This document shows positions 1 through 64,000 of a stretch of DNA of 64,000 nt, piece after piece. How positions within the stretch are numbered: the stretch's first letter is position 1; every line of letters starts with the position of its first letter. Source of the DNA: Oscillospiraceae bacterium (lineage in GTDB: Bacteria; Bacillota; Clostridia; Oscillospirales; Acutalibacteraceae); NCBI GenBank assembly GCA_015065425.1, contig SVQH01000010.1, positions 17,920 to 81,919 on the forward strand, read 5' to 3'. The notes below the pieces were generated by a model. The model was not told the origin of the DNA and did not search any database. It was given only the letters and a program-made list of their open reading frames with translations. The position numbers were made by a program, and so were the translations under genes.

Positions 1-1495
1 TTGAATAGCTTCCGTTTCTTCCTCGTGACTGCCCATAACTGTTTGTATCAATAGTTTCTTTTCCGAGAAGTTTGGAAACATATTCGTGTGTACTTTGCTC
101 ATTACCGCCGAGATACAAAAACTCATCACAGTTACCAACAATTGATTCCCATTCTTTTTCAAACAGAGCTTTAAGCTGTGCCATATTCTGAATAATAATT
201 GATACTGAAATTTCTCGTGAACGCATAGTTGCTAATAACTTAGAGAACTCATCCGGTAAACTGACATTGGCAAATTCATCCATCACAAAATGCACATGAA
301 CAGGAAGCCTGCCCGTATGAACAAAATCAGCTTGATAATATAACCGTTGAAAAAGTTGTGTGTAGAGCATACCTACAATAAAATTAAAGCTTGTATCGTT
401 TTCAGGGATAAGTGCAAACAAAGCTGTTTTCTTTTCTCCGATTTGGTCAAGCTCAAGGTCGTCAAAGTAGGTTATACTTGCAAGAGAGTCAAGATTAAAC
501 TTTTCAAGTCTTGCAAGAAGTGTAATCTGAATAGATTTCAAAGTTTTTGTTGAACCACTGTGATAAGAACGGTAATATTTAAGGGCAATATGGTCGGGAC
601 AACGTTTTTCAAGGTCCTCAAATATTTCATCAAGAGGACTAATAGTTACCATATCTTGACTTCCACCTTCATCGTCAGGAAGTTCACCTGCTCTAATCAT
701 TTCAAGAACAGTCGAGAAATTTTGTTCCTCCGGTGGTGCTTCGTAATGAAGATAGGATACAAGTGCTTTTAAAAGCATACTTGCAGCTTGGTCCCAAAAA
801 GGGTCATTACTTTGACTACCTTTTGGGGTTGTGTTTTTGAACAAGTTAGTAACGAGCCTCTGTATATCATTGTCATTATGAATATAGACAAATGGGTTAT
901 AGCTATCGCTCTTTTCCATATTGATAAGGTCAAGAACTTTAATTTCATAGCCTTGTTTTTCTAACAAACCGCCTGTGTCACGAAGCAACTCACCTTTGGG
1001 GTCAAGAACTATATAAGATGTGTTTGCCTGCATAATGTTTGGTTTTGCATAGAATCTTGTTTTACCCGCACCCGAACCACCGCATACCAAAACATTAAGG
1101 TTTCTTCTGTGTTTTCTGCCGTCAAGTCCTATTGCTGTATTTTGAGTGAGCACCTTATTTTTTGTTGCATCAGCATCCATATATTTTTTCTTTATGGTTG
1201 CAGGCTTTCCCCATTTAGCCGAACCGTGTTCTTCTCGTCTTCTGTAATTCTTATCATTTGAAAGGTAAATACCAATACCGAGAGCATAGGCTAAAATACA
1301 AATGAGGACAGTTTTTAAGCTGTCCTCACAAATAGAAATATTAAATGGATTACCGAAAGCAACAGAAAGATTTTTAATTATTTCAACCAAGCCACCGTTA
1401 AGATATGGTGCAATAAGCAACGCACACCAAATCACCGGGATTAACCCACAGACATAAAGTATGAGATTAGTTTTTGAGAATTTATCTTGCTTCAC
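1..1495 (-). CDS. VirD4/TraG-family conjugative coupling protein (C-terminus off the left edge)
   Basis: This is the type IV coupling ATPase that links the relaxosome to the conjugation channel at the membrane. I translated it by hand. It starts at a GTG at 1495, overlapping the stop of the preceding gene. Two hydrophobic segments lie in the first 95 or so residues, followed by the typical HGSAKWG stretch, a Walker A (GGSGAGKTR), the YIVLDPKGE strand and the Walker B region HFVMDEFANV. These are VirD4/TraG hallmarks. The frame is open to position 1, so the C-terminus is missing from the window. It is the last visible gene of the mobilisation block mobC, relaxase, pcfB-like, ardC-like. Family assignment is firm; the exact ICE family is not. 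Confidence 0.93.
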   Translation of the reverse strand, partial: MKQDKFSKTNLILYVCGLIPVIWCALLIAPYLNGGLVEIIKNLSVAFGNPFNISICEDSLKTVLICILAYALGIGIYLSNDKNYRRREEHGSAKWGKPATIKKKYMDADATKNKVLTQNTAIGLDGRKHRRNLNVLVCGGSGAGKTRFYAKPNIMQANTSYIVLDPKGELLRDTGGLLEKQGYEIKVLDLINMEKSDSYNPFVYIHNDNDIQRLVTNLFKNTTPKGSQSNDPFWDQAASMLLKALVSYLHYEAPPEEQNFSTVLEMIRAGELPDDEGGSQDMVTISPLDEIFEDLEKRCPDHIALKYYRSYHSGSTKTLKSIQITLLARLEKFNLDSLASITYFDDLELDQIGEKKTALFALIPENDTSFNFIVGMLYTQLFQRLYYQADFVHTGRLPVHVHFVMDEFANVSLPDEFSKLLATMRSREISVSIIIQNMAQLKALFEKEWESIVGNCDEFLYLGGNEQSTHEYVSKLLGKETIDTNSYGQSRGRNGSYS

Positions 1496-1670
1496 GGTCA
1501 AACCTCCTCTTTCGTTGAGGTGGTGCATCAATGACTTTCATCAGAAGTTTATCAACATCTTCCGTTGGCATACCTTGTTCAAGTAACATATTGCGGAATT
1601 CATTTATTCCGTTAATCATAAGGTTTTGTTCAAAATCATCAACCGTTATAACTCTTTTTTCTTCTCTCAT
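1482..1670 (-). CDS. Small conserved ICE protein, 62 aa
   Basis: A short charged protein with no signal peptide or membrane segment; I do not recognise a family. It is probably real. It fills the gap between the ArdC-like gene and the coupling-protein gene, has a GGCGGTG sequence ahead of its ATG, and its stop overlaps the GTG start of the coupling protein by 14 bases, as expected of translational coupling. Its C-terminus is strongly basic (QRKRRFDREAR), so it could bind nucleic acid or the coupling protein. That role is inference from position only. Confidence 0.7.
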   Translation of the reverse strand: MREEKRVITVDDFEQNLMINGINEFRNMLLEQGMPTEDVDKLLMKVIDAPPQRKRRFDREAR

Positions 1671-1684
1671 ACAAGAACACCGCC

Positions 1685-2548
1685 TTATCTGTCGCTATGT
1701 TCCTTGTTTTTAGGTTCAAGTGCTTTTCTTACGGTATTGGCAATCGTATTTGCATGGTCACGAGCCTGTGAAAGTTCTGCTCTTTTTTCTTTAGCATCAA
1801 GATTAGAGAACTTATCACTTAATATTGTGATGGGCTCAGGTTCAAAGCCTGCTCTTGAAGTTGCAATATATGAAATTGCCTGTGCTTTAAATTCAAGATT
1901 TTCTCTGTTGAAATCACCGTTATCAAGTCTTGCAAAAGCAATTTCTTTAGAAAGAGCACGGACAATATCATCACCTTCTAAACCCTGACGAATAAAAATC
2001 ATTTTAGCTTCAGGCTGATATTTAGCATTCACACTTTCGGGAAGTTCATTACTGATTTTTACGGGAACGGGGGACGTAGTAATCATTGCTTTAACAACCA
2101 CACGGGCATCGGGAGTTTTCGCTCTGTTCTGTCTTGGTCTTGCATTAGTCTGTGAAATATCAAAGACTTTTTTAGCATTGTATGGAGTAACTGTCTTGCC
2201 GTCTTCTCTTGTATATGCCTTACCGGGCTCAAGAATAATAATACCTGTTTCTCCCTTGTTGATAAAAACGTGATTTTTCTGCCAAGTTTTTGAATCGCAA
2301 AGTCTTGTTGCTTCAGGATTCTGATATGCTACTAAAAGAGCATTGCTTACTGAATATCTGTCAAACTTACTCTGAATATCAAGATATGCCATAACAGTAT
2401 CCGGATTATTAAGTTCCTCTGTTGCTGTTTCAAGCATTTCATAAGCTAATGCTCTGTTTTCATTTTTCTGCTTTATCCAATCATCTTTTGAATAAGGCTC
2501 AATTGTTGTCTGCTTTTCATTACCGAAAAGTTCATCGAGTTCTGCCAT
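1685..2548 (-). CDS. ArdC-like antirestriction/ssDNA-binding protein with a degenerate zincin domain
   Basis: A 287-residue cytosolic protein. Residues about 25-110 match the ArdC N-terminal ssDNA-binding fold (DRYSVSNALLVAYQNP, then W, then GETGIIILEPG). ArdC proteins coat or protect incoming single-stranded DNA and often carry a C-terminal zinc metallopeptidase domain. Here the C-terminal part (residues about 185-235) keeps the helix layout and the ExxAQA glutamate region, but the expected HExxH reads KEIAF, so zinc catalysis is probably lost. The ATG at 2548 follows AAAGGAGCC. A longer open frame upstream is only the shadow of the PcfB-like gene, which this one overlaps by 17 bases. It sits between pcfB-like and coupling-protein genes and so is co-transferred with the relaxosome. 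Confidence 0.85.
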   Translation of the reverse strand: MAELDELFGNEKQTTIEPYSKDDWIKQKNENRALAYEMLETATEELNNPDTVMAYLDIQSKFDRYSVSNALLVAYQNPEATRLCDSKTWQKNHVFINKGETGIIILEPGKAYTREDGKTVTPYNAKKVFDISQTNARPRQNRAKTPDARVVVKAMITTSPVPVKISNELPESVNAKYQPEAKMIFIRQGLEGDDIVRALSKEIAFARLDNGDFNRENLEFKAQAISYIATSRAGFEPEPITILSDKFSNLDAKEKRAELSQARDHANTIANTVRKALEPKNKEHSDR

Positions 2549-3278
2549 TTGTTTTGGCTCCTTTCGTTTTTGATTTTGATTTCTGCGGAGTTGTTTTTTT
2601 ATTCGCAGTCTTTTTTCTTTCTTCCTTAATTCGGTTAAGCTCTGCTCTGACCGATGGTCGTGAAGATTTTTCATCCCGTGTATGGCGTTGGAGCTCTGAC
2701 ACTCCTGAGGAAGGCTCGGACGCTCGGGATTTTTCCGTCCTCGCCATAGAGGGGTTTTCAATATAACTCTTTTCTGTCTGTTGAGGTTTTGCAAAGAGTT
2801 CATCAATGAATTTGTCCTCGGCACTTTTTTCGGGTTTCTGTTTTTCTTGCGGCTTTTTAAGTTCTTCTTTCGCTCTATCAAGACTTGCACGAACCGTAGC
2901 TTTATTATTTGCACCGAGATTAAATCTTTGAAAGATACGATTTACTTTTGCTGAATCTTCAGCACGAACCATAATGTCACACTTACCGTCATTCTTATTT
3001 CTGTCTTTAAGTACATGATACATTACACCGTATTTTTTTGCTTCCTGACAGAATTTTTTAAGGTCTTTATCTTTAATCTCAAAGACTTTAACCGGTTTAT
3101 TTGATTTCAGCATTGTATTCAGTGAAGCTCTGCCTTTTGTTCTTTTTGTGTCTTTAAGAGCTGCAAAGATTTGTTTTAAAAGCATCTCTGCTCCGTCTTT
3201 TGTTAGTTTACCTGCAACTTCAACGCCCTGTAATGTTATTCTCACGATTTGTTCCGCTGCATCGCCTGAAGCGTTCAT
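2532..3278 (-). CDS. PcfB-like (DUF3801) relaxosome accessory protein
   Basis: A 248-residue protein. The N-terminal 130 residues match the PcfB/DUF3801 family found in conjugative plasmids and ICEs: an amphipathic start (AAEQIVRITLQGVEVAGKL), a central KVFEIKDKDLKKFCQEAKKYG stretch (about residues 62-85), then D-MVRAEDSAKVNRIFQRF. The second half is long, lysine- and glutamate-rich and low-complexity, probably a flexible tail. PcfB-type proteins work beside the coupling ATPase, and here the gene lies between relaxase and coupling protein. It overlaps the relaxase 3' end by 59 bases, and its ATG lies 12 bases after an AGGAG inside the relaxase gene. Confidence 0.85.
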   Translation of the reverse strand: MNASGDAAEQIVRITLQGVEVAGKLTKDGAEMLLKQIFAALKDTKRTKGRASLNTMLKSNKPVKVFEIKDKDLKKFCQEAKKYGVMYHVLKDRNKNDGKCDIMVRAEDSAKVNRIFQRFNLGANNKATVRASLDRAKEELKKPQEKQKPEKSAEDKFIDELFAKPQQTEKSYIENPSMARTEKSRASEPSSGVSELQRHTRDEKSSRPSVRAELNRIKEERKKTANKKTTPQKSKSKTKGAKTNGRTR

Positions 3279-4605
3279 CTGTACTCATCTCCTTTCGTTC
3301 TTCATCATTCATAATTTCATTAATTTTATTCTCAATTTTTGGTTCTTGTTCTTGTATTCTGCCACAGATACGAATTTCCTTTCTTAATATTTTCATTCTT
3401 TCTGTGGCATCAGAAACTGCATTTCTTGCAATACGAATATTATGTTCGTCACCATTGCGAATTGCTACTTTCAACTCATTCCGAAACTTGTTTCGTTCAA
3501 CCGTCAATTCAGAAAGCTCTTGTTCACAAGACTTTTTATACTCGTCAACTTGTTCTGATGTTTCCAAATCTTTATCGAGCATTAAATTCTGTTGTTCAAT
3601 AAGTTTGTCAAGTTTACGCATTTCGTCAATAAGATATTTATCAACTTGTCGATTTGCATCGTGATTTTTCTTTACATAAGTTACAAAATCAATAAAGGTC
3701 ACATATACTTGACGGCAACTTGGTTCGACAAGTGGCGCAAAAAATTCCTGCACAAGATTTTCTTGTTCAGGAATTTCAACACTATATCTTATCCACTTTG
3801 ACTCTAATTTTCTTTCAATATCTTCAACCCCGTAACCTTCTCCGAGAGTTTTAAATCTTCTCGGTCTTTCAAATTTAGGATGAGATATTGTCGGATATTT
3901 TCGTTCAAAGTTAAAAGAATATCCAAGTTTTCTCATTTCATTATAAAACGCTCGTAAACTTGTAGTTTTTAAAATGCACTCATCAATGTCTCTCTTAATG
4001 ATTGCATCCTTTGTCCATTCACCGTTTTTCTCTGCTATATATAAATCGTAAGGTTTGCGACTTCGCTTTTTGGGATTTTCGATAATAGACAATCCGTATT
4101 CTCTGCAAAGTTCATCAGAAATTTGTCGTAATCGTGCATAACTCTCATTATTATCATAATATTTTTTACCGTCCATAAATGAAACAGAATTTAAAACATA
4201 ATGGTTATGAAGACAACCTGTGTTAAGATGAGTTGCAACTACAACTTCAAATCTGTCACCAAATGCACGGCGAGCAAATTCTTTTCCAAGTGCGTGTATT
4301 GTTTCAGGTGTTCCTTCTCCCGGAGCAAAGGATTGAATAATATGATAACCAAGAATTTTATCTGTCTTATGAAATTCCTTTTTTGTTTCTGTCATTTTCT
4401 TTAGTGCATTTTCATATCTGCAATTTATTCCATCAACAAAAAATTTCTGTTCCGTTTTCAAATCATCGGCTGTATAATTGAGGGCATTATGCAAATCTAA
4501 AAAAATCTCTTCGTAGTTTTCATTAAGAGTTTTCTTTTTATTGCCGATATATGAAATGGTTTTGTCAAGTCGAGAATGAATATCTTTTATAAAAATTATT
4601 CCCAT
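3220..4605 (-). CDS. MobA/VirD2-type relaxase (mobilisation nuclease)
   Basis: A 461-residue relaxase that should nick one strand at oriT, stay bound to the 5' end by a tyrosine and pilot it to the recipient. The N-terminal 170 residues carry the relaxase fold: an early Tyr in the first helix (TISYIGNKKKT), GYHIIQSFAPGE, and the metal-binding histidine triad in ATHLNTGCLHNHYVLNSV (H…H-x-H). The C-terminal half is rich in charged coiled coil. The upstream mobC overlaps its start by 10 bases and a probable oriT lies just beyond mobC, the classical Gram-positive mobilisation layout. A decayed relative of the mobC-relaxase pair lies at 36,041-36,388. Confidence 0.93.
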   Translation of the reverse strand: MGIIFIKDIHSRLDKTISYIGNKKKTLNENYEEIFLDLHNALNYTADDLKTEQKFFVDGINCRYENALKKMTETKKEFHKTDKILGYHIIQSFAPGEGTPETIHALGKEFARRAFGDRFEVVVATHLNTGCLHNHYVLNSVSFMDGKKYYDNNESYARLRQISDELCREYGLSIIENPKKRSRKPYDLYIAEKNGEWTKDAIIKRDIDECILKTTSLRAFYNEMRKLGYSFNFERKYPTISHPKFERPRRFKTLGEGYGVEDIERKLESKWIRYSVEIPEQENLVQEFFAPLVEPSCRQVYVTFIDFVTYVKKNHDANRQVDKYLIDEMRKLDKLIEQQNLMLDKDLETSEQVDEYKKSCEQELSELTVERNKFRNELKVAIRNGDEHNIRIARNAVSDATERMKILRKEIRICGRIQEQEPKIENKINEIMNDEERKEMSTDERFRRCSGTNRENNITGR

Positions 4606-4937
4606 CGTCTTCTGTTTTTCCTTAGATAATTGATTTCCTCTTTCATACCATCTTCAATTAAATCAAGTTCGCAAAGATGCTTTTGAAGTTCCAATGAATT
4701 GAACACACCATTCGATTTTGCAATAACTAATACCTGATTGATATTATTGCCAATCATTCGTAACTCTCTTATCCATTTTCGGTAATCAATTGCGGGAGCT
4801 TCGACAAGGATTGCTGTATTTAACAAGAATCTTAAAACCTCAGATTTAGACTTTTTTGTTTTAATTGAGAATTCATTTAGTAAAGATACTTCATCATCAC
4901 TTAGAAATAAATGAATGTCATTTTTTCTTTTTCTCAT
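4596..4937 (-). CDS. MobC-family relaxosome protein
   Basis: A 113-residue protein matching MobC, the small DNA-binding factor that bends or opens oriT for the relaxase. The N-terminus looks like a ribbon-helix-helix (HLFLSDDEVSLLNEFSIKT), followed by the family signature IRELRMIGNNINQV (about residues 61-74). Its ATG overlaps the stop codon of a 34-codon ORF (ATGA) and its own 3' end overlaps the relaxase start, so the three are probably translationally coupled. The candidate oriT lies about 110 bases upstream, where MobC would be expected to bind. Confidence 0.92.
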   Translation of the reverse strand: MRKRKNDIHLFLSDDEVSLLNEFSIKTKKSKSEVLRFLLNTAILVEAPAIDYRKWIRELRMIGNNINQVLVIAKSNGVFNSLELQKHLCELDLIEDGMKEEINYLRKNRRRWE

Positions 4938-5038
4938 TCAATCAATCCTTTATTTCTCATCTTAATTGTTATAACACCTTTTGCAATTTCAGAAGTTATA
5001 CATAAAGTAACTGCTGAAATTATAAGTAAACAGTCCAT
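4934..5038 (-). CDS. 34-aa hydrophobic leader peptide ahead of mobC
   Basis: A very short ORF starting MDCLLIISAVTLCITSEIAK. The first 20 or so residues form one likely membrane helix and the tail is basic. It has one of the best ribosome binding sites in the block (AAGGAG, 8 bases from the ATG), and its TGA overlaps the mobC ATG. I do not recognise it. It could be a membrane micropeptide or simply a translated leader that feeds ribosomes into mobC. Confidence 0.6.
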   Translation of the reverse strand: MDCLLIISAVTLCITSEIAKGVITIKMRNKGLIE

Positions 5039-5049
5039 TGGTATCATCT

Positions 5050-5145
5050 CCTTCCACGGGGTATTAGGGGAGAGCCCCCTAACAAGCGAATTTATGTGGA
5101 TATAAATTCAGTGCTTGTTAAGACTAATGCCACGGGCATTTATGA
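5050..5145. other. Candidate origin of transfer (oriT)
   Basis: A non-coding gap just upstream of the mobC-relaxase pair that is packed with dyads. TTAGGGG (5064-5070) pairs with CCCCTAA (5076-5082). AACAAGC-GAATTTAT (5081-5095) pairs with ATAAATTC (5102-5109) and GCTTGTT (5113-5119), with a 3-base bulge. AATGCC (5126-5131) pairs with GGCATT (5135-5140). CCACGGG occurs twice (5054-5060 and 5130-5136). Nested inverted repeats next to mobC and a relaxase are the usual look of an oriT. The nick site cannot be assigned from sequence alone. Confidence 0.6.
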
Positions 5146-5146
5146 T

Positions 5147-5416
5147 TTAATAGAGTTCATCATATAAGCACTCTTCCTCGTCATCCTCATCTTCATCATA
5201 GTTATTGCTATCATATAAACAATCAGCTGCAACAAAACGACCCTCTTCATTTTGAAGGTCAATATAACAACCATCAAGTTCTTCCGGTCCGAAATAAATA
5301 AGGTCTGTTTTTCTTACAATATCATTCATAAGTTTAAGTGCTTCTTTTTGGTTATTTGCCTCAATGACTATGTCCTTTTTAAAAACCATATTCAAAGTTG
5401 CTGTGTATTTTTTCAT
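5147..5416 (-). CDS. DpnD/PcfM-like small acidic ICE protein
   Basis: An 89-residue protein whose start (MKKYTATLNMVFKKDIVIEANNQKEALKLM) follows the same beta-strand/helix pattern as the DpnD/PcfM-like N-terminus of the next gene upstream (5430-5999). The last 25 residues are very acidic (about 15 Asp/Glu), which could be a nucleic-acid-mimic or partner-binding tail. It has a GGAGG ribosome binding site. Function is unknown; it belongs to the accessory row between the primase-like gene and the oriT. Confidence 0.7.
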   Translation of the reverse strand: MKKYTATLNMVFKKDIVIEANNQKEALKLMNDIVRKTDLIYFGPEELDGCYIDLQNEEGRFVAADCLYDSNNYDEDEDDEEECLYDELY

Positions 5417-5429
5417 ATTAATTCCTCCG

Positions 5430-5999
5430 TTATCTTTCGTAATCTTTATTTTTATTTGGGTTATATGCTATACCTCTGATTTGGTCATTGATTTTGAAAA
5501 ACCTTTCAGGATATTTAAATTGTTTAGAATATTTTTTTATTTGTTCTTCAGTTAGACTTCCAAAGTTCTCTCCTGAACAATCGCAGATAAAAGCTGTACC
5601 GGCAATAATGTCAATAAGCTGTTTGTTATCGTCATATACACCTCGGTTTAAATCCAAACCCATCATTTTTCCTTCTTCATTGACAACACAACAAACAGGC
5701 TCTTCAAAATAATATCCGGGTTGAATTAACCCGCCGACAACCGATTGCATACCTTCGAGTGTTGCATCTATTTCTGCTGCTCTTGCAACCTTACCAGGTT
5801 CAAGTAAAACAACTTTTATTTTTTCAGGTTCATATTCTTTGGCATCAAAAACAACTTCCGAAAAATTATCAGCATCAAGAATGTGTTCACCTTTGTACCA
5901 ATCATCGGTTACAATCTGTTCTGCTTCTTCCTGAGTTTCTGCTTCAACTTCAACTTTCTTTTTTAAAGTTTCAGTTATTGTTACTTCAAATTTTTTCAT
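5430..5999 (-). CDS. DpnD/PcfM-like plus DUF3846 fusion protein
   Basis: A 189-residue protein in two parts. Residues 1-52 match the DpnD/PcfM-type domain (EVTITETLKKKVEVEAETQEEA…HILDADNF). Residues about 60-140 match DUF3846, a family common in ICEs and phages (VVLLEPGK, then VGGLIQ, then NEEGKMMGLDLNR and IIAGTAFI). Its ATG overlaps the TAA of the primase-like gene by one base. No enzymatic motif is apparent. It is probably an accessory factor; the role is not known. Confidence 0.8.
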   Translation of the reverse strand: MKKFEVTITETLKKKVEVEAETQEEAEQIVTDDWYKGEHILDADNFSEVVFDAKEYEPEKIKVVLLEPGKVARAAEIDATLEGMQSVVGGLIQPGYYFEEPVCCVVNEEGKMMGLDLNRGVYDDNKQLIDIIAGTAFICDCSGENFGSLTEEQIKKYSKQFKYPERFFKINDQIRGIAYNPNKNKDYER

Positions 6000-6958
6000 T
6001 ATCTACAAGCGACCTCCTTTTCAAAAGTTCTGTATGGTAGATTTTTTGAATAGCATAAATAATCATTAACATCTTTACCTACGGGTACAAAATGTTTTTT
6101 TACTGTGTATTTATCTTTCAATAGATTGCTTATTACCTCTGCAGCTTTACGGCCTGCAGAGTCATTATCCAAGTGAAGATAAACTGTTTTCAGTTGAGGA
6201 TTATCTTTGAGTACAGTTCGCAATGAGAGTGGTATCTGTGCATTAGTCATATTTTTTGTTGGCTTATATACTCCGGATAAAGAAACAAGGTTCTGACTTT
6301 TGAAATCAGAACCCTGCTCGTATAGAAGTGTTGCATAAGATAATAAATCTATTGCACCTTCAAAAATATGAATATTTGTATTTTCTTTATTTACCAACCG
6401 AAAAGGAAAAGTTTTATCACTTCCGTAAGCATCACCGATATATCTGTACTTTTCCGTACCTCGCATACCTGCATATTTAGGAATATTGTTTTCATCATAG
6501 CCGACAAAAACAATATTGTTCATCGGCACACTTTGATAGAGCATACCGTGTTCAATGAAGTAAGAAATAACCTCTTCGTTAATTCCTCTTTGCTTCAAAT
6601 ACTCGATTGCAATATCGTTGTTTTCTGCTTTGGTTGGAAGTATAAGATTTTTTTCTGTTCTCGGTTTTGGTTTTTCATATTGTTTTCTTAAAGCACTTTC
6701 ATCGTTTGCAATTTGTGAAACGGCTTCTATGAAAGTCATATCACGCACTCTCATAAGATAATCAACAGCACTTCTTCCGCCGATACCTCTTGACCACCAC
6801 ATCCACATTCCATTTGATATTTTCAAACTGTCGTGAGTTTTTGTAGTGTAAGTGTTGCCTGAAATTCTCACAAGCTCGTCAGGTTCATAAGTCTGCAGAT
6901 ATGTGAGAAGATCCATTTCTCTTGCTCTGCTGATAGCACTTTGAGAATAATATGCCAT
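5999..6958 (-). CDS. DUF3991/TOPRIM primase-like protein
   Basis: A 319-residue protein resembling ICE and plasmid primases. Residues about 10-90 resemble the DUF3991 N-terminal domain (WWSRGIGGRSAVDYLMRV). Residues about 190-300 form a TOPRIM domain with the acidic motifs HIFEGAIDLLSY and VYLHLDNDSAGRKAAE, the glutamate and DxD pattern that binds metal in DnaG-type primases. It probably primes synthesis of the complementary strand after transfer or supports element replication. It starts two bases after the stop of the DUF3848 gene. Confidence 0.85.
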   Translation of the reverse strand: MAYYSQSAISRAREMDLLTYLQTYEPDELVRISGNTYTTKTHDSLKISNGMWMWWSRGIGGRSAVDYLMRVRDMTFIEAVSQIANDESALRKQYEKPKPRTEKNLILPTKAENNDIAIEYLKQRGINEEVISYFIEHGMLYQSVPMNNIVFVGYDENNIPKYAGMRGTEKYRYIGDAYGSDKTFPFRLVNKENTNIHIFEGAIDLLSYATLLYEQGSDFKSQNLVSLSGVYKPTKNMTNAQIPLSLRTVLKDNPQLKTVYLHLDNDSAGRKAAEVISNLLKDKYTVKKHFVPVGKDVNDYLCYSKNLPYRTFEKEVACR

Positions 6959-6959
6959 T

Positions 6960-7298
6960 CTATCTGCTGTCCCTATCTGCTTTTACTCTTGCAAGTTTAA
7001 TAAGCTCATTCGCCTTATTCTCAATACAATCACGAATTTCATTCATATGGTCACCCTCGTGTTTCTCCCAAGCAAGGAATAATTTATCAAGAGGTTTCTT
7101 TTCTCTCAAAAGAGCTTTACACTGTTTTTCATCAAGGTCATTTTCTTCAAGGGACAATAAAATATCTTCTCGGATAACAAGTTCATAAGCAAACTGAATA
7201 ATTTTTTCAGGAGTCATAGTTTTTAATGAACTTGTGAACTCCTGTTGCTCTGCATAAAGCTTTTCGTATAATGCAGTATTTAACTGTTCAAGTGTCAT
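6960..7298 (-). CDS. DUF3848-type ICE protein
   Basis: A 112-residue, largely helical cytosolic protein. The pattern LYEKLYAEQQEF…TPEKIIQFAYELVIREDIL, followed by PLDKLFLAWEKHE, matches the DUF3848 family that accompanies primase and helicase genes in Clostridia ICEs. No catalytic residues are recognisable. The ATG overlaps the upstream 53-aa ORF and follows GTAAAAGG. Function is unknown. Confidence 0.78.
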   Translation of the reverse strand: MTLEQLNTALYEKLYAEQQEFTSSLKTMTPEKIIQFAYELVIREDILLSLEENDLDEKQCKALLREKKPLDKLFLAWEKHEGDHMNEIRDCIENKANELIKLARVKADRDSR

Positions 7299-7449
7299 TT
7301 CCTTTTACCTCCTCCCTGAGCTTTGAGCAAGTAAGAAGTTCTGCCCGGAAGCTCTGTTTACATTCTTTAGGGCAATTTTTGCACTTTTCATTGTGTTCAA
7401 TTTTTCCGCTTTGATTTTTATAAAATGACATATTATCATTTACTTTCAC
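7288..7449 (-). CDS. 53-aa Cys-rich microprotein (GTG start)
   Basis: A short ORF that fits exactly between its neighbours. Its GTG overlaps the stop of the gene before it (GTGA) and its 3' end overlaps the DUF3848 start by 11 bases. A GGAGG lies about 10 bases ahead of the GTG. The centre reads CKNCPKECK with a further Cys ten residues on, suggesting a small metal-binding knuckle. Layout supports a real gene; function is unknown. Confidence 0.6.
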   Translation of the reverse strand: MKVNDNMSFYKNQSGKIEHNEKCKNCPKECKQSFRAELLTCSKLREEVKGNDT

Positions 7450-7742
7450 ATAGAATCGCCCTCCTTGTTATTTATAGAATTGATAATGTTACGATACATT
7501 TCTTTTTTCTCTTCGGAGCAAGGTGAAATAAACCTTATTGACATTCTACTTTTTTCAACTTTATATTTAACTCCGCCGTCAGTATATTCTTCTTTTAATT
7601 CGCAACATTCAGGATGTTCTTGTGCGAACTTATGAAGTTTCTTTTTGAGTTTGTAGTTATATGTGAAGATGGTTGCAGTAGGAGAATAGTCATCAAAGTA
7701 AATGTCTGTTGTTTGCCATCGTTTTTTGGGTATTCGTGCCAT
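7446..7742 (-). CDS. Conserved ICE hypothetical protein (MARIPKK type)
   Basis: A 98-residue basic protein that I recognise only as a recurrent ICE hypothetical. I chose the ATG at 7742 (MARIPKKRWQTTDIYFD) over an in-frame GTG three codons earlier because GAGAGTG sits 8 bases before it. It has alternating strands and a basic C-terminal half and no membrane segment. It is the first minus-strand gene after the convergent gene and giant helicase, so its promoter should lie in the 7743-8105 gap. Confidence 0.72.
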   Translation of the reverse strand: MARIPKKRWQTTDIYFDDYSPTATIFTYNYKLKKKLHKFAQEHPECCELKEEYTDGGVKYKVEKSRMSIRFISPCSEEKKEMYRNIINSINNKEGDSM

Positions 7743-7806
7743 ATAAATCACTCTCTTTTCATAAAGTTTTCAAAGCAGGGCAATTTTAAAGAAAAAAGCT
7801 CCCTTG

Positions 7807-7920
7807 TACTACGGATAAACTTGCACCAACTTTGCCAAAAATCGAATAGATTTTCTTTAAACGATACTTTGGTCATTTGAAAATTTTCTATTTGATGATT
7901 GGTGCATCATGCTCGTAGTA
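7807..7920. repeat. Split inverted repeat in the 7743-8105 intergenic gap
   Basis: TACTACG (7807-7813) and TTGCACCAA (7821-7829) reappear in reverse complement as TTGGTGCA (7899-7906) and CGTAGTA (7914-7920), with 7-8 unmatched bases between the half-sites on each side. The gap divides a minus-strand and a plus-strand gene, so this could be a regulator's operator pair or a long stem. No clear -10/-35 pair stands out on either strand. The rest of the gap is AT-rich and featureless. Confidence 0.45.
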
Positions 7921-8105
7921 GTATGACAAATAAGAATTATTCATCATAAATTGTAAACAAATTGTAAATTGACGATTTTTTTGTGTGACTTTTTCGTATT
8001 TTTGACATATATAAATAGAAATCAAAAAAATTTCAAAAAAAAGTGTTACTTTTTTGCAGTTTCGACACTTTATATATGAAGAGAAAAAATAAAGGAGTGT
8101 TTTAT

Positions 8106-8612
8106 TTGAAAAAAGAAAAAGAAATCACAGACGAAATTGCCATTTCAATACGAAGCCTTTGGCATATTGAATCAATGGATGAAAAGAAAAAGATAATAAG
8201 AAAGTATGATAACTTATTCCGATTGTTTTTACTTGTTAAAAATCGTCCTGATTTGTTTGAGCCTGATGATTTAGAAAAGTTAAAGCAACAAAGGGAATCA
8301 CTTACTGAGGCGGAAGAAGATTTAATCAGTGAAATCTTTGTTGCATTACATATGGGGTTTGTTTGCGAACCTCTTGAATATACTGTTGAAGAAGTTAAAG
8401 ATTATTATAATAAAGGTTTGTATTTTGCTAAAGATGAGATTGAAGATATGATTAGTTGGCAACTATATGGTGCCGAAAATCATAATCCCGAACTTGTAAT
8501 ATTGCTCGGTGAATATTTAGAAAAACATCTATACTTTGATACAGTTGAAGAGGCAGAAAAAGTTTGGGACGAATACTTTGCTTCTCACCTAAATGAAAAT
8601 GATAAGAATTAG
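8106..8612 (+). CDS. Unknown acidic protein, 168 aa, opposed to the ICE block
   Basis: This is the only convincing plus-strand gene in the first 36 kb. I chose the TTG at 8106 because AAAGGAG lies 8 bases upstream; the ATG at 8076 is in frame but has no ribosome binding site. The protein is helical and notably acidic (for example TEAEEDLISE and KDEIEDMIS), with no signal peptide, membrane segment or recognised motif. It ends 2 bases from the 3' end of the giant helicase gene, so the two converge. The orientation and its own leader suggest separate control, as for cargo or immunity-type genes, but I cannot assign a function. Confidence 0.65.
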   Translation: MKKEKEITDEIAISIRSLWHIESMDEKKKIIRKYDNLFRLFLLVKNRPDLFEPDDLEKLKQQRESLTEAEEDLISEIFVALHMGFVCEPLEYTVEEVKDYYNKGLYFAKDEIEDMISWQLYGAENHNPELVILLGEYLEKHLYFDTVEEAEKVWDEYFASHLNENDKN

Positions 8613-8614
8613 AG

Positions 8615-11600
8615 TTATCTTTCAAAAGATTTAACCCTATCTGCTTTATCTCTTTCCTCTTGTTCAACCTCACCATCAACAATTTCATTGTCGTGGTGGT
8701 CCATATCAAGAAGTGCGTTAAGTTCTGCCAACCTTTCCATTTTCTGTGAGAGTTCTTCTTCCTGCGGGAACGGTCTTTCAACCTCTGCTTTTGCATTTTC
8801 AAGCTGCACCTTTGTATCAGCAAGTCTTTCTTCACAAGCCTTTAATTTATCAGGCATTGAAGATATAAGGTTATCAAGACGGGTAATATTACCGTAAATA
8901 TCAGCACCGAGAGATACGGAATGTCTGAGAGAACCGACAAGAGTTAATACATATTCCTTTTCAAAAGAATTGAATGACAGCTCCATATTAAAGCCACGAT
9001 ATGAACCGATTGTTTTCGGTTCGGGCGATGTCATCGCCTTACAAGCCACCAATATCGCTGAACCTGCACCTTTCTTTTCGGTATAGGTAACATCTTCAAC
9101 TGTCATAGGTGAGAAGTTATCTTCGTTAAGATAGGTGTTTTCTTTTGCTCTTTCAATATCAGCATTGTATCCGGCAATTCGTTCTTCACCCTGTTTTATC
9201 TGCTGAGGATAGAACTTAATAATTCTGTCCTCAAGACTGTATCTCTGACTTAAATGGTTTTGTTTCAAAAGTTTGAGTTTTGATACTGCAACATCCAAAT
9301 CCATCTTTTCTTTTATATACGGATTACCCGTTGCAAGAGCCTTAATCTCGGCATAAGATAACGCCTGCTCGTCAACATCTTCTGCTGAACGCACAGGCGA
9401 TTTTGAAGTCATAATCTGACCTATAAACTTTTGCTTGTTCTCAACGAGCTGATAAAGATAGGCATCAAAGGTCTGCTCCGTAACATAACTATAAATCTCA
9501 ACTTCGGGGTTCTCATTACCTTGTCGAACAATTCTTCCTTCACGCTGCTGAAGGTCAGCGGGCCTCCACGGACAGTCGGTGTGATGAATTGCAATGAGCT
9601 TCTGCTGAACATTAGTACCTGCACCCATTTTAGCGGTTGAACCTATAAGAACACGAACCTGACCTGAACGGACTTTTCCGAAAAGGTCTTTTTTCTTTGC
9701 CTCACTGTCTGCGTTATGAATAAAGGCAATTTCACTTTCCGGGACACCTTTTGCAATAAGTTTCTTCTTAATGTCATCATAAACATTAAACTTACCGTCA
9801 TTATGCGGAGTGGATAAGTCACAGAAAATAAGCTGTGTTGATTTCTGCGGAGTTGTTCGCTCCCAAATACCATAAACATTATCAACACAAGCTGCAACCT
9901 TGCTGTCAGGGTCATCAGGTAACATTTCATTAAAGAGTCTTTGGTCAAGTGCTAACTTTCTGCCGTCATTGGTAATGAGAAGCATATTATCAACACTTGA
10001 ATCAACCATTTTGTTTCTTACCTTCTCGGCTCGTTCCGAAAGAGATTCAACAATCTGCTTCTGATGTTCTGTCGGTTTAACTGCGATATTATGAAAGTTT
10101 GCTTTAGGAACGGGAAGATTAAGCATATCTGCCGTCTGTATATCTGCAACCTGCCTGAACATCATCATAAGTTCGGGGAGGTTATAGAACTTGGCAAATC
10201 GTGTTTTTGCTCTGTATCCCGTACCTTCGGGAGCAAGTTCAATAGCAGTAACAGTTTCACCAAAGGTTGATGCCCACGAGTCGAAATGCTGTAAGTGCTT
10301 ATCTTCAAGTGCATCATACTGAAGGTATCTCTGCATTGTGTAAAGCTCTACCATTGAGTTTGAAACGGGAGTACCCGTTGCAAAGATAACACCTTTATTT
10401 CCGGTCACTTCATCAAGGTATCTGCACTTCATATAAAGGTCAGATGACTTCTGTGCCTCGGTTTGAGCTATACCGCCGACATTCCTCATTTTTGTATATA
10501 AGAAAAGGTTCTTAAAATTATGAGCTTCGTCAACAAAGAGCCTGTCAACACCGAGTTCCTCAAAGGTAACAACATCGTCTTTTCGGCTTTGGTCATTTAG
10601 CTTATCAAGTTTTGTCTGCAAAGATTTCTTTGTTTTTTCAAGCTGTTTAACGGTGATTTTCTCACCTCTGTCATACTTAATCTGTGCAACACCGAGAGTG
10701 ATTTCATCAATCTGTCGCTGAAGCATTTCTCTTTGTCTTTCAATACTGATAGGGATTTTCTCAAACTGCGAATGACCTATGATAATCGCATCATAATCAC
10801 CTGTAGCAATACGAGCACAGAACTTTTTACGGTTCTTTGTTTCAAAGTCCTTTTTAGTAGCAACAAGAATGTTTGCTGACGGATAAAGCTGAAGATATTC
10901 AGATGCCCACTGTTCTGTAAGGTGATTAGGAACTACAATGAGGGATTTATTGCAGAGTCCGAGCCTTTTGCTTTCCTGTGCTGCAGCAACAATTTCAAAT
11001 GTTTTGCCTGCACCAACAACATGAGCAAGTAAGGAATTACCACCGTACATAATACGGGCAACAGCATTTATCTGATGTGGTCGCAAGGATATTTCAGGGT
11101 TCATTCCCGAAAATGTGATATGACTGCCGTCATATTCACGAGCTCGCATAGAATTGAATAAATCGTTATATCTTCTTACAAGTCTTTCTCTTCGTTCCGG
11201 GTCTTTCCAAATCCAATCCTGAAAGGCTTGTTTTATCATTTCTTGCTTACCTTGAGCGATAGCAGTTTCTTTTTTGTTGAGGACAGGCTTTTTATTTCCG
11301 TGTTCATCTTCCACATAGTCAAAGATACGCACATCTTTAAGATTGAGAGTATCTTCAATAATCTTGTAACCGTTTATTCGGCTTGTACCGTAAGTGTTGT
11401 TAGCAACAACATTAGTACGGTCATAAGATTTGTTGGCGATAGTCCATTCGCCCGTAAGCTCGGTATATTTTACTTTAATATTCCATTGAGCATAACGAGG
11501 CGTCTGTAATATCTCATATACGAATCTTTCAACATCTTCAGGCGGGAGCCAAGTTGCACCCAAACGAACAGAGATTTCACTTGCTGTCAAATCTTTAGGC

Positions 11601-14600
11601 TGAACCTTTTCAAGCATTTCCACATTGATATTATAATCATCAGGATAAAGCTCTGCTGTTCTTCTTGCAAGTTCAAGTTTCTTTCTAACATTTCCTGAAA
11701 GATATTCATCCGCAGGCAGATACCTTGCATCATTACTGTGTTCAGATGTGTATTCCGGGTTTAAGAAGATAACACCTTTGAGTTCTTCAAAGAGTTCCTG
11801 TTCTGTCTTTCCCGTAAGCTCACACATAAATTCCATATCAACCTTTGCTTTTTCACCGATTGATACAGCGAGTGCCTCACTTGCAGTTGAAACAGATGTT
11901 ACCTTAATATGAGGTTTGATTGTTCTCTTTGTAAACATATCCGCTTTGCGTTTAAGTTCGCCATTTTCACCGATAATTTCAAGTGAACAAAGCAAACAAT
12001 ATGAACTGTCATCGGCAAAGGCTAATCTGTTAGCTCTTGCATTGAGAAGTCCGTATTTCTTTGTAAAATCGTCATACAGGGTGTTTAATCTTTCCTGTGC
12101 AGACTTGATTGAACTGTCAGGGTAATCATCTGTCTGTAATCGTATAAGCTCTCTTACACAATCACGGATTTTAATCATACCCTTAATTCTGTTTTCGGCT
12201 GTTGCAGAAACATCAACAGGGTTCATTCTGCTGTTTTGACGATAATATATCTTATCTTCAACAACAGTAAAACTGAAGTTTTTTACATTCGGGTCTGCGG
12301 GAACTGAATTATCTTCAACCTCACCGATTTCCGAAATATCAAACTCCGTAATTTCTGCGTGAATATTCTGTACGGCTTCACTTAAAAGGTCGGAAAGGTT
12401 TCTGTCCTCATACGCCTTACAAGTCAAGGAATGACCGAACTGTGAGGACTCCATAACCATTTCACCAAGAACCATTTCCGGATGGTCTATGAAATATTTG
12501 TTGTATTCATTTCCGTTCTCATCACGGTCAAGGTGTACCCAATCGGGTTCATCATTTACAAGAGTATCCCTTTTTTGCAAGAAGAGAATATCAGAAGTAA
12601 CCTCTGTACCTGCATTTGCCTTAAATGTGTTATTCGGCAAACGAATGGCGCCGAGAAGCTCGGCTCTCTGTGCAATATACTTTCTTACATTTGAGTTTCT
12701 CTTGTCCATAGTACCTGATGAAGTTATAAATGCAATTACACCACCGGGGCGAACCTTATCAAGTGTCTTTCCGAAAAAGTAATCGTGTATGAGCCAATTA
12801 TTCTTGTCGTACTTTTTATCAATTACTTTAAACTGACCGAAAGGTACGTTACCTATCGCAACATCAAAGAAACTGTCGGGGAGTGATGCGTTTTCATAAC
12901 CTTGCACTGTGATACCTGATTTCTGATACAACTGCTGTGCAATTCGACCTGTTAAGCTGTCAAGCTCAACACCGAAAAATTTACTCTTCTGCATACTATC
13001 CGGAAGCATACCGATAAAGTTACCCGTACCGCAAGACGGTTCAAGAATATTACCTTCGCTGAATCCCATATTACCGAGTGCTTCATACATAGCACGAATA
13101 ACTACGGGAGGTGTATAGAAAGCAGTAAGTGTACTTTCTCGTGCTGCAGCATATTCTTCAGGTGAAAGTGTAACGATAAGTTCCTTGTATTCATCTGACC
13201 AATTTGCTTTGTTTTCATCAAAAGCATCAGCAAGACCTCCGAAGCCGACATACTTTGAAAGTATTTCCTGTTCTTCGGGAGTTGCAAGACGGTTTTCAAA
13301 TTCAAGCTCGTGCAAGAGATTGATAGCCGCCATATTATTACGGAATTTCTCTTTCGGTCCGCCAACACCTAAATTATCATCCGTTATTCTGAAATTGTGT
13401 TTTTCACTATCGGGAATAGTAGGATGAAGTGTTGTTACTTTCTCTTTCTTTTCTTCCCAAACAGGAGGAGTAAGAGCAGGTTCTTCCGTCTTAATTGTTT
13501 CCACAACAATATCATAAGGAAGACCGTTTTCTAATGCGGGGTATTCAGCAACCTTTTCAGTTGTATATTCCTGCTTTTCAGGTGCCAAATGCTCACGAAC
13601 AAAACCGATTTTTTCAACTCTGTTTATAGGATAAATTGATGTTGTGTCCCTCATTGACACATCACCGAATACGGGGTCTATCTTTTCAATGATATATTTA
13701 TCACCATCAATTATGACCTCTTTGCCGATAAGCTCTATATCAGGTACATATGATATTTTTTCTCGTTCTTTTTTCAGCTCATCTATCAACTGAAGAGCTG
13801 TTTCTTTATCGTTGGGTTCTGTTTCTTTGGCTGATGCAATGCTTTCCAATTCTGCAATAGCTGAATCTAACGATTGAGGGTTTTGCAAATCAAAAGCAAG
13901 TTTGTCAGCAGCATCATCTTTCGTTTCCCCAATCTCAAGTGTATCTCTGAAGCCATAGAAATCATAGTTTTCAAAAAAGTCAACAAGTCTGTCTGAAAGT
14001 GTTTTATCGATATAAGGACTTGGAGCAATATCAAAGCTTTGTGGCGGTGGGTCAAGTTCCGTTGCAAAATCAATAGGAATTGTATTGCCATATTTATCGG
14101 CATAAACAATTATTGACATCGGAGTTCCGTAGTAGTTTTCCTCCTTAATATCCTTTACAAACTGATATTCGCTCGTATATTCAATACTTTCACGAACTTT
14201 ACCGTCTGTATGAAGATAATCAATTCTGCCTACAGGTTTACTCTCTACGGGGTCTTCCTTGTTTTGAGAAACAATCGTATAGGTTTTTCTCTCACCGTTT
14301 TCAAGGGAGCAGACTGCAACATCAAATCCTCTGTCTGTAAGCATATTAAGATAAGTTTCAAGGCGGTGCTTTGGAACGCCACACATATCAACAGTAACAT
14401 TATCACCGATTGTTCTGTGAGTGAGCTGTAAATCAAGTGCTTCTGCCATATCCTTTGCATCTTCACCAAGAGCTTCAAAGAAATCTCCAACCTGATACAA
14501 AAACAGCTTGTCAGCATTTTCAGCCTTAAGCTCGTTATACTGTTGCCAATACGGGTTTAATATGCTGTCCTTAACAGGTACACCGTAGCTTTCTGACAAT

Positions 14601-17600
14601 TCTTTAAACTCTTTGAGCAGTTCATCACGAATACCAAGAACAGAACCGTCTTTTTCAAAAACAAAAGCTTCTTTTACAAGGAATTCATAAAACTCTTTTC
14701 CACTCCAGAGATTATCATTATCTCTTGCTACAAGAATACCACCCTCATAAGTCAGATCAATATCGTCAATCTTTAATGCAGAAAGAACCTTGTATAATAC
14801 TTCTGTTTCTTTCGTTTCCGGTTGAACAAAACTCAATATAGGCTTTTCTATGCTCTTTGCTTCTTCAATAAGAGCCTGCATAGTTTCCTTTGTGCAATCG
14901 GTCAAATCAACGGCAGAATGGAAATACTCATAATCTTCCTTATATTCTTTTGTGCCGTAATCCGAAAGTGTCTGATGAGCAACAGTACCGAGATAATCAA
15001 AGAACTCTTTTTCATCCGTATAAAGCTCTGCTGCTTTTAGAATATCCTCATAAGAGATAAGGTTATTAACATACTGTCCTTTACCGTCATTTCCGTCAGG
15101 ATTGTAATATACCCATTCAACATTGTTACTTCCGTCATTAACGAAGAAAGCATCTGTATAATTAGCATCAAAGGTTTCAGTTATTTCAACTGAAGGAGTC
15201 GGGAATCTGTCAACAACACCTTTGTCAACCTCCATAATAACAATGTTAATGTTATTATTTGCGTAAAGTTCTTTCTGACAATAGCTGAGATTGAAGTCGA
15301 GAACCTCACAACAAGGAGTTAAGACATTTCCGAAAAAATTTTTTCTCGGTGCTAAATAATGCGTATGCTTTGAAACAATTTCTGCATCCTTACCGAAGGC
15401 AATATAGAAACCACCTGTGTGCATAAGAAGAACACCATCGGGATTTTCTTTTTTAACCTGTTCATACTGAACCAAGAAATCAGGCTTATTGCTTTCATCA
15501 ATCTCTGTTTCAGGTTCGTTATTCTCAATAGGTCTTTCAACCTCTACTTCAATTCTCAAATGATTGTTTGCAGGGTTTTCTTTTACCTTTTTCTCAAAGT
15601 CAGCCTTTGAGAATTCCTTGTTGAATAACGGATATTGACTGTCATTAAGGATTACAGGGTCTTCAAGTGAAAGAATAGTGTATTCATCTGCACCGATATA
15701 TACAGTATCTCCGAGGTTATATTCGTATCTGTATTCTTTTGGTGCCTGTTCTTCTTCGGGAGCCTCACGGATAAATTGTCGAATTTCATTCGTCTTTTTC
15801 CAAGCTGCTTCTTTTGCCATTTGTTCGTCAAGCCATTGCGGATACATTTCCTTTTCTTTCGGACTTAAATATCTGTCAAGTTTTACAAGTTCGGAAATAC
15901 GCTTTTCAACATAGTTCCATTTAAGGAGAGTTCTTCTTTCAGGCACACTGTAATGGTCGGATATTTCAATACCTTTAGCATCGTGATTATGCCAATACCC
16001 TGTACCGGGGATAGCATCAGTTCCGCCACCTATACCATATTCATTCTTTAAGAATTTGATATTATCTTCCTTTGAAAGACTCTCGGTAAACTGTCGGTAC
16101 ACTCGCATTTTGCCTTCACTAAAGCCACTACCCGCACCGAGAACATAGTCAATAGCACCTTGCGGTAAAGGAAGAACGGCATCCTTCACTTTTGTACCTA
16201 TAAACTCAAGTTGCATATCCTCACTCGGAAGCAAAAGTGCTTGCGGCTCTGTCCATTCCTCAATCAGTATCATACCGAAAACGGAACGCTCAATCTGAAA
16301 CCATTTTTCCCAAGCTTCACGAAGTTCCGTTCCGTCATCACGCCACAATCTTATAGCATCAGAATAGGCTTCAAAGCCTGCTTTAACACCGTTTGAAAGT
16401 GTCATTTCGTAAGGTGTTGAATTAAAGAAAGATTTAATAAAATCGCTACGTTCTTTTTTGTCTTGGTGACTTTCATAGAACATAGCGATTTCTTCTCTGT
16501 ATGGAGTTAAAAAAGATTTAATTAACTCGTTTTTCTGTTTGTCTTGATGGAAATATTCAATGCCGTTCCAACGGGCATCAAAGTCGTGTCCGCTTAACTG
16601 TAAATCAATTCCTTCAGAACTGTTTCCTCGGCTGTCATCCTGATGTTGTTCATCATACGAACCCACTGCATCTGATTCTGCTCCTTCAGTTCTTCCGTCA
16701 CTCCCTGTGACTTCTGCAACTGTTCCGTGAGCTGAGTCATCATCTGTTCCGCTTCGGTTTCCGTCTGTTTGATTGTTCTCATCAGTTCGCCCTTCGCTAT
16801 CAGTTGTGCGAAATAGACTTTCCTGTGTTCCTGTAGGAATTTCTTCCTCAGCATACCGTACTTCCCAAGAGTAACGTTCTCCTCTTGCGGTAAGGTCAGG
16901 TTCGGGATTTGATAATCTCCCACTTGTCTGTAAGTCATCTGTGACATTTTCATTACTCCTTTCGGTTTCGTTTTTTGTTTTTGCACTTTCATCATACTCT
17001 AACGAGAAATTATTATCAAATGTGCGATTTCTTTTTTTCTCATTTTTTTCGATATTTTTTACGGTGCTTTCGATTTCACGAAGTCCCATTTCCGCAATAT
17101 CACTTACTGCCATACCCATTGCAATAACACTTGAAGGGGTATTGAAATTGAAAATATCTTCAAAATCTTCTCTGTCGTAATACTCGTCAGCATTGATACC
17201 GCACCTTGTCATCATCATATATCCGATTGAAGCAGAAAGTGCATTCTTTAAGATAACCGAAATATTGTCATCATCAAGCTCTTCAAGGAAACTGCCATAT
17301 TTACTGTCATTAACGGTTGAAAGATAATCAAGAATATTATCTTCAACCATATTTCTTGCAGTATCGTCAATCACGCTTTCAAGTCCGCCCTCGGCTGTAT
17401 CACCGAATGCATTTGTAAGAGCTTCTGCTACTTCATCGTGATAACGGTCTTTGACTTCCCATCGGGGAACCTCATAACCGTAAAACGAATTTGTATCTGA
17501 AACATCAAAAACATATCGTAATTTCTGATAACTGCCCGAATAGTCAAACAAAGCAATACCTGTTGCTCCTCGATTAACCCAACGGTGCATTTTGTCGTTC

Positions 17601-17788
17601 CAAAAACCTATTTCTGCACAAGCAGTAGCATCAGGTCTTTGGGAATAAATCAAAATTTGTTCGTGGAAGTCATATTTAAAGTTATTTGATGCCGTTCTTA
17701 AAAAAGAAGTCCAATTATCAAGATTGTTTGTAACTTTACCTACTTCATCCTTGAACATTGCTGTGATTATTTGCAGCTTACTCGCCAT
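8615..17788 (-). CDS. Giant ArdC/MutS-I/N6-methylase/SNF2-helicase protein, 3057 aa
   Basis: A polyvalent DNA-processing protein typical of large Clostridia ICEs. Residues 1-130 carry an ArdC-like ssDNA-binding domain (FHEQILIYSQRPDA…RGATGIALFD). Two stretches resemble MutS domain I: residues about 765-860 and 1075-1180 (FLYQVGDFFEALGEDA, then MCGVPKHRLETYL). An N6-adenine methylase follows (residues about 1450-1800; motif I EPSCGTGNF, motif IV-like GNVPFG). A SNF2-type helicase occupies about 2240-2800 (GAGKT Walker A, VDEAHN box, C-terminal QQREGRIVRQG). It probably remodels and marks transferred DNA against host restriction. It overlaps the next gene upstream by 11 bases, and no frameshift is visible over 9 kb. 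Confidence 0.92.
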   Translation of the reverse strand: MASKLQIITAMFKDEVGKVTNNLDNWTSFLRTASNNFKYDFHEQILIYSQRPDATACAEIGFWNDKMHRWVNRGATGIALFDYSGSYQKLRYVFDVSDTNSFYGYEVPRWEVKDRYHDEVAEALTNAFGDTAEGGLESVIDDTARNMVEDNILDYLSTVNDSKYGSFLEELDDDNISVILKNALSASIGYMMMTRCGINADEYYDREDFEDIFNFNTPSSVIAMGMAVSDIAEMGLREIESTVKNIEKNEKKRNRTFDNNFSLEYDESAKTKNETERSNENVTDDLQTSGRLSNPEPDLTARGERYSWEVRYAEEEIPTGTQESLFRTTDSEGRTDENNQTDGNRSGTDDDSAHGTVAEVTGSDGRTEGAESDAVGSYDEQHQDDSRGNSSEGIDLQLSGHDFDARWNGIEYFHQDKQKNELIKSFLTPYREEIAMFYESHQDKKERSDFIKSFFNSTPYEMTLSNGVKAGFEAYSDAIRLWRDDGTELREAWEKWFQIERSVFGMILIEEWTEPQALLLPSEDMQLEFIGTKVKDAVLPLPQGAIDYVLGAGSGFSEGKMRVYRQFTESLSKEDNIKFLKNEYGIGGGTDAIPGTGYWHNHDAKGIEISDHYSVPERRTLLKWNYVEKRISELVKLDRYLSPKEKEMYPQWLDEQMAKEAAWKKTNEIRQFIREAPEEEQAPKEYRYEYNLGDTVYIGADEYTILSLEDPVILNDSQYPLFNKEFSKADFEKKVKENPANNHLRIEVEVERPIENNEPETEIDESNKPDFLVQYEQVKKENPDGVLLMHTGGFYIAFGKDAEIVSKHTHYLAPRKNFFGNVLTPCCEVLDFNLSYCQKELYANNNINIVIMEVDKGVVDRFPTPSVEITETFDANYTDAFFVNDGSNNVEWVYYNPDGNDGKGQYVNNLISYEDILKAAELYTDEKEFFDYLGTVAHQTLSDYGTKEYKEDYEYFHSAVDLTDCTKETMQALIEEAKSIEKPILSFVQPETKETEVLYKVLSALKIDDIDLTYEGGILVARDNDNLWSGKEFYEFLVKEAFVFEKDGSVLGIRDELLKEFKELSESYGVPVKDSILNPYWQQYNELKAENADKLFLYQVGDFFEALGEDAKDMAEALDLQLTHRTIGDNVTVDMCGVPKHRLETYLNMLTDRGFDVAVCSLENGERKTYTIVSQNKEDPVESKPVGRIDYLHTDGKVRESIEYTSEYQFVKDIKEENYYGTPMSIIVYADKYGNTIPIDFATELDPPPQSFDIAPSPYIDKTLSDRLVDFFENYDFYGFRDTLEIGETKDDAADKLAFDLQNPQSLDSAIAELESIASAKETEPNDKETALQLIDELKKEREKISYVPDIELIGKEVIIDGDKYIIEKIDPVFGDVSMRDTTSIYPINRVEKIGFVREHLAPEKQEYTTEKVAEYPALENGLPYDIVVETIKTEEPALTPPVWEEKKEKVTTLHPTIPDSEKHNFRITDDNLGVGGPKEKFRNNMAAINLLHELEFENRLATPEEQEILSKYVGFGGLADAFDENKANWSDEYKELIVTLSPEEYAAARESTLTAFYTPPVVIRAMYEALGNMGFSEGNILEPSCGTGNFIGMLPDSMQKSKFFGVELDSLTGRIAQQLYQKSGITVQGYENASLPDSFFDVAIGNVPFGQFKVIDKKYDKNNWLIHDYFFGKTLDKVRPGGVIAFITSSGTMDKRNSNVRKYIAQRAELLGAIRLPNNTFKANAGTEVTSDILFLQKRDTLVNDEPDWVHLDRDENGNEYNKYFIDHPEMVLGEMVMESSQFGHSLTCKAYEDRNLSDLLSEAVQNIHAEITEFDISEIGEVEDNSVPADPNVKNFSFTVVEDKIYYRQNSRMNPVDVSATAENRIKGMIKIRDCVRELIRLQTDDYPDSSIKSAQERLNTLYDDFTKKYGLLNARANRLAFADDSSYCLLCSLEIIGENGELKRKADMFTKRTIKPHIKVTSVSTASEALAVSIGEKAKVDMEFMCELTGKTEQELFEELKGVIFLNPEYTSEHSNDARYLPADEYLSGNVRKKLELARRTAELYPDDYNINVEMLEKVQPKDLTASEISVRLGATWLPPEDVERFVYEILQTPRYAQWNIKVKYTELTGEWTIANKSYDRTNVVANNTYGTSRINGYKIIEDTLNLKDVRIFDYVEDEHGNKKPVLNKKETAIAQGKQEMIKQAFQDWIWKDPERRERLVRRYNDLFNSMRAREYDGSHITFSGMNPEISLRPHQINAVARIMYGGNSLLAHVVGAGKTFEIVAAAQESKRLGLCNKSLIVVPNHLTEQWASEYLQLYPSANILVATKKDFETKNRKKFCARIATGDYDAIIIGHSQFEKIPISIERQREMLQRQIDEITLGVAQIKYDRGEKITVKQLEKTKKSLQTKLDKLNDQSRKDDVVTFEELGVDRLFVDEAHNFKNLFLYTKMRNVGGIAQTEAQKSSDLYMKCRYLDEVTGNKGVIFATGTPVSNSMVELYTMQRYLQYDALEDKHLQHFDSWASTFGETVTAIELAPEGTGYRAKTRFAKFYNLPELMMMFRQVADIQTADMLNLPVPKANFHNIAVKPTEHQKQIVESLSERAEKVRNKMVDSSVDNMLLITNDGRKLALDQRLFNEMLPDDPDSKVAACVDNVYGIWERTTPQKSTQLIFCDLSTPHNDGKFNVYDDIKKKLIAKGVPESEIAFIHNADSEAKKKDLFGKVRSGQVRVLIGSTAKMGAGTNVQQKLIAIHHTDCPWRPADLQQREGRIVRQGNENPEVEIYSYVTEQTFDAYLYQLVENKQKFIGQIMTSKSPVRSAEDVDEQALSYAEIKALATGNPYIKEKMDLDVAVSKLKLLKQNHLSQRYSLEDRIIKFYPQQIKQGEERIAGYNADIERAKENTYLNEDNFSPMTVEDVTYTEKKGAGSAILVACKAMTSPEPKTIGSYRGFNMELSFNSFEKEYVLTLVGSLRHSVSLGADIYGNITRLDNLISSMPDKLKACEERLADTKVQLENAKAEVERPFPQEEELSQKMERLAELNALLDMDHHDNEIVDGEVEQEERDKADRVKSFER

Positions 17789-18080
17789 CAGTAATCACCT
17801 CACTGTCAGCCTTTTTCTTTTTTGTTGGTTTTTCAGGCTTTGATTCTTCTGTAGTGACGGTCATATCTGCGGTAAGAAAGGAAAACAACAAGTTTTCGTT
17901 TACACATTCCTGAAGTTGTCCGATAAGTTCAACTTCTTTGAAAGAAAGGCTTTCATTAGCCAACACTTCCTTTGGTGTCAGAGCTTTAAGCTGTTCTTCT
18001 GTGGTAATGCCAAGTGAAACAAGTTTTTCAATTGCTTCAAATTTCATCTGAGTTATATTTGTCTTTGCTTTCTTTGCCAT
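17778..18080 (-). CDS. Small basic/acidic ICE protein, 100 aa
   Basis: A 100-residue protein with a basic start (MAKKAKTNITQMKF), a middle that looks like a short helical repeat (LVSLGITTEEQLKALTPKEVL) and a Lys/Glu-rich tail. I chose the ATG at 18080 because GGAAAGGAG lies just ahead; the longer in-frame extension overlaps a better-placed 53-aa ORF. Its 3' end overlaps the start of the giant helicase, so it is probably co-translated with it. No known family was recognised. Confidence 0.7.
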   Translation of the reverse strand: MAKKAKTNITQMKFEAIEKLVSLGITTEEQLKALTPKEVLANESLSFKEVELIGQLQECVNENLLFSFLTADMTVTTEESKPEKPTKKKKADSEVITDGE

Positions 18081-18198
18081 TTTTCTTCTCCTTTCCATCG
18101 TAGAATTCTTCATATACTTTTTTCCAACAGATATTACACACATATCCGTTTCGGTATCTGCAATTTTTACAACCTAATTTCTTTTCATCAACTTTCAT
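18037..18198 (-). CDS. 53-aa double-CxxC microprotein
   Basis: A short ORF beginning MKVDEKKLGCKNC with a second CNIC eight residues later (C-x2-C-x7-C-x2-C), the spacing of a small zinc ribbon. The tail is lysine-rich. It lies 15 bases after the stop of the preceding gene and runs 44 bases into the start of the next. It has only a weak ribosome binding site, so it may be translated by coupling. Probably real; possibly a DNA- or partner-binding zinc knuckle. Confidence 0.5.
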   Translation of the reverse strand: MKVDEKKLGCKNCRYRNGYVCNICWKKVYEEFYDGKEKKNGKESKDKYNSDEI

Positions 18199-18213
18199 TT
18201 CTGACGATGAAGC

Positions 18214-19167
18214 TCATCGTGCTTCACCTCGCTCGTGCTGTTTAGAATGAATAAACTTGCCTTGTTCGTTATAATTCTGCGGATTAGCAGAAGGTGTCTG
18301 CCAACCGTTAGTTATACCTCCGAGCATAGCTCCTTTCTGAGCTTTTGTAACACCCATTTCAGAATTATGTCCATCAGCAAGTTTTCTGTTTTGTTCCGGT
18401 GTATTTCGCTCATCATTAACATCAGTAAAGTCTTTTTCACCCTTAACGATGATTACGAGCTTCTCGTTTTCAGGGTTAATTGCATAACATAAATTCGGAA
18501 GAGATGAACGAAGTGGTATAACCTTATTTCCGTTTCTCTCCATAAGCTCTGCAAACTCACAGATATGATAGAGTCTGTCACCAACTTCTGTGTGGTAATC
18601 ATCTATATATCTGCAGGTCTTATCATATCTTTCACCGTCTGAATGGATAATTCTTATTTTGTCACCATCGGGAATTGTGAATACAGGGCGATATGAGGGA
18701 GTTATAAATCTGATACCCTTACTTGCCTGAACAAGATGTGTTTCAAGATATTTCTTTACGAAGCAATAACAGTAAAGGTTGTATTCACCTCTGTTGGGAT
18801 TGAGCCTTAAAAGATAAGTGTGATTATCTGTGTCAACTCTTACACCGAAATACTGTTTATCATCTCCGCTATACTGCTTTGCATTATCGTAACAATACTT
18901 TGAAAGACTTGTTCTGTCACCGAGCATTTTGCCGTACTTATCATCAAGTCGAAGTGCATTGATAACATCATCAAATTCCTTTTTGAACTCGTCTGTTTTA
19001 AAGAATGAACAAGTATCGTTCCAAGTGGAATGAAATTCCGTACCGCTTGAACCGAGGTCAGCACGAAGATAACCTATACAGCCTGTCTGTTGATATAACT
19101 GATTGCTTTGCCTGAAGGTGTATTTTTCAAGATTTGTTGTAATCGGAGTTATATATAAATCATTCAT
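18214..19167 (-). CDS. Conserved ICE protein of unknown function, 317 aa
   Basis: A soluble protein with no signal peptide. It has an N-terminal part around CIGYLRADLGSSGTEFHSTW, a middle rich in aromatic strands, and a C-terminal 70 residues that are low-complexity and polar (NPQNYNEQGKFIHSKQH). I know similar proteins only as neighbours of the giant methylase-helicase in ICEs and cannot assign a domain with confidence. Its ATG overlaps the TGA of the preceding gene, indicating coupled translation with the 199-aa protein. Confidence 0.75.
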   Translation of the reverse strand: MNDLYITPITTNLEKYTFRQSNQLYQQTGCIGYLRADLGSSGTEFHSTWNDTCSFFKTDEFKKEFDDVINALRLDDKYGKMLGDRTSLSKYCYDNAKQYSGDDKQYFGVRVDTDNHTYLLRLNPNRGEYNLYCYCFVKKYLETHLVQASKGIRFITPSYRPVFTIPDGDKIRIIHSDGERYDKTCRYIDDYHTEVGDRLYHICEFAELMERNGNKVIPLRSSLPNLCYAINPENEKLVIIVKGEKDFTDVNDERNTPEQNRKLADGHNSEMGVTKAQKGAMLGGITNGWQTPSANPQNYNEQGKFIHSKQHERGEAR

Positions 19168-19763
19168 CGTGCATCCCTTTCCTTTCTTTTTTCGGCTCGT
19201 TCTTTCTGTACTTCATCTAATCTCTGCTTTGCCCATTCGGGGAGTTTGTCTTTTTCAATGATACCGAGAATATCTCTGCGTTCATATCTTGACTCTTTTC
19301 CGCTATACAGATTAGTACAGAAGCAGGCTGAACCTCTTGAATTAGGCTCACAACCGAAACCACCCGTACAAAGCTGCAACTGCATTGTTGCAATCTGATA
19401 TTCCGGCTTAAACACATCGGCTCTTATAACTACAACCTTATTCTTGATGGAGTCATCAGCCTTAATAACTGTGCAACCATCAGCATAAATTGGGGCAGTA
19501 TCAACTTTGATTTTTGAGATTTCTTCAATAACAAGCTCAGCTTCGTTCTTAATTCGTTCAGCAAAAATCTTTGAAATTTCAGCATAATCGTTGCCGACAA
19601 GTGCATCAACATATCTTTCAAATATGCCGTTGTTTTCATAGTTGGCAACAACAAATCTTTCATCGGGTGAAGCGTTACGATCTTCACCGATTATGATTTC
19701 TTTTTTACCAATTTCAAAGGCGTGAATTACCTCATAAGTTCCCGCCATTCTTTTTTCGGTCAT
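19164..19763 (-). CDS. Conserved ICE protein of unknown function, 199 aa
   Basis: A soluble protein with an N-terminal beta-rich part (AGTYEVIHAFEIGKKEIIIGED) and a striking conserved-looking segment near residue 145: CTGGFGCEPNSRGSACFC. That segment's four Cys could bind a metal. The tail is charged. I chose the ATG at 19763, about 9 bases after GAGAGGAG; the ATG three codons earlier abuts the ribosome binding site. It overlaps the winged-helix gene by 32 bases and is coupled to the 317-aa protein by an ATGA overlap. No function can be given. Confidence 0.72.
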   Translation of the reverse strand: MTEKRMAGTYEVIHAFEIGKKEIIIGEDRNASPDERFVVANYENNGIFERYVDALVGNDYAEISKIFAERIKNEAELVIEEISKIKVDTAPIYADGCTVIKADDSIKNKVVVIRADVFKPEYQIATMQLQLCTGGFGCEPNSRGSACFCTNLYSGKESRYERRDILGIIEKDKLPEWAKQRLDEVQKERAEKRKERDAR

Positions 19764-20076
19764 TTTTTTCATCTCCTCTCATTACTGCATAACCGTGAGC
19801 AGTAATGCTGTAATAGTTGGCGTGGTCAAAATGTTCCTTGCCATACTGTTTAGAAATGAGGATGTTTCCTTTTTTGAGTCTTTTAATTGCATTTCGCACG
19901 GCTTTTTCACCCAAGAAAGGAAAAGTACCTGTTAATTTTTTAATGGTTATTCGTTCCCAAGGAACATCACCACTATAAAAATCTGTTTTTTCGAGTTTTT
20001 CTCGAATATATCCTGCAATAAGGGCAGCGTTAATGCCGTATTTTATTGCAATTGTATTACTGTAATTACATACCAT
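19732..20076 (-). CDS. Putative winged-helix DNA-binding protein, 114 aa
   Basis: The pattern matches an N-terminal winged helix of the kind found in ICE and phage replication proteins: GINAALIAGYIREKL, WERITIKKLTGTFPFLGEKAVRNAIKRLKKGNILISKQ, then an NYYSIT wing (residues about 15-95). A TAGGAGG ribosome binding site precedes the ATG. It heads the helicase/accessory gene group, just downstream of a hairpin that ends the InlB-repeat gene, so it may regulate that group or act in replication initiation. Which of the two is not clear. Confidence 0.7.
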   Translation of the reverse strand: MVCNYSNTIAIKYGINAALIAGYIREKLEKTDFYSGDVPWERITIKKLTGTFPFLGEKAVRNAIKRLKKGNILISKQYGKEHFDHANYYSITAHGYAVMRGDEKNDRKKNGGNL

Positions 20077-20095
20077 TTTGTCGTCCTCCTAAAAA

Positions 20096-20126
20096 GTGAG
20101 GGCGACTTTTTTGAGCCGCCCTTAAA
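20096..20126 (-). terminator. Hairpin after the InlB-repeat gene
   Basis: On the minus strand AGGGCG and CGCCCT pair around an A-rich loop just after the stop at 20133, followed by CACTTTTTAGG. The T run is short, so it may only attenuate transcription into the winged-helix and helicase group. Confidence 0.5.
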
Positions 20127-20132
20127 GTGAAT

Positions 20133-23100
20133 TTATCTGCCTACATACCAATCATCGTATGCAGAATCTTTGATTTTAATTGTGTTTGATTTATACTCTT
20201 TCTTCATCATACCTGAAGGTGTCCACATATCGCTGAGTTCAGCTCTTACAATATAGTTTCCGTCAGGATACCAAAGAGGTGTAAAATGAACATTACCATA
20301 AGAACCTGTGGCAGAGAAAATCCATTTACCACCCGAAAGAACAAGAGTTGTAATCTTACCGCTATCCTTTGAATAACTGTATTCAGGGAATATTGCTACA
20401 CCATACTGAGGAAGAGTATATGAGTCAGCAGGGGCAGTTGAAAAACCACTTTTTGAAGCTGTCGTTCCGTTATTGAGGGACATTGTTATTGCGTAACCTG
20501 AGTTCATATACCATGTGCTACCACTCTTGGTTGCAGTTTGAGTATTTTTCGGTTCAATCTTTATTGAGTAACTTGTAAGCCCCGTGTAATACTGTTTCTG
20601 AACGAATTTTCCATTTTCATATACATATTCCCACCATTCACAAGCTGTACCTCTTGTCGATGTGTCAGCAGGTATAGAAAATCCTGAAGGACCTTTTTTC
20701 TCAAACTGTGTGTCCGGTGTCTGAACAATCTTATATGGTATTGTTGAGTAATACTTTGTTACCTTGTTGTATGAAGCACCGTCATCAATAATTTCAGCCG
20801 TTATCTTAACATCTGCATTATTGAAACCGATAGGAACCTTCCATTTGAAATAAATGTGGTTTATGTCATTACCGGGAACTATTGCTTTTGTTTTAGTATA
20901 GCTGTAAATAAGATTTGAACCCTTATACACACAGAATTTTATTGATACATCTTCAGCAGGGGTATAATCATCTGAATATGAGTTTTTGAGCCAATAGCTT
21001 GTGATTACTTCTGTGTTTTCTCTATAATCAGCATTAGGAGTAATCGGTTCAAGTGTTAACGGATGTTTAACCTTACAAGCAAGTGTTAAGGCGTTATTAC
21101 TTCCATTTGACTCATAATCAGTGTTGTAAATACCCATTCCTTCAAGATAAACACCACCCCAAATATTGATATTTCTCTTGTTAGGTACAATAAAGGAGTA
21201 TCCGTCAACAGTAATTGAGGAATTTGCAGGAATAGCATACACTCCGCTTATCTGTGTCTTATCATTCTTGAAGCCTTCGACATATACCTTAACATCAGTA
21301 TTGTTCTTATAAGTGTACCTCACGAGAACACTCTGACCTGCTTTAAGATTATTTGAATCAAGAGTTGCCTTTGTTGATGAATCAACAAGAGTAATCTTTG
21401 TCAAAGCAACATCAGATTTCACTACGGGTAAATCGTACCAAGTTTCTTCAAAGGTGTGAGTTTTATCACTTGACCACCAAGTTTCAAGGTTAAACCTTAA
21501 CTTGTTCTGACTTGTTACGGGAACCGTATAAGTGCCGATTGAACTGTTGAGAGTAACAGGTAATGATTTTGAAATACCTACTTTATTCTTTGCAGCATCA
21601 TAACCGTCATTAGAGGTGTAAACAGTTGCCCATTTAGAGCCGTTATAATGATACATTGAACCTCTCAAATACTCGATAGCAGACCAAGTATTATCAGCCG
21701 TATATTTATAGGCAATCTTGATATGCTGACCGGAATAGAGCTTACCGCTTGAACCTGCTGAACCATTGTAAGCAACTGTTGTTCCTTCATATCCCGTTGC
21801 AGTTACCTGTGTTCTGTAAACTACGGGTTTAATCGGGATATAGAAGGTCTTAACAGTACCACTCTTTTTGACATTACCTGAAGCATCAATCCAATCAGTT
21901 TTGGCTTCAATTTCAAAATACTGCTGACCTGCAGTTATTGTCTTGTAGTTGCCCGTAAACTGTACCGGGAACCACTGTGAAGATGAGCTTGAACTGCTGA
22001 GTGTAACATCTCGTGTTGTCCAAGAACCTCCCTTGTATCTTACATACTGTCTTGCTTTGAAGCTTTCCTTTTCGGCAGGGAAATAAATGTTATACCATAC
22101 TGTATCACCGATTGTCGGGTAATCTGTTTTGTAAACATAATCGTCAAAGACATTGCCCGTTGTGATACCAAAGAGAGTTGTTTTATTACTCTTTGCTCCG
22201 CTGTAAATATCACATTCATTTACTGCAAGTACCGGGTCATACTCCCACTTTGCATAAAGGGTAATTGTTGCTCCGTTGGTTGTGGTAAGGTTCTTTACAC
22301 TCTGCTTATTTGTGTAATTAGTGCCTGTTCCGTCTGCCTTTGTGTTCCAACCTATGAACTTATATGAGGTTCTTGTAAAGCCGTTTGCAGTAAGGTTCTT
22401 TGCCACATCGTAGGTCATTGACATTGATGCGGTTGAACCGCCCGTTGCTCCGTTACCGTCAAACTTAATTGTGTAGGTTATAGGCTTCCACTTTGCATAC
22501 AGAGTAACAGTACCACCATTTGTTGATGTGAGGTTCTTTACACTTTGCTTATCGGTGTAGTTCGTTCCCGTGCCGCTTGAATTTGAATTCCAACCGTCAA
22601 AGATATATCCTGTTTTCTTAAAGCCGTTGGCTGTCAAATTCTTTGCAACATCGTATGTCATTGACATAGAAGCAGTTGAACCACTTGTCGCTCCGTTACC
22701 GTTGAACTTGATAGTATAGGTGTTCGGAGTCCACTGTGCATACAGATAGAAAGTACCACCGTTTACTGTAGTAAGGTTCTTAACAGACTGCTGATTTGTA
22801 TAGTTAGTGCCGCTACCGTTGGCTTTTGTGTTCCACTTGGAGAAAGTGTAACCCGTTCTTGTATAACCGTTTTTATTGAGGTTCTTTGCAACATCAAATT
22901 TCATAGTCATACTTGAAGTTGTACCGCCTGTGTTTCCGTTACCATCAAAAGCAATAGTGTATGAGTTGGTATCCCACTGAGCGTAAAGTGTTATTGTCGC
23001 TCCGTGAGTTGCTGTCAAATTCTTAACCGACTGCTTATTGTAATAACTTGTACCGCTACCATCAGCTTTTGTATTCCAACCTGAGAAATGATAACCCGAC

Positions 23101-24608
23101 TTTGTAAATCCGTTGGCTGTCAAATTCTTCGCAACATCGTAGGTCATTGACATAGAAGCTGTTGAACCGCTTGTGCTACCGTTTCCGTCAAACTTAATAG
23201 TGTAAGTGTTTGGAGTCCACTGTGCATAGAGAGTTCTCGTACAATCTCCGGTCTTGATACTTGAATTCAAGTCTGTTGGCTTAACTGTTGCATCATTTTG
23301 GTCAAACAATGTTCCGCCTGTTGTACTTGTTCCCCATTTCGTAAATCTGTAACCTGTTTTATACAGTCCAAAGGTTGAAGCATTAACAAGGCCGTCAGCC
23401 TTTGTGGAGTTATAAGTCCAAGCCTGATAATACCTTGTACTGTCAGATTCCTTATACACATTCTTTGAAGAAAGGTAATACTTTGTGGAATCAATAGAAC
23501 CACCGTTAGCATTGTAATAAACCTTTAAGTCATAAGGGTCCCACTGTGCATAGAGATTAACCGTTGCACCCTGAGTTGAAGTAAGGTTTTTAACCGACTG
23601 CTTATTAGTGTAGCTTGTACCCGAACCGTTGGCTTTTGTGTTCCACTTAACAAATGAATTACCTGTCTTTGTAAAGCCGTTTGCAGTAAGGTTTTTAGCA
23701 ACGCCGTAGGTCATTGTCATAGATGCAGTTGAACCGCCCGTATTCCCGTTACCATTAAACTTAATGGTGTAGGTCTTATTTGTGGTTTCGTTATATGCAA
23801 TACCCGCACCGTAACCCTTTGAAATAATGTTATCAAAGGATGCCTTTGATGAACTGCCGATTGCACTTGCTGCAGTCCATAGACCCTGACCGTCGGGTGT
23901 ATAAAGTTTATTGGGCCAAATGCGGTTTGTGTAGTTAGAAATAAATCCCCAAGTTTTGGAAGTACCGTTACTTGTACCGCCTGTACTTGAACCGCCCAAT
24001 ACACTTCGTCCGCAATAAGCTATTTCTGATACTGTCAATGCCTGATATTCACCTGCAAGACAAACATCAAACAGAGGTTCAATAATAACCTTGTCTCCGT
24101 AGTTCATATTGTTTACACTACCGACACCGAGTTTTGAAAGCACTTTGTTGATATTAGCTTCATAGCTCTGCCAAGTTTCTACGCCACTTGGATTAGGAAG
24201 TGTAGTTGTAAAACCCATATCCTTTTCCTTATAACAATTTGTTTGGTTATAAGTTGTAGTTAATTTTGCATTTTTGTTTGCTATAACCTGTTTCTTGTTG
24301 TACTTTGTAGAAAATTTTGCGGAAGTAGAATAGGCATTATCACCGTTTGATGTGTTTCTGTAAACATCAATAACTTTAGTGACTTTCATACCGCCCGATG
24401 AATTAACCGCAGAGAAACGATAACCGACAACACAAGCCGAATCACTTGTGGAACGAATAACATAACCCGTTGAGCTGCCGTTTACCGCATTTGTACTACC
24501 GCCTGCAGAGTCACCGTCCCAAGAGAGGGCAAATGCAGAATACGGTATTGCCGACAGTAAAGTACAAAGAACAAGAAGAATTGAAATTATCTTTTTAATA
24601 ACAATCAT
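20133..24608 (-). CDS. Large secreted InlB-repeat protein, 1491 aa
   Basis: A secreted surface-type protein. The N-terminus is a clear signal peptide (IKKIISILLVLCTLLSA, cut near SAFA). Residues about 280-790 hold five close copies of an InlB-type B repeat of about 70 residues. Each starts YTIKFNGNG, passes through ASMTMTYDVAKNLTANGF and WNTKA-GSGT and ends LYAQW or LYAKW. One divergent, longer copy sits second. The C-terminal 700 residues look like repeated beta-sandwich domains (for example VRYTYKNNTDVKVYVEG). No LPXTG motif or membrane anchor ends it. InlB repeats occur in adhesins, so host or mate adhesion is a fair guess. It has its own terminators on both sides and follows the pilus genes. 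Confidence 0.85.
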   Translation of the reverse strand: MIVIKKIISILLVLCTLLSAIPYSAFALSWDGDSAGGSTNAVNGSSTGYVIRSTSDSACVVGYRFSAVNSSGGMKVTKVIDVYRNTSNGDNAYSTSAKFSTKYNKKQVIANKNAKLTTTYNQTNCYKEKDMGFTTTLPNPSGVETWQSYEANINKVLSKLGVGSVNNMNYGDKVIIEPLFDVCLAGEYQALTVSEIAYCGRSVLGGSSTGGTSNGTSKTWGFISNYTNRIWPNKLYTPDGQGLWTAASAIGSSSKASFDNIISKGYGAGIAYNETTNKTYTIKFNGNGNTGGSTASMTMTYGVAKNLTANGFTKTGNSFVKWNTKANGSGTSYTNKQSVKNLTSTQGATVNLYAQWDPYDLKVYYNANGGSIDSTKYYLSSKNVYKESDSTRYYQAWTYNSTKADGLVNASTFGLYKTGYRFTKWGTSTTGGTLFDQNDATVKPTDLNSSIKTGDCTRTLYAQWTPNTYTIKFDGNGSTSGSTASMSMTYDVAKNLTANGFTKSGYHFSGWNTKADGSGTSYYNKQSVKNLTATHGATITLYAQWDTNSYTIAFDGNGNTGGTTSSMTMKFDVAKNLNKNGYTRTGYTFSKWNTKANGSGTNYTNQQSVKNLTTVNGGTFYLYAQWTPNTYTIKFNGNGATSGSTASMSMTYDVAKNLTANGFKKTGYIFDGWNSNSSGTGTNYTDKQSVKNLTSTNGGTVTLYAKWKPITYTIKFDGNGATGGSTASMSMTYDVAKNLTANGFTRTSYKFIGWNTKADGTGTNYTNKQSVKNLTTTNGATITLYAKWEYDPVLAVNECDIYSGAKSNKTTLFGITTGNVFDDYVYKTDYPTIGDTVWYNIYFPAEKESFKARQYVRYKGGSWTTRDVTLSSSSSSSQWFPVQFTGNYKTITAGQQYFEIEAKTDWIDASGNVKKSGTVKTFYIPIKPVVYRTQVTATGYEGTTVAYNGSAGSSGKLYSGQHIKIAYKYTADNTWSAIEYLRGSMYHYNGSKWATVYTSNDGYDAAKNKVGISKSLPVTLNSSIGTYTVPVTSQNKLRFNLETWWSSDKTHTFEETWYDLPVVKSDVALTKITLVDSSTKATLDSNNLKAGQSVLVRYTYKNNTDVKVYVEGFKNDKTQISGVYAIPANSSITVDGYSFIVPNKRNINIWGGVYLEGMGIYNTDYESNGSNNALTLACKVKHPLTLEPITPNADYRENTEVITSYWLKNSYSDDYTPAEDVSIKFCVYKGSNLIYSYTKTKAIVPGNDINHIYFKWKVPIGFNNADVKITAEIIDDGASYNKVTKYYSTIPYKIVQTPDTQFEKKGPSGFSIPADTSTRGTACEWWEYVYENGKFVQKQYYTGLTSYSIKIEPKNTQTATKSGSTWYMNSGYAITMSLNNGTTASKSGFSTAPADSYTLPQYGVAIFPEYSYSKDSGKITTLVLSGGKWIFSATGSYGNVHFTPLWYPDGNYIVRAELSDMWTPSGMMKKEYKSNTIKIKDSAYDDWYVGR
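22240..23775 (-). repeat. DNA repeats encoding the InlB-type modules
   Basis: Five copies of about 210 bases recur inside the large secreted-protein gene, sharing long near-identical stretches such as the codons for KQSVKNLT and MSMTYDVAKNLTANGF. They are interrupted by one divergent, longer unit at about 23,220-23,530. Near-identity at the DNA level suggests recent duplication or gene conversion and would allow copy number to change by recombination. Confidence 0.75.
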
Positions 24609-24620
24609 CTTCCTTTCGTA

Positions 24621-24652
24621 AAAAATAAAAGCTCGACTTTTACGCCGAGCTT
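24621..24652 (-). terminator. Rho-independent terminator after the Cys-rich gene
   Basis: AAGCTCG (24646-24652 on the minus strand) pairs with CGAGCTT (24629-24635) and is followed by TTATTTTTT. It separates the Cys-rich membrane-protein gene, at the end of the pilus operon, from the InlB-repeat gene. Confidence 0.75.
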
Positions 24653-24667
24653 AGTCCGATTTATATT

Positions 24668-25414
24668 TTAATGTGAGTGGCAGGTCTTACCTTTAACTGA
24701 TTTACCGCATTCAGGACACTTTGTATCAACTGTAAATCTTACACAAGTATCGCCGGAGCCTGTACCGACTTTCTTGCCACATTCCTGACAGTATTCACAA
24801 GGGTCACTCTTTGCATTGTAGCTTTCACACTTTGTAGGGTCATAACAAGCATTTCCCCATTCGTCATAAGTGTAGAAACTCTTACAAGAGTGTGAACCGC
24901 AGTGGGGACAGCCTTTGTTTTCAAGACTTACAATAAAGTCATGTGTTTCTTTACTGTCACAATGATGTCCCTTTTTACCGCAACTGTACTCATTTACACT
25001 ATCGTTACCGTTATCAATTACCTCATATCTGTTGCCCTGTGATACTCCTGCAGGATTACCCTCAGTTACAGGTTCAGCAGGTTTAACAGTAGAGGTCTGC
25101 TGTGTAGGCTTCTGAGTAGTGGTTACTTTTTCAACTGTTGGTTCTTCAAGTTTAATAACTGTCTCGTTTTTTTCGGTAGTGCTCTCTGCATTGTCATTTT
25201 CTTCTGTGATGTCATCATCAATGACAATATCGCCAACCGTTTCTGCCTGTTCGGTTGTAATATCGGTTGTAGGTTCTTCTGTGTCCTTGCCGACAAAGTT
25301 ACCAATCATTACTGCAATAAAGATTGATACTGCAATAATGCCGACTATGAGAGCAGCGATTATTTTGTTGTTTTTGTTTCCCTTTTTGTTTGGGTTACTT
25401 GTAAGAATCATCAT
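24668..25414 (-). CDS. Membrane-anchored Cys/His-rich extracellular protein, 248 aa
   Basis: The protein starts with a basic cytosolic stretch and one membrane helix (IIAALIVGIIAVSIFIAVMIG, residues about 18-40). A 90-residue Thr/Glu/Pro-rich linker leads to a C-terminal domain (residues about 145-248) with many Cys and His in ribbon-like pairs (CPHCGSHSC, CEYCQECGKK, CPECGK). The N-in topology would place the Cys domain outside the cell. It ends the pilus gene row, before a terminator. I do not recognise a family; an extracellular zinc-ribbon or disulfide-linked domain tied to the pilus base is a reasonable guess. Confidence 0.75.
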   Translation of the reverse strand: MMILTSNPNKKGNKNNKIIAALIVGIIAVSIFIAVMIGNFVGKDTEEPTTDITTEQAETVGDIVIDDDITEENDNAESTTEKNETVIKLEEPTVEKVTTTQKPTQQTSTVKPAEPVTEGNPAGVSQGNRYEVIDNGNDSVNEYSCGKKGHHCDSKETHDFIVSLENKGCPHCGSHSCKSFYTYDEWGNACYDPTKCESYNAKSDPCEYCQECGKKVGTGSGDTCVRFTVDTKCPECGKSVKGKTCHSH

Positions 25415-25432
25415 TTTTGTTTCCTCCTGTGA

Positions 25433-25912
25433 TTAAAATTTTTCGGTTAATATTGATGTTACCTCTATGGGTATATTCGCAGATGGGAACCGATGACCTG
25501 CAAACCATAACGGAATTGAAATCGTATAATTTACTACAAGTTCAAGTTCGTTTGCTTCTCGGAAGCTGAGTACGGGTTCTGTTATGTGATACAGTTCTTT
25601 TCCGTCTGCATCATAACTATATAACATTCCGTCCTCTATTTCCAATGTGCAAAATGATATGAGAGATGTGCGAAATTCTTCAGTATCAATCGCTTCAGTA
25701 TAGTCATTACCTTGCTTGATACTGTTATATATTTCGGTTGAGTTTTGAGTAAGAAAACTGTCAAGCACAACCTTCGTGTTTTCTCTCATAAGGTTTACCT
25801 TTGATATGGATGCAGAGTAAGTGAATATCATTGCGAATATCATCGCAAATATAAGAATAAAGACACAAGGGACAATATATCCCTCTGCTTTATTTGATTT
25901 TAACAGCTTCAT
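25433..25912 (-). CDS. TadE/TadF-like minor pilin, 159 aa
   Basis: A short basic leader ending KSNKAEGYIV is followed by a 20-residue hydrophobic helix (PCVFILIFAMIFAMIFTY) and a polar extracellular domain. This is the layout of TadE/F pseudopilins, which sit in or at the base of Tad pili. The AEGY motif before the helix resembles the probable processing region of the other pilins here. It lies directly after the DUF4320-like gene in the Tad row. Confidence 0.75.
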   Translation of the reverse strand: MKLLKSNKAEGYIVPCVFILIFAMIFAMIFTYSASISKVNLMRENTKVVLDSFLTQNSTEIYNSIKQGNDYTEAIDTEEFRTSLISFCTLEIEDGMLYSYDADGKELYHITEPVLSFREANELELVVNYTISIPLWFAGHRFPSANIPIEVTSILTEKF

Positions 25913-25921
25913 TTGTTACAC

Positions 25922-26332
25922 CTACTTCCAATACTTTTCCGATATACCTGACCTGTGGCTTGTAACTGTTACGGGTATTCTGAACATACCAAGACCTTGC
26001 ACATAGGTCTGCACCGAAACAAAAACATCCATTTGGTCTCCGAGCTGAACACGCTCATAGGTTGCATTGAAATAGCTTTCTGCATCAGTATCAACCTCAA
26101 ATTCAAAGAACTGATTTTGAAGGTTCTCAACTCTTTCATCAAACTCGCTGTCAAAACAGCCGTTAAATGTTGCAGTTTCAATAAGCTGACCGCTTATCTC
26201 ATCAAGATCCTGTTTCAGAGTCATAAACTGAAAGATGTTAAGAACAACAACGAGAACCATCATCATAGCAAATATACCGATTACAACATCAATATATCCT
26301 TCGCCCTTTTTAGATTTAATAAATTTCTTCAT
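25922..26332 (-). CDS. DUF4320-type minor pilin, 136 aa
   Basis: The protein begins MKKFIKSKKGEGYID, then a hydrophobic helix (VVIGIFAMMMVLVVVLNIF) and an extracellular domain of about 100 residues. This matches DUF4320 proteins of Clostridia Tad loci, which are TadE-like minor pilins. I chose the ATG at 26332, preceded by GGAGG; the longer upstream extension lies inside tadC. KGEGY is a likely prepilin peptidase recognition site. It is the first of two minor pilin genes after tadC. Confidence 0.8.
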   Translation of the reverse strand: MKKFIKSKKGEGYIDVVIGIFAMMMVLVVVLNIFQFMTLKQDLDEISGQLIETATFNGCFDSEFDERVENLQNQFFEFEVDTDAESYFNATYERVQLGDQMDVFVSVQTYVQGLGMFRIPVTVTSHRSGISEKYWK

Positions 26333-26345
26333 ATATACACCTCCG

Positions 26346-27218
26346 TTAACCGAACAGAACGCCCATAGAAGAAACAATCTGAGCGAGAATAACTACGATA
26401 TATATGAGCATAAAGCAGAAAAGCAGACACATTGAAAGTTTCTTTACCTTTCTCGGTATCTTTTCAGCTTCAAGCCTTAACTGCTGTCTTTGAATATCAG
26501 CAAACTTCATAGAGAGGGATTTCCAATACACCGTATTGACATCACCTCGGTCAACAGATATAAGTCCTCGGCAAACGTCACTCATAAGAGGTGAACCTAC
26601 TCGTGCTTCAAGTCTTGTGATAGCAACTTCCGTATTACCGGAATGAATATCTGCAGCAGTAATGTCAAGTTCGTGCTTTATTTCAGGTCCCGCATTTTTC
26701 GCAAAGGACTCAATCATTTCAAGTACGTCCTTACTGTGCATCAAGGACTTTTCAATCTTGAAAACAAATCTCGGAAGTTCATATTCAATCTTTGCTCTTT
26801 TTGCCCTTATTCGGTTTGAGATGCCCTTCATATTCATTCGGTAAAGAATGAAAGCAAGGAATATGATTATCGGACAAAGTATGGGGAAGATAAAGAGAAC
26901 GGGAATAGCAAATACACCGACAATGAGAGATTTAACAATGGCATTTGCCATAAACATTTCGGGAGTAATATCCATTTGAGCCGTTCTTAAATCTGATTCC
27001 AACTGAGCCTTCTTAAACTCATTCAAACGAATTTTACGGGCAATAAAAGAAGCAACAGATGAAAGCCAAACATCAATACTGCTTGTTTTCTCTTTCTGTT
27101 GCTTTGCAAGGTTATTAACCGCCTTTGATGTTCTCATATACGGAATACGGAAGTGGTCTGCAAGTATCATAAATAAGCCGATTCCGCAAAGAACACCGAT
27201 ACAAATTTTTATTATCAT
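26346..27218 (-). CDS. TadC-like pilus platform protein
   Basis: A 290-residue polytopic membrane protein of the type II secretion F/TadC family, forming half of the inner-membrane platform on which TadA acts. It has an N-terminal helix (residues 1-20), a basic cytosolic stretch, a helix pair around IVGVFAIPVLFIFPILCPIIIFLAFIL, a cytosolic helical domain, and a final helix (LLFCFMLIYIVVILAQIV). It follows tadB by 12 bases with an AGGAGG ribosome binding site. Confidence 0.88.
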   Translation of the reverse strand: MIIKICIGVLCGIGLFMILADHFRIPYMRTSKAVNNLAKQQKEKTSSIDVWLSSVASFIARKIRLNEFKKAQLESDLRTAQMDITPEMFMANAIVKSLIVGVFAIPVLFIFPILCPIIIFLAFILYRMNMKGISNRIRAKRAKIEYELPRFVFKIEKSLMHSKDVLEMIESFAKNAGPEIKHELDITAADIHSGNTEVAITRLEARVGSPLMSDVCRGLISVDRGDVNTVYWKSLSMKFADIQRQQLRLEAEKIPRKVKKLSMCLLFCFMLIYIVVILAQIVSSMGVLFG

Positions 27219-27230
27219 CAGACCGCCTCC

Positions 27231-28154
27231 TTATCTTTTGTATTCTACAGGTTTTGTGAACTTTATCATAAAGAAGTATGTTACTACTATCACAATACCG
27301 CATACACCGAGCACGATTTTACCCGGTGTTTCAAATATGAGTGTATGAAACCAATCTTTATTGAGAACATAAAGCAAAGGTATATTACCAACTACAAGAC
27401 CGACCATTGTGTAGTATTCCGTTCTTACGGCTGACATCATAGTGTTAAGCTCACTGTTTACGATACGAACATCAGTAAGCTTTGAAACAATAGGCTGTAA
27501 GGTATCTTTCATTTCCTGATTGTCCTGGCACTGTATAAGGGTATCAACCCATTCACGGAAGATTTCATCATCAACCTTCTTTTTAAGGTTATATAGTGCC
27601 TGTTTAACACTTGAAGATACCGCCATAGCATCACCAATAAAAGCCGTAAAACATTCTTTAAGTGGTGGCTTGATATGAGGTAAGTTTTCCTGTACTGCCA
27701 TAATGATATTACCATCTCTTGAATATGAGGTAGTAATGATAGAGAGTGCAGTTTCAAGTTCTTCCTTTGTCTGCTTTTCATAGATGTTTATGATGTTACG
27801 AACATAAATAAAGGGTATCATTGCAAATGCTACCGATAAAGCAGGGATAAGGAATACATTATTAATTAAAACAGCAACAACAGCACCTACGGCAAACAAG
27901 ACTAATGCTGCTGAACAAACAAAAGCAAACATTCCTTCTTTGCCACAAGCCTTTAATGCCGATTGCAGATATTCAAGTTTTGCACCCAAGCCTTTTTTCT
28001 TTTTTCCTGCTCTGAGTGCTCTCGCTCTGTCACGAATATTAGGTTTCTTTGATACAACAGAACTTAAATCCTGTGTTATCTGTTGCGGGGTTAAATTAAG
28101 AAAACATACGATTGCTATAATAAGAAATATAGACGCAATCATTGGGAGTATCAT
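27231..28154 (-). CDS. TadB-like pilus platform protein
   Basis: A 307-residue membrane protein of the type II secretion F family, partner of TadC. Helices lie at residues 1-20, about 78-125 and at the C-terminus (about 255-300), with the cytosolic helical domain between. It starts inside the 3' end of tadA (ATGA overlap), so the ATPase and platform are translationally coupled, as usual for Tad loci. Confidence 0.88.
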   Translation of the reverse strand: MILPMIASIFLIIAIVCFLNLTPQQITQDLSSVVSKKPNIRDRARALRAGKKKKGLGAKLEYLQSALKACGKEGMFAFVCSAALVLFAVGAVVAVLINNVFLIPALSVAFAMIPFIYVRNIINIYEKQTKEELETALSIITTSYSRDGNIIMAVQENLPHIKPPLKECFTAFIGDAMAVSSSVKQALYNLKKKVDDEIFREWVDTLIQCQDNQEMKDTLQPIVSKLTDVRIVNSELNTMMSAVRTEYYTMVGLVVGNIPLLYVLNKDWFHTLIFETPGKIVLGVCGIVIVVTYFFMIKFTKPVEYKR

Positions 28155-29464
28155 TCGTAATCAGCTCCCTTCTTTAAGAATTTGTTTAATTCCTCCTGTG
28201 GTACACCGAACTGCAGGAGTTTTCTTTTGAGATTGTCTGACATAATTTCAGGCTGTTCAAAATAGCCTTCGGTAACATATTTACCGTTTACGATTTCGTT
28301 TTTAGTGATATTGAATCTGAAAAGTGTGTGATAAACTCTATCACCGTTGGGAAGTATCTCACACTCGGAAATATCCATAATCTTTCTTTCGTTGTTCTCT
28401 AACTTATGAGAGTAAACAACAATAGGGAAAGCCTGACCTGCCTGCATAAGAGAAGTTTTGAAGTCGATGGGGAAACGCTTCTGACAAAGAAGAGCAATTC
28501 GCATATGTGCTGAATCAGCAGCAAATGCGTGAACTGTTGATACAACGGTATGACCTGTAAGACTTGCTTCAACTGCTGAATAACATTCAACATCTCGCAT
28601 CTCACCGACACATACAATATCGGGATTGAAACGAAGTGAAGCTACAACAAGGTCTTCCTGAGTTATATCAAATGCAGGGTTATCGGAAGGACGGGAAAGA
28701 GTATGGACTACATTGTTTACTACCTTGCCTTTCTTTTTTCGGACAAGTGAAAGTTCTCTTGAACCTGTTTCAATGGTGAACACTCGCTTACCATCGGGAA
28801 TTGTAGTGAGTAGTGCATTAAGAAGTGTTGTTTTACCTGAACTTGTTGCACCCGCAACAACCATAGAAACACCGTATCGCATACACATACAAAGGAAATC
28901 AATCATCTTTTCAGTTGCATTACCGGAAGAAATAATCTGCTTTCTGTTAATTCTTGACGGATGCAAAAGACGGATAGAAACACTGACACCCACTTCATCG
29001 TCAACAAGAGGTTCTTTGAGTGCCGTAATACGGGTATTATTAGGCAAATGACCTTGCGACATGGGAGTGGAGTTATCAATAATCATACCTGAATGATGAA
29101 GCAAACGCTTAACAATATCGACAGCGTGTGAAGGAGAATAAAAATGCTCCTTTGCTTTTATTGTTCTACCCGAAGTATAGGTAATAGCAATATCATTCCA
29201 AGCATTGATGTTGATTTCTTCAATGTTATCTCTGCCGAGATATTTGGTAAGAATGGAGTATTCAGCCATTTCAGAATAAAGTTTATTGCTCAGTTCGGTT
29301 TGTGTAAGTCCTTCAACTACATAACCGGTGTCAAGAAGATATTTGTCTATATATGACCTGAGCTGTGGCAATTTACTTGAATCAGAAAGTGCCGCCGCAT
29401 AACGAGAGGAGATATGCTCCTGAATCATCGATAACAGCGGCACAAAATCAATGATTTTCTGCAT
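28151..29464 (-). CDS. TadA/CpaF-family pilus assembly ATPase
   Basis: A 437-residue secretion ATPase that powers Flp pilus assembly. It has Walker A GATSSGKTT (about residue 207), the aspartate-box/Walker B region PDIVCVGEMRD (about 282) and the His box GHTVVSTVHA (about 302), in the order seen in CpaF. The N-terminal all-alpha/beta domain contains INAWNDIAITY. It lies between the IPQTG protein gene and tadB and is slightly longer than many Gram-positive relatives, with no missing motif. Confidence 0.93.
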   Translation of the reverse strand: MQKIIDFVPLLSMIQEHISSRYAAALSDSSKLPQLRSYIDKYLLDTGYVVEGLTQTELSNKLYSEMAEYSILTKYLGRDNIEEININAWNDIAITYTSGRTIKAKEHFYSPSHAVDIVKRLLHHSGMIIDNSTPMSQGHLPNNTRITALKEPLVDDEVGVSVSIRLLHPSRINRKQIISSGNATEKMIDFLCMCMRYGVSMVVAGATSSGKTTLLNALLTTIPDGKRVFTIETGSRELSLVRKKKGKVVNNVVHTLSRPSDNPAFDITQEDLVVASLRFNPDIVCVGEMRDVECYSAVEASLTGHTVVSTVHAFAADSAHMRIALLCQKRFPIDFKTSLMQAGQAFPIVVYSHKLENNERKIMDISECEILPNGDRVYHTLFRFNITKNEIVNGKYVTEGYFEQPEIMSDNLKRKLLQFGVPQEELNKFLKKGADYE

Positions 29465-29478
29465 TACTTAATCTCCGT

Positions 29479-29973
29479 TCACTTTGATTTTGTTTTCTTA
29501 ATCTTTTTACCCTTTACAACGCAATATGCAAGAGCAATAGCGGACACGATGAAAGTAGCAACAGCAGGGAAAATCTTTCTTTTTTCTCCTGTCTGCGGAA
29601 TTTCAGGGACTTCATCATTTACCGCTTCACTATCATCTTCCACGGTTTCGCCGTCCTCAAGAACTTCAAAAGTAGCACTTTCAACTTCCTCATTGCTTTC
29701 GCTATCTGTATTGTCGGAACCTTCAGCTCCTTCGGAAGATTCAGGCATTGTTGTTTCATCTGCTTCGGTAGATGTTTCCACATCAGTAGTTGCAGTATCG
29801 GCATTATTACTCACTTCCTCGGCTGTTGTTTCTTCGGGGATTGTTGTATCTTTTTCGGTTGTTCCTGTTTCGGGAATATTGGGAGTTTCTTCGTTATTTG
29901 CAGCAGAAGCTACAACAGAAGATGCAGTTGCAATAACTGCCATAGCAATAAGGACACCTATAATCTTTTTCAT
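29479..29973 (-). CDS. IPQTG cell-wall-anchored acidic protein
   Basis: A 164-residue exported protein. It has a signal peptide (KKIIGVLIAMAVIATASSVVASA), about 100 residues of Glu/Thr/Ser-rich low-complexity spacer, then IPQTGE, a hydrophobic helix (FPAVATFIVSAIALAYCVV) and a KGKKIKKTK tail. That is a complete sortase signal with Ile in place of Leu. It is embedded between cpaE- and tadA-like genes, so the wall-linked protein may help the pilus cross the thick wall. No sortase gene is in the window. Confidence 0.82.
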   Translation of the reverse strand: MKKIIGVLIAMAVIATASSVVASAANNEETPNIPETGTTEKDTTIPEETTAEEVSNNADTATTDVETSTEADETTMPESSEGAEGSDNTDSESNEEVESATFEVLEDGETVEDDSEAVNDEVPEIPQTGEKRKIFPAVATFIVSAIALAYCVVKGKKIKKTKSK

Positions 29974-29992
29974 TCTGAATTCTTCCTTTCTC

Positions 29993-30718
29993 TTACATAA
30001 TCTTGTTTATAATCTTTGAAAGCTCTGTTCGGTACTTTTTATCCTTTGCTCTTTCGTAAAGCAGACCGTCAAGGTGCTGACCTCTTATCTGTTTACTGTA
30101 AGGCAAAATATATGAAATGTTCTTCACATTGGTTCTTACATCATCAACAGGTGAATAAAGCTCATTTTCGTTCACATTGAGAATTCTCATTGCTCTTTCA
30201 GCATTGTTTCCGAAAAGCTCCTCGTTTGATGCAAGATATACCATACTTTTAAGGTCAGGTGAAAGCACCATAATTACCTCGTGTGCATTTCTCAATGCTA
30301 TCTGTGAGATAAGATCATTTTCCTCGTCTGTGCAATCGACAAAGACATATCCTGCCATTTTGTGAAGCACCTCAAAAAGTGCATTTACCTTATCTTCCGT
30401 AAGCGTTGCAAAATCGTATTTGTTTTCTCCCGCCTTGTAACCAAGACAACCGAAGTTGTTCATAGCCTTAACAGTAACAAGGTGGTTCAGAATATCCTCC
30501 TCATAAATATCTGTCTTATCGAACATCGTACCGAGAGAGAAGATACTGTCAGGCGTGTAATTCGGGAATAAAACACCTAATGCAGGGACTTTCAAAGAAG
30601 GTGAAAGATAAATTACTGCTCCGCTTGTAGTGGCGCAGTAAAGCTCCTGTGCCAATTTCAGAGTAACGGTTGTTTTACCGCTACCGGGTGAACCGATTAC
30701 AGCAATAATCTTAGCCAT
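29993..30718 (-). CDS. CpaE/TadZ-like P-loop ATPase
   Basis: A 241-residue MinD/ParA-superfamily protein with an N-terminal P-loop (IAVIGSPGSGKTT), an acidic strand VFVDCTDEEND (about residue 132) and the helical pattern of CpaE/TadZ. Such proteins localise Tad machinery. The P-loop is of the GxxGxGKTT type rather than the deviant KGGxGKT, as in several Gram-positive Tad loci. I chose the ATG at 30718 (MAKIIAV), which overlaps the cpaB-like gene by 8 bases. Confidence 0.82.
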   Translation of the reverse strand: MAKIIAVIGSPGSGKTTVTLKLAQELYCATTSGAVIYLSPSLKVPALGVLFPNYTPDSIFSLGTMFDKTDIYEEDILNHLVTVKAMNNFGCLGYKAGENKYDFATLTEDKVNALFEVLHKMAGYVFVDCTDEENDLISQIALRNAHEVIMVLSPDLKSMVYLASNEELFGNNAERAMRILNVNENELYSPVDDVRTNVKNISYILPYSKQIRGQHLDGLLYERAKDKKYRTELSKIINKIM

Positions 30719-31445
30719 TCTTATCAGCCTCACTTACATTCTTTTTTGTGAAATAATCGTCCTGTGCTTTAAGAAACTTATCTGCAGTAGCATCGTCACC
30801 TCGGTAAACGAGAGCAACGTGCATTACTGCACTTTCCTCGTAGTTTGCAAGGATTTTTGCCTGTTCAACAGACACAAGAACCGTAATTGTTGTAGGAAGC
30901 TCAAAGCTGCCGTCCTCATTTTCAACAACATCGTTTTCATCAATACCGCCTGATGTGGTTGTTGTGATTACTTTGACATATTTAAGAGATGCCGGGACTT
31001 CTGTGTGGTTATCTTTATCGGTAACATAAATGCTTACAATATCACCGTTTTCGAGCTTACCTGAAAGACCACCCGCAAATGAGTTTATTGTGATACTCAT
31101 TGCAACCTTATCACCTTTTAGTGAAGCCATAACATCATTAGCTGTGTTTGCATTATCAGTTACCTTACTTTCGGTTGCAAAGTCGCCTTTGAATATATCT
31201 GCTGTTGCAAATTTACCGACAACTGATTTCTTGTCCTTAATTACCTTTTCGGGGAGTGCAGAATTTGAGATTTTCACAATCTCAACATCTGTGTCTTTAA
31301 TCTCTGTTCCGTGAGATACATCAGCAACAAAGCGGACTACCTCCGTTTTCTTATCAGAGATGTTGTTTACAAGGGGTGACACAACAAAGGTTACTGCCAC
31401 CGCAAGAATAATACAGACGATACCTATCGCTGTTCTGTTTTTCAT
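30711..31445 (-). CDS. CpaB/RcpC-like pilus protein with SAF domain
   Basis: A 244-residue protein with an N-terminal membrane helix (IGIVCIILAVAVTFVVSPLV) and a SAF-type domain (residues about 40-105, GTEIKDTDVEIVKI…VVGKFATADIFKGD). A C-terminal CpaB-like region follows (SITINSFAGGLSGKLENGDIVSIYV). CpaB proteins are outer or periplasmic Tad assembly factors; in Gram-positives they are thought to span the wall zone. It overlaps the 63-aa gene upstream by 4 bases. Confidence 0.85.
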   Translation of the reverse strand: MKNRTAIGIVCIILAVAVTFVVSPLVNNISDKKTEVVRFVADVSHGTEIKDTDVEIVKISNSALPEKVIKDKKSVVGKFATADIFKGDFATESKVTDNANTANDVMASLKGDKVAMSITINSFAGGLSGKLENGDIVSIYVTDKDNHTEVPASLKYVKVITTTTSGGIDENDVVENEDGSFELPTTITVLVSVEQAKILANYEESAVMHVALVYRGDDATADKFLKAQDDYFTKKNVSEADKNG

Positions 31446-31633
31446 TTCTGTTCAACTCCTTTATTACAAAAATCTCGTTCTATTACTTCGGGAGGTGAAG
31501 TAACAAAAGTTATAAATGTTCTGTCAAAATCTTTCTTTGACACCGTAAGTTCTTTACCGTTTGAGTAAATGAGCCTTACTTTGTTTTCATCGATTATTTT
31601 CCAATCGGTGAGAAAATCAGGTTCCTTCTTCAT
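31442..31633 (-). CDS. Small hypothetical protein in the Tad operon, 63 aa
   Basis: A soluble 63-residue protein (starts MKKEPDFLTDWKIIDENKVRL) with a good AAAGGAGG ribosome binding site. It lies between the prepilin peptidase and cpaB-like genes and overlaps the latter by 4 bases. No family was recognised. Its placement argues for a pilus-related helper, but nothing in the sequence shows what it does. Confidence 0.65.
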   Translation of the reverse strand: MKKEPDFLTDWKIIDENKVRLIYSNGKELTVSKKDFDRTFITFVTSPPEVIERDFCNKGVEQK

Positions 31634-31646
31634 TGCTATACCTCCT

Positions 31647-32318
31647 TTAGCAGAAATACATCAGCATAAAGCCAATGCTTAAATACGGAACGAGTGGAAA
31701 AGGTTGGTTTTTCAATTTTTTCTGTTTCTGAATGATTAGATTTACTATCACCGAAACAAACAGACCGATAACAAGACCTGCTATGCTCTTTGATAAACCA
31801 AGCAAGAAAGCACAGGCAGCAGAGAGTTTTACATCTGCTCCGCCAAGTCTGTTTCCGCTTACCATAGCACAGATTAACAACACTCCGCCGATAGCCAAGC
31901 CACTGAAAAGCATCATCGGAATATCGGAAAGTGTTACACCTATGAAGCCTGTAATGAATATCAAAACTGAAACGAAATCTTTAACCTCGTGTGTCTGAAT
32001 ATCTGATACCGAAGCATAGAGTAATATTTGCAAAAGAATAATGCCTTTGAGTAGTTCTATTGACCAACCGAAGGCAATTAGCAGACTTGACACAAGAATA
32101 ATACTGATGCAATGATATATTGGGATTTTTTTGCTTTCTTTGTTGTAACCGGGTGTTTTACTGATTACAACTTTTGAAATCTTGTGAACTGCCAAGTAGA
32201 AAAGAAAAATACAAGCGAGCTTCACAATGGTGGTTATAACTTCTTCGGGATTTAGTTCCATTAACCTTTCAGGTGAAATCGGTCTTATCGGTCCTATTGG
32301 TTGTATAAATTTAGTCAT
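31647..32318 (-). CDS. A24-family prepilin peptidase (TadV/CpaA-like)
   Basis: A 223-residue polytopic membrane aspartyl protease that should cleave the pilin leaders. The two catalytic aspartates are in YASVSDIQTHEV (about residue 105) and SGNRLGGADVKLSA (about 160), the latter matching the family's GxGD motif in GGAD form. At least six hydrophobic segments are visible. It follows the three pilin genes after a hairpin and precedes the 63-aa gene. Confidence 0.88.
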   Translation of the reverse strand: MTKFIQPIGPIRPISPERLMELNPEEVITTIVKLACIFLFYLAVHKISKVVISKTPGYNKESKKIPIYHCISIILVSSLLIAFGWSIELLKGIILLQILLYASVSDIQTHEVKDFVSVLIFITGFIGVTLSDIPMMLFSGLAIGGVLLICAMVSGNRLGGADVKLSAACAFLLGLSKSIAGLVIGLFVSVIVNLIIQKQKKLKNQPFPLVPYLSIGFMLMYFC

Positions 32319-32340
32319 AGTTATCAGTCCTCACAAATAT

Positions 32341-32368
32341 GGGCGAAGCAGTTTTTCTGCTCCGCCCG
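32341..32368 (-). terminator. Hairpin between pilin genes and prepilin peptidase
   Basis: GGGCGGAGCAG and CTGCTTCGCCC on the minus strand pair (one G-T) around AAAAA just after the third pilin stop. It lacks a strong T run, so it more likely slows transcription or protects the abundant pilin mRNA from 3' decay than ends it. Confidence 0.55.
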
Positions 32369-32378
32369 TTTGAATTAT

Positions 32379-32645
32379 TTAGCCTGCGTAGTTAAAAAGA
32401 CCTTCGACCTTTTCGGTTACGGTAGGCATAATTGTGTCGTTGAAGAGTGCATAGAGAAGTGTGAGAAGAAGAGCACCGATTACAACGGCGATGAGAATCT
32501 TGACGCCTGTGTCAACATAGGCTTCAGCAACAGTACCGTCAAGAACTGCGTGAGCCTTTGCTGCCATTGCTGTTTCCTTTGCTGAAACAAAACCCTTTAC
32601 CTTGTTTGCTACACCTGTAGCCATTGACTTGATTTTCTTAAACAT
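32379..32645 (-). CDS. Flp-type major pilin paralog 3 (DUF6133-like)
   Basis: An 88-residue prepilin. A basic, amphipathic leader of about 42 residues ends in LDGTVAEAYVDTGVK, followed by a hydrophobic helix (ILIAVVIGALLLTLLYALF) and a short C-terminus ending LFNYAG. It resembles small Clostridia pilins often labelled DUF6133. The GTVAEAY stretch is close to the Flp cleavage motif (G, then E and Y within six residues). It is nearly identical to the adjacent paralog, with TLLYALFND where the other has GGLYALFNT. Confidence 0.82.
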   Translation of the reverse strand: MFKKIKSMATGVANKVKGFVSAKETAMAAKAHAVLDGTVAEAYVDTGVKILIAVVIGALLLTLLYALFNDTIMPTVTEKVEGLFNYAG

Positions 32646-32683
32646 AATTTTTTACCTCGTTCTTTCTTAATTTTTGTTTTCGC

Positions 32684-32950
32684 TTAACCTGCGTAGTTGA
32701 AAAGTCCCTGAATCTTGCTTGTGACTGTGGGCATAATAGTTGTGTTGAAGAGAGCGTAAAGACCGCCGAGAAGAAGAGCACCGATTACAACGGCGATGAG
32801 AATCTTAACGCCTGTGTCAACATAGGCTTCAGCAACTGTACCGTCAAGAACTGCATGAGCCTTTGCTGCCATTTCTGTTTCCTTTGCTGAAACGAAACCC
32901 TTTACCTTGTTTGCAACACCTGTTGCGATTGACTTAATCTTGTTAAACAT
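32684..32950 (-). CDS. Flp-type major pilin paralog 2 (DUF6133-like)
   Basis: An 88-residue prepilin with the same layout as its neighbours: basic leader MFNKIKSIATGVANKVKGF, AEAYVDTGVK, hydrophobic helix, NYAG end. It is close to identical to paralog 3 at both protein and DNA level, so this pair is a recent tandem duplication. It lies between a hairpin terminator and paralog 3, which starts 38 bases further on. It may be a structural subunit or an alternative version of it. Confidence 0.82.
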   Translation of the reverse strand: MFNKIKSIATGVANKVKGFVSAKETEMAAKAHAVLDGTVAEAYVDTGVKILIAVVIGALLLGGLYALFNTTIMPTVTSKIQGLFNYAG

Positions 32951-32970
32951 AATTTTTTACCTCTTTCTTA

Positions 32971-32996
32971 AAAATTTAGAGCACCCGTTTTGTTAC
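32971..32996 (-). terminator. Hairpin between pilin paralogs 1 and 2
   Basis: GAGCATCCGT and ACGGGTGCTC pair on the minus strand (one G-T), followed by TAAATTTTT. It would make the first pilin the most abundant message by partial termination. Confidence 0.6.
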
Positions 32997-33035
32997 GGAT
33001 GCTCTTTTGTGATAGATTGTTTGATTTGTTGAGCT

Positions 33036-33293
33036 TTAACCTGCGTAGTTGAAAAGCTCTGTGATTTTCTGTGTGACAGTGGGCATAATGGTTGAATTGA
33101 AGAGAGCGTAAAGACCGCCGAGAAGAAGAGCACCGATAACTACGGCGATGAGAATCTTAACACCGGTATCTACATACGCTTCTGCGATTGTTCCATTGAG
33201 GACTTCGTGTGCCTTCTGAGAAACCTTTTCTGCACAGAAGTCCTTTACTGCCTGAACCTTTGTCTGAATGAATGACTTTGCTTTGTTAAACAT
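33036..33293 (-). CDS. Flp-type major pilin paralog 1 (DUF6133-like)
   Basis: An 85-residue prepilin, first of the three in transcription order. Its leader differs from the others (MFNKAKSFIQTKVQAVKDFCAEKVSQKAHEVL), but from GTIAEAYVDTGVKILIAVVIG onward it matches them. It is followed directly by a hairpin with a T-rich tail, as expected for a highly expressed subunit. Its divergent leader and place at the front make it the best guess for the main pilus subunit. Confidence 0.83.
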   Translation of the reverse strand: MFNKAKSFIQTKVQAVKDFCAEKVSQKAHEVLNGTIAEAYVDTGVKILIAVVIGALLLGGLYALFNSTIMPTVTQKITELFNYAG

Positions 33294-33320
33294 AATTTTT
33301 ACCTCGTTCTTTCTTAAAAT

Positions 33321-33599
33321 TTAGTTGTTTTTGTTGATTTCCTGCTCATAAGCAGCGAAAAGTGCTTCTTCAAGTTCTTTACGAGCCGAAGAAGAAATTG
33401 GATGGCATACGGGTCTTGTAACTTCTTCACCCTTTGCTGTCTTCCAACTTGTCATAGGCATAGACATATATCTGCCTTTTTCGTTTTCGACAACTCCAAC
33501 GCCGTGAATTACGACTGCATCATCGATAACAATGTTTGCATAAGCTTTTGTAGGCTTATCACCTTTGAGGATTTTCTTGATTTCTACTTTGATATTCAT
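33321..33599 (-). CDS. SpoVG-family protein
   Basis: A 92-residue protein matching SpoVG: KVEIKKILKGDKPTKAYANIVIDDAVVIHGVGVVE, then GRYMSMPMTSWKTAKGEEV and PVCHPISSSARKELEEAL. SpoVG proteins are small DNA/RNA-binding regulators. Copies in mobile elements are common. Here it sits between parB and the pilin genes, preceded by three TACTAAC-type heptamers, so it may regulate the pilus operon. Confidence 0.85.
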   Translation of the reverse strand: MNIKVEIKKILKGDKPTKAYANIVIDDAVVIHGVGVVENEKGRYMSMPMTSWKTAKGEEVTRPVCHPISSSARKELEEALFAAYEQEINKNN

Positions 33600-33622
33600 T
33601 TTGCATTTTCCTTTCTTGTTCT

Positions 33623-33668
33623 TACTAACAGAGTTAATATTTCTTATTCTCGGTTAGTACAGTTAGTA
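33623..33668. promoter_or_regulatory. Triple heptamer upstream of the spoVG-pilin genes
   Basis: GTTAGTA occurs at 33653-33659 and 33662-33668 (9 bases apart) and its reverse complement TACTAAC at 33623-33629. The stretch lies between the parB stop and the SpoVG start and could be an operator for the SpoVG-pilus transcript. Confidence 0.45.
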
Positions 33669-33709
33669 TTTAATAAAGGGGAGAGTGTGAGAGGGGAAAA
33701 AGAAAAAAG

Positions 33710-34663
33710 CTATCGAGCTTCTCTTTCCCTGCGTCTCTGTTGGACACGGTTATAGTAGTCGATAGCTTTTAATACATATTCGCACTGTTTTTCTTTTGGA
33801 ACAGATGCAGGAATTGCTTTTGATATGCGATTATCTCTGAACGGAGATTTTTCCTTTTGATTTGGTTTCTCCTCATCCATAATCGTATCAATAACATCCT
33901 TTGACAATCTGCCTTGTTCTGCGAATTTTCTCATTCGCAAAGTCTGTGCATGTGAAGGGGTTGCATCTGCAAATTCAATAGCTTCAAAAAGCCACATTTG
34001 TGCTTCAGGAGTGAAATATGAGATTTCAACTGCAGGTCGCATTGCGATTTGCTTTTCATCCACAAGGTCAAGAAGTTCGGGAATAAGGTTAGTAAGACGA
34101 ATATATCTGCGGATTTGCTCACGGCTTTCACCGACTTCTTCTGCCAAAATCTCATTTGTCCTGAGTTTTGAAGAATTTGACTCCACCGGTGTCAGATTTT
34201 CTTTTTTCGGTCTGCCTGCTTGTCTGTTCATTGCTTCCAGACGCATTTTGAAAGCAAACGCCTTCTCTGAGGGTAGAATTTCATCTCGTTGCAGATTACT
34301 GTCCACCATTGAAAGTATAGCTTCATCCATTGTAAGTTCCTGAACTCTTGCAGGTATCTTTTCAATATTTGCAAGTTCAAATGCTCTTTTCCTTCGGTGT
34401 CCGGACACCATTTCGTATGTCCCGTCATCAAGTGGTCTTACAAGTACGGGTTGAATTAGTCCTCTTGTTTTTATACTTTCAACAAGTTCAAACATATTTT
34501 CATCGTCTTTAACCTTGTACGGATGGTCAGGGAAATCGTGAATTAAAGAAATGGGGATTTCCATAAGCCTTTCTCTCTTTAAGTCTTCACGACTTTCGTC
34601 CGTTTCAAATAAATCATCGAACGAGTTCAGATGAACTTTTGACACGCTGTCTTGTTTTGCCAT
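33710..34663 (-). CDS. parB: ParB-family partition protein
   Basis: A 317-residue ParB/Spo0J-like protein. The N-terminal CTPase/ParB domain has PISLIHDFPDHPYKVKDD, ESIKTRGLIQPVLVRP and MVSGHRRKRAFELA (residues about 36-100). A helix-turn-helix follows near TNEILAEEVGESREQIRRYIRL. Paired with ParA it should stabilise the excised, replicating form of the element, or regulate transfer genes. It overlaps the parA 3' end by 50 bases. Confidence 0.92.
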   Translation of the reverse strand: MAKQDSVSKVHLNSFDDLFETDESREDLKRERLMEIPISLIHDFPDHPYKVKDDENMFELVESIKTRGLIQPVLVRPLDDGTYEMVSGHRRKRAFELANIEKIPARVQELTMDEAILSMVDSNLQRDEILPSEKAFAFKMRLEAMNRQAGRPKKENLTPVESNSSKLRTNEILAEEVGESREQIRRYIRLTNLIPELLDLVDEKQIAMRPAVEISYFTPEAQMWLFEAIEFADATPSHAQTLRMRKFAEQGRLSKDVIDTIMDEEKPNQKEKSPFRDNRISKAIPASVPKEKQCEYVLKAIDYYNRVQQRRREREAR

Positions 34664-35450
34664 CTCCCATTACCTCCTTCGTAAAATTCGCATAGGCTTC
34701 AGCCACCTTACCGTTTTTATCGTGAAGATAAATGCTTTTGCCTTCTGCCGTTGTTTCAACTGCTCTTATTGAACGGGGAATAACAGTGTTAAAAACAGTC
34801 GGATATTTACCATACTGTTGTCTTATAAGGCTTTCTAAACCTCTGCCAAACCTTGTGCGATAATCGACCATTGTTATAAGGATGCCGTCGATTTTAAGGT
34901 CAGGGTTTATTCTCCTTTTTACTCTGTTAATTGTTCCGAGAAGCTGTTCAAGTCCTTTTGCTGATAAAAACTCCGGCGTTGTAGGTATAATTACACTGTC
35001 TGCCGAACATAGAGCATTGAATGTCATCATACCAAGTGAGGGCATACAATCTATAAGGATATAGTCGTATTTGTCCCTTACTGTATCAACATAAGTTTTT
35101 AACACTCTTTCTCGGCTCATTTCATTTACTAATCGAACTTCAATTCCTGAAAGTTCAATGTTTGAAGGCATAAGGTCAATGCCTTCGTCTGTTCTTAAAA
35201 CAGCAAACCCCGATTCAAACTCTTTATCCTCAACAATTCTTTCCATAACATTTGCGAGTGTTGAGTCGAGTTCATCGGGATTTTTAACACCTAATGAGAG
35301 CGTAAGACTTCCTTGCGGGTCTGCATCAATTATCATTACTTTTTTACCCTGTCGGACAAGTCCTGCTCCCAAATTTGCTGCTGTTGTAGTTTTTCCTACA
35401 CCGCCTTTTTGATTTGCGATTGCAATTACTTTGCAATTATTCAAGTGCAT
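34614..35450 (-). CDS. parA: ParA-family partition ATPase
   Basis: A 278-residue ParA ATPase with the deviant Walker A KGGVGKTTTAANLG (about residue 15), Walker A' DADPQGSLT and Walker B YDYILIDCMPSLG. It binds DNA non-specifically and moves or positions ParB-bound DNA. It overlaps parB, and an inverted repeat (35473-35490) sits right in front of its ribosome binding site, suggesting autoregulation. Confidence 0.95.
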   Translation of the reverse strand: MHLNNCKVIAIANQKGGVGKTTTAANLGAGLVRQGKKVMIIDADPQGSLTLSLGVKNPDELDSTLANVMERIVEDKEFESGFAVLRTDEGIDLMPSNIELSGIEVRLVNEMSRERVLKTYVDTVRDKYDYILIDCMPSLGMMTFNALCSADSVIIPTTPEFLSAKGLEQLLGTINRVKRRINPDLKIDGILITMVDYRTRFGRGLESLIRQQYGKYPTVFNTVIPRSIRAVETTAEGKSIYLHDKNGKVAEAYANFTKEVMGDGKTRQRVKSSSELVR

Positions 35451-35472
35451 TCCTCCTAATAGTTAATTGCTA

Positions 35473-35490
35473 ATATTCGTGTGCGAATAT
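35473..35490. promoter_or_regulatory. Candidate ParA/ParB operator or parS
   Basis: ATATTCG-TGTG-CGAATAT is a perfect inverted repeat with 7-base arms, 22 bases ahead of the parA start. Partition operons are commonly controlled through such sites. It does not match the chromosomal parS consensus. Confidence 0.5.
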
Positions 35491-35540
35491 ATACGACATT
35501 ACATTCCTCCTCTACAAAGAAATGTTTTTTCTCAATCAAA

Positions 35541-35639
35541 CTAAATGCCGATAATCTGATTGAACACATACCAAAGCGGAAGCACAACATTAAACGCTAA
35601 GCCTCTGCCGATGTTGTAAATGATTGCAGTAGTAATCAT
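35541..35639 (-). CDS. 32-aa hydrophobic micropeptide upstream of parA
   Basis: A short ORF (MITTAIIYNIGRGLAFNVVL and 12 more residues) with an excellent AAGGAGGAG ribosome binding site. Most of it is hydrophobic, so it may insert in the membrane. It lies between the 79-aa gene and parA. No family was recognised. The ribosome binding site is the main reason for calling it. Confidence 0.5.
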   Translation of the reverse strand: MITTAIIYNIGRGLAFNVVLPLWYVFNQIIGI

Positions 35640-35688
35640 AAAACTCCTCCTTTACTATAAAAATGTGGTTGAAGAAACCTTAATCGTG

Positions 35689-35928
35689 TTAAGTACACCA
35701 CGCATAAAACAACTCATCAAGGTCATCAATAATAAATAAATCGCTTCGCCACTGACCGGGCCAAACAGCAACAATTTTACTTTTACCTGACTTTGCATTC
35801 GATAAAGCATCTCGACGGCTGTTACGGTCAGTTGGTATTTGAGTTATTGTTCCATCAGGAAAAACTTCCATAAAACATACAAGCTTACTCTTGTATGGAA
35901 AACATCCTGATTCTCTTGCACTTCTCAT
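35689..35928 (-). CDS. Small ICE hypothetical protein, 79 aa
   Basis: A 79-residue soluble protein starting MRSARESGCFPYKSKLVCFM and ending DLFIIDDLDELFYAWCT. I chose the ATG at 35928, 7 bases after AAAGGAG; the longer in-frame extension has no ribosome binding site. It is the outermost clear gene of the element on this side. No function was recognised. Confidence 0.65.
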   Translation of the reverse strand: MRSARESGCFPYKSKLVCFMEVFPDGTITQIPTDRNSRRDALSNAKSGKSKIVAVWPGQWRSDLFIIDDLDELFYAWCT

Positions 35929-36040
35929 AAAGTAACTCCTTTCCACAAATATTAGTGCCGATTTTTCGGCATGTAAAATTTTGATAAGTACATATAATAA
36001 GGTTTTATGAGTTAAGAATCTTTGCAAGAGATTAAGAGTA

Positions 36041-36269
36041 AACAGAAGCGTGCTTATCCGTGCTTTAATTCTCGGTAAAAGGTTGGTTGAGGCTCCGCCT
36101 GTTGATTACAAACAGTTTATTATTGAGCTTCGCAGAGTCGGTACTAACCTTAATCAGCTTACTGCTAAAGCAAATGCAATCGGTTTCATTGACCGTTCCG
36201 AATGATGTCAGAACTCTTGAAGCAAACATCTCGAAATATTTCAAACCGGGCAAAGTAGGACTTGAATAA
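36041..36269 (+). pseudogene. Frameshifted mobC remnant
   Basis: Plus-strand translation gives SVLIRALILGKRLVEAPPVDYK, then ELRRVGTNLNQLTAKANAIGF, a clear MobC signature (compare VEAPAIDYRKW and IGNNINQV in the intact gene at 4596-4937). The frame then breaks near 36,190 and resumes one frame over as VPNDVRTLEANISKYFKPGK before the stop at 36269. No start codon with a ribosome binding site was found. This is a dead copy from a different element, in the opposite orientation to the ICE. Confidence 0.8.
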
Positions 36270-36388
36270 TGGCAACAACAAGTCTTTGGAAGGTGTCGGG
36301 CTCTTTGAAAAAGGTCTTGGACTATGCATCCGATAAAGAAAAAACAAATCTCGAAAATGAACAGAAACTGATTATTGAGATAGTCTAA
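36269..36388 (+). pseudogene. Truncated relaxase remnant
   Basis: The ATG follows the mobC remnant directly, as in an intact mob operon, and encodes MATTSLWKVSGSLKKVLDYA followed by SDKEKT. That is the standard relaxase N-terminus with its catalytic-region Tyr. A stop comes after 39 codons, and no continuation is seen beyond. It supports an earlier mobile element at the same site. Confidence 0.75.
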
Positions 36389-36459
36389 TATGACTCCGAG
36401 ATAGAAATCTTTAATATAAATATCTCAACATCATAAAACCTTATGTATAAGCAGTATTT

Positions 36460-36649
36460 GTTCTCAACGCCCCCTGCTTCACCGGGAAGAAACTGAACGG
36501 TAGATTGGTTTTTCTACACCACGGGAATCTCACCCCTCTGTTGTTAACTCAGAGCTACTTTCATCGGTTGCGACGGTTTTATCACGCTCGACCTGTGACT
36601 AAGCAGGAGTACCATTATAAATTCTAATAGTCATCGCCTTATTGAGAAC
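36460..36649 (-). ncRNA. Candidate structured RNA (about 190 nt), class not identified
   Basis: Read on the minus strand, GTTCTCAA (36649-36642) pairs with TTGAGAAC (36467-36460) to close the segment. Nested inside, CCTGCTT pairs with AAGCAGG. Inner hairpins include CTCTG/CAGAG, GGG/CCC in GGGGTGAGATTCCC and GTAGA/TCTAC. No ORF fits it. The compact multi-stem layout suits a large regulatory RNA (a raiA-type motif) or a transposon guide RNA from a lost TnpB/IscB element. I cannot decide between them by eye. Confidence 0.55.
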
Positions 36650-36876
36650 CACTCAATATTTATAGTTCAGTTTTCTCGCTCACTCTTATGAGTTCATGGC
36701 GTACTAACTACTTGGCTCGTATTAAAACTGATGTATTCAGTTCCCTGATATTCAATTTTCAAGGTTCTTGAAAGTGTTTTGTTTAACCCCTTCACTAGTT
36801 GGGACAGAGAATGGCACTTTCTTACCCCTAAAATTGAAAAAAGTTTCAAAAATCCGAAAATTTGTGTATTTTGACG

Positions 36877-36914
36877 AAAAAAAAGAACCATAATCGCTGA
36901 AGCAATTATGGTTC
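36877..36914 (-). terminator. Strong minus-strand Rho-independent terminator
   Basis: GAACCATAAT (minus strand, from 36914) pairs perfectly with ATTATGGTTC (36894-36885), followed by eight T. It ends a transcript coming from the right, most likely tRNA read-through or a short RNA. The RNA-like segment at 36460-36649 therefore needs its own promoter within 36,650-36,880. That interval holds no gene; it has a small TTTCAAG-GTT-CTTGAAA hairpin at 36757-36773. Confidence 0.8.
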
Positions 36915-37065
36915 CGTATTAGGTATTTTAATTATTGTATTTATACTATCTTATAACATAAAAGGTTTGTAGTAATTTATTGTTAGAAAACGACTTTAAG
37001 AGTGTGTTTTAATGATAAATATGAGCAAAAAGGAATAGCTTAACAATGTGTCAATCGCCTTTTTA

Positions 37066-37232
37066 ATTAGCAAGTTTTTTTTAATTTTTTTGAAAAAATT
37101 AGCAAACATCTTCATTTCATTAGCAAAAAGCCTATTTTCGTGCTAATTTTCATTAGCAAACCGTTCACCTTGAAGGCGGTTGTCATTTTCACAAAATCTC
37201 ATTAGCAAAACTGTTCTTGCTAATGAGATTTT
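37066..37232. repeat. ATTAGCAA repeat cluster beside the tRNA
   Basis: Five direct copies of ATTAGCAA (37066, 37098, 37119, 37152, 37201) and an exact inverted copy (TTGCTAAT at 37217), plus a 7/8 inverted copy at 37140. The first four are spaced 32, 21 and 33 bases apart, close to whole helical turns, so a protein could bind all on one face. No ORF covers them. Integrase arm sites or regulator/replication iterons are plausible. Confidence 0.6.
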
Positions 37233-37235
37233 TAC
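37193..37235 (+). terminator. 16-bp perfect hairpin with T tail
   Basis: AAAATCTCATTAGCAA (37193-37208) pairs exactly with TTGCTAATGAGATTTT (37217-37232) around 8 bases and runs into TTTTTAC on the plus strand. It contains the last ATTAGCAA pair and may act as a terminator or as a palindromic binding site. Confidence 0.6.
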
Positions 37236-37261
37236 TACTTTTTAAAATATATCAAAAAACA

Positions 37262-37305
37262 AAAGAGCCCGAAACCCTTGTAAAATAAAGGTTTTCAGGC
37301 TCTTT
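37262..37305 (-). terminator. Terminator of the tRNA-Arg gene
   Basis: GAGCCTGAAAACCTT pairs imperfectly with AAGGGTTTCGGGCTC on the minus strand, right after the tRNA 3' end, followed by TTTTGTTTTTT. Confidence 0.75.
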
Positions 37306-37307
37306 TT

Positions 37308-37382
37308 TGGCACCCCCTGCGAGAATCGAACTCACATCTAATCCTTAGGAGGGATTTATTCTATCCATTGAACTAAGGAGGC
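37308..37382 (-). tRNA. tRNA-Arg (anticodon CCT)
   Basis: The minus-strand sequence folds as a cloverleaf: acceptor GCCTCCT with AGGGGGT (two G-T pairs), D arm GTTC/GAAT, anticodon stem AATCC/GGATT around CTCCTAA, T arm GTGAG-TTCGATT-CTCGC, discriminator G and encoded CCA. The anticodon CCT reads AGG. tRNA-Arg genes are frequent ICE integration sites. Here the gene lies between the element and clear chromosomal genes. Confidence 0.93.
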
Positions 37383-37465
37383 TTTTATAGAAAATTTAGT
37401 ATTTATTAGTACGAGAATAACAGACTATCATTTGCATTTAGCCAAAAGGCGGATGCTCTGACGAA

Positions 37466-37506
37466 TTCTTAGGAGGACCTTATTCTATCCGTTGAACTAA
37501 GAGGGC
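37466..37506 (-). pseudogene. 5' half of a second tRNA-Arg(CCT)
   Basis: Minus-strand GCCCTCTTAGTTCAACGGAT and the following 20 or so bases match the intact tRNA through the CTCCTAAG anticodon loop, then diverge: the 3' anticodon stem, T arm and acceptor are absent. Breaks at the anticodon loop are typical of recombination at tRNA attachment sites. Confidence 0.75.
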
Positions 37507-37586
37507 ACTGTTTTTTTGCACTGCTCATTTTAGCAAATTATGTGCTTGTTGTCAATCTTTTATGATTCTTTTTTATTTTAATGTCC

Positions 37587-37615
37587 TTGATTACTTTATA
37601 TATATATGCTAAAAT
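37587..37615 (+). promoter_or_regulatory. Promoter of the secreted repeat protein
   Basis: TTGATT (37587-37592), a 17-base spacer and TAAAAT (37610-37615) lie 57 bases before the start at 37672. The 37,507-37,586 stretch ahead of it holds nothing else recognisable. Confidence 0.55.
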
Positions 37616-37671
37616 GATTGTGAGAACATGGGAGAGTTTTCTTTCGTGTTATTTTGCAAGGGGAAATTTCA

Positions 37672-39606
37672 ATGAAAAAAATCAAAGGGCTTATATGTTT
37701 ATATCTTACGGTGGCAGTGCTTCTCGGTGTCGCTGTGGTGCCCTATGCTTCTACAGCTTTAAGTGACAGTAAAAATGCCGTGGTTGAAAAAGCTTCAGGA
37801 TATTCAGAAGATGCTGAAAACAGCGGAGAAACGGAAAGTGTTACGGCAGATGATAAGTCAAAAGATACTTTTTGTGAAACTGAAACTGTTTATCCGGAAG
37901 AAATGACGACGGATGCTGATATATATAATGTAAATAAGGAAGATACGGCACATAAAAACGGCACTTCCGATGAAATTTTTGATAAAGAGGAGGTTTCTTC
38001 TGAAAATTCCTCTGATGAGTTTTTTACCGTTAATCTTTCTCAGGATAATTCATATTATCCCGGAAGCGGCAAGGAAACGGTTACGGGACTTAATATTTTT
38101 ACGGATACTTACGGAATGCTGAGTTCTCCAGACAGCATTAATGTGTATACATTCACACTTGATACGAGGGCTGTTTTCAGATATTCGGTTTCCCATGATA
38201 AATATAGTTCGTTGGCGGGCTGGAACATTGCACTTTATCAGGAATATTTTATCAACGGTGACGGGGGAGAAAAGGGTTACAGACTTATAAATACCATTAC
38301 AACTGACCCTTCGGTGACTTTCGATTCCTCGTCTGAATTGGGGCTTCTTAAGGGTGAATACCGTCTTGTGGTGACACAGGGTACAGGTTATTCCCCTGAT
38401 GTGTACAGAATAAGTGTCACCATTGTTGAAGGGTCAAAGTATGAGACGGAATGCAATGACAATGTATACAGATATAATGATATATACAGTGACATCCCCG
38501 TAAAAGGTACTGCTTCAAGGCTTCCCGACAGACAGGATGAGGACTGGTATATGTTCAGGATGAATACTGACGGGATTATTGAACTGTCCTTCACTCACGC
38601 TGAAATTGCGGATAAACTCAGTGTTTGCTGGCAGGTAATTTTTTATTCCGAGGATATGACGCAGCTGTTTTCTGTCAATTCCGAATTCAATACGCCGACT
38701 TTTGAAAGCGGTGAAGTCGGACTTACGGCAGGTAATTATTATGTTGCCGTTATCAATCGTGTGTATACCGATATAATTTATACTCTTAAGATTGAAAGAA
38801 GTGCTGTTAATGATGCAGAAAACGAACGTAACGATTCAAAAGAGACTGCGAATGAAATAGCTGTCAATGCCACTGTGACGGGAAGCATTTCCGCACAGAT
38901 AAACGGGATAGACAGGGATTATTTCAGATTTAATCTTCCTGAAGCAGGTGCCGTTGTGCTTGAATTTGCACACGAAGCCATAGGCGAAGAGGAAGAAAGA
39001 GAGGGCTGGAATTACAGACTTCTCAACTCAGACGGAAGTGTTGTTTTTGCAGGTGTATCACAGTGGGCGGATGACGTCAGTGCTTCTTCTCTTATAGGAC
39101 TTCCGAGGGGAACTTACTATGTTCTGATTGACAGCGAAGGGCTTTATCACAACACTGAAAGATATTACCTGACAATTTCTTTCATTGAGGGTGACGAGTG
39201 GGAGAGTGAAATCAATGATTCCTTTTCCTCTGCAGATGAGCTTCAATACGGGGTGCCCGTAAATGCTGTACTTTCCGACAGAAGAAACGATTATGATTTT
39301 GACTTTTTTACCTTCACTCTTACAGATGAAGAGTATATTACCGTTGATTTCTCTCACGAAGTGCTCGGCTATTCAAGAAATATTTTCTCATTTACTCTTT
39401 ATAATGAAAACGGGCAGCCTGTTGCTTCTACAGCTGACAGCGGCTCGGTATATAACATAAGTGTAATGTCAGATACGGAAAAAACAAGTGCAGAGTACGC
39501 ACTTTTGCCCGGGAAATATTATATACGGATTTCTGCGGGAATTTTCTTTGACCACATAGGATATACGCTTTCATATCATGAGAGCATAACGGAGGATAAA
39601 ATATGA
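37672..39606 (+). CDS. Secreted protein with four PPC-like beta-sandwich repeats, 644 aa
   Basis: A signal peptide (KKIKGLICLYLTVAVLLGVAVV, cut near ASTA) is followed by about 100 acidic low-complexity residues. Then come four related domains of about 110 residues with the pattern D-D-Y-F-F-L, a Trp/Tyr core and GxYYVxI near the end (LKGEYRLVVTQG, LTAGNYYVAVINR, LPRGTYYVLIDSE, LPGKYYIRISAG). They resemble bacterial pre-peptidase C-terminal domains. No catalytic domain or anchor is present. The ATG follows AAGGGG. Its stop overlaps the next start (ATGA), an odd partner for a cytosolic isomerase. Confidence 0.8.
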   Translation: MKKIKGLICLYLTVAVLLGVAVVPYASTALSDSKNAVVEKASGYSEDAENSGETESVTADDKSKDTFCETETVYPEEMTTDADIYNVNKEDTAHKNGTSDEIFDKEEVSSENSSDEFFTVNLSQDNSYYPGSGKETVTGLNIFTDTYGMLSSPDSINVYTFTLDTRAVFRYSVSHDKYSSLAGWNIALYQEYFINGDGGEKGYRLINTITTDPSVTFDSSSELGLLKGEYRLVVTQGTGYSPDVYRISVTIVEGSKYETECNDNVYRYNDIYSDIPVKGTASRLPDRQDEDWYMFRMNTDGIIELSFTHAEIADKLSVCWQVIFYSEDMTQLFSVNSEFNTPTFESGEVGLTAGNYYVAVINRVYTDIIYTLKIERSAVNDAENERNDSKETANEIAVNATVTGSISAQINGIDRDYFRFNLPEAGAVVLEFAHEAIGEEEEREGWNYRLLNSDGSVVFAGVSQWADDVSASSLIGLPRGTYYVLIDSEGLYHNTERYYLTISFIEGDEWESEINDSFSSADELQYGVPVNAVLSDRRNDYDFDFFTFTLTDEEYITVDFSHEVLGYSRNIFSFTLYNENGQPVASTADSGSVYNISVMSDTEKTSAEYALLPGKYYIRISAGIFFDHIGYTLSYHESITEDKI

Positions 39607-40466
39607 AATATTCAGTAAGTTCTTACAGCTATTCTTCTCTTGTTTCAGCAGGAGAGTATACCGAAAAACAGCTTATTGCCCTTGCAAAGGAAATGGGCTT
39701 TGACGGCATAGAATTCGCAGAGATACATGCCCCTGAGGGAACGGATAAGCTTACTTATGCAAAAGAGCTGAAAGCAGAGGCAGAGAAGCACGAAATTGAT
39801 ATCGTTGCCTATTGTATCGGTTCAGATCTTCTTTATGACAGAGAAAATCAGATAAACAAACTGAAAAATGAAGTAGATGTTGCTGAGGCTCTCGGATGTA
39901 AAGTGATGCGTCACGATGCATCGGGAGGATATAAGGAAAATGAGAAAAAGCAGGGTATGGGATTTAATAATGCTCTGCCTGTAATAGTTGAAGGCTATAA
40001 AGCGGTTACGGAATATGCAAAGACAAAAGGTATTCGCACCTGCATTGAAAATCACGGCTTTTTTGCACAGGATTCCGAACGTGTTGCAGCAATAATAAAC
40101 GGAGTCAATGATGAAAATTTCGGTGCTCTTGTCGATATCGGAAATTTCATGTGTGCAGATGAAGATCCTGCTGTTGCAGTGGGTAATGTTGCCCCTTATG
40201 CTTTTCATGTTCATGCAAAGGATTTCCATTTCAAAAAAGGAACAGAGTTTATACCTTCCGACGGCTTCTTTATGACAAGGGGCGGAAACTTCCTCAGAGG
40301 GGCAATTATCGGTCACGGTGCAGTTCCCGTAATGCAGTGTCTGAGAATTCTTAAAAACGCAGGCTATAACGGTTATGTAACTGTTGAATTTGAAGGTATG
40401 GAATATGCCAAAAAAGGTGTAAAATACGGTCTTGATACATTAAAGAAGATAGATGAACTCATATAA
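39603..40466 (+). CDS. Sugar phosphate isomerase/epimerase-like TIM barrel
   Basis: A 287-residue protein of the xylose-isomerase-like/AP endonuclease 2 superfamily. Putative metal ligands are spaced as expected: E in RTCIENHG (about 145), D in GALVDIGNFM (about 180), H in YAFHVHAKD (about 201) and E in VTVEFEG (about 262). The substrate cannot be told from sequence. It overlaps both neighbours (4 bases upstream, 14 bases with tadA), so the three genes form one transcript. Confidence 0.85.
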   Translation: MKYSVSSYSYSSLVSAGEYTEKQLIALAKEMGFDGIEFAEIHAPEGTDKLTYAKELKAEAEKHEIDIVAYCIGSDLLYDRENQINKLKNEVDVAEALGCKVMRHDASGGYKENEKKQGMGFNNALPVIVEGYKAVTEYAKTKGIRTCIENHGFFAQDSERVAAIINGVNDENFGALVDIGNFMCADEDPAVAVGNVAPYAFHVHAKDFHFKKGTEFIPSDGFFMTRGGNFLRGAIIGHGAVPVMQCLRILKNAGYNGYVTVEFEGMEYAKKGVKYGLDTLKKIDELI

Positions 40467-40911
40467 TATGTTTATGGAAAAAGCCCTCTTATTGGCACAG
40501 GAAGCGGCAGCGGAAGGGGAAGTCCCCGTTGGTGCCGTAATTGTCAGAGACGGCAAAATAATAGCTACGGGCAGAAACCGCAGGGAAATAGGCAAAAACG
40601 CACTTTATCATGCTGAAATAGAAGCCATTGACAATGCATGTAAAAAGCTTGGAGGCTGGCGGCTTCCCCGATGTGAGTTGTATGTCACCCTTGAACCCTG
40701 CCCGATGTGTGCAGGTGCAATTATCAATTCGAGAATTGAAAAAGTATATTTCGGTGCTTATGACAAAAAAGCAGGCAGTGTAAGAAGTATTGTAAGACTT
40801 TTTGATTTGCCCTATAATCATAAAAGCCTTGTTGAAGGCGGTGTAATGGAAGAAGAATGTGCAGCGGTGTTGTCAGAGTTTTTCAGAAAACTGAGGGAAA
40901 CTAAATCATAA
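40453..40911 (+). CDS. tadA: tRNA adenosine(34) deaminase TadA
   Basis: A 152-residue zinc deaminase that makes inosine at the wobble position of tRNA-Arg(ACG). The HAE active-site motif (NALYHAEIEAID) and the PCPMCAGAI zinc motif are intact. The VPVGAVIV start and the FGAYDKKAGSV loop are typical of TadA. It is unrelated to the pilus TadA. Confidence 0.95.
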   Translation: MNSYNMFMEKALLLAQEAAAEGEVPVGAVIVRDGKIIATGRNRREIGKNALYHAEIEAIDNACKKLGGWRLPRCELYVTLEPCPMCAGAIINSRIEKVYFGAYDKKAGSVRSIVRLFDLPYNHKSLVEGGVMEEECAAVLSEFFRKLRETKS

Positions 40912-40924
40912 TTTATATGCGAAT

Positions 40925-41012
40925 TTGCCTTGAGTTCCTGTCTGGGATGATGCCCTGTCAAGGGGACGTAATATACCTCGGCGAATCGCTCCGCCAAATT
41001 AAGCTTTATGTG
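40925..41012. other. Hairpin-rich intergenic segment, possible small RNA
   Basis: The gap after tadA contains several potential stems: CCTTG…CAAGG around GGGATGATGCCC, and GGCG…CGCC. Both strands are possible. It lacks the GGAAGGAAGCAGCC-type loop of SRP RNA, which often follows tadA. I can only say that it could encode an RNA. Confidence 0.3.
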
Positions 41013-41020
41013 TTTTGAAA

Positions 41021-41064
41021 ATAAATAAAGGAGACTCCTTTCAGCGGGAGCCTCCTTTATTTAT
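41021..41064. terminator. Bidirectional terminator between tadA and the dockerin protein
   Basis: ATAAATAAAGGAG (41021-41033) pairs exactly with CTCCTTTATTTAT (41052-41064), with an inner CTCC/GGAG stem. It serves the two converging genes. Confidence 0.75.
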
Positions 41065-41084
41065 GTATTCATCAGATGATTTTA

Positions 41085-43241
41085 TCAATAACCGAAAATT
41101 CTTATTGTTATTACATCTGTATCTGCGATATTTTCAGGTACGGTGAAGGTGTATACTCCGTCAACAAGTTCGATATCAGTTTCAATTACCTCTCCGTTTG
41201 CTGCTGTGTAAGCGAATCTTACGAACATATTCTGAGCAGGTTCTTTTACTGTGAATGAAACCTTGCCGCCTGCGGAAACATCGCAATCATCAGCGAACTC
41301 AATTTCATAAGTACCTTCAACAAATATTCTTGTAAAAGGTTTTGTTTCAATGAGTTTGTCGCAGATTTCACAGAAAATGCTGCAGGTGCCTTCTTCTGAT
41401 TCTGTTGCAGGCTTATCAATTCTTATCTCACCGGGTTTGTGTGCTGCCATTGCGATATCTTCGCTTTCGAGGACCGTTTCACAAACTGTACATGAAAGTG
41501 TCTTAAGACCTGTTTCGGTACATGTGGCTTCCTTTGTTGTTACCCACTTGCCGAGAGTATGTGCAAGTGCAGGAGAATAGTAGGAACGTACTTCTTCACA
41601 TCTTGTGCACTGCTGTTGTCTTTCGCCGCGTTCGGAGCAGGTTGCTTGTTTTATCTCAGTCCATGTACCCCATTCGTGACCGAGCTTTGTGTTATAGTCT
41701 GTTCTGATGCTGCCTGCGATTTCTTCATTGCAGTATCTGCAGATTTCAACTGTCTGTGCGTCCTGTGTACATGTGGCTTCTGAGTAAACCTTCTTTTCAC
41801 CCATTACACACTTGCCGAGGCAAGTAATTTTTCCGTATTTCTTTTCACCGCATACGGTACATTTTATATAGCCTTCGCCATCTTCTTTACAGAGAACACC
41901 TGAAACATGATAAATTATCAGGCTTCCGTTTTCGTCTTTTTCGTTGAAGCTGTGAGCCTTCTTCTCAATGACCTTTTCTGCTGCATCATTACCGCAAACT
42001 GAACAGTAGCCTATCATAAGTCCTTCTTCTGTGCAGGTAGCAGGTCTGACATTTGTCCACTGAGCAACAGTATGACCGTTTGCAGATACTGCCTTTGTAA
42101 CGGGACCGCAATAACGGCAAACACCTTCAAGAAGTCCTTCTTCCGTACAATCGGGAGCTTTAGTCTGTTCCCACTTGTCAATGAGGTCGTGCTCTGTTAC
42201 GGGGAGAGAAATTTCTCTTGCATCACCGCAGAGGGTACAGATAACATCAGCAGTTCCTTCTTCACTGCAGGAGGGCTCTTTTGTTACCTTGTAGTGGCTG
42301 TTGTCATAGTCATGACCGAGGGCAGGGAGAGTTTTTGTGTTTGTGATATCTTCGCAGAATACGCACTTATCGCCCTGTAAGCCTGTTTCCGTGCAGGTAG
42401 GCTCGGTGATTATCACAGTTTTTTCATAAAGATGACCGTGAGCTTTCGTTACTATGGATTTACTGCCTTCGCCGCAGTATTTGCATTTGTAAACATCAAG
42501 TCCGTCTTCCGTGCAGGTATTGGGAACCTCTGTAGCCCACCAGAAGCTGTGAGCACCGCGGGGATTTTCAACTGTTTCTTCGTAATTTCCGCATACTGTA
42601 CAGGTTCTGTGTTTCGGAACTGCATCAAGGCAGTTTACACCATCGGGATATGTCCATTCGCCGCTGTGACCTGTCTTTGCAATGGTTGTTTCTTTTATCA
42701 CCGTGTTGCAGAAAAGACATTTCATCTGAGCTATGCCTTCCTGAAGACAGTTTGCTTCCTGAGTTGTTTCCCATACTCCGGGAACATGATTGTCAGCAGG
42801 TGTGGTAATTTTTGCATAAAGCTTTACACATGTAGTGCAGACCTTTACCTTAAGACCTTCCGTTGTGCAGGTTGAGGGAACAATGATAATTTCAATGGTG
42901 TTGTGTCCGGGAATGTTTTCAAGACCTACTGCAAGACGCAGTGCAAGTCGTGCATCCTGAGCGGTTATTTCACCGTCTTCATCGATATCAGCCTTCATGA
43001 AAGCGGAAGCGTCGATGTTTTCAAGATTTACGGCAACTCTCAAAATTGTACGGGCATCGTCGGATGATACCGTACCGTCGCCGTTTGCGTCACCGCTGCT
43101 GTAACAGTTGTCAAGGCTGTTTACAGAATCCAGCTCGAGTATTTCGTCGTTTTCCATGTCAAAGCCTGCAGCTGCTGAAAATGACAGACAGCATATAAGA
43201 GCTGTGACAGCGAAAAACACATAAAGTAATTTGTTTTTCAT
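41085..43241 (-). CDS. Secreted dockerin protein with Cys-rich repeats, 718 aa
   Basis: A signal peptide (KLLYVFFAVTALICCLSFSAAA) precedes a type I dockerin (residues about 48-112): GDANGDGTVSSDDARTILR and ADIDEDGEITAQDARLALR, two calcium-binding segments each followed by a helix. Residues about 120-620 hold some ten repeats of about 50 residues with CTEEGL…C-x2-CG pairs. The C-terminus is a beta domain (about 640-718). Dockerins plug into cohesins, so the protein is probably part of a cellulosome-like surface complex. What the Cys repeats bind is unknown. Confidence 0.85.
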   Translation of the reverse strand: MKNKLLYVFFAVTALICCLSFSAAAGFDMENDEILELDSVNSLDNCYSSGDANGDGTVSSDDARTILRVAVNLENIDASAFMKADIDEDGEITAQDARLALRLAVGLENIPGHNTIEIIIVPSTCTTEGLKVKVCTTCVKLYAKITTPADNHVPGVWETTQEANCLQEGIAQMKCLFCNTVIKETTIAKTGHSGEWTYPDGVNCLDAVPKHRTCTVCGNYEETVENPRGAHSFWWATEVPNTCTEDGLDVYKCKYCGEGSKSIVTKAHGHLYEKTVIITEPTCTETGLQGDKCVFCEDITNTKTLPALGHDYDNSHYKVTKEPSCSEEGTADVICTLCGDAREISLPVTEHDLIDKWEQTKAPDCTEEGLLEGVCRYCGPVTKAVSANGHTVAQWTNVRPATCTEEGLMIGYCSVCGNDAAEKVIEKKAHSFNEKDENGSLIIYHVSGVLCKEDGEGYIKCTVCGEKKYGKITCLGKCVMGEKKVYSEATCTQDAQTVEICRYCNEEIAGSIRTDYNTKLGHEWGTWTEIKQATCSERGERQQQCTRCEEVRSYYSPALAHTLGKWVTTKEATCTETGLKTLSCTVCETVLESEDIAMAAHKPGEIRIDKPATESEEGTCSIFCEICDKLIETKPFTRIFVEGTYEIEFADDCDVSAGGKVSFTVKEPAQNMFVRFAYTAANGEVIETDIELVDGVYTFTVPENIADTDVITIRIFGY

Positions 43242-43327
43242 TTTTGTACCTCCAGAGAAGCATATATATACAGAGTTATTGTAACATAATGTTTTGTCAA
43301 TTGCAAGGAAAGTAATAAATAATTACA

Positions 43328-44647
43328 TTATAACTCTGAATATTTTTCTATCCAGTTCTGTATTTTTTTATCATCCCACTTGTCGGGCATCATTTTGTAG
43401 ATAGACGGCAGCATGGGCATTCCGGAAATAGTTTTCAGAAGGGAAGGCAACAGCTTGATTTTAGGTGCAGCGGCTGACAGCTTGTTTATAATATAAGCTG
43501 CATTGACTTCGGAAAAATTACCTCCCGCCATTCCTATTTCTTTTTCCGTAAGAATGTTTTTCTCAAGGAAGAAATCTATGTCCTCTGCGGTAATTGCACC
43601 GAAAAAACGACGCATAATGCTGATGGGGACAAGGTTGTTCCCGAAAAGAGTGAAATATCTGTACTGGTATTGCCAAAGGTCTTCTTTTTTATACCCTCTC
43701 TTTTCTGCAGCCATAACTGCGGCTGCAAGAAGCTTTCCTGCCTGAAGGGAAAGATTTATTCCCGAGCCGTTGAGGGGGACCGTCATTCCCGCACTGTCGC
43801 CGACAAGTGCGTATGAATCTGCAATTATCATGGGAAGTGTTTTTGAAAGAGGTATTTTTGCAGTATGACCTCCTCTGATGGGCGTGGTGCCCATTCCGGG
43901 ATAAAGCTTTCTCAGATCTTCGAGCGAAGTGTCAATTTCTTCTTCGGTGAGACTTCCGAATTTTCCTATGAGCACATCAATATATTCTTCTTCGGTAATT
44001 ACCCAGTCAAGGCCCGGTTTTCCGCAGTTGTAGAAAAACACAGAATAATTGGGATCGGTGATATATTTATCCGGGTTTTCGTAATATGCTCTGTATATCT
44101 CAATGATGTCATCTTCAGCAAAGTCCCTCTGAATACCGAATTGTTCGGGAAGGCTTTTTCTTACGGGAGAAAACATTCCTGCCGCATCAACGGTCATATC
44201 TGCGGTAAATTCTTTTTCTTTTCCGTCAATAACCGCTTTTATGCCGAGCACCTTTGTGTTTTCGGTCAGTGCCTCTTTTATATCTGCACCGAAAATGAAT
44301 TTTACTCCGCATTTTTCGCAGTGTTCAATGAGATATTGAATGAGAAACTTTCTGTCAATGGTGATGCCGTTTGAGGAAGCAGCACCGGGACCTTCATCCG
44401 TGTTAAGCTTTACGGTCTTTTTAGGATTGTAATAGCACATGTGAAGACCTCGTTTGAAACAGTCTTCGGGAGGGACGGGGATATCTGCAAAATGAAATGC
44501 AGGTATATCCATGGCATCATGCCAGTCGTGTCCTATTGTTTCTTTTGTCTGTTTTTCGACAACAGTTACGTCATAGCCGTTTTTGGAGAGTATGGCTGCT
44601 GCGGAAAGGCCTCCGTGCCCTGCCCCTGCAACAAGAATTTTTTTCAT
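43328..44647 (-). CDS. FAD-dependent oxidoreductase, geranylgeranyl-reductase-like
   Basis: A 439-residue flavoprotein with an N-terminal GAGHGGLSAA dinucleotide fold followed by VVEKQ, a middle catalytic domain, and the second FAD motif in YALVGDSAGMTVPLNGSGINLSLQAGKLLA (about residues 280-310). That places it near NAD(P)/FAD reductases of the geranylgeranyl reductase/hydroxylase type. It lies 15 bases after the radical SAM gene, so the two probably work on the same, unidentified compound. Confidence 0.82.
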   Translation of the reverse strand: MKKILVAGAGHGGLSAAAILSKNGYDVTVVEKQTKETIGHDWHDAMDIPAFHFADIPVPPEDCFKRGLHMCYYNPKKTVKLNTDEGPGAASSNGITIDRKFLIQYLIEHCEKCGVKFIFGADIKEALTENTKVLGIKAVIDGKEKEFTADMTVDAAGMFSPVRKSLPEQFGIQRDFAEDDIIEIYRAYYENPDKYITDPNYSVFFYNCGKPGLDWVITEEEYIDVLIGKFGSLTEEEIDTSLEDLRKLYPGMGTTPIRGGHTAKIPLSKTLPMIIADSYALVGDSAGMTVPLNGSGINLSLQAGKLLAAAVMAAEKRGYKKEDLWQYQYRYFTLFGNNLVPISIMRRFFGAITAEDIDFFLEKNILTEKEIGMAGGNFSEVNAAYIINKLSAAAPKIKLLPSLLKTISGMPMLPSIYKMMPDKWDDKKIQNWIEKYSEL

Positions 44648-44662
44648 GTTCTGTCAACTCCT

Positions 44663-46579
44663 TTATCGGATTACAACCGCCTTCATGTGCATTCCTTCAT
44701 TTCTTCTGCCGTACCATACGCATTCCTTTGCATACTGCTGCCAGGATAAGGTAAACGTAGGAGAAGAAAAACGGATGAGTGTAGGATTTTTGCTTAGCGG
44801 TTGCTTTTCTCCATTAAGAACCGAAGCAAAGAAAGAGGGGAGAGCCCATGGGAAAACTGCTTCGGATTCACTTTTGCGTGGAAGATTTAATATCGCCTTC
44901 TGATATGCTGTAAGGGTTTTTGCTGTTTCTTCGCTGTCTGTAAGTGTATAGAGAAAGTTTTCGATTTCTTTATAAAGAGTTTTGCTGTCGTAAATACAGC
45001 TTAAAAACAGGTGCTCGTCAGGTTCATAAGAGATTGAGCCGAAACGGTCATCATATATTGCAATACTGTCTTTTGCATGTGCAACTGCAGAGAAACGGGC
45101 AAGTGCATCTGAAAATATTTTACTGAGATACGGTGCCTTTACGGTGTCCTTTGCAAAATCGCGTAGCTTACCGTAAAACTCTTTGTATGAAATATTCTCT
45201 GTTTCTCTGAAAAATATTGCAGTTTCTCTTGTGATGTCGAGACAGTGAAAGCTTTGTATGAGAGTGGAGAAGAAATATGATTCTGCCCACTGCTTTTTAG
45301 TCATGGTCGATGTGGATGTAATAAGATTTGAGTACTCTGTAATACCCGAGGCTTCTTTTTCACAGTGGAACTGTAAAAACGGAAGACGTGTGGTTTTTAT
45401 ATCATATTTTTCTGCATATTCCTTTGATCCCAGACGGGAATTCGGCAAAAGCTCACAGGGATATACGTTTATGGACTTGTGCTGTCCGTTTTCTATAAGT
45501 GTACATATTCCGTCGGTAAAGCTTTCGTAGGTTTCCATGGGAAGCCCGAGAATAAGCTCGGAATAAGTGGGGATGCCTGCTTTTTCGTACATGGAAAGAA
45601 GTGTTCTGAAATGTCCGAGGTCTATATTTTTTCTTCCGATTGCCGTCAGAACATCCCCGTCCACACTCTGAAATGAAAGTGTCTGAGATTTTCCCATATC
45701 ACTGTCGCTGAGCTTACGGCTTATATCACCTACAAATTCGCATCTGTTTTTGGTGAAATTGACCTTGAGCTTTTTCGGATATCCCGTTTCTTTTTTGAGT
45801 TTTATGAACTTGTCCGTGATATCCATGTCACGGTCGAAAAGTCCGAAATTTGCATCTGCACAGTAAACATATTCGATTTTATGTTCGGATAACCATTCAA
45901 GCTCTTTATATACCTTTTCAAGGTCAAACTGTCTTACTTTTGACCTTAAAATTCCCCAGTCGCAGAAGGCACACTGATTGGGACAGCCTCTGTTTGTTTC
46001 GATTATTGCAGAAAACTCAATTCCGTCGGAAAGTATGGAGTCGAAAATCCCCGTAAGATAAGGAGAGGGATAATCGGGAGTCGTGGGGGCAGCTCTTTCT
46101 CCGTCCGTTATTGTACCGTCGGGGAGCTTTACTGAGATATTATGTATTCCCGACAGGTCTCCGCCGTTTTTAAGGGTGAGAAGAATGTCACGGAAAGCTT
46201 CTTCACCGCCGCCGTGTATGAGTATATCGGCATCTGAATATTCTCTGAAGGCTTCTTCCGGAACAGGAGGTATCTGATGACCGCCGAAAACAGTTATACA
46301 CGAAGGATATCTCTTTTTTATTTCTTTTGCAAGTGCCTTGTTGTATTCATTGTTCCAGATGCTTGAAGAAAAGCCCACAAGATATGGTTCCTCCATGGAA
46401 TCTGCCGCTTTTTCGGTATCTTCTCTTGTGTATATAAACTTCTTAAGAGAATATTCTTCTTTTATTTCTTTGTCCTGAAAGCAGTATGCCGCAATACATC
46501 CTATTGCATAAGGAATGTACGTGTTTTTTATTTTATCGCCGTATATGGCATTTGCCTGCACGAGATAAATGTTTTTCAT
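44663..46579 (-). CDS. B12-binding radical SAM enzyme, 638 aa
   Basis: An N-terminal cobalamin-binding-type domain (residues about 1-150; LVGFSSSIWNNEYN and TVFGGHQIPPVPEE) is followed by a radical SAM core with the cluster motif RGCPNQCAFCDWG (C-x3-C-x2-C, about residue 200). The ADANFGLFDRD and SELILGLPMETYESF segments are typical of this group. The C-terminal 250 residues are a family-specific helical region. It should do radical chemistry, often methylation, on an unknown substrate, together with the adjacent FAD enzyme. Confidence 0.85.
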   Translation of the reverse strand: MKNIYLVQANAIYGDKIKNTYIPYAIGCIAAYCFQDKEIKEEYSLKKFIYTREDTEKAADSMEEPYLVGFSSSIWNNEYNKALAKEIKKRYPSCITVFGGHQIPPVPEEAFREYSDADILIHGGGEEAFRDILLTLKNGGDLSGIHNISVKLPDGTITDGERAAPTTPDYPSPYLTGIFDSILSDGIEFSAIIETNRGCPNQCAFCDWGILRSKVRQFDLEKVYKELEWLSEHKIEYVYCADANFGLFDRDMDITDKFIKLKKETGYPKKLKVNFTKNRCEFVGDISRKLSDSDMGKSQTLSFQSVDGDVLTAIGRKNIDLGHFRTLLSMYEKAGIPTYSELILGLPMETYESFTDGICTLIENGQHKSINVYPCELLPNSRLGSKEYAEKYDIKTTRLPFLQFHCEKEASGITEYSNLITSTSTMTKKQWAESYFFSTLIQSFHCLDITRETAIFFRETENISYKEFYGKLRDFAKDTVKAPYLSKIFSDALARFSAVAHAKDSIAIYDDRFGSISYEPDEHLFLSCIYDSKTLYKEIENFLYTLTDSEETAKTLTAYQKAILNLPRKSESEAVFPWALPSFFASVLNGEKQPLSKNPTLIRFSSPTFTLSWQQYAKECVWYGRRNEGMHMKAVVIR

Positions 46580-46588
46580 TTTTTCACC

Positions 46589-47506
46589 TTATTTTGTTCT
46601 TACTTTCATGTCTTCACTGAGTTCTTCTGCACGACAGGAGAATGAGTATATGACACGGGTCGATTTTTTTATTTCAGAGGTTATCTCCGTTCTTCCGTCA
46701 GAGGAAATGCCTGTGGTCACATCAAGCCGTGATATGCTTCCCGTAAACGGTGAATATGTCCAGACGAAGGTGCCGCTGCTGTCTTCAAGTACTGCAGTGG
46801 AGGGAACTGTCACTGCATCCGTTGATGTTTTTGTAAGCACCTTTACCGATACCACAGTGCCTTCAATTTCAAAAGCATCCGGAGTGTCGGGTTTTATATA
46901 TACACAGTATACAGAGGTTGAGGGTAAATCAGTTGTAAGTACGGAATAATGTTTTGAAATAATGTCACTTTCGGGTGCTTCTTCTTTTATCTCGGTAATT
47001 TTTCCCGTGACACTTACACTTTGTGCCGTAGTCATTTCAACGGTCTGACCTGCCTCTATGAAATTTGTATCATATTCATTGTCGACGAATACCACATGCA
47101 AACTGCCGTTTACGGAATAAGTTATGCCGATGTCATCCGTATGTACGGATATTGTCTCAACAGCAGGTTTTTCAAAACTTACCACGGGTTTTTTGGACTG
47201 TGTTACGAAAAATCCGAGGACGAGAATAAGAATGGCAGCGGCTGCCGCAACACTTGCCGCAATAATTACTCTCTTTTTGCTTTTACTGATAAAATCATTG
47301 CGTTTTTTTATGCTTTTGTCTTTCTTTATGGCTTTCTGTGTTTTTTTCGGAAGTGACTTCAACGCTTCATCGGAGTTGAGTATAGCTTCGCCGGTTTTCC
47401 TTACAGATGTGTCTTTTTTTATTATTTCATCGGGTATTTCATTTTCATCTATTTTGAATAATTTTGAAATGTCCGGATAATCGTCATGCTTATTTTTGTC
47501 CTGCAT
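46589..47506 (-). CDS. Single-pass membrane protein with HlyD-like C-terminus
   Basis: A 305-residue protein with a cytosolic N-terminus of about 80 charged residues, one membrane helix (VIIAASVAAAAAILILVLGFFV) and an extracellular domain. The last 100 residues resemble the C-terminal part of membrane-fusion adaptor proteins (VPSTAVLEDSSGTFVWTY…ISRLDVTTG). No partner transporter is adjacent; the radical SAM gene follows after 9 bases. Function is uncertain. Confidence 0.65.
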   Translation of the reverse strand: MQDKNKHDDYPDISKLFKIDENEIPDEIIKKDTSVRKTGEAILNSDEALKSLPKKTQKAIKKDKSIKKRNDFISKSKKRVIIAASVAAAAAILILVLGFFVTQSKKPVVSFEKPAVETISVHTDDIGITYSVNGSLHVVFVDNEYDTNFIEAGQTVEMTTAQSVSVTGKITEIKEEAPESDIISKHYSVLTTDLPSTSVYCVYIKPDTPDAFEIEGTVVSVKVLTKTSTDAVTVPSTAVLEDSSGTFVWTYSPFTGSISRLDVTTGISSDGRTEITSEIKKSTRVIYSFSCRAEELSEDMKVRTK

Positions 47507-47618
47507 ATTATCACGCCCTTTAAGTCTTTTTGTTCTGAATAATTATTATATATCATAAAAATAAATTATGGAATAGAAAATTCCGAAAAAATATTCAGAT
47601 TTGGAGATTATATTTATT

Positions 47619-48113
47619 ATGCAAAAAAAAGTTGTGTCTCTTTTGTTGATTTTTTCTCTTTGTCTTACTTTTTCTTCCTGTTATCTGCAGGAAAGAGTGG
47701 ATATTACAGAGCTTATGCGAAGGATGAAAAAGTCAGAAAAGGAAGTTGTTCCCGAACTTACCGATGCTTTTTTTTCTGATGATGAATGGTTTGTATTTAT
47801 GAGTGTTCTCAATGAGGATGATACTCTTCTTACTGCAAAAGAAGGTGAAGGGCATCTTCTTGTTCAGGTTTCTCTCACTATGATGAATATGGAAGCACAG
47901 GGACAGGCAGAAAGATTTATCTCTTTGTGTGAATGTATGACCTCAGCTTTTTCGGGCAAGGAAAATACGGAAAAACTGCTGTCGGGGATTACACTTTATG
48001 AAAAAAGTACGGTTTTTTCGGAGAAAACCTGTTTTTTTGAAGAGGGAAGGTATAAGCTGTCACTGTTCAATGATGAGGTAGGAAGTACATTGCTTATTGA
48101 ATTGGTCTATTGA
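47619..48113 (+). CDS. Putative lipoprotein, 164 aa
   Basis: The protein starts MQKKVVSLLLIFSLCLTFSSC, a short signal peptide ending in a plausible lipobox (TFSSC), so it should be lipid-anchored outside the membrane. The rest is a soluble domain I do not recognise. A GGAG lies 14 bases before the chosen ATG. It has its own orientation and ends in a terminator shared with cysS. Confidence 0.65.
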   Translation: MQKKVVSLLLIFSLCLTFSSCYLQERVDITELMRRMKKSEKEVVPELTDAFFSDDEWFVFMSVLNEDDTLLTAKEGEGHLLVQVSLTMMNMEAQGQAERFISLCECMTSAFSGKENTEKLLSGITLYEKSTVFSEKTCFFEEGRYKLSLFNDEVGSTLLIELVY

Positions 48114-48136
48114 GTTTTTTAGAAGGAGAGAACGAA

Positions 48137-48181
48137 AAAGACTGCATTTTATCCGTTTTGTTCAGGTAAAATGCAGTCTTT
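48137..48181. terminator. Bidirectional terminator between the lipoprotein gene and cysS
   Basis: AAAGACTGCATTTTA (48137-48151) pairs exactly with TAAAATGCAGTCTTT (48167-48181); T-rich on both sides. Confidence 0.85.
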
Positions 48182-48188
48182 AATCAAT

Positions 48189-49595
48189 TTATGCTTTGTG
48201 CCATTTTACGCCCTGGGGAGTATCTTCAAGAACTATGCCCATGTCGGTGAGCTTATTTCTTATTTCATCTGCTTTTGCCCAGTTCTTTTCTTTTCTTGCG
48301 GCAGTTCTCTCTTCAATAAGAGCTTCAATGGCTGTAGCATCGGTGTCATCCGCTTCCCCGGAGTTTTCGTTGTATACTATTCCGAGAATTCCTGTAAGTG
48401 TATCAAAAATTTCCATTGCCGCTTTTATATCTGCAGCAGAGGATTCTGTGCCGAGTACGGTCTTGTTGATATATCTTACAAGGTCAAAAAGTGTACCTAT
48501 GGCATCTGCTGTGTTGAGGTCATCCTCCATGGCTTCACAGAATTTTTCGGTGAAAGCGGTAAATTCTTTTGAAAGCTCTTCTCTGAGGGTGCCTTCTTCT
48601 TTTGTGTTTGAAAGTGCAAAATCAAGCGAATCTCTGCAGGTGTGAAGTCTTGTAAGAGATGCCTTGCACTGCATGAGGGAATCATAAGAGTAGTTGATGG
48701 GGCTTCTGTAATGGCAGGATATCATAAGAAGTCTTATAGGTTCATAACCGAACTGCTTTGCAACATCACGGACGGTGAAGAAATTGCCCTTTGATTTTGA
48801 CATTTTTTCATTATCAACGGTTATAAAGCCGTTATGCATCCAATAATTTGAGAAGGGAACACCGTTGCAGCATTCACTTTGTGCAATTTCATTTTCATGA
48901 TGGGGGAAAACAAGGTCCTGACCGCCGCAGTGTATATCAATGGTCTTTCCGAGATATTTTCTGCTCATGGCGGAACATTCGATGTGCCAACCCGGTCTTC
49001 CTTCACCCCAGGGGGACTTCCAGAAGGGCTCGCCGGGCTTTGATGCTTTCCATAAGGCAAAGTCCATGCTCTCTTTTTTCTTTTCGCCTATGTTTATTCT
49101 TGCACCTGCCATAAGGTCGTCAAGGGGCTGGTGTGAAAGCTTGCCGTATTCTTTGAATTTAAGAGGACTGAAGTATACGTCGCCCTCTGCTTCATAAGCA
49201 TAGCCTTTTTCTATAAGTGTCTCTATAATGGAAATAATCTCATCGATGTTTTCAGTTGCCTTTGGGTGAATGGTAGCTTCTCTTACATTAAGCCCTGATG
49301 AATCGGTCTTGTATTCGGAAATGTATTTCTCGGAAATTTCGGAAAATGTAACGCCCTCGTCATTTGCACGGTTGATTATCTTGTCGTCAATATCAGTGAA
49401 ATTCTGGACGAAGATAACATTGTTGCCCTTATATTCAAGATATCGTCTGAGTACGTCGAAAACGCAGATAGGTCTGGCGTTTCCTATATGAATATAGTTA
49501 TAAACCGTAGGACCGCAGGCATATATCCTGAATTCCCCTTCTTTAATGGGCTTCAGTTCTTCTTTCTGTCTTGTGAGTGTGTTGTAAACCTTCAT
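48189..49595 (-). CDS. cysS: Cysteinyl-tRNA synthetase
   Basis: A 468-residue class I synthetase that charges tRNA-Cys. Visible are the zinc Cys in YACGPTVYNYIHIGNAR with its HIGN motif, the second zinc region (HIECSAMSRKYLG and DLVFPHHENE) and KMSKSKGN. The C-terminal helical domain is complete. It lies 5 bases after cysE in the same direction, linking cysteine synthesis and use. Confidence 0.97.
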   Translation of the reverse strand: MKVYNTLTRQKEELKPIKEGEFRIYACGPTVYNYIHIGNARPICVFDVLRRYLEYKGNNVIFVQNFTDIDDKIINRANDEGVTFSEISEKYISEYKTDSSGLNVREATIHPKATENIDEIISIIETLIEKGYAYEAEGDVYFSPLKFKEYGKLSHQPLDDLMAGARINIGEKKKESMDFALWKASKPGEPFWKSPWGEGRPGWHIECSAMSRKYLGKTIDIHCGGQDLVFPHHENEIAQSECCNGVPFSNYWMHNGFITVDNEKMSKSKGNFFTVRDVAKQFGYEPIRLLMISCHYRSPINYSYDSLMQCKASLTRLHTCRDSLDFALSNTKEEGTLREELSKEFTAFTEKFCEAMEDDLNTADAIGTLFDLVRYINKTVLGTESSAADIKAAMEIFDTLTGILGIVYNENSGEADDTDATAIEALIEERTAARKEKNWAKADEIRNKLTDMGIVLEDTPQGVKWHKA

Positions 49596-49600
49596 GCTGT

Positions 49601-50245
49601 TTATTTGTCTCCTTTTAATATGCGAAGCTCATTTTCGAGCTCTTCTATGCGTTTGTTGAGTTTTTCAAGCTCCTGAGAAACAGGGTCGGGAATGTGTATC
49701 TGGTCGAGATAATCAACTCTCTTGCCGTCTCTTTTTACAACTCTTGCAGGTGTGCCGACAGCAGTGCAGTTATCGGGGATGGGGTGAAGCACCACAGAGC
49801 CTGCGGCAATATTTGAATTGTTGCCGATTGTAAATGGACCGAGAACCTTTGCTCCTGCACCAATCATAACGCCTGAGCCCACGGTGGGATGTCTTTTTCC
49901 CACGTCTTTACCCGTACCGCCGAGAGTCACTCCCTGGTATAAGGTCACATCGTCACCGATTTCAGCCGTTTCACCAATTACAACACCCGTTCCGTGGTCA
50001 ATGAAAAATCTTCTTCCGATTTTAGCACCGGGGTGTATTTCAATATTGGTTTTTGCGGCTGATTTCTGTGAAATGTATCTTGCAATAAAATGCATATTGT
50101 GTTTATAGAACCAGTGTGCCTTTCTGTGGGCACGCACTGCCTTAAAGCCCGGATAGAGAAGCATTATCTCAAAATCAGAGGTGGCGGCAGGGTCTCTTTC
50201 TCTTACGCATTTTATGTCTTCTTTCAGAAGTTTGAAGTAATTCAT
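49601..50245 (-). CDS. cysE: Serine O-acetyltransferase
   Basis: A 214-residue left-handed beta-helix acetyltransferase that makes O-acetylserine, the precursor of cysteine. Typical motifs are IEIHPGAKIGRRFFIDHGTGVVIGETAEIGDDVTLYQGVTLGG (about residues 65-110) and KRHPTVGSGVMIGAGAKVLG. It is short at the N-terminus, as in many Clostridia, and ends in a coiled-coil tail. It is in line with cysS. Confidence 0.95.
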   Translation of the reverse strand: MNYFKLLKEDIKCVRERDPAATSDFEIMLLYPGFKAVRAHRKAHWFYKHNMHFIARYISQKSAAKTNIEIHPGAKIGRRFFIDHGTGVVIGETAEIGDDVTLYQGVTLGGTGKDVGKRHPTVGSGVMIGAGAKVLGPFTIGNNSNIAAGSVVLHPIPDNCTAVGTPARVVKRDGKRVDYLDQIHIPDPVSQELEKLNKRIEELENELRILKGDK

Positions 50246-50278
50246 TTATTTCTTCACTTTCTTGTTAAGTGGGTGATT

Positions 50279-52069
50279 TCAGAATTGAGGATTTGTGGTT
50301 TCAAGTCCTTCAAGGAACTCCTGCACGGAGTTTCCGCCATTCTGTGAAGTTGTCTCCTCATTTGCTGCAGGGTCGGTATATACAACGATTATTATTGTGT
50401 CGCCTTCCTTTACGGCACTTTGCTCGGGAGGAACAGTCTCAGCCACAAGTCCTGCTTTTGACGGGTCGGTGTTCTGAACAGAGGACTTTTTGCAGAGAAG
50501 TCCCTGTGCCTTCAATGTGCTTTCAGCCTGTTCGTAAGTCATTCCCGATACATCCTGAAGAGGGAACATCTTGGGACCTGTGCTGACGGTAAGAATTATT
50601 GTATCGCCAATTCTTGCAGAGGAATTTTCTGCAATGCTCTGTTCTGTGACAAGACCTGCAACCACGGTGGAACTGCTGGCTTCCACGGTTTTGATATCAA
50701 AACTGTCGGTGTACTGTTTATTTGAAATAATGTCGGATATTTTCATGCCGATGAAATTCGGTACTGCTATCACCGTGTCTCCCAGTGTGGTGATTTCCGG
50801 TGTGTTTTCGTCCCGGGACGGGTCGCCGAGATTCATAAGCTGGGAAATGAGTATACCTATGCCAAGTAAGAGAATGACAAGAATTACGGCAAGAATACCG
50901 ATAAGAACATTTTTTTTCTTGTTTTTCTTTACATTTTCCAGTTCTTTTTCAGCTCTGAGTCTTGCCTTCTGAGCTTCACTGCGTGAGGAGGGCTGCTTTG
51001 CGGGAGAAGCCGGTTGAGTTTTCTGTACGGGCTTCAAGGGTTCTGCAGTTTCCGTCGGCTCTATTTTAAGCGGGGGAGTGTAGACAGGGGCTGAAGCTCC
51101 GATAACTCTCGGGGATGCTGAAAGGTCGCTTCTGAGCTGTTCGATGTTTTCGGTTCTGTCGTCCTTATCTATAGCCATGCCGTTGATGAGAGCATTGATG
51201 ACATAAGGAGGAAGCTGCTCTGCAAATCTTGCAGGGATCATCATCTGGTCATTCTGTGCTCTTGTTTTTGAATCGATGGGGGTGCTGCCTATGAGTGAAC
51301 GGTACAGCACGCTGCAGAAGGAATAAATATCGCTTTGTGCGTCTGTCACGGAATTTTTTGAATACTGTTCAAAAGGTGCATACCCGTCAAATATCTCAGG
51401 TTCAAGAAGTCCCGTGGGAGTCCTTGCGGGGGCAATGCAGAAATCCGTAAGCTTCAGTTTTCCTTCCTTTGAGAAAATGAAAGAGGAGGGATTGATGCCC
51501 TTGTGTATTATTCCTGAGGTATGAAGTGTACCGAGGGTGGACAGCACCGGCATGAAAACTATTCTTGCTTTTTCCCATGAGATGAAGCCTTCTTTTGTCT
51601 CAAGAAGATAATCTCTGAGAGTTATTCTTTCCGATTCGTCATACACTGCATAAGCCGTTCCGTTGTGCTGAAAAACTTCTGTTACCGTAATGAGTGCGGT
51701 AAGTCCCTTGAGTCTGTGAAGTTTTGTCCAAAGTGAAATGAATGCGTTGAGGTACTGCGTATATGCAGAATTGTTCTGCGGCGGCACATTTACACTTATT
51801 TCATCGGGATCTCTCGTTACAAGAGTCTGCGGGAAAAATTCTCTGACGGAAACAGGCTTTTCGAGTTTCATATCATAAGCGGAATATGTTATACCTTCGC
51901 TGTTTCTCTTTCTTGCCATTGCAATTATATACCTCTGTGCGAGAATGCTTTTAACGGGAAGAAGGGGTGCAGGCTGTGAAATATCTGTATCTTTACGGCA
52001 GTTCGGACAGATACCTGAGGCATCTTTTTCGCCGAGGCAAACCATGCAAAGTTTTGAAATGTCTGTCAT
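50279..52069 (-). CDS. PASTA-domain protein kinase homolog, probably a pseudokinase
   Basis: A 596-residue membrane protein: an N-terminal zinc ribbon (CMVCLGEKDASGICPNC), a kinase-like domain (residues about 45-320), a basic linker, one membrane helix (VLIGILAVILVILLLGIGILI, about 388) and two extracellular PASTA repeats (about 433-575). PASTA kinases sense muropeptides or lipid II. Here key residues are changed: HRD reads HKG, the catalytic-loop Lys and Asn are Asn and Ser, DFG reads DFC, and the VAIK Lys is Arg. Phosphotransfer is therefore doubtful, and it may act as a scaffold or sensor. The cysE gene follows after 33 bases. Confidence 0.88.
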   Translation of the reverse strand: MTDISKLCMVCLGEKDASGICPNCRKDTDISQPAPLLPVKSILAQRYIIAMARKRNSEGITYSAYDMKLEKPVSVREFFPQTLVTRDPDEISVNVPPQNNSAYTQYLNAFISLWTKLHRLKGLTALITVTEVFQHNGTAYAVYDESERITLRDYLLETKEGFISWEKARIVFMPVLSTLGTLHTSGIIHKGINPSSFIFSKEGKLKLTDFCIAPARTPTGLLEPEIFDGYAPFEQYSKNSVTDAQSDIYSFCSVLYRSLIGSTPIDSKTRAQNDQMMIPARFAEQLPPYVINALINGMAIDKDDRTENIEQLRSDLSASPRVIGASAPVYTPPLKIEPTETAEPLKPVQKTQPASPAKQPSSRSEAQKARLRAEKELENVKKNKKKNVLIGILAVILVILLLGIGILISQLMNLGDPSRDENTPEITTLGDTVIAVPNFIGMKISDIISNKQYTDSFDIKTVEASSSTVVAGLVTEQSIAENSSARIGDTIILTVSTGPKMFPLQDVSGMTYEQAESTLKAQGLLCKKSSVQNTDPSKAGLVAETVPPEQSAVKEGDTIIIVVYTDPAANEETTSQNGGNSVQEFLEGLETTNPQF

Positions 52070-52244
52070 TATTCATCACCGTCTTATTTAAATAATTATA
52101 CACATTAAAGTATAGCACAACATAAACTTATGCACAAGAGGTTTTTAATAAATTGTTCATTATGTTTATGTGCAGCTGTTAGCACACCGAGGTGCAGTGT
52201 GCTATAAAAAATTGCAAAAACATGAAAAAATTGCACTTTTTCTC

Positions 52245-52273
52245 TTGACAAATGCCGGCGGAGGATATATATT
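52245..52273 (+). promoter_or_regulatory. Promoter of the hrcA heat-shock operon
   Basis: TTGACA (52245-52250), a 17-base spacer and TATATT (52268-52273) lie just ahead of the CIRCE operator. Confidence 0.75.
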
Positions 52274-52283
52274 ATAAATGTGA

Positions 52284-52310
52284 TTAGCACTCGGCTTGTG
52301 TGAGTGCTAA
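52284..52310 (+). promoter_or_regulatory. CIRCE operator
   Basis: TTAGCACTC, nine bases, GAGTGCTAA: an exact match to CIRCE, the HrcA binding site, placed between promoter and hrcA. HrcA should repress the operon until heat or misfolding titrates GroE. Confidence 0.97.
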
Positions 52311-52340
52311 CAGGAAAAATCGTCAACGGGAGGCAAAAGC

Positions 52341-53369
52341 ATGGAACTTTCCGAAAGAAAAGAGCTTATACTTTCTGCTGTCATCGAACGGTTCCTTACG
52401 ACAGGTGAGCCTGTCGGCTCAAAGTTTCTTGCAGGTATGCCTAATGTCTCGGTGTCTCCTGCGACAATAAGAAACGAAATGGCTCTTCTTTCCGATATGG
52501 GATATCTTGATCAGCCCCATACTTCTGCGGGCAGAATTCCTTCCGACAAGGGTTACAGATATTACATTGATAAGCTGCTTCAGAATTTCTCTCCCTCAGA
52601 CGGTGATGTGTTCAGGATACTCAGCAGCATAGACCATTCCGAAGGCGATACGGTAAGTGTCATTTCACAGATTTGTGATGTTCTCTCGGCTGTGACGGGA
52701 CTTACGGCTGTTGCTGTGACTCCTCACAGTGAAAACGGCGTGATAACAGGTACGAAGCTTATTCCACTCTCATCAAAAAGTGCGATGGTGGTGGTGAGCA
52801 CCTCGGCAGGAGTGACAAAAAGCAGAATTGCAAGACTTGGCTGTGAAATCGATTATCCGCTGATGGAGCTTTTTTACAATGTTACCGCGGCAAATTTCAC
52901 GGGAGTGCAAAGTTCAGCTCTGAACAGTGCAAAGCTTCAGACGGCGGCGTCTTCTTTGGGTGAACGCTCACTTGACATAATGCCTCTTATCGTGACATTT
53001 TTTGAAGCGGCACTTGAAGCATCGGGTGCAGATGCAGTGGTAAAGGGTCATTCACACATTTTAAGCTCAGTTGAACTGGCTCAGGATGCGGTGCAGATAA
53101 TTGAACTTCTGAGAAACAAAAATACCGTAACCGCACTTATGGAGGCAGATACGGATTCTCCCGTTTCTCTTAAAATAGGCTCTGAAAACGAATTTTCGTG
53201 CCTGAGACGAGCCGCCGTTATTAAGGCTGTGTACAAAGTCGGAGAAGATGCGGCAGGTTGTCTCGGTGTTATAGGACCTACGAAGACAGACTATTCAAGA
53301 GTGATACCTCTGGTTAAATATATAAGTGAAGTGGCAGGTTCCATTCTGGAACAGATGGCACAGACGTAA
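52341..53369 (+). CDS. hrcA: Heat-inducible transcription repressor HrcA
   Basis: A 342-residue repressor. The N-terminal winged helix has LTTGEPVGSKFLAGMPNVSVSPATIRNEMALLSDMGYLDQPHTSAGRIPSDKGYR-type HrcA sequence (residues about 10-75), followed by the dimerisation/GAF-like domain. GGAGG precedes the ATG. It binds the CIRCE site just upstream and so regulates itself and grpE-dnaK-dnaJ. Confidence 0.97.
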   Translation: MELSERKELILSAVIERFLTTGEPVGSKFLAGMPNVSVSPATIRNEMALLSDMGYLDQPHTSAGRIPSDKGYRYYIDKLLQNFSPSDGDVFRILSSIDHSEGDTVSVISQICDVLSAVTGLTAVAVTPHSENGVITGTKLIPLSSKSAMVVVSTSAGVTKSRIARLGCEIDYPLMELFYNVTAANFTGVQSSALNSAKLQTAASSLGERSLDIMPLIVTFFEAALEASGADAVVKGHSHILSSVELAQDAVQIIELLRNKNTVTALMEADTDSPVSLKIGSENEFSCLRRAAVIKAVYKVGEDAAGCLGVIGPTKTDYSRVIPLVKYISEVAGSILEQMAQT

Positions 53370-53402
53370 ATAATAAATACATGATGAAAGGACGGTTCAA
53401 AA

Positions 53403-53957
53403 TTGGCTAAAGATAAGAAAAAGACTGATAATACAGCCCGGGCAGAAGAAAATGTTACGGAAAATGAGACTGTCGCAGCAGAAGATACTCCCGAAGAGAG
53501 TGCGACTGATGAAAGAGACAGCATAATAGAAAGTCTTAACGAAAAGCTTTTGGAGGCAAATGACAAGCTTCTTCGTACCATGGCTGAATATGACAATTTC
53601 CGTAAACGCAGTGTAAAGGAAAAGGAAGCAATATATTCCGATTCAAAATCTGATATTATAGGAAAACTTCTTCCTGTTATTGATAATTTTGAAAGAGCGG
53701 CAAGTGCCGAATCTGACCTTGAAACTTATAAAAAAGGAATCGAAATGACGGTAAAACAGCTTCTCGATGTACTTGCATCTATGGGAGTTGAGGCTTTCGG
53801 TGAGAAAGGCGAGGAATTCGATCCCAATTTCCACAACGGCGTAATGCATGTAGACGATGAGGAACTCGGCGAAAATGTCATTTCCGAAGTATACATGAAA
53901 GGTTATAAAGCAGGTGACAGAGTTATCCGTCCCGCAACAGTAATAGTAGCAAACTGA
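53403..53957 (+). CDS. grpE: Nucleotide exchange factor GrpE
   Basis: A 184-residue GrpE that releases ADP from DnaK. An acidic disordered N-terminus precedes the long coiled coil ([26 protein letters not shown]) and the beta domain with [14 protein letters not shown] and [18 protein letters not shown]. The start is a TTG, after GAAAGGA. It lies between hrcA and dnaK. Confidence 0.96.
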
Positions 53958-53988
53958 TATATTTTTATTAATTTTGGAGGAAAAAACA

Positions 53989-55836
53989 ATGGCAAAAGTA
54001 ATCGGTATTGACTTAGGTACAACAAACTCATGCGTAGCAGTTATCGAAGGCGGCGAGCCTGTAGTTATCGCAAATGCTGAAGGAGCAAGAACAACTCCCT
54101 CTGTAGTTGCTTTCGGCAAGACAGGTGAAAGAATGGTAGGTCAGGTAGCAAAGAGACAGGCTATCACAAATCCCGACAAGACAGTTGCATCCATCAAAAG
54201 ACAGATGGGCACTGAATATAAGGTAAGAATCGACGACAAGGCTTTTACACCTCAGGAAATTTCAGCAATGATTCTTCAGAAGCTTAAAACTGATGCTGAA
54301 AGCTATCTCGGACACAGTGTCAACGAGGCAGTTATTACGGTTCCCGCATATTTCACCGATGCACAGCGTCAGGCAACAAAGGATGCAGGTAAAATTGCAG
54401 GACTTGAAGTAAAAAGAATTATCAACGAGCCCACAGCTGCTGCACTTGCTTACGGTATTGACAAGGAAAATGACCAGAAGGTTATGGTATATGACCTCGG
54501 CGGCGGTACCTTCGACGTATCCATCATTGAAATGGGTGACGGTGTTCAGGAGGTTCTTGCAACTGCAGGTAACAACCGTCTCGGCGGTGACGACTTTGAC
54601 CAGAGAATAATTGACTGGTTGGCTGCAGAGTTCAAGAAGACAGAAGGTATTGACCTTCGCGGCGACAAAATGGCAATGCAGAGACTTAAGGAAGCTGCAG
54701 AAAAGGCTAAGATTGAGCTTTCAGGCGTTACCACTTCTGCTATCAGCCTTCCCTTCATAACTGCTGATGCTACAGGTCCCAAGCATCTTGAAACTTCTCT
54801 TACAAGAGCAAAGTTCAATGAACTTACTTCTGACCTTGTAGAAGCAACAATGGGTCCCGTCCGTCAGGCAATTCAGGATTCAGGTCTTAAAATTTCCGAA
54901 ATCGATAAGGTTCTCATGGTCGGCGGTTCTTCAAGAATTCCCGCAGTTCAGGAAGCAATCAAGGCATTTACGGGTAAAGAACCCTTCAAGGGAATCAATC
55001 CCGACGAATGTGTTGCGGTAGGTGCTGCAATTCAGGGCGGTGTTCTCGGCGGCGAGGTTCAGGGACTTCTTCTCCTTGACGTTACTCCTCTTTCACTGGG
55101 TATTGAAACACTCGGCGGTGTATGCACAAAGATAATCGACAGAAATACAACCATTCCTACCAAGAAGAGCCAGATATTCTCAACTGCAGCAGACAATCAG
55201 TCCTCTGTTCAGGTTCATGTTCTTCAGGGTGAGAGAGAATTTGCAAAGGACAACAAGACTCTCGGTATGTTCATGCTTGACGGAATTCTTCCCGCAAGAA
55301 GAGGCGTTCCTCAGATTGAAGTTACTTTTGATATTGATGCAAACGGTATCGTTCACGTATCCGCAAAGGATCTCGGTACAGGCAAGGAACAGGCAATATC
55401 TATCACAGCTTCTTCCAATATGAGCAAGGAAGACATCGAAAAGGCTGTCAGAGAAGCAGAGCAGTTTGCTGAAGAAGACAAGAGACGCAAGGAAGAGCTT
55501 GATATCAAGAACAATGCAGATCAGATGGTATATCAGTGTGAAAAGCTTCTTTCTGAAAACGGTGATAAGCTTGAAGAAGGCGACAAGGCAAACATTAATG
55601 CTGCAGTAGATTCTCTTAAAGAAGCACTTAAAGGCGAGGATTACAATCTCATCAAGTCCCGTCAGGAAGAACTCACAAAGGTATTCTATGATATCTCCGA
55701 AAAGCTCTACAAGGCTGCTGCTCCCGAAGGAGCACAGGGTGCTCCCGATTTCGGCGGTGCCGCAGGATATGATGTTCCTCCCACAGATGCAGGTGCTGAT
55801 GACGGCTATTACGATGCTCCTTATACAGAAGTTTAA
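53989..55836 (+). CDS. dnaK: Chaperone DnaK (Hsp70)
   Basis: A 615-residue Hsp70. It has the [14 protein letters not shown] start, [18 protein letters not shown] and [12 protein letters not shown] in the ATPase domain, the substrate domain ([22 protein letters not shown]) and an acidic helical lid ending in a Gly/Asp-rich tail. I chose the ATG at 53989, after GGAGG. A GC-rich hairpin at about 55,848-55,880 separates it from dnaJ. Confidence 0.98.
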
Positions 55837-55923
55837 TTGACAATAAAAGGCTGCGGAAGACTCCGTTTTTCCGCGGCTTTAAGTCTTTTGACTGTACATA
55901 TTTTTAACTGAAGGAAAAATATT

Positions 55924-57081
55924 ATGGCAGAAAAACGAGATTATTACGAAGTCCTGGGTGTCAGTAAAGGTGCTTCGGACGATGAAATAAAAAAAGCCTA
56001 CCGTAAAATGGCTAAGCAGTACCATCCCGACCTTAATCCCGGAAATGCAGAAGCTGAAGCCAAGTTCAAGGAATGCAACGAAGCTTACGAGGTTCTCTCC
56101 GATGCCGATAAAAAGGCAAAATATGACCGTTTCGGTCATGCAGGTGTTGACCCCAATTACGGCGGCGGTGGCGGAGGCTTTGACGGCTTCGGCGGTATGG
56201 GCTTTGATATGGGAGATATTTTCTCTACCATTTTTGAAGGCTTCGGCGGCGGTTTCGGCGGCGGCTCACGCAGTAATCCCAATGCTCCCAAAAGAGGCTC
56301 GGACATACAGACAAACATAACAATATCCTTTGAAGAAGCAGCAAAGGGCTGCAAAAAAACAGTCGAAGTTACGAGAATTGAAGTATGTGACGGCTGTTCA
56401 GGCTCAGGTGCTGCTGCAGGTTCAACCACACAGACCTGTTCACAGTGCGGCGGCTCGGGTCAGGTTATGAGTCAGCAGAGAACCATACTTGGTGTGATAC
56501 AGACACAAAAGCCCTGTCCCACCTGTGGCGGAAAAGGAACGGTTATTCCCAATCCCTGTGCAAAGTGCCGCGGCTCGGGAAGAGTACGCAGACCCTCAAA
56601 AATAGAGGTAAATGTACCTGCAGGTATTGATGACAGACAGGCATTTGCAGTGCGTTCACAGGGTAACAAGGGTGTAAACGGCGGTCCTGCAGGAGACCTT
56701 CGTATAGGTGTCAGCGTCAGACAGCATCCGTATTTTGTACGTGAGGGCTACAATGTATGGTATACCGCAAAAATCAGCTTTGCACAGGCTGCTCTCGGCA
56801 GTGAACTTATAGTTCCCACGCTTGACGGCGATGTGAAGTATGCTGTTCCTGCAGGAACTCAGTCCGGAGATGTGTTCAAACTTAAGGACAAGGGTATAGT
56901 TTATTCAAACGGCAGAATGAAGGGCGATCAGCTTGTTAAAATAGATGTTGTCGTTCCCAAAAAGCTCTCTGACAGACAAAGAGAGCTGCTTAAAGAGTTT
57001 GAGTCAACCCTCAATCCCGGAAATATGGGTACTCTCAGCGAAGACAAAGGCAAAGGCCTTTTTGGTAAAAAGAAAAAATAA
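55924..57081 (+). CDS. dnaJ: Co-chaperone DnaJ (Hsp40)
   Basis: A 385-residue type I J-protein. It has a J domain with HPD (YHPDLNPGN), a long Gly/Phe-rich linker, four zinc motifs ([32 protein letters not shown]) and a complete C-terminal substrate domain. It delivers clients to DnaK and stimulates its ATPase. It is the last gene of the CIRCE operon. Confidence 0.98.
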
Positions 57082-57088
57082 TCATGAG

Positions 57089-57133
57089 AAAATAGCTTAA
57101 GTTTGCTGAAAAAAGCAAATTTAAGCTATTTTT
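57089..57133 (+). terminator. Terminator of the heat-shock operon
   Basis: AAAATAGCTTAAGTTTGCT pairs with AGCAAATTTAAGCTATTTT (one G-T) and ends in a T run, 8 bases after the dnaJ stop. Confidence 0.88.
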
Positions 57134-57223
57134 GTATTATGCGAAAAATTATATTTTGTTGGTGTATTTGCCGTGATACACATTTGCCTGTAGGGGAAAA
57201 TGTGTATATGAATGTATGTTGCT

Positions 57224-58807
57224 TTATTCTGTCCTATTGAACAGAATTGTGATTTTATCTGTTATTTTATGCTTTAATATATCCTGTTCTTCCCACTTTA
57301 ATGAAAGCCCCAGCCATTTTGTAATTTTTTCTGATGAAAAGGGCAGAAAGGGATATAGCAATACTGTAATATTCCCGACAAGATAAATGCAGTTTGCAAT
57401 GGTTTTCTGACAGGAAGAAATGTTCTCTGTTCTTGTGCTCCACGGTTTTTCCGAATCATAATATGTGTTCGCAAAACGTATTAGCCCGAATATCTCATCA
57501 AGGGCTTCTCTTAAAACACCTTTTTCGATTTTCTGCCCCGTGCTGATGAATGTCTGATGTATTTTATTGCGGATATCCTCGTCAATTTCGGCAGAGGGTA
57601 TAACGGAATCAAGGTATCTTGCTGAAAAAGCAAGGGTACGGTTTACAAAATTTCCCCATGCACCCACAAGCTCTGAATTGTTTTGTATATTAAATTCCCT
57701 GAAAGAAAAATCGGAATCTCTCTTTTCGGGGCCGTTAGCTATGAAAAAATATCTTATTGCATCAGGGGCGTAAGTGCTTACAAGTTCTTTTGCCCATACT
57801 GCATGACCGGAGCTTGTTGATATCTTCCGTCCGTCAAGGGTCATATATTCGCTTGAAATTATTTCATCGGGCAGGTGAAGATATTCGCCGTGAGACAGTA
57901 AAAGTGCTGGTAAAATGATAGTATGAAATGGGATGTTGTCCTTACCGTGAACATAGTAATGACGGCTGTCTTCTCCGAAAAGGTCTTTGAGAGCAATATC
58001 TCTTTCTTCGCAAAGGGAAGCGGCTGCCGATAAATATCCGAGAACATTTTCAGCCCATATATAGATTTTTTTGCTTTCATAACCCTGTTTCGGTACATCA
58101 ATGCCCCAATCAAGATCTCTTGTTATGGCTCTGTCACGAAGTCCTTCGTCTATATAACGTTTCGTAAATGCCAAGGCATTTTTACGCCAATACGGATGGG
58201 ATTTCAGAAAAACTGTCAGTTCATCCCTGAGCTTTGATATCAGAAGAAATATCTGAGTTGACTCTTTGAATATTACGGAAGTACCGCAGTCGGTACATTT
58301 TGCATTTATGAGATTTACGGGTTCAAGTATCTCACCGCAGCTATCGCAGCCGTCCCCCCGTGCACTGCTTCCGCAAACGGGACAGCTTCCCTCCGCTAAT
58401 CTGTCGGTAAGAATTTTTTTGCAGTCGGGACAATAGGCTTGTTTGACTTTTCTTTCTTCCGTATACTCACTTGTATATAGCTTTTTGTGAAACTCTGTGA
58501 CAAAATTTCTGTGTTTTTCACAGGAAGTTTTGGAATAAAGGTCATAGGAAAAGCCGAGTTGTCTGAACACTTCATAAAATTCTTCGTGATAGTGTTCACT
58601 TATGCTTTCAGGGGTAGTTTTTTCTTTTTTTGCCCTGAGGGTGATGGGGGTGCCGTAGCAGTCACTTCCCGATACATAAAAGACTCTGTCTCCTTTAAGG
58701 CGGTGATAACGAGCAAGGACATCCCCCGGAAGAAGGGCTGCAATGTGCCCTATGTGAAGCGAGCCGTTAGCATAAGGCCACGCTCCGCCGATTAAAATGT
58801 TTTTCAT
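57224..58807 (-). CDS. metG: Methionyl-tRNA synthetase
   Basis: A 527-residue class I synthetase. It has GGAWPYANGSLHIGHIAALL with HIGH, a four-Cys zinc knuckle region (CPDCKK…CPVCGSSARGDGCDSC), DLDWGIDVP and the anticodon-binding domain. The catalytic loop reads KISTSSGHAVW, where many MetRS have KMSKS. It lacks the C-terminal EMAP-type tRNA-binding domain, so it is the short form. A T-box leader precedes it. It may be the only or a second MetRS in this genome. Confidence 0.94.
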   Translation of the reverse strand: MKNILIGGAWPYANGSLHIGHIAALLPGDVLARYHRLKGDRVFYVSGSDCYGTPITLRAKKEKTTPESISEHYHEEFYEVFRQLGFSYDLYSKTSCEKHRNFVTEFHKKLYTSEYTEERKVKQAYCPDCKKILTDRLAEGSCPVCGSSARGDGCDSCGEILEPVNLINAKCTDCGTSVIFKESTQIFLLISKLRDELTVFLKSHPYWRKNALAFTKRYIDEGLRDRAITRDLDWGIDVPKQGYESKKIYIWAENVLGYLSAAASLCEERDIALKDLFGEDSRHYYVHGKDNIPFHTIILPALLLSHGEYLHLPDEIISSEYMTLDGRKISTSSGHAVWAKELVSTYAPDAIRYFFIANGPEKRDSDFSFREFNIQNNSELVGAWGNFVNRTLAFSARYLDSVIPSAEIDEDIRNKIHQTFISTGQKIEKGVLREALDEIFGLIRFANTYYDSEKPWSTRTENISSCQKTIANCIYLVGNITVLLYPFLPFSSEKITKWLGLSLKWEEQDILKHKITDKITILFNRTE

Positions 58808-58861
58808 GTTTTTTTCCTCATTTCTTTAGTCAGTAACACTTAATTTATTAATTTTGTTAAC

Positions 58862-59160
58862 AAAAAAACGCTCTCACCCCCTGATGTAAAACCAAGGGAC
58901 GAGAGCGAAAAACTCACGTGTTACCACCCTAATTCACTTGTTTCTCACGACAACAAGCCTTATCAAGTTCGGACAGGAAATGATCTGTCGAAACTCTATC
59001 GCTGTTACGGGCGAACCCGACGCAGCCTAACTGAAAAGCTCGGTGCGTAGCTCAAAGACCATGTTCGGCAGAATTCACTTTACCCATTCACAGCACATCC
59101 CGAAGGATGATGGGATTCTCTGAAAAGCTTCATGAGCCTACTCTTTCTCATCATTGCTTT
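58862..59160 (-). promoter_or_regulatory. T-box riboswitch leader of metG
   Basis: The minus-strand leader contains the T-box sequence AGGGTGGTAACACG (58930-58917). A terminator follows: CGCTCTC/GAGAGCG stem (58869-58907), then seven T. The likely specifier is ATG at 59062-59060 in GAACATGG, matching methionine. Uncharged tRNA-Met would favour the antiterminator and metG expression. Confidence 0.92.
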
Positions 59161-59166
59161 GTATGT

Positions 59167-59195
59167 ACTATAACAGATATTTTTCCTGAAATCAA
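59167..59195 (-). promoter_or_regulatory. Promoter of the metG T-box leader
   Basis: Minus-strand TTGATT (59195-59190), 17 bases, TATAGT (59172-59167), placing transcription start near 59,160, where the T-box leader begins. Confidence 0.7.
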
Positions 59196-59199
59196 CCGT

Positions 59200-60084
59200 T
59201 TAATCAAATTTATATGAATTTCCCTCAAAGAAATCCTTGTAGACCTTTACGCACGAAAGGTCTGTCCACTTTGAAACTTTTACGGGTACGGAGTCGATAT
59301 CATATATTTTTGCCCCCTTCAGTGACAGAAGAAAAGGGGAGTGCGTGGAGATGATAAACTGACATCCGTGGTGTCGGACAGAGTCTTCTAAAAAATATTT
59401 GAGTTCAAGTTGATTCGAGGGGGATAGGCTGTTTTCGGGTTCGTCGAGTATATACAATGCATTGTCGTGAATGGCATCCACAAAAAGCGACAGTGCACTT
59501 TCCCCGTTGGAGCGTTCTGTGACATTACGCATAAGCCTTGAACGGATAAACTGAGACTGACTGACTTTTCTGTTTCTTGAATCCATGATTCTTTTCCAAC
59601 GGTCATAATCGTCGATTCCGTGAAGTACAGTGTCTGCATTTTCACTGTTATTTTCAATCCATTCACCCAAAAGTGCTTGACGCTTCGTATCGATTCCGTC
59701 ATTAATTCTTCTGATATCAAGCACTCTCTCAAAAACATCATCGCTTGTTATTACACCGCTGTCGGGGGAAATATCACCGTCGAGAGAGTAACGGCAAATG
59801 GACACGTAATCGTCAAAAAAGTCACTCCTGTTAAAAGGTGAATTTCGCTTGAGCTTCAATTTTTCGGAAATAACATTAAGAATTGTACTTTTGCCGCTGC
59901 CGTTGTTGCCGCAGAATACCGTGATATCGCCAAAATCAAATTTTTGAGGCAGTTCTCTGCCGTGAAACATTCCAAACGGATATTTTGTGACATAACAGGT
60001 TCTGAGGGTTTTACCCGATGGAATACTGAGAAAATCCGTTTCTTCCTCCGGAGACGGAAAACTGAATGAATATAAGTAAATCAT
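59200..60084 (-). CDS. AAA-family ATPase, ABC-type (AAA_21-like)
   Basis: A 294-residue stand-alone ATPase with an SMC/ABC-like fold: Walker A FCGNNGSGKST (about 72), a signature-like NGESALSLF (about 190), Walker B ALYILDEPENSLSP (about 208) and the H-loop FIISTHSPFLLS. There is no membrane or nuclease domain. I chose the ATG at 60084 (MIYLYSFSFPSPEEE), after AGGTG; the longer frame upstream lacks a ribosome binding site. Such proteins occur alone or with nuclease partners in defence; no partner is adjacent here. Confidence 0.8.
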   Translation of the reverse strand: MIYLYSFSFPSPEEETDFLSIPSGKTLRTCYVTKYPFGMFHGRELPQKFDFGDITVFCGNNGSGKSTILNVISEKLKLKRNSPFNRSDFFDDYVSICRYSLDGDISPDSGVITSDDVFERVLDIRRINDGIDTKRQALLGEWIENNSENADTVLHGIDDYDRWKRIMDSRNRKVSQSQFIRSRLMRNVTERSNGESALSLFVDAIHDNALYILDEPENSLSPSNQLELKYFLEDSVRHHGCQFIISTHSPFLLSLKGAKIYDIDSVPVKVSKWTDLSCVKVYKDFFEGNSYKFD

Positions 60085-60279
60085 AGATATAGCACCTACC
60101 CGAAATTTTATTGAATATATATTAGCAGAAGGAAAGTACCGAATATGGGACATTGCAGTTTTATTTTGAAGCTTTGGCAAAAGATATAAAATTATCAACG
60201 AGATGTTTTGTGAATATTGCAATATGCATAAGTGTATGCTATAATAAATTAACAAATTATTTACGAAAGGTTGAGTGAA

Positions 60280-61737
60280 ATGAAAAAGACAAAAAAATTA
60301 TTTTCCATTATTATGTCAGTATGTATCTTTATTGCTGCTTTGCCTGTATTCGGTTTTGCTTTTCCTGTAAATAAAGAAAAGGGGCCTTTTAACTACTATA
60401 TCGAAAACGGTTATGCGGTAATAAATGATTATGACGGCTCCGTTACGGGTGAGCTTGTTATTCCCGAAAAACTGGGCGGTTATCCCGTCGGCGGAATAAC
60501 AAGATGGAAATTTCAGAATGACCCTAAGATAACCTCTGTAGTTTTACCGGACGGTTTTCTTTATCTCGGAGAACTTGTTTTCGCAGGTTGTTTCAATCTT
60601 ACCAAGGTTACCTTGCCTGACTCTCTGTGTGGAGTCGGACGAGCCGTATTTAACGGTACTCCGTGGTATGAAGCACTTCCTAAAAACGGTGATATTTATA
60701 TCGGAAATGTTTTGGCTGAGGTTGACAAAAACAGGAAAGATACCGAAATAATAGTAAAAGAAGGTACAACGGGAATTGCAGACTATCTTTTTATTAACAA
60801 TACCGTGCTCCAAAAGGTTGTTTTACCCGAGTCCTGTAATTATATCGGTGAGAATGCTTTTAACGGTTGTACTTCCCTTAAGGAAATCATTATGCCCGAG
60901 AATATTAAGTATATGGGGCAGTATGCTTTCGGAAATTGTTCTTCTCTTGAAAAATTTAACATTCCTACAGGGATTAACAGAATAAGCAATGCCCTGTTAT
61001 ATGGTGCATCTGCTCTTAAGGAAATTATTATTCCCTATGAGGTAAAGGATATAGGAAGCGGTGCATTCAGCAGATGTTTTGCTATTACTTCTGTTATTAT
61101 TCCCGACGGGGTTGAAAGAATAGCAGGAGATGCCTTCAGTGAATGTACGGCCCTTGAAGAGGTTACAATTCCCGTATCAATGAAAATAATAGAAAGCGGT
61201 GCTTTCGGAAACTGCAAAAATTTGAAAACACTAATTTATAAGGGTACGGACGAACAGTATTCAGGGATTGTTCTCGGAAACAAAGATAATGACAGCTTTG
61301 TTGCACTTAAAGAGCAAAACCGAGAGCTTCAGGAAAATACAGTCTATGTTCCTTGCTCCTTTGAAGTCGGAACTATGACCTTCCCCAGAGGCACATCGGT
61401 TGCCGATTATTGTGAAGCCCTGTTTGAGCCTTTTACTTCTGTGGCTAAACCCGATAACGGATTTTATTCATTTGAAGAGATTCTGGCAATTATCGTTTCA
61501 GGCAGTATATTAGAGAAGGGACTTGCTGATACTGTTATTGGTGATCTTGACAATAACGGCAAAATAGAGGCTTCCGATGCAAGACTTGCATTGCGTTCTT
61601 CTGTGGGACTTGAGACAGTTGATTTTGCAAAAGTATATACGGCTGATATAGATAATGATAAGTATATCACCTCAGCGGATGCAAGAATTATTCTTAGAGC
61701 TTCCGTAGGACTTGAGGATGCATCCCTTTGGAAGTAA
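60280..61737 (+). CDS. Secreted leucine-rich-repeat (BspA-like) dockerin protein
   Basis: A 485-residue exported protein with a signal peptide (LFSIIMSVCIFIAALPVFGFA). Residues about 60-330 are LRR_5/BspA-type repeats (for example LKEIIMPENIKYMGQYAFGNC), then a linker and a C-terminal dockerin (GDLDNNGKIEASDARLALR and ADIDNDKYITSADARIILR). It should attach to a cohesin scaffold, with the LRRs binding host, partner or carbohydrate. The ATG at 60280 follows AAAGG. Confidence 0.87.
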   Translation: MKKTKKLFSIIMSVCIFIAALPVFGFAFPVNKEKGPFNYYIENGYAVINDYDGSVTGELVIPEKLGGYPVGGITRWKFQNDPKITSVVLPDGFLYLGELVFAGCFNLTKVTLPDSLCGVGRAVFNGTPWYEALPKNGDIYIGNVLAEVDKNRKDTEIIVKEGTTGIADYLFINNTVLQKVVLPESCNYIGENAFNGCTSLKEIIMPENIKYMGQYAFGNCSSLEKFNIPTGINRISNALLYGASALKEIIIPYEVKDIGSGAFSRCFAITSVIIPDGVERIAGDAFSECTALEEVTIPVSMKIIESGAFGNCKNLKTLIYKGTDEQYSGIVLGNKDNDSFVALKEQNRELQENTVYVPCSFEVGTMTFPRGTSVADYCEALFEPFTSVAKPDNGFYSFEEILAIIVSGSILEKGLADTVIGDLDNNGKIEASDARLALRSSVGLETVDFAKVYTADIDNDKYITSADARIILRASVGLEDASLWK

Positions 61738-61762
61738 GTCCTGAGTTTTACCGATAAATTAT

Positions 61763-61801
61763 AACGGCACAGACTTCTGGTAAAGGGTCTGTGCCGTTTT
61801 T
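61763..61801 (+). terminator. Terminator of the LRR-dockerin gene
   Basis: AACGGCACAGAC pairs exactly with GTCTGTGCCGTT, followed by TTT. Confidence 0.85.
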
Positions 61802-61826
61802 ATGACCAAAGATATGAAAGTGAAGG

Positions 61827-62015
61827 TTAGATTTCTTTCGGGTCAATGCCAAGCTTAGTGCATATAATCATTACTGTATCAAATGATGCACCGCCGATAT
61901 CTCTTGAAAGTATTGTCATAAGTGTGCTGTAGGGAATATTGACTTCTGATGCAAACTGCCTTAGACTTTTATATTTATCAAGAATAAGATTACGAAGCTT
62001 TTGTTCTCTTATCAT
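61827..62015 (-). CDS. Small XRE-type helix-turn-helix protein, 62 aa
   Basis: A 62-residue DNA-binding protein made of little more than one helix-turn-helix (YKSLRQFASEVNIPYSTLMTILS, then FDTVMIICTKLGIDP). Its ATG overlaps the stop of the DeoR gene, so it is co-expressed with that regulator. Its targets are unknown. Confidence 0.8.
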   Translation of the reverse strand: MIREQKLRNLILDKYKSLRQFASEVNIPYSTLMTILSRDIGGASFDTVMIICTKLGIDPKEI

Positions 62016-62788
62016 TTTGGTTTATTGACAACAACTATTTCAATTTTTTTGCTTTCTATTGCAGTAAGCTGTTCTTCGGTGCAATCCCAGTCGGTTATTA
62101 CCGAATCAAATTCTTCGGCATCACAAACCTTGATGAAGGAATCAATACCGATTTTAGAGCTTGGCATCAAAAGATATTTCCTGCGGCTGTTTTTTATAAC
62201 CGTGTACTGAAATGCGGCTGTTTCGCCGGTTCCGTTTGAAAGTCCGAATTCTGCCGTAAAACCTGAACCCGTAATGAAACAAATATCAAAATGAATACGG
62301 CTGACAAACTCATTTGCAAGGCTGTCTGTAACTGAACCGCTTTGCCGCATTTTTCCTCCTGTAATAAAAACTTCAATGTTGTCAAAAGCAAGAAGCTCTT
62401 TTGCTATATCAACAGAATTGATAACTACAGTAAAGTTGATATCTTTCGGTAAAAAAGAAGTCATTATATAGCCGAATGAGCCGCCGGTGAGATATATTAT
62501 ATCATTTTCTTTGATTTTTGTTGCAGCTGAACGGGATATTTCCCTGTAGTTGTCAAATATAGGCATATCGGAAAAATTTCTGTTTTTGGGTGAACGAACA
62601 AATACTCCGCTTAATGCTATTGCCCCGCCGTGAGTTCTTTTACAATGTCCGTTTTGTTCAAGAATACGAAGATCCCGACGGGCGGATTCATCTGATATTC
62701 CGTATTTTTGCGTAATTTCGGCAATGGTGATTTTTCCGTTTTCTTTAATAATTTCAGCTATTTCCTGATGTCTCTCTTCTATAAACAT
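62012..62788 (-). CDS. DeoR-family transcriptional regulator
   Basis: A 258-residue regulator with an N-terminal DeoR winged helix (RHQEIAEIIKENGKITIAEITQKYGISDESARRDLRILEQ) and a C-terminal sugar-phosphate-sensing domain (IYLTGGSFGYIMT, VFITGGKMR, SSKIGIDSFIKVCDAEEFD). I chose the ATG at 62788, after AGAGGTG. No sugar operon is adjacent, so the effector cannot be told. Confidence 0.88.
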   Translation of the reverse strand: MFIEERHQEIAEIIKENGKITIAEITQKYGISDESARRDLRILEQNGHCKRTHGGAIALSGVFVRSPKNRNFSDMPIFDNYREISRSAATKIKENDIIYLTGGSFGYIMTSFLPKDINFTVVINSVDIAKELLAFDNIEVFITGGKMRQSGSVTDSLANEFVSRIHFDICFITGSGFTAEFGLSNGTGETAAFQYTVIKNSRRKYLLMPSSKIGIDSFIKVCDAEEFDSVITDWDCTEEQLTAIESKKIEIVVVNKPK

Positions 62789-62985
62789 ATTAACACCTCT
62801 TGATATAAAAATGTTTTTGGATCTGATATGCATATAATACAACACAATCGGAAGTAAATCAACATTTTCAGTAATCGAATTTGAGTATATTTTTTATTCA
62901 CTTTTATGAATAATGAATCTTTACACTACAGTTTTTCGATGTTATATTAAGATAAACAGTTGTGAAGAAATTAGGAGGAAAATAT

Positions 62986-63450
62986 ATGATATTTAAGCTT
63001 ATAGATAAAACATATTATGAAAAAGTAGCTCCTTTGAGTCTTAAATTGGCAGAGCTTCACGCATCACAAAGACCTGATTTGTTTCAGAAGACTGAAATAA
63101 TGAGCAAAAAAGAATTTAACAAACGTATAAAAGTAAAAGGCTTTCTCGGAATTGCCGCATGCGAAAATGATACCGTTTGTGCTTACTGCTTTTGCAGAGT
63201 CAAGCACTTTAAGTCAAAAATGTATCCCGACACAGCTTCACTTTGGATAGATGAAATTTTTGTCAAAGAAGAATACAGAAGAAACGGTGTCGGCACGGCT
63301 CTGTTTGAAGAAATCAAGAGAATTGCAAAAGAAAAAAACTGCTCAATTATAGAATTTGATGTCTGGGAACAGAACGATTCGGCTCAAAAGTTTTATGCTG
63401 CATTAGGCTGTAAAACACAGAGAATACTCAAGGAATATAAACTGTCGTAA
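62986..63450 (+). CDS. GNAT-family N-acetyltransferase
   Basis: A 154-residue acetyl-CoA-dependent acetyltransferase. The acetyl-CoA loop is in IFVKEEYRRNGVGTALFEEI (about residue 95-114), followed by EFDVWEQNDSAQKFYAALGC. The ATG at 62986 follows TTAGGAGG. The substrate is unknown; it is read divergently from the DeoR gene. Confidence 0.87.
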   Translation: MIFKLIDKTYYEKVAPLSLKLAELHASQRPDLFQKTEIMSKKEFNKRIKVKGFLGIAACENDTVCAYCFCRVKHFKSKMYPDTASLWIDEIFVKEEYRRNGVGTALFEEIKRIAKEKNCSIIEFDVWEQNDSAQKFYAALGCKTQRILKEYKLS

Positions 63451-63513
63451 AAGGGTAAAAATTGAAAACATCAAAACTTTCAATAAAGCTTCCAAACTTT
63501 GTTTAGTGCTTAT

Positions 63514-63742
63514 ATGTTTATTTAATGTATCTGTGTTTATTTAAAATATCTATGTTTGCTTAATTCATCTATGCTTGTATAATGCGTCTATGCTTATTTA
63601 ATGTATCTGCATTTATTTAATGCTGCTGTGTTTAATTGATGTATCTGTGTTTAATTGATGTATCAGTGTTTAATTGACGTGTCAGTGTTTATTTAACGTA
63701 TCCGTGTTTATTTAATTCATTCATGTTTGTTTAATGTTATTC
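63514..63742. repeat. Degenerate 19-bp tandem repeat, about 12 units
   Basis: Units close to GTGTTTATTTAATGTATCT repeat end to end, eleven of exactly 19 bases and one of 20, then fade out to about 63,800. Typical differences are T/C and A/G changes. No ORF uses the array. Conservation is highest in the TGTTTATTTAA half. Confidence 0.8.
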
Positions 63743-63868
63743 ATGTTAATTGGTATTTCTATGCTTTGTGTTAATTAACATTTCTATACTTTGTGCAATA
63801 TCAACAAAGCAAACTGAGAACATTTATATTAAATACGTATTGCAACTCGGACGGTTTTATGTTAGCAT

Positions 63869-63932
63869 AAGCATAGATAAACAAGGTATGTCGATTTTCT
63901 ATGCTTATTTTTTTTTTTTTTTTTTTTTTTTT
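63869..63932 (+). terminator. Hairpin with a 25-base T run
   Basis: AAGCATAG (63869-63876) pairs with CTATGCTT (63899-63906) around 22 bases and is followed, after one A, by 25 consecutive T. It resembles a terminator with an overlong T tract. No gene clearly leads into it. Confidence 0.45.
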
Positions 63933-64000
63933 GATGACAATACCTCGATAATCAAGGCTTAGGTTTTATTAATGTGTGAGCTTTTTATGTTTATTGATGA

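Follow-up and report, generated by a model that had tools for sequence, protein, structure and literature searches.

Does the Tad/Flp pilus locus that lies among conjugation genes in an Oscillospiraceae bacterium belong to the mobile element around it, and what would a pilus do there? The capture of recipients by Gram-positive donors is poorly understood. We analysed a stretch of 64,000 nucleotides (the window) together with related loci, genomes and plasmids.

The tad genes of the window

An initial annotation had reported a complete Tad set at 24668..33599, and all of the genes that it named are present on the minus strand. The limits of the locus have been revised at both ends: 33321-33599 encodes SpoVG and is not tad, and the module continues to 20133, with a gene for a protein ending in WTPxGM (the WTPxGM protein) that was absent from the initial gene list. 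In the features below, a slash marks the prepilin-like site.

34614..35450, minus: ParA, slot flank (Pfam AAA_31, E 2e-60)
33710..34663, minus: ParB, slot flank (ParB_N, E 2e-20)
33321..33599, minus: SpoVG-like, first gene of the module (PF04026, E 6e-20), present in 22 of 31 related loci of at least 20 kb
33036..33293, minus: major pilin 1, DUF6133, Flp-like (Pfam; site A/EAYVD)
32978..33005, minus: 11-bp stem-loop 3' of pilin 1, possible attenuator
32684..32950, minus: major pilin 2, DUF6133 (Pfam; prepilin-like site A/EAYVD)
32379..32645, minus: major pilin 3, DUF6133 (Pfam; prepilin-like site A/EAYVD)
32341..32367, minus: 11-bp stem-loop 3' of pilin 3
31647..32318, minus: A24 prepilin peptidase (Pfam Peptidase_A24, E 5e-10), the genome's sole PF01478 match
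31442..31633, minus: 63-aa small protein, no Pfam family, 97% identity with the G028 copy
30711..31445, minus: CpaB/RcpC (Pfam RcpC/CpaB, E 1e-10)
29993..30733, minus: TadZ/CpaE-like P-loop ATPase (weak ParA/BcsQ-type matches and position), in 31 of 31 related loci of at least 20 kb
29479..29973, minus: small LPXTG-like wall protein (Gram_pos_anchor below cut-off, Pfam E 0.005), a lineage-specific insertion
28151..29464, minus: TadA/CpaF motor ATPase (Pfam T2SSE/TadA, PF00437, E 1e-30)
27231..28154, minus: TadB platform protein (profile-profile match, E 6e-14)
26346..27218, minus: TadC platform protein (profile-profile match, E 3e-10)
25922..26377, minus: minor pilin, DUF4320 (Pfam E 1e-25; site KKG/EGYID)
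25433..25912, minus: minor pilin, TadE-like (sequence and position; site KA/EGYIV), in 30 of 31 related loci
24668..25414, minus: Cys-rich membrane-anchored protein, no Pfam family, kept in window-type elements
20133..24608, minus: WTPxGM protein, with a signal peptide (by eye), Flg_new repeats and a conserved, unanchored C-terminal end WTPxGM

The A24 peptidase, CpaB/RcpC and TadZ, which together mark a Tad system, occur in one locus, and the platform consists of TadB and TadC as separate proteins, recognised by profile-profile comparison with nine tad loci of the other TadA type, each represented by the first two ORFs in the 200-420 aa range that follow TadA; the cross-pairs were weaker (1e-4 and 3e-3). 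Neither TadB nor TadC matched a Pfam or NCBIfam family, and the NCBIfam match of CpaB (E 2e-19, 69.7 bits) fell just under the cut-off of 71. Searched against solved structures, the TadA family profile was nearest to CpaF (8rkd, 8rjf; E 1e-43); the same searches with TadB, TadC and pilin profiles returned nothing useful, and the prion rows of the pilin-profile search (E at least 0.08) were taken as chance. In the 95%-complete host assembly, the only PF00437 and A24 matches over the cut-off are the element's TadA and peptidase. If this assembly is a fair guide, the host has no type IV filament other than that of the element, whose gain would make a non-piliated cell piliated.

The tad genes are under purifying selection, with dN/dS of 0 to 0.33 where dS is unsaturated; VirB4 gave 0.03 and 0.11. 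The small LPXTG-like wall protein gave about 0.7, a figure with few differences behind it, and had no match in G028 or L079.

The conjugative element

The window carries the following genes beyond the module, all of them on the minus strand.

37308..37382, minus: tRNA-Arg(CCT), 3' end facing the element, a candidate border only
17778..20076, minus: p114, p202, p317 and p121, conserved genes, opposite slot flank
8615..17788, minus: 3057-aa protein with MutS_I, methylase and SNF2 helicase parts (Pfam), ICE backbone
3220..4937, minus: MobA relaxase and MobC/NikA-like accessory protein (Relaxase, E 5e-40)
1..1531 (C52:17603-19450), minus: VirD4 coupling protein, extending beyond the window edge (T4SS-DNA_transf, E 1e-63)

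The T4SS lies mostly left of the window on the same contig and comprises VirD4, a VirB2-like protein, TrbL, PrgI, VirB4 and M23. A relaxase, VirD4, VirB4 and T4SS membrane genes are carried on one element, as expected of an ICE. With a full T4SS present, replacement of the T4SS by tad is ruled out. A related possibility is that the pilus helps to move the DNA, forming a chimeric T4SS/T4P of the PAPI-1 kind; the type IV pilus of PAPI-1 is required under all mating conditions (PMC12857230, in part). That precedent and the IncI one (same source) lend it some credit, as does the co-orientation of tad with VirD4. We nevertheless regard it as very unlikely, the element already possessing VirB2-like, PrgI, VirB4, TrbL, VirD4 and an M23 cell-wall enzyme, and tad being absent from sister elements with the same T4SS.

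Integrases are found at the distal end of the element in G150, G156 and G165; the window's contig stops on that side. On the Par side, tRNA genes also occur in L101 and G148, and no att core was established there in the window or in these two loci. A 26-mer from the tRNA-Arg region has a single genomic match when as many as 3 mismatches are allowed, and the search for a second border by a repeat of this region yielded only 13- and 14-base contig matches, taken as chance. An att site between the tad and ICE genes, which the initial annotation had named as a sign that the two are separate, was not seen, as the window's only tRNA gene (37308) lies outside both groups.

Linkage of tad to conjugation genes

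Across the 147 genomes, the TadA of the element type is 28-30% identical to another TadA type; ten genomes have only the latter, of which one, G086, was left out. VirD4 was found within 45 kb of element-type TadA in 23 of 43 rows, 22 of them with VirD4 on the same strand and 11-41 kb downstream, versus 0 of 15 rows for other TadA (0 of 13 without two fragments of unclear class, G159:C90 and G163:C84). Five weaker TadA rows (G163:C254, G156:C37, G160:C17, G158:C34 and G158:C9) were left out of this comparison. Thirteen of the 20 element-type rows lacking VirD4 in this range have less than 21.3 kb of contig downstream, and two of the 20 have VirB4 downstream. Among the 80 loci fetched, the best of 572 TadA relatives (45-100% identical in the best segment; the remainder may include the other TadA type), just 5 had a conjugation marker inside 10-kb flanks.

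The initial annotation had held that tad genes without conjugation genes in relatives would count against its reading. Five long window-type relatives (one locus each in G107, G148 and G150, two in G153) carry tad together with relaxase, VirD4 and VirB4, but two cases are unlinked: G158:C23 has tad and no VirD4 on its contig despite 73 kb downstream, nor any other conjugation marker in the stretches read, and in G169 tadA is broken and a VirD4 match is absent from the genome. The module accompanies not only the window-type machinery with its MobA relaxase, but also a Muricomes-type machinery, with a MobP3-like relaxase and a 28% identical VirB4, and a pLS20-like T4SS with MobP2 on pTPHSE1, pCd5_2 and pESS10701c. 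These observations support the tad genes being part of the conjugative element; linkage, synteny and the TadA identity split rule out that tad came to neighbour the ICE by chance, or that it is a chromosomal locus next to one.

Exchange at the slot

Five sister ICEs have the same backbone order and lack tad. The claim that tad belongs to the element therefore stands, while its assignment to the ICE backbone does not: a fixed backbone position is ruled out, and tad is an exchangeable cassette. The slot of these sisters encodes an LPXTG-type adhesin, 1332-1431 aa long and ending in xPxT[GS], that contains SpaA stretches in 5 of 5 cases and a thioester domain (TED) in 4 of 5. Slot rows labelled by us from tblastn and ORF ends, with Pfam run on five TED/SpaA, three SLH and one long row, comprised 26 with an adhesin, 8 with tad, 3 with SLH and 3 empty; six (L220, L224, L225, L229, L230 and L234) are unlabelled, the adhesin match of L203 is weak, and L232 and L236 belong to another backbone. 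As the slot is empty in the ParB-linked loci L210, L219 and L233, a surface module is not indispensable.

The Tad label requires two changes on the p317 tree (one forced by starred branches) versus five on the ParB tree, and the number of exchanges is uncertain given this difference. Both trees are quick searches with SH-aLRT only; the ParB tree has long branches for G000 and L227, and leaves out, from 50 slot rows, G153b (the place of L213), L208 (ParB and a TadA of 33% identity on a short contig), L222 and L201.

We propose, with a probability of about 0.65, that the slot is an exchangeable mating-adhesion site at which the Tad pilus and the WTPxGM protein replace a wall-anchored adhesin. 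Alternatively, the pilus may be cargo that lets the host adhere to the gut wall, to particles of feed or to biofilm, with conjugation doing no more than spreading it. The authors of the C. acnes plasmid study proposed a colonisation role for its tad locus and cited Tad pili required for colonisation in other bacteria (PMC5696575, in part); purifying selection would also be expected from retention after transfer, and colonisation of the host would suit an adhesin slot equally well. One would not expect cargo to occupy the slot of an adhesin kind known to act in mating, or to reappear alongside three or more different conjugation machineries, and we consider this explanation unlikely. The mating role appears better founded through the slot that the module has in common with TED adhesins.

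Pilins and the WTPxGM protein

The pattern [GA]/[ED]-x-[YF]-[VI]-[DG] was matched by 28 of 28 pilin rows, two of which (L103 and L104) have G at +5; the DUF6133 pilins of the window have Asp there. Tyr at +6, the canonical Flp criterion, is replaced by T, S or E in DUF6133 pilins, so these are Flp-like and not canonical Flp as in PMC3244431 (in part). The DUF6133 site was not seen in the pilin-like ORFs of three Clostridioides plasmids (pCd5_2, pESS10701c and pESS17301a). The pilin profile matches 13 of the 147 genomes, and 11 of these also have element-type TadA; G022 and G080 have a profile match and no TadA match.

The genes for the WTPxGM protein and the tad pilus are tightly associated. 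Of the 15 genomes that have element-type TadA, 12 encode the protein at E <1e-50, against 0 of 132 others (a weak 58-residue match in G043, E 8e-10, was not counted as strong), and the identical six of 72,556 plasmids carry both. An xPxT[GSA] motif or C-terminal membrane segment was found in 0 of 48 complete WTPxGM proteins; the xPxT[GSA] motif occurs in 24 of 26 slot adhesins (the motif of L212 sitting in an ORF cut by a contig end), the exceptions being L197 and L211, the latter also cut by a contig end. We propose that the WTPxGM protein is a pilus-linked adhesin.

Such an unanchored protein could also be a secreted substrate, the operon then serving DNA uptake or protein secretion and having nothing to do with mating; co-option of Tad machines for uptake is on record, and Micrococcus luteus uses its tad locus for transformation (cited in PMC5696575, in part). 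No competence family was found among the element ORFs scanned with Pfam, and such a device would leave unexplained why tad shares its slot with wall-anchored adhesins. We give this explanation scarcely any weight.

Proposed mechanism and implications

Under the adhesion-site reading, the slot between parAB and the replication/helicase genes would encode the structure on the donor surface that holds the recipient. In many elements this would be a SpaA adhesin, long, anchored to the wall and in many cases bearing a thioester domain, and in the window's element a Tad (type IVc) pilus operon with a secreted WTPxGM partner. The DUF6133 pilins would be cut by the A24 peptidase and polymerised, perhaps also retracted, by TadA/B/C; the WTPxGM protein, having no wall anchor of its own, would be displayed by or through the pilus and bind the recipient, and the DNA would then be moved by the element's own T4SS. 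Gene content, linkage, the shared slot, the tight association of the partner and purifying selection are direct results, from which we infer the assembly of the pilus, the display of the WTPxGM protein and the role in mating or transfer; neither transfer nor pilus experiments on such elements turned up in the literature.

The broader proposal is that in a whole class of ICEs and plasmids of Clostridia the mating organ is a Tad pilus equipped with its own WTPxGM adhesin, encoded at a swappable slot that elsewhere holds a covalent thioester adhesin or S-layer protein; it seems to us evenly balanced between true and false. Because many elements of gut Clostridia carry a complete pilus where their sisters have a wall-bound adhesin, Gram-positive bacteria may hold mating partners by pili after all. 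These elements offer a direct test of donor-recipient capture in commensal gut bacteria, and the slot variants (pilus, thioester adhesin, SLH protein or nothing) a natural experiment on how mating cells adhere and on the range of recipients. The analysis also supplies a large set of tad loci with likely pilins (DUF6133 and DUF4320) and with a partner family that has no Pfam model of its own.

Comparison with known systems

Gram-positive Tad/Flp loci, including those of Clostridia classed as 'no Flp_2' and without a recognisable pilin, have TadA, TadB, TadC, TadZ, CpaB/RcpC, the A24 peptidase and small pilins in common with the window, and likewise no recognised secretin. The window differs in its divergent TadA, in DUF6133 pilins without Tyr at +6, in the WTPxGM partner and in the conjugative carrier (PMC3244431, in part). 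The linear plasmid of Cutibacterium acnes is alike in being a Gram-positive replicon with tad and transfer genes; its putative pilin and appendages were detected, and its authors were unsure of a link between pilus and conjugation. Slot exchange and a WTPxGM partner are not described in the available portion of that paper (PMC5696575), and none of the six plasmids that carry element-type TadA is a Cutibacterium record.

For C. sordellii pCS1, the authors suggest that wall-anchored proteins, including a CnaB protein upstream of the transfer locus, may be a conjugation adhesion factor; pilus, pilin, CpaF and TadA are not mentioned in the portion of the text available (PMC5770547). A thioester (TIE) adhesin is required for efficient conjugation of pLS20, and has TED and a Cna-type stalk, as do the alternative slot proteins. 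It is a single surface protein with no pilus and is not sortase-linked, whereas the slot proteins have sortase-type ends (PMC8092201, in part). The thin pilus of IncI R64/TP114 differs in being Gram-negative, of another pilus class and equipped with a PilV shufflon, and has no membership by sequence. It is nonetheless analogous, being a type IV pilus that has an adhesin and is distinct from the T4SS, and mating of TP114 is stabilised by this pilus and its PilV adhesin (PMC9045228, in part).

A Tad locus within a conjugative element

The initial annotation's claim of a Tad set was borne out, as pilins, an A24 peptidase, CpaB, TadZ, TadA, TadB, TadC and two minor pilins were all found. The genes are open, lie on a single strand with short gaps between them, and are ordered SpoVG, three DUF6133 pilins, A24 peptidase, a 63-aa protein, CpaB, TadZ, a small LPXTG-like protein, TadA, TadB, TadC, two minor pilins and a Cys-rich protein. 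CpaF motors are the closest solved relatives of TadA, and profile-profile comparison matched TadB and TadC to their equivalents at other tad loci. In their prepilin-like site the major pilins resemble the DUF4320 minor pilin, a likeness that ties both the DUF6133 and DUF4320 families to the A24 peptidase. Stem-loops follow pilins 1 and 3, and 19500-37600 holds 26 terminator-like sites versus 11.9 (sd 3.4) in shuffled sequence.

MobA and MobC are also encoded within the window. To its left, the same contig carries the remainder of VirD4, a VirB2-like pilin, TrbL, PrgI, VirB4 and an M23 enzyme; the contig end cuts the element's distal side. The left end of this contig (L004:6-2734) has genes for a DNA methylase (N6_N4_Mtase) and for a ResIII helicase, which may form a type III restriction system. 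A tRNA-Arg lies on the far side of ParA. Other features are as follows.

8615-17788: 3057-aa protein in which MutS domain I is fused to methylase and SNF2/ResIII helicase regions, kept in most of the ICE family
20133-24608, minus strand: large secreted protein next to the tad genes (WTPxGM protein, named for its C-terminal motif)
36020-36430: broken remnants (by eye) of a MobC-like gene and the N-terminus of another relaxase, which suggest an older mobile element adjoining the ICE
36519-36618: pemK RNA motif (RF02913), scoring above the gathering threshold, between ParA and tRNA-Arg
37308-37382: intact tRNA-Arg
37465-37510: fragment (by eye) like the tRNA-Arg 5' half, adjoining the intact gene; a possible att remnant

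The source assembly (2.79 Mb, 59 contigs, 95% complete), in which the window takes up positions 17920-81919 of contig C52, has Clostridia MAGs as its nearest named relatives. TadA was its only PF00437 protein over the cut-off and the A24 peptidase its sole PF01478 match; to the extent that this assembly covers the genome, no second type IV filament is encoded by the host.

Distribution of the tad module

A scan of GTDB species genomes returned at least 572 stretches encoding a TadA relative, of which the best 80 were retained. Among these 80, all 31 loci of at least 20 kb encode CpaB, TadZ, TadB, TadC, DUF4320 and a pilin; TadE (30/31), A24 (29/31), the Flg_new/WTPxGM protein (30/31), SpoVG (22/31) and ParB (7/31) were also recorded. 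Close copies in other species-level MAGs (94.9% over 7.9 kb in L077; 96.9% over 2.8 kb in L101) point to recent transfer, barring binning errors. One contig labelled Alphaproteobacteria (SZUA-601; L090) carries the same module with a TadA 75% identical, perhaps through a binning error.

Linkage to conjugation genes

Only five of the best 80 loci had a conjugation marker inside their 10-kb flanks, and whole genomes were therefore searched next. TadA was found at E 1e-20 or better in 25 of 147 related genomes, 15 with the element-type TadA (32-100% identical) and 10 with only a second type, 28-30% identical. In nine of the latter ten genomes, those that were fetched, the window's conjugation and backbone proteins had no match, ParA-like genes excepted. 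VirD4 lies within 45 kb of element-type TadA in 23 of 43 rows (25 genomes), in 22 of them downstream on the same strand, versus 0 of 15 other TadA rows (Fisher p 1e-4, with rows treated as independent though they are not). Of the 20 rows lacking a nearby VirD4, 13 have less than 21.3 kb of contig downstream, two (G161:C18 and G156:C29) have VirB4 downstream, and one genome (G147) has its backbone on a different contig from tad, probably a single split element; G158:C23 is a true exception. On one contig (G153:C6; L177-L182), two distinct members of this element family, each carrying tad, lie ~84 kb from each other in opposite orientation.

Six plasmids in PLSDB encode this TadA. In the annotation of five, VirD4 and a relaxase appear on pTPHSE1, pCd5_2, pESS10701c and the MB08-C2-2 plasmid, and PrgI and an ATP-binding protein adjoin tad on pESS17301a (45 of 136 kb of annotation). 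PLSDB types all six as non-mobilizable, contrary to the transfer genes annotated on these five.

Exchange at a slot beside ParAB

The tad genes had been proposed as ICE backbone. The VirD4 linkage ties them to the conjugative element; however, five sister elements (G043, G136, G057, G046 and G055) keep the same order, ParA-ParB-[slot]-...-Toprim-relaxase-VirD4-VirB2-TrbL-PrgI-VirB4, with no tad in the stretches examined and no TadA match in their genomes. The giant helicase is kept in four of the five, G055 being the exception. Their slot, the interval that holds tad in the window's element, encodes a protein of 1332-1431 aa that combines 8-10 SpaA stretches with a sortase-type end; four of the five proteins also have a thioester domain (TED). 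Four slots also hold a small lipoprotein-like gene; G057 instead has an IS-like gene pair.

Across 50 ParB-anchored rows, the slot holds tad, TED/SpaA adhesins, very long SpaA proteins, SLH proteins or nothing. Slot proteins of ~2200-2700 aa in L206 and L228 have ORFs ending exactly at LPRTGY, and a Pfam scan of the former found a thioester domain alongside 23 SpaA stretches. The Tad label needs five changes on the ParB tree (46 rows), all forced by supported SH-aLRT branches, and two on the tree of p317, a conserved gene on the slot's other flank (26 rows), one of them so forced. Given these counts, slot exchange took place, but only one or two events are certain.

A probable secreted partner of the pilus

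Members of the WTPxGM family begin with what by eye is a signal peptide and share a conserved end, with WTPxGM ~30 residues before the C-terminus. Complete ORFs for it occur at 48 of the best 80 TadA loci. The short form is ~565 aa; the window's form has inserted Flg_new repeats, perhaps a stalk. Among 30 aligned members, Pfam at E 0.01 gave three families, each in a single member only. The 48 complete proteins all lack both an anchor motif and a C-terminal membrane segment, whereas the motif is present in 24 of 26 slot adhesins. The plasmids encoding the protein, among 72,556, are exactly the six with this TadA (its gene lies upstream of tad on pTPHSE1 and the MB08-C2-2 plasmid), and at E < 1e-50 it occurs in 12 of 15 genomes with element-type TadA versus 0 of 132 others. 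The WTPxGM protein therefore accompanies the pilus, not the backbone. Five faecal "Bacteriophage sp." records, including MT838517.1, also encode it, whole or in part; these are possibly mislabelled conjugative elements.

Comparison with known systems

No description of this tad/pilus family and no mention of DUF6133 or DUF4320 was found in the literature searched, whose coverage excludes most subscription journals. In a comparison of type IV filaments, Tad is reported as the most often transferred and most often plasmid-borne (PMC6668835), and the authors describing a C. acnes tad plasmid leave its tie to conjugation undecided (PMC5696575). The Tad pilus with its unanchored partner occupies the slot that holds a TED adhesin in sister elements, and the favoured reading is that it would be an alternative means of mating adhesion, the task that the TED adhesin would serve in the sisters. 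Adhesins are generally considered the basis of Gram-positive mating. A TED adhesin is needed for efficient pLS20 transfer, most of all in liquid (PMC8092201), and TP114 is served by an adhesin-bearing type IV pilus (PMC9045228).
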